From NCBI GenBank assembly GCA_018398765.1, contig JAHBMJ010001381.1:1-27500 (forward strand): a stretch of 27,500 nucleotides of DNA, written 5' to 3'. Position 1 is the first letter of the stretch; every line of letters starts with the position of its first letter. The position numbers and the translations under genes were made by a program. Below the pieces are notes generated by a model. That model made no database searches, was not told the DNA's origin, and was given only the letters and a program-made list of their open reading frames with translations. Of the stretch, positions 1 through 27,500 are shown piece by piece. Source of the stretch: Chromera velia. Taxonomy: Eukaryota > Sar > Chromeraceae.

Positions 1-330
1 GCTCCCATACCCCCCCTTAATACCTAATACCTAATACACGGGTTCGGATCCACAGAATTTCAAGTTTGAATTTCTGTTGAGCCATGTTAATTGTGTGCAG
101 CCTGCTAAGCGGAATTCAGAGTGGGGCGTTGTGTGAAAGTGCACGAACCACAAGACGAAGGCCTCTGCACTTCACTTCTTGTTAATTGCACTGCAGTAGA
201 CCAGTGTCCTCGCTTGACCGTGAGTCTTGTCAAGATAGATCGAACAACAGGTCGTTTCCTTCACGGACACAGTCTTCTCAGCTCTTGTCCCTTCAAGGAG
301 TTACCAGTCATTCATCCTTCTTCTGCCACG

Positions 331-1539
331 ATGCACAAGTTTGTTGACCTGCAACTTCCCAAGAGCAAAAAGTCTCCGGGCTTCTTCTGCCCGCAAAAGC
401 ACGTGGAAGCCCCCTGGCACGCCCAGTTAGAGCGTGTTGTGGATACCACCCTTGCGAATCCTTCCTCGAGGAATCAATACACCATTGATGAGCTCATGAA
501 GGGCGCCACTCAGCCTCCGAGCACTCAGCGCCGCACGTTTGCGGTTGGCACGACCGAGCAGGTGTTCTGTGGTGGCAACACGGGGCTGTTCGGGACCGTC
601 TACCACGCGTGGGCGAACCACTGGAACCTGCGGACGTCCCCGGATGACTGGTGGCTGGCCATCGAGACTGCAGTCGCCAAGGCTGTGGACGAGCACGCAG
701 AGCACGAGAAGGTGCGAGAGCTGTTTGTGCAGGGCAAGAAAGAGAAGACGGAGATTCGCGTTGACTGCGACTCCTTCTCGATTTACGACACAGACTACAC
801 CTACCTCTTCAACGGGTTCCAGAAGGGCCTCCGACAGAACATCGCGGTTCCTGAGTACGCAGACGCGATGAGCGCTGACTTCTCCACCACCACCCCGACC
901 CAACGCATAGGGTCACAGATCGCCCTGATGAAGTCGGTACAGAAGTACTTCGACTATACTATGGGCATTTGCGGTTGTGGTGTGAAGGGCATTGAGATGC
1001 TTGGATCGGAGGCTGATTGGATCCGGTTGGGGCAGAAGCTGGCGCAGTTGCGGAAGCTCCTGGCCCCACTGGAGCCGGTGCTGCGGCTGGAGTCCCGCTT
1101 TGACTTCGCCGAGTACGTCTTCATGGGTCTCCTGAACACCTATCGGCAGGAACCTGCGGCTGCTGAGTGGTGGTCCCAGGTTTTGTACGACGACAAGGAG
1201 GTTGAGTACGGGCCTTCTGGGATGAGCATGGGCCACGTGGAGGCCTACAACGGCTGGCTGGTTCGGTTCACGACGGGACGGGAGAAGGTGAAGGCCTCGA
1301 AGCTGGCCGCTGGGGAGTATGACAAGAGTCTGTCGTGCGTCAGCTCTGTGCCTATGAAGATCGTGGATGAGGTGTACAAGAGACAGGACAACGCGACCAT
1401 GGTGGGGGGGATGTTGGGCTTCACCGTGACCAAGAGCGAGGCTAACGGGGTGGCGACGCTGCAACCGTCCCACGGTTGGTCCATGCTTCTTCTGACTGCC
1501 GACTCGTGCCTGAGGAAGCCCCCTGCGACTGGGGCATAA
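331..1539 (+). CDS. DUF4419 domain protein (single exon)
   Basis: An uninterrupted frame of 402 codons from an ATG with a purine at -3 to a TAA. The protein matches the DUF4419 family pattern in order: a Gly-Asn-rich lead followed by TVYHAWANHW, the PDDWWLAIE block, the FV.GKKE block, DFSTTTPTQRIGS, then KYFDY, the CGVKGIEMLGSEADW block and the C-terminal GHVEAYNGWLVRF segment. These correspond to the conserved 'AYN.HH', 'PDDVW', 'FSTTT', 'LLG..DW' and 'GW' signatures known from fungal and protist members. Length is close to a usual DUF4419 domain, so little else is present. The family has no established biochemical role and I assign none. The frame stays open upstream to position 109 (TAA at 106-108), so translation could begin in an upstream exon joining at the CAG ending at 119. 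The next gene is about 2.3 kb away on the other strand. Confidence 0.85.
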   Translation: MHKFVDLQLPKSKKSPGFFCPQKHVEAPWHAQLERVVDTTLANPSSRNQYTIDELMKGATQPPSTQRRTFAVGTTEQVFCGGNTGLFGTVYHAWANHWNLRTSPDDWWLAIETAVAKAVDEHAEHEKVRELFVQGKKEKTEIRVDCDSFSIYDTDYTYLFNGFQKGLRQNIAVPEYADAMSADFSTTTPTQRIGSQIALMKSVQKYFDYTMGICGCGVKGIEMLGSEADWIRLGQKLAQLRKLLAPLEPVLRLESRFDFAEYVFMGLLNTYRQEPAAAEWWSQVLYDDKEVEYGPSGMSMGHVEAYNGWLVRFTTGREKVKASKLAAGEYDKSLSCVSSVPMKIVDEVYKRQDNATMVGGMLGFTVTKSEANGVATLQPSHGWSMLLLTADSCLRKPPATGA

Positions 1540-1919
1540 AGAAAGCCGGGGGCATAATTTGAGATTGCATGGGGCGGGTGAACAGAGGCAGCAGGCTGTT
1601 TAGGCTGCATGAGCTGTGGAAAACTTCCGTGGAAGGATAATATTGGCATGATTAAGACTGCCACACAACCAGAAGCGATGGTGAGTGGCAGCGGGTTGCT
1701 ACAGCATCCTGTAGGTATTTGTCAGCCGGTAATCTCCCAAGGCCTTGGTGCGCGGTTGCATGTGAAAGTCACAGAGAGGGGCAGAATGTGAGAGACAGAG
1801 AAACAGCTAGTGTGAGGTATGGAAGAATGAGAGCAGGGAGCCAAGCAGTAGAGAAAGTGAAAGAGGGTGTCATGGTACTTCGTGCTTTTGTGTTTGTTTA
1901 AGTGTTCGTTCGCGCGTCC
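1540..1919. other. Non-coding sequence downstream of the DUF4419 gene
   Basis: No frame here shows a recognisable protein, and no AATAAA-type polyadenylation signal is visible. The short open frames are not supported by composition or motifs. It is probably the 3' UTR of the DUF4419 gene plus spacer. Confidence 0.5.
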
Positions 1920-2460
1920 CTTCGTTGATTGATCGATCCACTCGTTTTTTCATCCAGTCTTTCTTTCATTCATTCATTCATTCATTCATTCATTCATTCA
2001 TTCATTCATTCTTGATTTCCTTTCTTTCCTTCAGCTATTTTTCCTTCGTTTTTCTTGGTTCGTTCGTTCCTTCATTTCATTCATTCATTCATTCATTCAT
2101 TCATTTATTCATTCATTCTTGTTTTCCTTTCTTCCCTTCCGCCTTTTGTCCTTCTTTCCTTCGTCTTTCTTTCTTCGTTCGTTCGTTCCCTCGTTCCTTT
2201 TTTTCTTTCATTCATTCGGTCATTCTTATTTTCCTTTCTTTCCTTCCGCCTTTTGTCCTTCTTTCCTTCGTCTTTCTTCGATGGTTCGTTCGTTCGTTCG
2301 TTCGTTCGTTCGTTCGTTCGTCCGTTCGTTCTTTCTTTCTTTCTTTCTTTCTTTTCTTTCTTTCTTTCTTTCTTTCTTTCTTTCATTTATTCTTTCTTTT
2401 CCGCTTGGTTGGTTGCTTTCTGATCTAAGCCTTGCCTGCTTGCTTGCTTGCTTCATTCTT
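1920..2460. repeat. Compound pyrimidine-rich microsatellite block
   Basis: Near-pure tetranucleotide runs follow one another: (TTCA)n at about 1965-2011, (ATTC)n at about 2076-2119, (TTCG)n at about 2284-2330, then (TTTC)n at about 2329-2395 and a short (TTGC)n. A degenerate unit (cctttctttccttc plus cgtctttctt) recurs between them at about 2125-2175 and 2230-2280. This suggests local duplication as well as slippage. Open frames across the block on both strands are Ser/Phe/Ile-rich or Lys/Glu/Arg-rich repeats with no protein character. Confidence 0.95.
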
Positions 2461-2965
2461 TGCTTTCTTATTTGTGTGTTTTGCAATTTGCTGCAACGTT
2501 GCGAATGCTGGCGGCAAAGAAAGCTCGCTTTTCTTGCTGGCCACTTCCCCGCACGTGTATGTTCACCCTGTAATTTTCTAAGTGTTCTCTGTCCGGTGAA
2601 GTGTTGTCGCGTGACTGCTGTACGCGTGTAGCTTTATAGAAACAGGGCCACAATATGAAATTTAATAATAATGAAAAGAACCAAGGATCGAGAGAGTAGA
2701 TTATGCCCATTAGGAGCCCATTATGCGTTGCATACAGACTATATGATACAGTATGCTTTAGAGTATGCTACCGAGTCCGGTGCGTCTCGGGCAGGCTCCT
2801 GGGTATTATATCGTATAATAGTAGGCTGAGATCGAGGATTGGTAACTTCAACACCTTCTTTTACTGTTGTGTAAGTTTTACATGGTATGAAGTAGTATGA
2901 GGCTTCTAGCTCAGCAAGTTTTAGAGTATCAAATGATTCTATTGATGTTTGTGACTTAAGTTTAT
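2461..2965. other. Non-coding spacer, partly AT-rich
   Basis: Unique sequence between the microsatellite block and the MITE. I see no conserved protein motif, RNA gene or splice-bounded exon. AT content rises from about 2640 onward. Confidence 0.5.
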
Positions 2966-3179
2966 CTAGGCTCCCCATACGTAAAAAAATAAAAAAGTTA
3001 ATTGCTCAAAATCGCTTTTACTTTTTATTTTTTTTTATATTTTTTTGAAGCAGACACTTCAACTTTGAAGCCTAAAGCTCAGTTGACGCATAAAAATAAA
3101 AAATAAAAAAAACTAATTCAAGTTTTGGCCCACATTTATTTATTTATTTTTTTACGTATGGGGAGCCTAGAAGTTTATC
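2958..3179. repeat. Target-site duplication flanking the MITE
   Basis: The copies aagtttatc at 2958-2966 and 3171-3179 are identical. They flank the inverted-repeat element directly, with the last C of the left copy shared with the element terminus. Identity of both copies and both TIRs suggests a fairly recent insertion. Confidence 0.85.
2966..3170. mobile_element. MITE (short non-autonomous DNA transposon) with TIRs and TSD
   Basis: The left end at 2966 begins ctaggctccccatacgt followed by seven A, a T and three A. The right end at 3143-3170 is its exact reverse complement, giving 28 bp of perfect terminal inverted repeat around a 205-bp element. The element is flanked by direct copies of aagtttat at 2958-2965 and 3171-3178. 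The next base, C, also matches on both sides, so the duplication reads as 8 bp, or as 9 bp if the terminal C is counted with it. The interior is almost pure A/T and partly self-complementary, with no coding capacity. An 8-bp duplication suggests a hAT-type source and 9 bp a Mutator-type source. The CTAGG terminus is not the CAG typical of hAT, so I leave the superfamily open. Confidence 0.9.
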
Positions 3180-3840
3180 ATAGAGATGATTGAATCTGCT
3201 TGTTATCGGTCAATGAAAGTTCTTTGTACTGAGCCTTTCAGTCAGTGTTTCAACAACGATGACGGCCGGGGCAGTCCTGGCGGGCCGGGAAGGTTTCGGC
3301 CGATGCTTCCCGTCTAGGTGAAGCAAATCCTAAACGGTATAACCCGATATAACCCGACCTCCGACGGTGGTCCACGGGCATGCAAAACCCGGAACATCAA
3401 TGCTATACTATATTTCGTCTAGCCTAGCGTCTAGCGTAGCCTAGAGCACAGCTTGTAAGCTGGCTGAAGCCTCGATTACTTGCATGCTAGCAGTAGTTAG
3501 CAGCCATAAACATGCAATTCAAGATGAAAAGGGGTAACTAGACTGCTTGTCGGGCAACTAGTGATGACCTAAGAAATCTGCGATAAACGTCCCTACCTAG
3601 CATCCATACGGTCTGGGAAAAAATTCGTGATATCATTCGTCAATTACTTAGCGAACTCGATATCATATCCTATCTTTATTGTACCTATGATCGACTGAGA
3701 CTAAACAATGCCCACTAGAAATAAAAAGCCGAGACACAAGTGAAATTACAAGCGAAACTGATACTGCGGCTGCGCGGAGCATTTCGACATATCAGAGTCT
3801 CATTCAGCGTCGGTCATCGCCTATAAGATGGGCCAGACAG
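3180..3840. other. Intergenic sequence, no gene seen
   Basis: A GC-rich patch at about 3260-3320 is followed by mixed sequence with small local repeats: tataacccga twice at about 3340-3357, and ctagc(c/g)tag words at about 3418-3445. No exon, RNA gene or transposon end is recognisable. The part nearest 3841 would hold the 3' end of the minus-strand Crinkler/RHS-like transcript. Confidence 0.45.
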
Positions 3841-5240
3841 TCAACTAGACCTATGAAACCAGTTGAATGGGGCAGCTGATGCCAAACTGTGTCCCAGCAG
3901 CTCGGCAATTTTGTCGTCAGGTGGCACAATCGATGAGTCGTGCTGCGACTGGTATTTCTGCTTACCGCGAAGCCACACTGCATGTTGGACATCGACGGGA
4001 AAGTTCTTCAGGGGAGGATTCTGGTCCCCTTCCTTGCACTGGTAACCCCAGGTCTCGATTTTTTTGAGATCAGGTGTGCAAGAGCCGATGAACAGGTCGT
4101 ATTTCGCAAATCTGGCCTTCACAGGGAGAACCAGAAATCCGATCCGCCCACGAAAAGTGTTCGGGCCGTTCTGTACTCGTTTCTTCATCTCCTCCCTCAA
4201 TTCCTCTTTACTGAACGTTTCACCATACAGACGGATCACACCCCCGAAGCTCTGCAGATTGCTAGGCGCCAGGTTCTTGATGTCAGGGCATGGCTGCAGG
4301 CGGCTCCACGGCACCCCGACCGAAAGGCCTAGGAGACGGAGTCCCAGTGCCGCAGCAATCACGGCCTCCCAAGCCTTTCCATCGCCCTCATTTGCAGACC
4401 TCAAGCGATCCAAGGCCAGTGCCAATTCATGCACGTCAGCATCGTTCACCCCTGCTCCTTCGCACTGCTTCAGCATCTCTGAAAGGAAAACTGGCGCAAT
4501 GGCGACCGTCTGGTTTCGGTCGACGTCGAAAAATTTTTGCCACCCGAGCAGCGAATCGTCTCTGGGACGTGTTCCCTCCCGGACGATTTGTAAGAGCTCC
4601 TTGAGCCAGGACTTCCAGCCATCAGCACTTTGAGGTGCCCCTTCGGCATCTCTAACAAACCTGGCAGGCTCGGTGTTCTCCACTTTCCGGGAGACAAGGA
4701 GACCAGGGGAGCGGCCGAAGTACGCCACCTCAGCTCGTGTCGTGGCCCCTACGGCTTCTGCGTCCTCCCATCGCTCCAGCAGGGGCAGAGGGTGAACGCT
4801 CACTTGTCGTTCCGCGCCTGTACCCGAGAGGAGCTGCTCTACACGTGCAATTTCCACAGATGTGGTGAAGATGTGCGTGCTGAAGACGTAGAGTCGGCCT
4901 GCCGGCAGCGTAAACTCATTCTTCAGGAAAGCATAGAAGTGCTCGACACCACTACGGTAGACTTCCTCGTCGCGCTTCTTCAACTGGGCAGCCAGATCGA
5001 AGACCGCGTTCAGCTCGTCAAGAAGCAGCAGACAGGGTTTCTCGGAGAGATGCTTCTCTAAGAGCCCTCTGGGAACGTTGTGCTGCAACCGCCAAGAAGC
5101 GAACTTTTTTCCCTGTTTCTGCTCCGGCTTGAGCAATGCCCAAGTGATCCGCGTCAAAAGGCAATCCAACAGCGTGGTTGCACCTCCCTTCCTTTCACTT
5201 CCTCTTTCTCTTCTGGTGATATCTCCGTCCCATCTTTCCC
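3841..5240 (-). pseudogene. Walker B / nuclease-like part, out of frame with the Walker A exon
   Basis: This frame opens just after a TGA near 5280 and runs to 3841. It has no ATG start near its beginning, so it is a continuation rather than a separate gene. Its first clearly family-like residues (LLDCLLTRITWALL) correspond to the segment that normally follows the SFNG strand of the Walker A exon. That exon instead reads on to a TGA at 5154-5156. The two frames differ as if one base were lost, or two gained, in the purine-rich stretch at about 5170-5220. No GT-AG intron of reasonable length restores the frame there; the only phase-compatible pair I find is 11 nt. Confidence 0.7.
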
Positions 5241-6747
5241 GTTGAAAGAGACGAAAATGGCGCTCTCAAACTTCCTGGCTAGCTCTTTTAGGGCCCGCGT
5301 CTTTCCGCCGCGACTGAAACGGACAATTGCTACCGGCATCGCCATTCCCTGAGTCTCTGGCTTCACCTTCTCTCGCTCGATGTCCTCATACGCCTGTAGC
5401 AGCCATTCTGTGGGCACAAATGGCGTATCGTCAATATCCAAGAGCGTTGGTTTGATCCTGCTGTCGTTGATGGGCAAGAGCGCGTCAGCCTCCACCTCCA
5501 AAGCCGGCGAGTCTAGTCGTCTCCTCTTTGCCAATCTGTCTGCATGCACACATAGACAGACACCACTCAGGCACACGCGACCGCAAGGCGGAGGGCCAGA
5601 CCTCGTCCTGAACCACGGACGCACGTGAATCCGACCATGAAGCTTAGCGGAACGACGCGATAGATCCACGCACGAGCACGGACATGCGCAAACCCGAGAG
5701 GACGAACGGCCAGACGTCTTGACGCAGGCACATACGCACTTCTCTCACGGCACGCATGCACGCTGCCTGACGGTTCCGTCCCACCACCGCACAGCCTTAA
5801 TCTAGAAAAAATACAGAAAAAATACAGAAAAAAAACCGCATGCACGCTGCCTGACGGTTCCGTCCCACCACCGCACAGCCGGACACGATCACACACAGCA
5901 CGCGTCTACAGAAATGGAGAAGTCGAATGTATCATGGAGAATTTCTACTTCGAACTGGGTAGGACTCATAGCTCGAGACCCTTCCCGCCTGACTTCACGC
6001 ACGGCGTTTCCGCGGCCATCCATACAGCACGCACGTGCACTTCAATCTGGAGATGCAGTCCCAGCCAGACGACACACGCCACTTCAATCTAAAGGAATGG
6101 AGATCTCGAATGTATGATGGAGAAATTTTCGCTTGGCCGCAGTCGATCTTCAGGCACACACGTGAACGAGCACCAGGCACACACGAAGATCCAATCCAAC
6201 CAGCCAGGTGTCGGAAGAGAGAAACCACGGATGCAATCGACGTTCAGCCACCCAGACACACACGAAGATCCAGTCCGACCAGCCAAGCGGATCGCACAGG
6301 GAAATACAGAAAAAATACCAAAAAAATACAGAAAAATACAGAAAAATGCTGGAAGGAGAACTTTTGGGGCGGACAACGTGCACGGGGACTTCAGGGATGA
6401 CTGCCTGCGTTCACTGACCGGAGCTGGCGGAGGCCTGCTGCTGCTTCTCGACGAGAAGGAGGTCCCTCAGCTGCTTCTCCTTCTTCCTCAGCTGCTTCAG
6501 CTCGTCCCTCAGCTGCTTCTTGGACAGGTCGGCATCATGATAAGCTTCGGTTCGATGTTCGTTCCGGGCAACGGCCCTCAAATTCTTCTCCACCTTCTGG
6601 ATCTCCCCCTTCACCTCCTCGATCTCTCTCTCGACCTTCCCGATGCTCTCCTCCACTGTTCCGCTGCCAAGTGCCGCCTTCACCTGCGGGCTCTCCGGCT
6701 TCTCCGTCGCGATCTCCCCCCTCATCCCGTCAACCTCAGTCTGTCCG
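3841..6747 (-). CDS. Crinkler/RHS-like P-loop NTPase with PD-(D/E)xK-like C-terminus (frame broken)
   Basis: Read on the minus strand as exons 6747-6419 (coiled coil), 5539 to about 5170-5220 (Walker A) and onward to a TGA at 3841 (Walker B and C-terminal domain). The donor GTCAGT at 6418 and the acceptor tgcatgcag ending at 5540 join the frame exactly (phase 1). The Walker A segment reads RFSRGGKTRAL, the SRGGKTRaL form diagnostic of the Crinkler/RHS NTPase class, followed by FVSFNG. The Walker B segment is CLLLLDELN, followed by the sensor-like VFSTHIFTT strand. Near the C-terminus KYDLFIGS and YQCKEG supply the Asp and Gln-x-Lys of a PD-(D/E)xK-like nuclease fold. Known family members combine these modules and derive from transposons; some act as nucleus-targeted effectors. 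The role here is unknown. The assembled sequence needs a one-base shift between Walker A and B, so it is a pseudogene or carries a sequence error. An in-frame ATG at 6725 could start it if the upstream exons are separate. Confidence 0.75.
5154..5539 (-). CDS. Walker A exon of the Crinkler/RHS-like gene
   Basis: The exon begins after the acceptor tgcatgcag (minus strand) and reads DRLAKRRRLDSP, a basic stretch that could act as a nuclear localisation signal. A linker follows (DDTPFVPTEWLLQAYEDIERE), then VAIVRFSRGGKTRALKELARKF with the invariant Gly-Lys-Thr, then FVSFNG. The start at 5539 is preferred because the incoming phase from the coiled-coil exon fits. Reading further upstream in this frame passes through intron-like sequence. 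The frame ends at TGA 5154-5156 as a result of the shift described for this gene. Confidence 0.75.
5540..6418 (-). other. Intron of the Crinkler/RHS-like gene, containing a degenerate repeat array
   Basis: Bounded on the minus strand by GTCAGT (6418) and tgcatgcag (5540). It is much longer than the neighbouring introns (34-195 bp for most) because it holds repeats: a perfect 44-bp direct repeat at 5753-5796 and 5837-5880, imperfect pairs at 5914-5948/6097-6132 and 6179-6208/6258-6287, and two runs of a tacagaaaaa unit at about 5811-5835 and 6303-6344. Spacings of 79-84 bp suggest an old tandem array of units of roughly 80 bp. Confidence 0.6.
5753..5880. repeat. Perfect 44-bp direct repeat
   Basis: The copies at 5753-5796 and 5837-5880 are identical, each starting cgcatgcacgctgcc and ending ccgcacagcc. 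They are separated by 40 bp containing the A-rich tacagaaaaa words. The same A-rich word recurs at 6303-6344, next to the second imperfect repeat pair. Confidence 0.95.
6419..6747 (-). CDS. Coiled-coil exon of the Crinkler/RHS-like gene
   Basis: A heptad-rich helix is encoded: IGKVEREIEEVKGEIQKVEK, then a short linker, then LRDELKQLRKKEKQLRDLLL and a Gln/Ser tail. The KVE/EIEEVKGEI and LRKKEKQLRD words are characteristic of the coiled coils found in front of Crinkler-type NTPases in protists. The first in-frame ATG is 6725. The frame is open upstream to a TGA near 6826, and an acceptor ending at 6748 would link it to the exon upstream in the right phase. The exon ends at 6419 before GTCAGT. 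Confidence 0.7.
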
Positions 6748-6794
6748 CTCTGTGCACCCGCCAAGAACAGCTTTTCGACGGGCCAGGCTTGGAC

Positions 6795-8501
6795 TCCGTT
6801 CCACTCCCCTTCCCCATCCCGTCAGTAATCCCCCCACTCCCCTCCTGGGCCAGTGACGCCGTGAACCTGGCAGCCCTTCGCGTGGGAAAGATTGACGGGT
6901 AAGCAACATTTGGCCCAGGTGTCAAAGGCTTGTAGAGAAAGCCGCCGACACTCCGCAAGAGAACGCACAGCACCAAGAAGAGAGCCAGCCTCGTCCCTCT
7001 CTGGTCCACCGTGCGACCAGGCCCGGCAGCGGCCGCACCGTTCCCATTGTACGCATGAGCGAGCCGGTTCTTCGTCTTCTTCGACAGCGCCCGCTCTGCA
7101 CCACGCAGGCAGTCAGCAATGACGGGATGCAGGCAAAATGGGGAGGGAGACAAGCAGGAGAGGTAGAGAGCCGGAAAGTGGCCAACAAAACGCGAGGACC
7201 TACTGCCGAGGATCGATCAGACCGCGGACGCAAACTGACTCTTGCATGAAGTCTGAACGGCTGCCGACCAACGGACGGAAATGTACCGACCTGCGGCAAC
7301 GCCGGGGTCCGCTCCACCGTGGCGCTCCTCAAACGGCTCGCCCCGCACACCGTCGCAGAAGTGCTGCACAGAGAAGAAAGAAGCTCAGCGTGCAAGGCAA
7401 GAGCGCAGGCCGGACGCAGCAGAGACAAGAGGAGGAAGTCGCCGACTCACCGTGGTCTGGAGCTCCGATGCCAGGTTCGCGGCACAGCCATCACGCCCAC
7501 CCAGAAGCTGCTCGAGACCTGCAAGCAGGTAAAACAAGAGACGGTCAAAGAGCCAGAAAGGTTCTCGACAGGCAAGCGGAAATGAGACTAGAGAATGGGT
7601 GCAGGGAGGCTCGACTCGTCTCCGATACGACGCGCCCCCCCCGAACAGCCCTCGGCCAGGACCGCCACCTCCAGGACGGCCATGAGCTCCCCTGGGGCTC
7701 CCGACAACTGCAGGAAAAAAGGGCAGAATTGAACTCACGGAGACAGCCAGAAAGAACGAAAACAGACGGAGAGAGGCGGGGCGAAAACGAGCGGAGACCT
7801 ACAGAGGGGGAAAAGCACAGAAGAGCAGGACCCGATACAAGAGAACTGTGCGATTGGAAGCTGAAGAATCCTGCTGTGCTCTCTTGCGTTTTCCATCGCG
7901 GGTCTGCTCGGCCAGACTGCCAAAGCTAAAGGGCCTGGGTGTACTCTACGTCTTTTTTCCCCCGTTTCTTCGGCCAGACTGAAAAAAGCCAACTGAAGGA
8001 AGAAAACGGACCTGCCGACGTACTGTCGTCCTGTTGGAGGGAAACCCGCACCCTCACGCGCTCCTTGGACTCCGACTGTCCGCCCCGCAGGTGCACCAAG
8101 CCGCCTGAGCGAGACGGGGCAGACGCAGAAAACACAAGAATCCTTGCGAGCTTCGATTCCTCGCAGGAGAAAGAAAAACCGAGAAAAGCGGAACAACATT
8201 CCAGACAGACATTCCCGCATCGACTGCATGGCTGTACAAAGAACAAGAGGTCATGCGGCAAAAACGCGAAGACAGACCTCTCAAGTTCCCTTCGTCAGCT
8301 CCCGCTTTGCCCGCTCTGCTCTGGATCTTCGCACCTGAAAAGAGAAGAGATCGAAGGAGACTTCATACCTGCACGGCTCGACGCTAGATGCGCCCGGATG
8401 TTGGAAACTGTATCGAGACTCTCTCGTCCACACAACAGCGTGTACAGCACCACAATTACCGTCCCTCGGCTCTGACTGCAGCCCACGCGACACACATGCA
8501 T
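6795..8501 (-). CDS. Multi-exon gene or 5' half of the Crinkler/RHS-like gene, unknown function
   Basis: Nine exons chain on the minus strand with compatible phases throughout: 8501-8369 (ATG start), 8334-8278, 8231-8058, 7978-7950, 7916-7839, 7707-7629, 7518-7451, 7363-7291 and 7095-6795. The clearest signals are gtgagtcggc (7450) with tctctgtgcag (ending 7364), gtgaggg (8057) with cttttttcag (ending 7979), and cctgcag (ending 7708). Exon bodies are less pyrimidine-rich than the introns. The product has a possible N-terminal anchor (RGTVIVVLYTLL), a segment MAVLEVAVLAEGC, and a clear hydrophobic helix LALFLVLCVLLRSVGGFLY before a Pro-rich stretch. I recognise no domain. A 47-bp intron (6794-6748) would fuse it in frame to the coiled-coil exon. 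An alternative first exon starts at ATG 8644, but its phase does not fit. Confidence 0.45.
8335..8368 (-). other. 34-bp mini-intron (predicted)
   Basis: On the minus strand the segment runs from gtatgaag to ctcttttcag and is pyrimidine-rich before the AG. Removing it keeps the frame open between the first and second predicted exons (phase 1 on both sides). Another candidate of similar size (33 bp) lies at 7949-7917. Confidence 0.45.
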
Positions 8502-8814
8502 TCTTCAGCCGGAAGGGAGTACACACACCAGAAGAAGCCAAGCCGGAGGACCGACCCACCTGTGCAAACACCGCCTCGCTGGGAGGCGGGGTCCCCGTTC
8601 CCGTGGAGCGGTGTCGCCTCCCAAGCGCTCCGACGGCCCATCATGGCCCCTGCAGAGACAACGTACTTTCAAGCGGGGACTTTCATTGAGCCTGCAAGCA
8701 AATTCAAGTTGAAGACTTTATATATATAGTTGTTCGAAACGATGAGGGCACGCAGCACTTCCTCTGGTTCTTCTCTTGCATTGACAGTCCTTTGATCACA
8801 CGCCCAAACACTTC
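8502..8814. promoter_or_regulatory. Divergent intergenic region with a TATA-like word
   Basis: The minus-strand gene (ATG 8501, or 8644) and the plus-strand receptor gene (ATG 8815) point away from each other across this short interval. On the minus strand a tatatatataaag word lies at 8728-8716, about 70-80 bp before ATG 8644 and a little over 200 bp before ATG 8501. A bidirectional promoter is plausible from the geometry. No transcription start can be shown from sequence alone. Confidence 0.35.
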
Positions 8815-8929
8815 ATGAATGCTGTATTGGGGGATACAACCGATTATCTGTTCAGTCTCTTCGGTACATACCGATACATGTGTCGATCATTGTCCCTTGC
8901 AGTTGTTCTGCGAAGTCTCCCCACTTCAG
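8815..8929 (+). CDS. First exon of the receptor-like gene, possible signal peptide
   Basis: ATG 8815 reads 38 codons and ends phase 1 at ACTTCAG|gtctgc. The intron runs to the strong acceptor tgcctttacag ending at 9128. An internal in-frame ATG at 8878 would give MCRSLSLAVVLRSLPTS, a short basic-hydrophobic leader. An alternative ATG at 8819 reads straight through the intron in the downstream frame, but the inserted residues look non-coding and the splice signals are good. A signal peptide is expected because the downstream modules are extracellular types. Confidence 0.5.
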
Positions 8930-9978
8930 GTCTGCCTCATTAGAGCAGAGGTGACCGTTTTTGTTGTTCACCGATGGATCTGCCCGTATTTTGTGCTCTT
9001 ATGCCCGAATGGGGACAGATGGCATTTGAGTTCCAAGCTTCCTCAGGAACGGATGCATGTATATATACAACATGTCGTCAATCTTCTTTTCCCATGTCAA
9101 TTGCTTATTTATTCGCTTGCCTTTACAGTGATAGGTCCAGTCGTTGTTGATGGAACAGCAGTCGGTGGCACTCTGGAAGAATTGACGCACGCGGCGAGCG
9201 CTGTGCCGCGGAAGGGAGGAGGGGGTCACGCAACCGGAAGAGAGAACTTGAAGGCAGCTGCAGGGACTCAGCGCAGACGGCTGTGGGACGCGACCACCGT
9301 TCTGTCTTCCTCGTACCTGACGGGGTCGAACGGTTTTTATGTTGCCGGAGTGACGTCACAAGGAAACCTGGGGGGAGCCTCGGGGATTACCACGGTCGGA
9401 GATGTGAACAATGACGGTGTGGACGATTTTATTCTGGGGGAAGGCGGGGCGGGGAATGCGTATGTGATTTTTGGACGAGATTGGAAGTCTTCGAGCTTCC
9501 CTGCCGAGATTGACTTGAGCACTCTGGATGGCACAAATGGGTTCAAGATCATTGGGAGTACGAGCACCCTGTTTGCATGGACTTTTGGCACAGGGGGTGG
9601 GGACTTCAACAACGATGGCATTGCAGACATCATCATCGGAGCTGCTGAAGAAAGTGAGTTGGTGTTGGTGTGTCTGTCCGGAAGATCATCGACAAGCGAA
9701 AGGCCCTTCAACATTCGCATCCATTCATTCATTCATTCATTCATTCATTTGTGTGTCCACGCAAACGGCAGTGTTCCGGACACCTTCTTCGAACAACTTC
9801 CTGCGGTTTAGCATTCAAGCAAAGAAGTAAAGCCGCAGTGTCGTTTGATGGATCCCCGAGAGCTTATCCCACAAATGATGCAGAGAGAAAAGAGTTGCCA
9901 GGATCTGGGGAGGTTGGCATGCAGGTTTTTCTGTCTTCGCTTTTTTTTTGCGTACATGCTTTTCTGTGTATCCATCGA

Positions 9979-10012
<34 letters not shown>

Positions 10013-13000
10013 GTCTGTTGAAAAGAAGCAAGAAAAAAAAGTCATTTCGTTTGCCTGTCTGTTTTTGCTATGCCTATCTTCTGTCTCAGCCGTATTCCCT
10101 GAATTCCTGCCTGAGGAGGATCGAGATCTTCTCCTTAATCGGTGCAAAGCTCTTTCCGATGTTCCCAATACCCTCAAAAGTATCCAATAGATGCCCAAAA
10201 GGACAAAAATTAAGTGAACAAAGACATACGTAAGTCGGATGGCTGTTTCTGTGTCCATCTGCCGATCCCGAGCTCAAACTCTAATTTGCATCTAGGCCGA
10301 AAACCTGTGTGTATACCCATCTTCTGAGTGAACATGTACACGAGTTCACTTGCAAAGATACATACACCTCTTGAGTGTTTGACGCGTCTGCTGTCTCCAC
10401 AACCCCGCAGATGTTTCCGGGGCTACCGGTTCCAACAACGGTAAAATCTACTTGATCTTTGGCAAGGCTTCGTGGTCGGCGACTGTCACTGCTTCCGCGT
10501 TGAGCGGGTCAGACGGGGTAATCTTTAACGGAGTCGGGGACGGGTCGCGACTTGGATTCGGAGTCGGCAACGCTGGAGACGTGAATGGAGATGGGATCGA
10601 CGATATTACTTTCACGGCCTATCGAACAAGTCTGTATCTTTTTGTCTGAGTCGTCCTCCAGCTGTTGTTGTTCATCTCTGTCTGTTTCTCTGTGCTTGTG
10701 TCCGTCTCTGTGTGTCTTTGTCTGTCTCGATCTGTCCCCGTCCATCGCCCATGTAGCAATGTATTTTTCCTCTCTCTGTGCGCGCCTGCATCTGAGAAAT
10801 CTTCTGCTCACGGAGGCACAAATTTTTACAGGTGGATCTGTTTGTGTGTGTTCTTGGTTTGCACGTGACTTTTTTGCATCGACCTGTTGAATGCAGATCA
10901 AGGCGGCACCGATAGCGGCGCGGTGTTTGTCTACTTCGGCAAGAGCTCCGGGTGGACGTCTCCGATAACGGTGACAGGGAGCATCATGGACGGAGTCGTG
11001 GGGTTCCGTATCAACGGGGAGGCGGGGGACCAGCTGGGTGTGGAGATGGCGGGGAACGTTGACATCAACAACGACGGGATCAAAGACATTATCTTTTCCG
11101 GATGGATAGCCGGTAGGTAGGTCAGTCAGTAAAGTAATTAAGTAAGGCAGGCGTGCAGGGACCAAGTGAGGAATTCAGTGAATGAATGAATGAGTGAGTG
11201 AGTGAATGAGTGAAGGACGGAAGTAGTCTGTGGGTGAAGAGTGAGCAGGGAAGGAAAAGGCAAATGAGAGAGGGTGCGTGGGTGCGGGTGTGGGTGAACG
11301 AGTGAATGAGTGTGCTGGAGAGTGTGCTAGAGAGTAACTAAAAAGGAGTGGGGAGGGAGAGAGGGAGTTGACGAGACTGGCTAAGTGAGTTAGGGATTGA
11401 GCCAGTGAAAAACTGCGTCGAACTTTCAGATAAGCAAAATACAGCCCCAATCTTTTTCTGGATTGCCACGTGCTTGCATTCTTCAATAGTATTATCGGAA
11501 AAGGTGAAGTACATTACGTCTTTCCGAGAGACTTCTCCGCATGCATGTCTAAGCAGAAAGACGCTGGGCAGCTTCTGAAAGTTTCTTGCATGCCGAAAGA
11601 CATACAAAATAAAAAAGGTTTTTTGAAAAGCGCGGTCGGCTCTTGCTTCGTACATTGTCTCCAAGCGCTGGACGCTTCAGAAGCGGAAATTGACCGATGG
11701 CGATGGAGTAAGAGGAACATGCCCATGAGGATGTGCGTGTGTGTACGTATTTCCGTGTGGACATGCATTGTGTTTTTGCAGATCCTGTGAGCAGCAATGA
11801 AGGAAGGGTGCACGTGTTCTACGGCAAGTCTTCCTCCACCTTCAGCGGGACCTACTCCGTGACAGACATTGACGGCACGAACGGGTTCACAGTCAACGGA
11901 GTGGTAACAGAAGGACGGCTTGGCTCTGTCGTTGCGGGCCTGGGAGACGTCAACGGAGACGGAATCGACGATTGGATTGCTGGCGCTTATCTCTCCAGTG
12001 AGTGGGCCGGACTTTCTTTTTTGTTTGTCATGCAGAGAATTTCCCTCCTCTTTTCTCAGGCTACTTCTCATCAGCTCTCTTCTCTCTGTGTGTGCGCTGG
12101 CTTTCGTGTTGTACTTGCAGCACCTGAAAGCCTCTCGTCTGCCGGGGAGGCCGTTGTAATTTTTGGAAGTTCTGACTTTTCTGCTCTAGATGCGGCGGAC
12201 GGAAGCACCGACGGCAAGTGGAAGGTCGACGCTTTGGATGGCAGCAACGGGTTCCGTTTTTATGGAACAGCAGCCAACGACAACGCCGGGGTGGACGTTC
12301 AGGGACCTGGAGACGTCAACGGAGACGGCGTGAATGATATTCTGATCTCCTCTGTTGCCGGTGAGTCATCCAAGTGGTGGTCCTTCCACCGCTGAGAGAG
12401 AGTCTTGTTCGATCGGTACGATTGATTGTCTGTGCGAAATTCAGCGAAATCTGCAGCTGGCGTAATCTTTAGGCAGCCGTGCTGAGAGTTCTGGGGCTCT
12501 GCTTCTTTCTGCAACTGGAGGGCCTGAATCAAAGGCTGAAGCTCACTTTATTTCTCGCCCTCTTCACAAAATCGGGAGATAGAAGAAAGCTGCTCGTAGC
12601 GATATGATGCTCTTTCATTCTCCTGCAGACCCCAACGGCCTGTCAAACGCGGGCGAGGCCTACCTGGTGTTTGGGAGAAAAGTCTCGACAGCGGGAAACT
12701 TCGCGTCCGTCCTCAGACCCTCCGACCTGGACGGCACCAACGGAATCATCTTCCAGGGTTCCGCTGCCGGAGATCAGTCCCAGAATCTTGGAAGGGCCGG
12801 GGACATCAATAAAGATGGTAAGGGAGCGCGCTGTTTGGATGCCTGTACGACGATTTTTTTTTTAAAGGGCAGAGAGGCGAGACAAGGGCTGCGTCGGCTG
12901 CATCGACGTTTGATGTTACTCTCCCTGTGTCTAGTGCACAGATTTTTTTCTAGTCGTGCAACATGCCTTTGCCATTTCATGAGGGATTTCGATTTCAACT

Positions 13001-13201
13001 TTCCTCCTCTTCCTGCAAGGAACCAAATCAAAAGCACCTTCTTGATCGTGCACTCTTATCCCATGAATCGCTTCTGAGCGTCCACTCGTCCTGGGGCGAA
13101 GAAGCAGAGTTCAAAAAATCATCTCCCCGCTATTGCTCCTTCTGCTTCGACTTTACTTTCAGGAGTCAATGACTTCATTGTCGGAGCGCACAAAGCATGT
13201 G

Positions 13202-13233
<32 letters not shown>

Positions 13234-14301
13234 CGCTGTGCATATATGCATGTGTGCTGTGTGTTGTTGCGTCTAGCTCATTCACAAAGGGTGGCTGTCT
13301 CACTTTGATGACGTTTCTGGTAAAACCACAAAGCTTTCACGTTGCCCCGTCTTTTCTGTGTCTGGGAGTGTTCCGGGATCTGAGAAGGAAGGCAGCGTTG
13401 CAATCCAACAAAGCAGGTGAGTGGTGTCGCAGCAACTGTGCTCCGCAAAAACACGATAAAGCAGGCATGTCCCCCCCCTTCTTCCTTTCTCTTCATCTTG
13501 CAGCCCCAAATTCTCTTTCCACCGCCGGAGAGGTGTACGTACTCTTCGGAAGTCCGTCAGTCAGCCCCATCAGCACGCTGTGATCAATTTAGGGTCTCCG
13601 TGTAGTCTCTGTCTGTGAGTGAAGGAAGGTTTAGATTACACCATCGAATCACTCGAGAAATCAAGTCACTTGCAAAACACACAAGCATATTCCCGCACTC
13701 TTGCCTGCTGAGAGCTGTCAAAAACTGGAGCGATTCAAGTGCATCCGAGGGGACACCTAACTTAATTCCCCCCCATGCACCCACCCTAGCTTGTGCTTGC
13801 TCCCTTAATTGCATGCAGAGGCCGATGAGTGCACTTTGGGAACCCATAACTGTCACGCGACACATGCAACATGCACCGACACGGTGAACAGCTTCTCTTG
13901 CACATGCAACTCGGGGTACTCAGGAACGGGAGTTGCTTGCTCGATTTCTTCAAGTCAGTCAGTGAGCGAGTGAGTGAGTGAGGAAGGCACAGAGTGAAGG
14001 AGGGAGTCACCAACTGGCGATTTGCTTCTAGCAGTCTGTGATCATCTCATCTTAAGCTTTACTCACTTGCTTCTCTTAGAATTGATGAAAAACCTTCATT
14101 CTGTGGCCAATTCCTACAATGTACTGTCCATTCGGTCTTCTTTGTTCTCAAAGGATTCAATTCTTCTACCTGTGACTTGGGCTTTCTCTGATTGTTTCGA
14201 CGGTCTGCTGTAGTCAGTCAGTGGGTCCGCTCGTACACTTTGCGAGAGAAGCGTCAGAGGGTCTTTTGACTGATTTGTTCTTTCGTCTGTAGAAGTCTCT
14301 C

Positions 14302-14333
<32 letters not shown>

Positions 14334-17300
14334 TTGTCTGTGGGAGAAGAAGAAACATATAGTCTTTCTGTCTGCAAGAAGAAACATATAGTCTGTCTGT
14401 CTCCATGTGCAGCCTCAACGGTGTGCACTGGGGAAAGTGGCTGTCTTGAGGAGTGGACCTGTGCCAGTTATGGAGACTGTGAGAGACTCATTTCGGAAAC
14501 TGATGGGATTTGCCAATGCGTTGGTAAGTCTGAATGACCTCACTGGATGCATGTCCTCTCGATCGATCGATGGGCTTTGTGAAGGAAGCTGCTCAGGCGT
14601 TGACACATCACAGAGTGCATGGGTAAACTTGTGGCGACCCAATTTGCTTATCATCTGTCCCATTTTACCATTCGCTTGCCCCTCAGGTGTTTTATTCTTT
14701 GCTTCAACCTCCGTGCTTGAATGACCATGTTTTTCTTTCTGCCCTTCTTTCTCGCGCTGATCTCTTCCCTGAATCCGCTTGCGCAGACGTCGACGAGTGT
14801 GCCCTGGGGACCCACGTGTGTCCCTCCATCGCAACCTGCAAGAATACACCGGGAGCCTATGAGTGCGAACTGCCAGAGACAGTTGAGACGTCGACGCTCG
14901 AGGCGGACTCGGGGGAGGATGAGGGGGCAGCGGGGACCGTCCTCCTTCTGAACGTCCGTCAGTCTTCTTCTATCTTCTCCTTTTTTTGTTGTGTCCAGGT
15001 TGGCTGCGTGCTTCCGCGGCCAAGACAGATATCCTGACCCCCCCTTGCTCTCCTTCTGTCTGTTTCTGTCTGCAGTCACTGAAGTCATTTGTTGAGACCA
15101 CCACGGGCACCGGCACAGGGTCGGACGGCTCCACTCCCGCATCCTCCACATCAGAGTCCCTTGCAAGCACCAAGGCAGTTGCGGACAAGATCAGCAGCAC
15201 GATCTCGAACATTCAGAGCAGTGGACGGACGCTGACAAGTGAGGAGACAGAAAGCTTCACCACCGTGCTGGCAACTACAAGCAAGGGTCTGGATTCGCTT
15301 CTTTCGGGGACAGACAGCAGCTCTCTCAGCCAAAACCAGAAAGACTCGCAAACATCCGAAATTACAAACTCTGTGACCGCGGTCGGTGATCATGTTTGTT
15401 CGATCGTTTTTGCCGTACATTGAAACGATAGATGTTCCGATCGCAAATTACGAATGACGGGTGCTGGCAGACTGTCGGCGCTCGAACAACTCTTTCAGCT
15501 CTCGTTTTATCCAGTCAAAAAGTCTTTTTCTACCGTTCCCTTAATATTGGTTTTGGTGCCGTTACCATGTCATTCCGTCCTCCCATCTGGCCAGCCCCCC
15601 CCCTCTCTGTGTGCAGCTTGCGTTCTTTATCTCTTTCCGTCTGTCCCTTTTCTCTTCTGTGTGTGTGCAGCTTGCCTCCTCTCTCTCTGCCGTCGTCTCC
15701 CGGTCTTCCTCTGTGCCCAAGTCCCGATCGGGAAAGTCTCTGGTCGGTTCCCAGCTTCCAGTGCTGTCCTCCCTCGAGAAGACGCTGCAGTCCGCCTCCG
15801 CAGACGCGGGAGTGACGGCGGGAGGAGACGCCTCGGGGGCCAACGGCACTGCTCTGGCATCGAGAAGGAAGGAGTTGCAGAGTGCGACAGACAGCGTGAT
15901 CAAGACAGCGACCGCATCAATCGGTCAGTGGGCAGACAGAGACTAACTGACCGATTGTATCAGTGAGGGTAAGGGGGGCTGTGCTGGAAGAGGGTAAGAG
16001 TGTCTTGAAAACCTGTCGTGCCTTCAGATCGCCTGCCGCAGGCATGGAATAGCCAAGTCACGCTCATGTGTCTGGCTGTATCTTCTTGCACGGGCAGCTT
16101 CGTACACTAATTCACAGCACCCTTTGCTTCACATAACCTCCTGTTGTTTGTTCAAGTGGCCCGATTTTTTCTTGCTCTTGCAGCTCCGCTTGTTTTGCGT
16201 CAAGCCACTTCGAGTGGCTCCTCAGTGATGTCCACGGATTCGTTCTCCGTCGCGGCGACGGCTCTTCCGAGTCCTACTGCGGTTGCGGACGCGCGGTCTC
16301 TGAGTGCGGAGGTGGGACCTCTGTCTATCTCTTTGAAGTCGTTCTCAGATGCTACCGCAGAGAGGTTGAGGGCCCTCGCAGGAACTTGCGGGGACTCTGA
16401 CCAGGCTTTCCTCGGTCTGGCTGTGGTCACGTGGGGAAGCGATGTGAGGAACTACGTGGGAGGGACAGCGAAGTTTGGGGCCTCTCAGTCTGTACGCCTT
16501 ATGTGGTGCGGGGAGGACGTGGGCGCTCGGGTGTTTGGGTCCGACCAAATGTCCGTGACTGTCGGGGGGCTCCAGGGAGCGGGGGGGGACGGGAGCGGTA
16601 ATCGTCGTCGTCGTCGTTTGAGTTCTTCTGTGGAAGAGGAGGGAGGCTGCTCGTCTTTTGATGGCGAGAACGATCAGTGGAGCTCTCTTTGCAAGAGCGT
16701 AGCGGGGGGTGGGTGTGAGTGTGAGGGTGCGGGTGCAGGGCTGATGGAGACGGAGTTTGGAGAGGCGATTGGAGATGTGGCGAGCATCTTGGCTGGAGCA
16801 GATCTGTCGGTGCTCTGGCAGTTCGACAGGGCAAGAGAGGGGGCGACGATTGACAATGCGCTGCTGTGGGTGGTCGGTGCTCTTCTGGGAGGTTTCCTTC
16901 TTCACATACTCATGTAGGTCTGCACGTTTGGCGTCGCTTAATTGCATTGTTTTTGATCCATACAATCACCATGATGCCTCTTGACATAACCCTTATCCTT
17001 TTCTGATTTTTTCTTCGCGTTGCTTGTCTGATTTCTTCTTCGCGTTGCTCCCCGTTGACATGCTCCTCTCTGTCCTCCCACTCCCTCCTTTCGATCGATC
17101 CCCTTTGCAGAGCCATCTGGCGAGACCGATGCTCCCCCCGGACCTCTATGTCGGTCGTCGAGGCCGCGTGTCTGAACACGAAGGCAGTTCTTGCAGCTGC
17201 GTGGGAGAACCGCCATCAGATGAACATGTGCTCCTTCGAGTTTGTCTCCGAACAAATCGAGAAGATGGTCACCGAAGGAGACACGGGACTCCGCGACCGC

Positions 17301-18139
17301 TATCAGCACCCCTTCTCCAGCGACTGTGCCTACCCTCTCAACACCCCCCCCCAGACGGCAGAAGCAGAAGAAGCAGAAAGCAACGACGCAGCTGTGTCAG
17401 GGGAGTTGGGAGATTCCCTAGACCTCCAGGCGCTCTCCTTCCGGCAGACAGACCTAGTGGCCCTTCTCACTGCAGACGCGCAGAAGGTCCTCGCTCAGGG
17501 GGTCAGGGGCACCCGGAATTTGGAGAGGGGGCAAGAGGCAGTCGTCATCACTCCTGAAGTCGCCCTTATTGAGGACAGAAATCACTCATGTGATTCCACT
17601 AGAAAAGGGAATGTCCCCCTTCGTCCTCCCCTTCATGCGCCCCTGTGGGACCCCCGACCGCCTCCCGTTCTTCCTTTCAGCCTCCGTCTGTCTCTCTCTG
17701 CACGCTGGCGCCGAGATTTGATTGTCGAACCGTTTGGCGATGCAGACTGGCAACTCCTCTCTGCTGCCCGTTTCCTGATTTGTTCGGGGCACTTCAAACG
17801 ACGCTTAGAGTTCCTTGCAGAGAGACAGGCGAGTCGGTACAGAATGCTTGAAACCCTAGTCAGATCATGGCTGGTGAGAAAAGGACTGCGGAAGTCCGAC
17901 AGCTTTCTTCCGTCCGAAAAGAGAAAGGGACAGACAGCTCCAAACATGACATTTTGTGCCAATCTTCGGGGATTTCTTCTTCCTTGGCCCGCAGCCTGCC
18001 CTCCCATCGGCAGCGGGGAGTTGTATCAGACTCAGATTGTGTCCGCAGATGGGCAAAGTTACGTCCAGAAGACAAAAGATTTGACGGTCCTGTTGACCAT
18101 CGGATCCTCTTTCCTTCAGGTGTGTCCCTCCGTGTTCCT

Positions 18140-18175
<36 letters not shown>

Positions 18176-18236
18176 GTCTTTCTGTCTTTCTGTCTGTCTA
18201 TCTGTCTATCTGTCTATCTGTCTATCTATCTATCTA

Positions 18237-18285
<49 letters not shown>

Positions 18286-19786
18286 TTGTCTGTCTATTTG
18301 TCTGTGTGTTTTTCTGTTTGATGGCAAATACTTATGCAGTTTGACTAGGGCATTTCACTGGCAAGACGATTGAGTGGACGCCTGAAGGTTTGATCAGTCA
18401 CTCCATATGACCAGCACACGTGGTCAGCTGAGACAGTTTCACGATGGCCTCTTCTTTGCACTCTCCATCAACTGATAGACGTAGCATTCAAAGGAAGACT
18501 CATTTCTCTTTTCGGTTGCCTCCCTCTTTGCATCCCCGGCCTGCGCAGATAAGAGCCTTCTCCCGGCAACACGACCTCTCGGTCGCACTGCCGTCACCGA
18601 TGCTTGACAAGTATGGTCTCTTTCTCAGTCCCAATTTGAATCCAGGGAATGGACGCGCGAGGAGCGTCCTCGTGGTGGTCCCTCAGCGCTGCGTGCTTGA
18701 CTCTGGCAGTCGTATCATTTCGGACTCCCGTCTTGCCTCTCGGGACTTTTTGTTTGCTCGAAAGGAGGGGGAAAACGACGCACGCACTCCTGTTCCGCTG
18801 AGAGTCTGGAAAGGGAGACAGACGGGCAAGTCTGCAGAGAAGAAAAACGAGAGGGGGGCAGTGAGGCACCAAAAGCAAGGATCTGTCGAGAGATCAACCT
18901 CCCGACTTTCCCCCTTAGAGGGTGCAGTTGAGTTCCTCGAGGAGTCCCCCCACTGCTCTGTTCTGCGTCTCTTTGTGAGGTGTCCGGAGGCCCCGAGTGG
19001 CGTCGTGGGTCTGGACATGTCGAACGCCCGACCGGTGACAAAAGAAGAGATTGATCAGATCGAGAATGAACAGGGCTCGGGGGCATTTGTTGGCGAGAAA
19101 CACTTTATGGGATCGAGGCAAGGGGAAGGGGTGGAAAAAGGGGGAGGGGTACAAGAGAATCAAGACAGGCGATTTTCCATGAACAAAAAAATGAATCAGA
19201 TTGTCCAAACGATCAACCAATGCAGTGGAGGAGGAGGGAAAGACAGAAAGCATCCTTTCCCAACTCTGGAGGAGTCTCACTGTGAGAAGAGGAGGGTGGC
19301 AGCAGAGGAGACAAAATTTGAAGGACAGACGCAAGGTGTGGAGGAGAGCAGAGAAACCATCGAGGTTCTCTGTCAGATAGCTGATCAATTGTTGCAGTGG
19401 AAACGCGACCGTTCAGCTGCTTTCCGGTCGATGCCTGTTTGGACAAATTTGGGGAAGCAGCTGGAAGAAGACATGAAGAGGTACGTGGGTGTGTGGACAG
19501 AACGAGCGCTCGATATTTGTTCTGCTGTCTAGCTTATCCCCTCTCTCTCTCTCTCACTCTCTCTGTTTCTTTCTTTCTTTCTTTCTTTCTGCCTTTCCGT
19601 GAATCTTTCTTTTTTCGTTCGTCCGTTCGTTCTCTCTCTCTCTCTCTCTCTCTCGTGCGCGCGCCCGCGCGCGGACACAAACACACACACGCACGCACAC
19701 ACGCTCTGGTCTTGGTGTTCGTTCCCATCGCGCACACAGCCCCCGTCAGCCCTTCCGTTCTCCTCTGATGCGTTCGTCTGTGTGAG

Positions 19787-19826
<40 letters not shown>

Positions 19827-20834
19827 TGTGTGTGTGTGTGCAGAATTCGTCCCTTCGGCTGGAGTACCGCTTATTTGGCAGCTCGGCTATTTCTCAGACC
19901 TCTTCAGGTATCTGTGCTCGGCAAAAGTTCCGACAGACACGCAGACGCCCTCATTCCCAGAGCAACTGCTGTGTTGATCTCCTGGACCTCGGCTTTCTCT
20001 TTTCTGTTCCTCTTTGCCTTGTTCTTTGGGGTGCTCTCCGAGGACACCCCCGAGATCAGTGAAGACATGGGGTTCTTGGAGATCCTGTCCGCCGTCGTTT
20101 CCACATTCACGGGGCGCACAATCCTGGCTGCGTTTCTGATCTACGGCCTCACCCTCCCTGTCAGCATGTTGACAGACTTCCTCCTGCGTCCCCGCACTCC
20201 CCAAGTGACAATGCTGAAGAACTTGAGTGAGAAGGCGAGACGGGGGGGGAGGGTCACGGTGGAGGACGCCAATTACTTCTGGGGGTCGAGGGTCTCCACC
20301 TGCAGGCCTCCAGAGGAAAAGGGAAGCTGTTGCTGTCTGAAGAGGGGGGCCTCTGAGAAGAAGGAGAAAGGGCGGCAAAGTCTCACCGCGAATGCCGTTC
20401 AATCTCTCCTCCCCTCCTCGCGTCGTAGGAGGGAAGCGGTGAACTCGCTGGTCGGATGGAGGAGGAAGAAAGTGGGTGAGGAAAGAGAAAAGCGTGTAGT
20501 TGAAGACGGCAGTTCGGAAATGTCGATTTACAGAGCCTCAAAGAAATGGGTTCTTCCAGAGAGCTACCGAGCCTGGTGGCTTTGGAGAAATCACCAGCGA
20601 ACCGTTGGGGGCATCTGTTTTTGCGTCTTTTGGATTCTCCTTTGTGCTTTCTATCTCGTTTGTTTCGCCCTGAACTACCCTGTCAGACCCGCAGACCTCG
20701 CACAGGTCGGCACCACGGTTCTGGGCCTCCTCATTATTCACGGCGTCATTCGGCCCCTTTTTCTTAGCGCAGGGCTCGGCGCTAGTCTGGTTCTCTTGCT
20801 TAGCGTCATGCAGCACCCAGGCACTGATTTGTGA
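8815..20834 (+). CDS. FG-GAP propeller / EGF / GPS-like / polycystin-1-like membrane protein
   Basis: Spliced model: 8815-8929, 9129-9653, 10411-10629, 10897-11112, 11782-11997, 12121-12360, 12629-12817, 13163-13198, 13504-13551, 13819-13953, 14413-14523, 14787-14953, 15076-15381, 15671-15923, 16184-16913, 17111-18119, 18549-19480, 19844-20834. These sum to 6438 nt, an exact multiple of three, with every junction GT-AG and phase-compatible, giving about 2145 residues. Order: weak signal peptide, seven FG-GAP blades (about 70-600), EGF modules (about 600-715), Ser/Thr-rich stalk (about 740-1070), GPS-like Cys box (about 1079-1110), TM1 (about 1150-1170), long cytosolic region (to about 1815), and TM2-TM5 (about 1856-2138). 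The C-terminal half resembles polycystin-1 TM1-TM5, where large loops separate TM1 from the TM2/TM3 and TM4/TM5 pairs. It should sit at a surface or ciliary-type membrane with the propeller outside. Least certain are the start, the end of the ninth exon, and whether 17111-18119 hides another intron. Confidence 0.75.
9722..10011. repeat. Intronic microsatellites (ATTC)n and (TCTG)n
   Basis: Within the second intron of the receptor-like gene: (ATTC)n at about 9722-9748 and (TCTG)n at about 9979-10011. The tetranucleotides are the same as those used in intergenic DNA of this window. Confidence 0.9.
11113..11781 (+). other. Intron of the receptor-like gene with GT-rich repeats
   Basis: Starts gtaggtaggtcagtcagt and contains a (GAGT/GAAT)n run at about 11176-11213. 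It ends gtttttgcag at 11781. No coding frame inside shows protein character. Confidence 0.7.
13163..13198 (+). CDS. 36-nt micro-exon completing FG-GAP blade seven
   Basis: After acctttactttcag-type sequence the segment reads GVNDFIVGAHKA and is followed by gtgagtctct. It restores exactly the second half of the DINKDGVND loop whose first half ends the previous exon at 12817 before gtaaggg. Its length is a multiple of three with phase 1 on both sides, so skipping it would keep the frame but remove half of a calcium loop. Confidence 0.75.
13199..13503 (+). other. Intron beginning with a (TC)n tract
   Basis: The donor gtgagtctct runs straight into (TC)n at 13204-13231, and the intron ends cttcatcttgcag at 13503. 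The repeat lies inside the 5' splice-site neighbourhood of the micro-exon. Confidence 0.7.
13819..14953 (+). other. EGF-like module exons
   Basis: Exon 13819-13953 encodes a calcium-binding EGF module: ADECTLGTHNC, then ATCTDTVNSFSCTC, then GYSGTGVAC, with the D-E-C start and six cysteines. Exon 14413-14523 encodes a six-cysteine module with wider spacing (VCTGESGCLEEWTC to DGICQC). Exon 14787-14953 starts DVDECALGTHVC, has ATC and YEC, then stops short at four cysteines and runs into an acidic Glu/Asp-rich linker, so it is a half module. Boundaries are phase 1 up to the last exon, which leaves in phase 0. These modules would form a stalk between the propeller and the membrane-proximal region. 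Confidence 0.8.
14302..14341. repeat. Intronic (TGTC)n microsatellite
   Basis: A (TCTG)n/(TTTG)n run in the intron between the first two EGF exons. It is followed by a duplicated 23-bp-class unit, agaagaaacatatagtc at about 14346-14362 and again at about 14378-14394. Confidence 0.85.
15076..16913 (+). other. Ser/Thr-rich stalk, GPS-like cysteine box and TM1
   Basis: Exons 15076-15381, 15671-15923 and 16184-16913 encode long Ser/Thr/Ala-rich helices (for example SLASTKAVADKISSTISN) resembling the GAIN/REJ-like juxtamembrane region of polycystin-1 and adhesion receptors. A run of five arginines encoded by cgt repeats (about 16601-16616) precedes a cysteine box: GGCSSFDGENDQW, SSLC, then GGGCECEG. 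The spacing C..W..C..C-x-C fits a GPS motif, but the HL(S/T) cleavage triplet is absent. A hydrophobic helix (LLWVVGALLGGFLLHIL) follows and the exon leaves in phase 2 at CTCAT|gtaggt. Confidence 0.6.
17111..19480 (+). other. Large cytosolic insert between TM1 and TM2
   Basis: Segments 17111-18119 and 18549-19480 encode about 650 residues without hydrophobic helices, rich in Arg, Glu and Ser. The polycystin-1 family carries a PLAT/LH2 domain at this position. I cannot see a clear PLAT signature, although the stretch ELYQTQIVSADGQSY is compatible with beta structure. The end TTCCTTCAG|gtgtgt at 18119 and the acceptor ctgcgcag ending 18548 join in phase 0. Between 17585 and 18000 the composition is odd (Pro/Arg/Ser-rich, pyrimidine tracts ending in ctttcag near 17680 and cccgcag near 17994). 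A small unspliced-looking intron may be hidden there. Confidence 0.5.
18143..18305. repeat. Intronic (TCTG/TCTA/TTTG)n microsatellite
   Basis: About 160 bp of TCTG, TCTA and TTTG units right after the donor at 18120. Read as protein it gives an artefactual Ser-Val-Cys-Leu repeat. Confidence 0.95.
19481..19843 (+). repeat. Intron packed with (TC)n, (CA)n and (TG)n repeats, ending at the splice acceptor
   Basis: After the donor gtacgtgggt the intron carries (TC)n and (TTTC)n at about 19540-19590, (TC)n at about 19630-19654, (CA)n-like sequence at about 19673-19702 and (TG)n at about 19793-19840. The last repeat runs directly into CAG|AATTCG. The usual pyrimidine tract is therefore replaced by UG repeats. 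Confidence 0.85.
19844..20834 (+). other. Polycystin-1-like TM2-TM5 exon
   Basis: The exon opens directly after a (TG)n tract and CAG. Four hydrophobic segments follow: VLISWTSAFSFLFLFALFF, ILAAFLIYGLTLPVSML ending in TDFLLRPRTP, GGICFCVFWILLCAFYLV, and a long VLGLLIIHGVIRPLFL helix. The pairing, the acidic loop between TM2 and TM3, the Pro in TM3 followed by basic residues, and the WWLWR lead before TM4 parallel the TM2-TM5 part of polycystin-1. The frame stops at TGA 20832-20834, before any channel-type TM6-TM11 or polycystin TOP domain. No further exon is evident in the AT-rich sequence downstream. Confidence 0.65.
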
Positions 20835-22490
20835 TTCTGCCTGAGAGAAGGTTTGAGTACAGAAGCTCCCGATTGGGACCGACTATTTTGATGATCGAAC
20901 TCTCTCTCAGCATGTCTGCACTGGGATCTGCCCATTATTTGTCCCTTTTTGCATCCCCACGGTCCATTCCATGACAAACCTACCTCTTCAGTGCCTCCAA
21001 GCTTTCATTAGCCACCAGACTGTCCTACTAAATAGAAATCCCTTCTGATAAAAAGAAAGCAAGACACTATTAAAAAGCTATACTAATTATAATTTTCAAA
21101 TTTTTAATATTCTGAGAGCACACCGCAGAAACACAGTGTTTCTTGTTACAATGTTTTGATGTATAAGTAAGACTAACAGTATATAAATAAGTTCAGAATA
21201 ATTAGAATAACTGGGCACGTATTTCATAATATGTGCCTATGATTTGTCCAGTATGATTATGTTAGATTATGCATACTATCTTTTCAATGCACTACTATAC
21301 TTTATGACGTGTAAGGATATGTAAAAACATGTTACAACGTATATTAAAGTATTTTGAAGTCTTGTATGAAGACTAATAATTTAAAGACTTTAAAGTTTTA
21401 CAGCCAGTTACAGCCAATAACCTACAATAACCGCTAGAGTCTTCAAATATGATGATTTGTATTAGGTTAAATTTATTATTGGATTGGCATTATAAAAAAA
21501 TATCTAATACTACAAAGGTAATCATTTATTCAATCAATCAATCAATCATAATTTTAAATTGATCAGTATTGATCAGTCAATCAACAAAAAAAAAATTAAT
21601 CAATTTGTATTAATTCATACGCTTTTTAATTCGATCCTTTTTAATAATTTAATATAATTTATAAGTATCTGACAGTATGTATTTTAACGTGTTGTTTTTA
21701 TTAGTTTTCAATATAGTTTTGGATCAGTTCTTATACACAGTTGCCTACAGTAGCCTTCTTCTTCAGGAGTTTGTATGGCGGCCACACACCCATGGATACA
21801 TCATAATATATCGAATGAGAATATTTTGCATGTGTGTATGGGGAATATTTTGTGTGTATGAAATTGATGATTGAGGGTTTTGTTATGTATGCCGCATCCC
21901 CATATATGAGGGGTAGATCTATGTGTATGAAATTGTGTGTGTTGCCCTCACGCCCCCCCCCCACTCAATGGTGCATGCGGCGCTAACCAAGTCACTGAGC
22001 ATATGCTACGAAACCTAAAAAGCCGGCTTTTCCCGGGAGCTCTCAGGAGCGCTGAGGAGAACTAGAAATAAAAATTCAAGGCACTAACATAAAAGGTGAA
22101 TTGATTAAGTGCCACCCTGTGTACACAGCTAAATATTAATATAGCTTGGTTAGTAGTTTAGCTCGGTCGCTAAAAAGTTTAGATACAGTAGCACTCGGAT
22201 AGAAGGAGTGATGATCAGCCGCTCCTAACGGAAAAGGCAAGGTCGTGGAAAGACTTGAAGAGCTCATAGGTGGTTGAGGTCGAGGGTTTAGAAGGTTTTG
22301 ATGTAGGTTTTAAATTATATTTTGGTCGGCTTACTACTTAAGAACCGTTAGTTCAGATCAGATAGAAGTCTTTACATACATAAACTTTGGTTTTACTATT
22401 TGTATTACTCTTTATTCTTCAAAGAGTCTACTTGATTATTGATAAAGTTCTATCCCAGATTTTCAATTATTTGTATTATGAAAAGCGAGT
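20835..22490. other. AT-rich intergenic island without recognisable genes
   Basis: After about 21040 the composition changes sharply from GC-rich coding sequence to AT-rich sequence lasting to about 22490, with a more mixed patch at 21950-22070. Short repeats occur: ttacagcca twice near 21400-21415, (TCAA)n near 21530-21550, and a tgtgtatgaaattg word at about 21851 and 21920. I see no splice-bounded exon, RNA gene or transposon terminus. Confidence 0.5.
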
Positions 22491-22759
22491 CTTGAGGAAA
22501 CCGCAAGGACAAGACCATGCTGACAGGTGGACTGCTAGGCGCTGCCAAGCGGCCTCCAGGCAAGCTGATTCACTGAATACTAATCGATGAATGCAAACAC
22601 AGACGCAAGCATGCACACAGCATGCAGACATACAGACAGCACTGTCACTCAAGTACAAAGAAAGACCAACGTGTATAAGCGTATGCATGATGCAGACAGA
22701 CTGAGAGGCTGGAAGACAGGTAAAGACGCAGGCAGGCAGGCTGACCGGCCGGAGTAAGC

Positions 22760-23155
22760 AGACAGAGCCGTGCGTATTTATCTATCCACCCATCAATCTA
22801 TCGATCCACCCATCCGATCCTCCATCCATCCATCCATGCATGCATCCATCTATCCATCCACTCATTCATCAATGCATCCATCCATTCATTCATTCACCCA
22901 TTCACTCATCCATCCATCATTTATGCATGTCTATCTGACTGCCTAACTGACTGCACGACTGTCTGCATGGCAGTGCTTGCATGCGTGGGTGCATGACTGA
23001 CTGCCTGCCTGCCTCACTCACTCACTCACTCTTGATCACTCTCCGTCACTCTCACTCTCACTCTCTCACTGTCACCCATTCACTCCCATATACACACACA
23101 TATACACACACATACACACACACATACACACACATATATACACACACACACACAC

Positions 23156-23195
<40 letters not shown>
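22760..23195. repeat. Compound microsatellite: (CATC)n, (CACT)n, (CA)n, (GA)n
   Basis: In order: (CATC)n at about 22780-22925, (CTCA)n/(TCAC)n at about 23010-23075, (CA)n interrupted by TATA at about 23086-23158, and a pure (GA)n at 23161-23194. The preceding 22560-22760 is rich in gacag and gcatgca words. Open frames across it are repeat artefacts. Confidence 0.95.
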
Positions 23196-23197
<2 letters not shown>

Positions 23198-23199
23198 CG

Positions 23200-24089
23200 G
23201 GTCCAATCTTTGCCGTCTTTAGCCGTCTTTGTTTTCTTCTGCCGTCCCCGCCGTGTGCTAGGCCGTGTGCAAGTCACTCTCTACTTACCATGCCCTTCTC
23301 TACATCACGTCTGTCTGCTGAGTTCCCTTCATTTTCCTCTCTTTCTTCCTGTCCTCCCCTACCTGTAGGCATAACGCATGTATACAGTAAAAAGATGACC
23401 TGTGGCCGTCAATGAAGATGCAATAGCGGAGATGGTCAGTCTGCATCATGACGATCTTTTGCTTCATAGAGATACGTCTGTCGGGTGGAAAATCAAAGTA
23501 AAGACGCATGAAGATATCTTTGGCTGGTTTTGAACCGACTTGTATGGTATTCTTCCAGGTGGCCTTATGCCTCTGTCTGTCTGGCTGTGAGCGTCACTGA
23601 GCTCCCTGGCCGTCTCCCTTCCGACTGACCTCTCTGCCATAGGACGAAGGGGTTAAACTTTCCGGTCCCACCCTATACTAACACAAGTAAGGCTAGAGGG
23701 CGGATGAAAAGTGAGAGATCCCCTATAAAAGAGGCAACCCGACAGGCTACGCTCCGACTTTTTGTCTGACTTTCTTGCCTCTGACTTTTTTTTGGCATTC
23801 TTAAGTACTATAGTGTTCAATCATGTCTGCTGATACTCCCCAACATGTCTGCCGATAACTTTGACACCCTCTGCCTCACTCCAACTTTGTGACCCACATG
23901 ACTTGATGCACAACTGTCTGATGGCTTCTTTGCCGTCTCTCTCTGTCTTTTTTTGGACTGACCATTGCTTTCCTAAAGCAGAGTTTCTCAGTAGTTGGAC
24001 TTGTGCATATACGTGTGTCTGCAGGTATTAAGCACAGACAGAGAGAAGCGTCAGAGTGTGAAGCGCTGTGGGTGTCAAGAAAGGACCTA
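23200..24089. other. Non-coding sequence with a TATA-like word
   Basis: No protein feature is seen. A consensus-like ctataaaag lies at 23723-23731 on the plus strand, followed by repeated tctgacttt words near 23757-23790. It could be the promoter of an LTR or of an unrecognised transcript, but I found no matching second LTR copy in the window. Confidence 0.3.
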
Positions 24090-24712
24090 ATAGATCCACA
24101 TGGTTGGGGTAGATTCTAATATGAAAATAACCGTCTTGTAGATCGCACTTTGCCATATACGACCCGGGTTTAAGACCCCTTAACCCATGTCGAATCGACG
24201 ATAACCCTATCACCGTGTCTTGGGTGGCATCGTTTATATCTGAGGCCGTCATATCAATAATGATCCTTGGCTGTCCTGATTGTTTTGGCACCGCTCCAAT
24301 CGGTAATACAATGTGTAGTTTTCTCTCACACCTCTCAATAATGCCTTCTCTTTCCAGTCTTTCCAACTCTTGTTTCACTTTGCTCCCAAAGTCAAAGAGG
24401 GATGTATAGTTTTTCAACATAGTCTCCGACGGCCAAATCTTTAGTGAGATTTTGAACCTCTCTCCCAACTTTTGTACCACCGTAGCATCCATGCCTAACT
24501 CAACCATGACTTTTGGTTTTAATGCTGGACCTTTGTCCCATTTTGCTACGGCTGGCCATCCCAGTGGAGTCCCTACCAGTGGGCTCAGTACTACCCATTT
24601 TCCTAACTGCATCGGCCATTTTCCTTCTAATATTGGTAATGGATTACCTTTCTGCGTGAAGGTAACGTCTCCTTCTTTCCATGCTTCTGCTACCTGTGCC
24701 AATGCCGTCGCT
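24090..24712 (-). pseudogene. Reverse transcriptase fragment of a retroelement
   Basis: The minus-strand frame contains reverse-transcriptase landmarks in order: VKQELERLEREGIIERC, then LPIGAVPKQSGQPRIIIDM (finger-region Arg and Asp), LSSIRHGLRGLKPGS, and MAKCDLQDGYFHIRI with the first catalytic Asp of the palm, then NHVDLLG. It then loses similarity and stops near 24028, before the YxDD box, so the catalytic core is incomplete. The frame opens after a TAA near 24713 with no ATG at the expected place. The phrase 'DL.DGYFHI.I.P.H..LLG' is nearest to Ty3/DIRS-type elements. I cannot separate those two from sequence reading alone. Confidence 0.8.
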
Positions 24713-25026
24713 TACGCTGTATACACTCATTCACCAATCAATTTCCGTTTAGTGTATGGACATTTAGCAACATTTTAGTAACCTAACCTAACCTCTAACC
24801 GGTTTTCTCCCCCTTTTTTAACCTACTATAACTCATCACGACTAATAAAACCCAGAATTAATTTGTACACACCTGTACGTATGCCAACCAATCAACCTAT
24901 ATACCGAATTTCCTGAATATCGTTCGCTTTGAAAGCTTAATTTAGCGTTTATGTAATAATACTCAATGGTCATTACCCTTTTACCATGCATAATCATATG
25001 AAGCCCTCGCTCCGCCACGCTGATTT
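24713..25026. other. AT-rich segment interrupting the retroelement pol region
   Basis: Between two pol-like frames on the minus strand lies about 310 bp of AT-rich sequence with no frame. It could be an intron (an acceptor-like ttggcacag precedes the RT frame on the minus strand), an insertion, or decayed sequence. A short taacctaacctaacc word occurs at about 24779-24794. Confidence 0.35.
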
Positions 25027-25389
25027 TCAAGCTTTTTCTGTTGCTACACCCTGTTTGCCTCTGTAGAAAGCCTCATTAAAACCTCCGGCCAGCCTGAAAC
25101 CTAACCTCTCACATACCTTTGCGGCCTCTGCATCGATACCTAAGTGATTGTACACCTGTTCTGCCTCTTTCTTCTCCATGCGAAGGGATCGACAGTTGTG
25201 AACGATCGACGTGCCACCGCTTGCCCTTGAGCTGCGCCTTGGTGATAACAAGCCATAACACACCTCGATCATCATCTCACTGCTCTCACCTCTTTGGCAT
25301 CTGTCTCTCTCAAACAGATCCAATCGATCGGAAAGCCTCTTGGCTGCTCCTGTCAATGGTTTCCCTCTCGTCGATCCGCCCTCCTCCAT
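25027..25389 (-). pseudogene. Pol-like N-terminal fragment of the retroelement
   Basis: A minus-strand frame of 120 codons beginning at an ATG, with a regular helical composition (for example EAEQVYNHLGIDAEAAKVC and LGFRLAGGFNEAFYRGKQG). It lies between the gag-like and RT fragments in the same orientation. I assign it to the element by position and composition, not by a diagnostic motif. Confidence 0.35.
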
Positions 25390-25793
25390 TTGACTCTGAT
25401 GTCCTCTTTACCTTCCATACACCTAAGCGCCCTTGCTTTGCTCTTTCCTTAAACCCTTCTGGGCACACAACGGCCCTAGAAAGCCTCAATGACTCAATTA
25501 CTACCTGCCTGACCCAATACACTTCCTTTACGCAAAGGCCGCGCTTCCCACTGTTTTTTTTTCTTACCCATGCCTCCCTATTCCCCAAACAGAGGGAAAT
25601 GACGCAACACACACACTACGAGGTCGTGCCACGCACTCAAGTTTCTTGGCACCCCCTTAGGTATCCTCCCCACATACCGTTCGACTTCTCCTGCAACACC
25701 ACATAGCCCAAACACCTGTACAGCTACATTTTATGCATCTTCACAACTCAACTCATTCCATTTCTTCCCTCACACCTGCTTGATCCCCCTTAT
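25390..25793. other. Decayed internal region of the retroelement
   Basis: Minus-strand frames here are short and show no known motif. Position suggests this is the former junction between the gag-like and pol-like parts. Confidence 0.3.
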
Positions 25794-25997
25794 TCACCTG
25801 GGGGCCCTTCCCTGGCCTCCCTCACGGAAAGCCTGATCTCTTGCCTTTGCTGCTTCATAGAGATTCGCTTCTTTCGACCCGGGGCCCTTTGCCTCGGCGT
25901 CCTTCCTGAGGAGGCAATCTTCAGGCCCATGAATGGCGAACCTTCCCTCCTGTTTGGGGATTCGCTTACCTGCGAACATACAGGGCCTACAGTAGGT
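25794..25997 (-). pseudogene. Zinc-knuckle-like fragment of the retroelement
   Basis: The minus-strand frame reads YCRPCMFAGK, later RFAIHGPEDCLL, then a charged helix and a stop at 25794. The arrangement C-x2-C-x15-H-x4-C is reminiscent of retroelement zinc knuckles that close a gag-like protein, although the spacing is longer than the classical CCHC. The fragment lies between the gag-like and pol-like parts in the same orientation. Confidence 0.35.
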
Positions 25998-26213
25998 TGA
26001 TGGCCTCGCTCATTGTTGGCTGGTGAATAGAACACCTCCACCCCCTTGAGGAAATACACTGCCCGTGCCACCCATTCTGTGGCCCCCCCAGTTTCCTCCC
26101 AACCCAAACCCCCCTGGTTGATTCCTCCATGCTGCTGCCCCCTATGTTTATCTGCCAACCCCTTACAAGCCGGCTATGCGATCTTTCAGCTCGAAAATCG
26201 CTTCTTATGCTTC

Positions 26214-26457
26214 AACCTCCCTGAACCTAACTACTACTTGAAAGTTCAGGCCGTATTTTTAGATAAGCTTGAAAGTCTGCGCCGTAGACGCGGATCATTT
26301 ATGATGTCTTGAAAGCCAAAGCCGCATATCTGGACGGTGTCTTGATCGTCTACGCCACAGGTAGCCGCAGGCGTGGACGGTCTCTTAAAAAAAGATGCCG
26401 CAGATAGAGATGATCTTAATTATATTTTTTCAAGTGGCACTTAGGTTCAGGGAGGTT
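26214..26457. mobile_element. Candidate second MITE with inverted termini
   Basis: The left end aacctccctgaacctaa (26214-26230) and the right end ttaggttcagggaggtt (26441-26457) are exact reverse complements over 17 bp. After a five-base mismatch zone the match resumes (acttgaaa at 26236-26243 against ttttcaag-type sequence at 26428-26435). The flanks tatgcttc (26206-26213) and catacttc (26458-26465) agree at six of eight bases, which could be an aged target duplication. The interior has related GC-containing words (gccgtagacgcgg, gtctacgccac, ccgcaggcgtgg) and no coding capacity. Confidence 0.5.
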
Positions 26458-27296
26458 CATACTTCTAGCAACAGCGGTGTTACAAGGTCTGACAGGTGGG
26501 GCAGCCTCCTTTGTTTTTCCGCTTGGGCATCCAGTTCCTTTCCCAAGCACACCACTATGTGTCTCTGCATGCGCTCTTGCCCTTTACACCCTTTGACGGC
26601 CCCAATGAACTTCGTAACCGCCTTTGCTTGGATCACCTTCCTTTTTGCCCTCTCCTTATCCCCTGACCTGAGAGAGGACAATGCTTCATTGACAAGTCTT
26701 GTTTTGAGAGCTGTTTGGCTCTCGATGAGCGTTTTGATATTCTCTTTCCACCATAATCTTTTTTTCTGCCCCTCCTTTTCCCTCTACGGCCTCGGGATGT
26801 GCGCGACCACCGCGGCTGTCGTTTGGTCCCGTAGCAGTATCGCGTTCCCATCCTCCTCGGGATGTGTCCGCAATATGAGGGTGTCCAACGCCGTCATTGC
26901 TCTATGGATCTCTCTACTGCTCATCATTCCCCCCCCCCCTAAACTACCTCTCTACCCATGCTGACCTTGGTCGATCTTGTCACGGCTGTCGTTGTCCTCG
27001 TTCGGGTAGTGGTCCTTGTCGTCAACCTCATCTCCACTGCTGCCTCCGTCATGATCAGAGGCGCTCCCCTGGCCACTAAGTCTTTCTGACCCCTCATCTC
27101 TTCTACCTTGCTCCGTAGCGGCACCTCTCCATATCAGACTGATCCTCTTCCTCTGAGGAAGGACAAACTCTTCGTTCCCCACTTCCTCCTTCTCGTCTGA
27201 CCCCCAGTCTCGATCCCGGGGTGCCGCTACTACCCGGCGACTGCTACTAGTGCCGCACTCACCACTGACTCTCGCTGCTGGGGTGCCTCGATCCAT
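26457..27296 (-). pseudogene. Gag-like open frame with two internal TAG codons
   Basis: From ATG 27296 the minus-strand frame spans 280 codons to a TGA at 26457-26459, interrupted only by TAG at 26954-26952 and TAG at 26786-26784. The first part is acidic and disordered (GSDEKEEVGNEE, then DEVDDKDHYPNED). The later parts are helical and basic (MMSSREIHRAMTALDTLILR, then REKEGQKKRLWW and KVIQAKAVTKFIGAVKG). This acidic-then-basic helical composition upstream of an RT fits a gag-like protein, but no diagnostic gag motif is present. An 11-base G run (plus-strand C at 26929-26939) separates the first two parts, so indels there are likely. Confidence 0.5.
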
Positions 27297-27500
27297 CGCC
27301 CCCCCTTTTATGAAGCGTGGCCGAGGGCTCGCCTTCGTACAGCACAGGGCACAGACGGGAGCAATCTACTATCTTTAGTTAAGGTCTGGAGAGGCGTGAG
27401 TCAGGCAGAGCGAGCTAAAACTCTTTATCTCTTAACACACAGCGCGTTTTGCATAAGATAGCGGGCAGCGGAGCCCACTGCGCGCAGCACCGTAAGGCCG
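27297..27500. other. Leader or terminal repeat region upstream of the gag-like frame
   Basis: About 200 bp between the gag-like ATG (minus strand) and the window edge. It could contain the element's leader or LTR, but the window ends before a boundary can be identified. Confidence 0.3.

Follow-up and report, generated by a model that had tools for sequence, protein, structure and literature searches.

The window, a stretch of 27,500 nucleotides of Chromera velia, carries a gene of 18 exons whose coding sequence of 6438 nt encodes a protein of 2145 amino acids. The coding sequence given in a preliminary description of this DNA was reproduced exactly, and recomputation also agreed with its statement that all junctions are GT-AG and phase-consistent, as this applies to 17 of the 17 introns. 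There is no internal stop, and introns 1 to 11 are all phase 1. The encoded domains follow each other in the order of seven FG-GAP repeats, EGF modules, a Ser/Thr-rich stalk, a GPS-like box, a first transmembrane segment (TM1), a loop of about 690 residues and TM2 to TM5 (Table 1). Rfam and tRNA scans of the whole window were empty.

Table 1. Exons and other features of the gene, in positions of the window
Feature	Position	Strand	Basis
Exon 1 as first read (doubtful)	8815..8929	+	weak hydrophobic stretch MCRSLSLAVVLRSLPTS; GT-AG and phase fit
Exon 2: N-terminal region, FG-GAP repeats 1 and 2	9129..9653	+	model, Pfam, motif count
Exon 3: FG-GAP repeat 3, phase 1-1	10411..10629	+	model, motif count
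Exon 4: FG-GAP repeat 4, phase 1-1	10897..11112	+	model, motif count
Exon 5: FG-GAP repeat 5, phase 1-1	11782..11997	+	63-70% identity to C564, C3862 and C1880 copies
Exon 6: FG-GAP repeat 6, phase 1-1	12121..12360	+	67-75% identity to C564, C3862 and C1880 copies
Exon 7: first part of FG-GAP repeat 7	12629..12817	+	model, motif count
Exon 8: 36 nt, completes repeat 7 (VNDFIVGAHKAS)	13163..13198	+	small counterpart exon in C564
Exon 9: last propeller strand (TAGEVYVLFG)	13504..13551	+	donor GTCCGTCA at 13552; GT also in C564
Exon 10: EGF module 1, phase 1-1	13819..13953	+	Pfam EGF_CA / EGF_3
Exon 11: six-cysteine EGF-like module, phase 1-1	14413..14523	+	by eye; unscored by Pfam alone
Exon 12: shortened EGF_CA module and linker	14787..14953	+	Pfam; w 0.08 vs C1532
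Exon 13: Ser/Thr-rich stalk	15076..15381	+	no Pfam family at cut-off; w 0.18
Exon 14: Ser/Thr-rich stalk	15671..15923	+	composition; no Pfam family at cut-off
Exon 15: membrane-proximal region, GPS-like box, TM1	16184..16913	+	homologues on 15 other contigs, E<1e-10; w 0.13 vs C1532
Putative degraded GPS box, residues 1081-1117	16648..16758	+	alignment A3 with four canonical-GPS relatives
TM1, DNxxLW motif just before	16861..16913, continuing in exon 16 to 17117	+	model, alignment
Exon 16: TM1-TM2 loop part 1, predicted cytoplasmic	17111..18119	+	no Pfam family; w 0.21 vs C1532
Exon 17: TM1-TM2 loop part 2	18549..19480	+	conserved block LRLFVRCPEAPSGVVGLDMS at 18963-19022; w 0.26-0.38
Exon 18: TM2-TM5 and stop 20832-20834	19844..20834	+	14 close paralogous exons; w 0.13-0.22
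TM2; TM3; TM4; TM5	about 19971-20027; 20082-20138; 20613-20669; about 20697-20810	+	in exon 18

The N-terminus of the gene, with exon 1 and the signal peptide, is uncertain. Exon 1 as first read was not confirmed: an alternative in-frame ATG at 9053, with the hydrophobic start MHVYIQHVVNLLFPCQLLIYSLAFTVIGPVVV, needs no such exon. The copy on contig C693 has, in our own reading of its sequence, a signal-peptide-like start.

Paralogous loci and the integrity of the gene

The paralogous loci in the genome support one chimeric gene that joins, in a eukaryote, a complete propeller of seven repeats to EGF modules, a putatively GPS-derived box and a multi-pass base, as had been proposed. On 14 of the 15 other contigs with a TM1-exon match at E<1e-10, the TM1 and TM2-TM5 exons lie together on one strand and in the order seen in the window; the exception is C3163, where the match lies at the contig edge. 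FG-GAP, EGF, TM1 and TM2-TM5 are found in order and on one strand at at least four loci (the window, C564, C3862 and C693), and this figure is a lower bound because only 135 of 1142 candidates were scored.

Alternatively, there could be two neighbouring genes here, one for a secreted propeller protein that ends at 13583 (VLFGSPSVSPISTL and the stop) and the other for an EGF/TM receptor. In favour of this, the exon-9 donor GTCCGTCA has a weak appearance, and a stop (13581-13583) is reached by read-through 30 nt on; furthermore, FG-GAP arrays are present elsewhere in the genome on contigs without a family match (e.g., C3750, C372 and C1603), and the sequence examined of some family members contains EGF modules but lacks FG-GAP. 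Nevertheless, in C564, the one copy that was read at this point, the donor GT is conserved in place and phase, the similarity stops there and the frame continues for 54 codons to a stop, the read-through stop of the window not being conserved. Moreover, the order and strand are kept at the four or more loci mentioned, with C693 only 35% identical in TM2-TM5, the exon-9 junction is phase 1 like introns 1-11, and a downstream gene would require its own start and signal peptide. Two genes are thus quite unlikely, and this outcome, which had been named beforehand as refuting the chimera, is contradicted by the paralogous loci on the basis of genomic sequence. It is very improbable that a mis-assembly or collapsed paralogues joined unrelated pieces: the contig is short (27.5 kb), with many simple repeats and near copies elsewhere, but three other contigs (C564, C3862 and C693) show the identical join with differing spacing.

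One gene is supported also by purifying selection, which was seen against the C1532 copy (w 0.08-0.38) in exons 12, 13 and 15-18, the exons covered by the test. For exon 18, w was 0.13-0.14 against C564 and C3862.

Propeller, EGF modules and stalk

The propeller had been described as seven-bladed and of integrin-alpha style. The seven repeats and their assignment to the FG-GAP repeat family hold (Pfam match with E=1e-25 in six stretches), but the full-length relatives found are bacterial. Two of them score 601 and 594 bits, and their best segments are 40% and 36% identical, whereas integrin alpha-IIb reaches 24 bits (E 1e-4) over about 165 residues. Because of these values, about 600 bits to cyanobacterial proteins versus 24 to the integrin, the propeller is classed by sequence as bacterial-type; this rests on a comparison where the eukaryotic side consisted of PDB chains only and the bacterial side of 78 loci kept of 131 relatives.

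The calcium-binding motif DxNxDGxx(D/N) is present in 7 of the 7 repeats. In this it resembles bacterial and cyanobacterial FG-GAP propellers (Leptothoe kymatousa, Xenococcus), with a 506-residue full-length match and a calcium motif in every blade (PMC3192720). It differs from them in being split by phase-1 introns, with four repeats each alone on an exon, and in being fused to EGF, stalk and transmembrane segments. According to the same paper (PMC3192720), integrins have calcium motifs in three or four blades, and no seven-repeat FG-GAP domain with the motif is reported from a 2011 survey of 47 unicellular eukaryote genomes. The window protein shares FG-GAP repeats and seven blades with integrin alpha, and is distinguished from it by the motif in all seven repeats and by five transmembrane segments. 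Neither GFFxR nor a related integrin tail pattern is present in the protein, and Pfam detected in it no integrin domain other than FG-GAP. The receptor is not an integrin.

The EGF modules of the preliminary description were recovered by Pfam (EGF_CA, E=1.5e-14, two stretches). In an automatic test of exon phases at the starts of EGF modules, 16 of 44 EGF matches could be given an acceptor, in phase 1 for 12 of them; the test is only suggestive because the other 28 matches got none. The stalk that follows had been called REJ-like, a label that is not sustained, as it has no Pfam family at cut-off; Ser and Thr make up 38.5% across 187 residues of exons 13-14.

Putative GPS-derived box and membrane core

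The box before TM1 keeps four cysteines and the Thr of the HL-T cleavage motif (T274 in the alignment), while His-Leu is missing and there is a six-residue insertion; HL[ST] occurs nowhere in the whole window protein. The box was read in five of the 14 grouped copies. In alignment A3, which combines six degraded or intermediate rows with four canonical ones, His-Leu is missing in all six of the former and the Thr column is kept. Distant members of the family (C455, C100, C859 and C185) have a canonical GPS that scores in Pfam at the corresponding position, and the box of C182 is intermediate. Four of the ten A3 rows score as GPS in Pfam, and the window protein itself has no Pfam GPS match. The A3 family profile matches the GPS of ADGRL3 (E 1.2e-6) through its canonical members, whereas a profile built only from the five degraded boxes found no GPS in the PDB and one MD-1 match (E 0.045). 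Judged by sequence, the window box is probably a degraded GPS; because the degraded-box profile alone matches no GPS, the link depends on the family alignment, whose GPS matches come via the canonical members. The GPS-like box of the preliminary description aligns with the GPS of relatives, its cleavage motif is degraded, and Pfam is silent on the window protein. The missing His-Leu and the insertion suggest that cleavage has probably been lost in the window clade, though the Thr is kept.

Five hydrophobic segments follow the stalk, and the positive-inside rule, in our own reading, places the N-terminus outside. Pfam found no 7tm family in the protein and no family in the loop between TM1 and TM2. 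The genome has 24 loci with this membrane core, the window included, and a tree of TM2-TM5 unites the window and 13 close paralogues in one group (100/99), with C182 adjoining (90/87). The window and 13 of the 14 close paralogues end at the identical residue after TM5 (the remaining copy, on C107, is a disrupted one that does not enter this count), and the gene end after TM5 is real. An AlphaFold single-sequence model of TM2-TM5 (exon 18 alone) had a pLDDT of 49 and was unusable.

TM1-TM5 had been presented as polycystin-1-like, but TM2-TM5 gave no polycystin similarity, a result named beforehand as refuting, and only the topology and the order of GPS and then TM1 agree. PKD1 was not retrieved from the PDB by phmmer with exon 18, nor by profiles A1 (13 rows: the window and 12 close paralogues, all but C107 and C3675) and A2 (15 rows: nine close and six distant, with C1532, C3862, C9, C216, C3675 and C107 left out). 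Pfam assigned a polycystin family to 0 of 13 family members, and hhalign gave a probability of 1.3%. When segments were shuffled with the hydrophobic pattern preserved, 51 of 400 shuffles in one test and 130 of 1000 in another attained the score against PKD1. These tests are weak, since they use a single PKD1 sequence, itself matching only polycystin-1 chains and one chance match in the PDB. Polycystin-1 homology of TM2-TM5 is thus not demonstrated by sequence comparisons of limited power.

In the genome, Polycystin_dom matches are confined to three contigs outside the family (C1117, C3827 and C2301), and a genome-wide PLAT search gave no match, but its controls were equally silent. A first genome-wide PKD_channel search gave seven matches; the one examined (L006) is a voltage-gated calcium/sodium-channel relative.

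The protein might still be a true polycystin-1 family member that has lost TM6-TM11; it would then accompany a PKD2-like channel as its regulator. As in PKD1-like proteins, the putatively GPS-derived box lies just before TM1, followed by a large loop and by paired TM2-3 and TM4-5; compared by eye, TM3 contains a Pro and TM4 is preceded by an LP motif as in human PKD1 (6a70_B), and Polycystin_dom loci do exist in the genome. Nevertheless, the PDB, Pfam, hhalign and shuffle tests all failed to reveal significant similarity, Pfam found no REJ, PKD, PLAT or channel domain in the window protein, and TM6-TM11 with the polycystin (TOP) domain are absent, the shared stop following TM5. PKD1 binds PKD2 through parts that are missing from the window protein. 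This origin is therefore unlikely. The mechanosensory role ascribed to the membrane base is not directly supported.

Adhesion GPCRs also present a modular adhesive ectodomain above a GPS. The window receptor differs from them in its five, not seven, predicted transmembrane segments, the loop of about 690 residues after TM1 and the degraded cleavage motif, and is not an adhesion GPCR. In Esi0130_0068 of the alga Ectocarpus a GPS domain is likewise followed by several membrane passes, but its ectodomain is REJ, and the text of PMC4700764 contains neither FG-GAP nor EGF. The combination of propeller, EGF, degraded GPS and five passes was not found in the literature searched.

Proposed function and significance

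Regarding these data, we propose, with a probability of about 0.6, that the window holds one nuclear gene for a calcium-dependent adhesion receptor with its N-terminus outside, probably with five passes and probably not self-cleaving. The propeller-EGF head would bind a ligand (a sugar, the matrix or a neighbouring cell), and this binding would depend on calcium. A relative that has its GPS intact would cut its own chain into two parts associated non-covalently, and in the window clade the receptor would stay one chain because the cleavage motif is degraded. Ligand binding or pull could be relayed by the membrane-proximal domain to the five helices, whose two large cytoplasmic loops may recruit signalling partners. 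A sensor or adhesion subunit is more likely than a channel, since the searches revealed no pore domain in the chain.

More tentatively, and with somewhat less than even confidence, this could be an undescribed receptor class, GPS-derived, five-TM and channel-less, that has expanded to some 24 loci within a single-celled eukaryote. Its ectodomains would have been built from phase-1 exon modules (propeller repeats and EGF) by exon shuffling outside animals, the propeller modules being ultimately bacterial, and one clade would have given up self-cleavage. The shuffling of phase-1 modules is usually linked with animals; a full propeller of seven repeats joined to a GPS-derived receptor would mean that it was also at work in a non-animal eukaryote, and that integrin-like adhesion heads and adhesion-GPCR-like membrane-proximal domains have been combined outside the animal line.

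Canonical, intermediate and degraded versions of the GPS coexist in one genome, and therefore the loss of self-cleavage is testable in one organism.

Gene model and integrity of the receptor gene

Rebuilding the receptor gene from the sequence reproduced the model of the preliminary description, with 18 exons, 6438 nt and 2145 residues, as well as its splicing: 17 of 17 introns start with GT and end with AG, their phases are consistent and there are no internal stops. The FG-GAP propeller and EGF modules assigned to the ectodomain were also recovered by Pfam, FG-GAP in the first part of the model (E 1e-25, six stretches) and EGF_CA in exons 10-12 (E 1.5e-14, two stretches). No Pfam family reached the Pfam cut-offs in the stalk (exons 13-14) or the membrane part. 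A pattern scan of the model revealed seven copies of the calcium motif DxNxDGxx(D/N), one in each propeller repeat.

Coordinates of the receptor gene and other features in the window and on two further contigs (C107, C3867) of the same genome
Feature	Sequence	Positions	Strand	Remark
DUF4419 open frame	window	109-1539	+	476 aa; Pfam E 1.1e-46; upstream of the receptor gene
Receptor gene	window	8815-20834		18 exons
Introns 1-11	window	8930-14786		all phase 1
Alternative start	window	9053		ATG in exon-2 frame
Conserved loop block	window	18963-19022		exon 17, residues 1644-1663
AT-rich segment	window	21001-22000		31% GC
Open frame like retroelement reverse transcriptase	window	24028-24711	-	by eye; no Pfam match
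Disrupted receptor copy	C107	52509-54473	-	
PKD_channel Pfam match	C3867	43789-44529	-	voltage-gated calcium/sodium-channel relative

The weak point of the model is the exon-9 donor, where the unspliced propeller frame reaches a stop 30 nt on. In C564, the only other copy read there, the donor GT lies at the same place and in the same phase (TTCGGA-C|GTCAGT against TTCGGA-A|GTCCGT between the two copies); the similarity ends at this GT, and in C564 a read-through stop is not reached for 54 codons. Moreover, genome-wide searches, in which 135 of 1142 candidates were scored in one step, showed that exons for FG-GAP, EGF, TM1 (exon 15) and TM2-5 (exon 18) follow one another in this order on one strand at no fewer than four loci, the window, C564, C3862 and C693. 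A fifth copy may be split between C1880, which has propeller and EGF near the start of its contig, and C1532, where the part from the EGF-like module to TM2-5 lies near the contig end. By chance, a rough 0.01 same-strand FG-GAP clusters would be expected upstream of 14 such loci, a guide only because the copies are not independent. Furthermore, of the 15 other contigs that match the TM1 exon strongly, 14 also carry the TM2-5 exon, on the same strand and in the same order; in the sole exception, C3163, the TM1-exon match lies at the contig edge. Values of w, from tests covering exons 12, 13 and 15-18, were 0.08-0.38 against the nearest copy, C1532, and for exon 18 they were 0.14 against C564 and 0.13 against C3862.

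Exon 18 is open in one frame in 12 of the 14 close paralogues, in two frames in C3675, and carries stops in C107. The stop position, about seven residues past a conserved Pro-containing (Q/H)xP motif, is common to the window, the 12 one-frame paralogues and C3675. This common stop after TM5 in the window and 13 paralogues indicates that the gene ends there, without TM6-TM11. In C107, exon 18 has two in-frame stops and is preceded at about 0.8 kb by an FG-GAP fragment, and the contig has no TM1-exon match; this copy is probably a decayed, rearranged paralogue.

The gene start is uncertain. Exon 1, as initially described, encodes a weak hydrophobic stretch; the alternative ATG, for which exon 1 is not needed, opens MHVYIQHVVNLLFPCQLLIYSLAFTV, a hydrophobic stretch that may be an artefact because it overlaps a pyrimidine tract. 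The C693 copy has a signal-peptide-like start in a frame read by eye.

Propeller and GPS-like box

The propeller had been described as integrin-alpha-style. It does consist of FG-GAP repeats, and integrins are its best match among solved structures, but a weak one: alpha-IIb scores 24 bits (E 1.1e-4) over about 165 residues. With phmmer, where 84 rows passed the limit, the top two bacterial proteins, both from cyanobacteria, score 601 and 594 bits; these scores are sums over repeats, and individual aligned stretches of the ten best-ranked proteins listed reach 84-170 bits. Of 499 pattern-bearing stretches in the genomes of bacteria and archaea, 131 were relatives, and 78 loci were kept. The top bacterial relative, from the cyanobacterium Leptothoe kymatousa, matched the query over its full 506 residues (40% identity in the best segment), with an E of 1e-80 that holds relative to the candidates only, and a Nostoc plasmid protein covered 90% of the query at 39.7% (six plasmid records matched). 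According to PMC3192720, the calcium motif is found in three or four blades in integrins and in all seven in bacterial propellers; the window propeller carries it in all seven. Judged by sequence, the propeller is of bacterial type. Transfer from bacteria is only considered plausible, because PDB proteins are the sole eukaryotic comparison set.

Regarding the GPS-like box, a Pfam-scoring GPS is present at 14 loci in the genome, the window and its close paralogues not among them, and 7 of these 14 contigs carry a TM2-5 homologue. In the four copies read among the distant relatives (C455, C100, C859 and C185), a canonical GPS directly precedes TM1, which aligns with the window TM1. The window box aligns with these GPS, retaining the four cysteines, the Thr of HL|T and, ahead of TM1, the DNxx(L/M)W motif, but it lacks a Pfam GPS and the His-Leu. 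The missing His-Leu and a six-residue insertion are shared with C1532, C2471, C3675 and C693, and the C182 box is intermediate. We only infer that the window box is not cleaved, because the retained Thr argues against a simple reading of loss. A ten-row profile of the region, in which the four canonical rows score as GPS in Pfam, matched GPS segments of adhesion GPCRs (ADGRL3 best, with E 1.2e-6), and a profile of the five degraded rows alone did not.

The domains, their order and their conservation are observed features; from family knowledge, the propeller-EGF head would bind ligands in a calcium-dependent manner, the chain would stay intact where relatives self-cleave, and signalling would proceed via two predicted cytoplasmic loops of about 690 and 160 residues. 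Pfam detected no pore domain in the receptor chain.

Membrane part and polycystin-1

The proposed polycystin-1-like identity of TM2-TM5 was not supported, in tests that are weak because a single PKD1 sequence served for comparison. PKD1 was not found in PDB by phmmer with exon 18 or with the 13-row and 15-row membrane profiles, Pfam polycystin families matched 0 of 13 members, hhalign gave a probability of 1.3% against human PKD1, and in two shuffle tests keeping the hydrophobic pattern the alignment score was reached 51 times in 400 and 130 times in 1000. The PKD1 sequence as PDB query found only polycystin-1 chains and one chance match. The likeness to PKD1 lies in topology and in the succession of elements (a GPS-derived box and TM1, then a large loop, TM2-3, a further loop, the LP motif and TM4-5), and the absence of TM6-TM11 sets the window gene apart. 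Since the C3867 match proved to be a channel relative of another kind, PF08016 alone should not be taken as polycystin in this genome.

Within the otherwise variable TM1-TM2 loop, the block LRLFVRCPEAPSGVVGLDMS is closely matched in C2471, C693 and C3675 and may serve to bind a partner in the cytoplasm.

Family, exon modules and ectodomain variety

A TM2-5 exon match (E 0.02 or lower) is present on 24 contigs, counting the window and the disrupted C107; seven further contigs with a GPS match and no TM2-5 match may or may not be family members. In a midpoint-rooted tree of 20 TM2-5 sequences, where the tool flags long branches meeting among canonical members, one group (100/99) unites the window with 13 close paralogues, and C182 adjoins it (90/87); the GPS-like box was read in five of these 14 copies. 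Four copies cluster in the window's own subgroup (100/99), the C1532 propeller being assumed from C1880, and the position of C693 within the larger group is not resolved.

Single-module exons bounded by phase-1 introns are the pattern that exon shuffling would give. The first eleven introns, spanning the propeller and EGF exons, are all in phase 1, and the last six have phases 0, 0, 1, 2, 0 and 2. Each of exons 3, 4, 5 and 6 encodes a single propeller repeat, and a single EGF-type module is encoded by exon 10 and another by exon 11. Eleven consecutive phase-1 introns are an exon-shuffling-like signature outside animals.

No such protein appeared in the literature searched, with partial coverage, on Chromera velia/alveolates, FG-GAP, polycystin, GPS/GAIN and adhesion GPCRs, and FG-GAP was absent among the matches listed for GPS/GAIN/adhesion-GPCR or alveolate literature. 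The main text of the chromerid genome paper (PMC4501334) contains neither 'polycyst' nor 'integrin', and its extracellular-protein appendix mentions no such protein.

The ectodomain varies among relatives. C2471, C3675, C182, C100, C859 and C185 carry EGF modules without FG-GAP in the 13-20 kb of sequence examined, the one EGF match of C455 is weak, and an FG-GAP search gave no match on C276, C3760, C686, C1128, C9 and C216. EGF arrays are long in two canonical-GPS relatives, C100 and C859, with 17 and 12 matches, respectively, in the sequence examined. Further FG-GAP arrays, on C3750, C372, C1603, C3055, C930, C692, C2716 and C2080, have no TM1-exon or TM2-5 match and may be free-standing propeller proteins.
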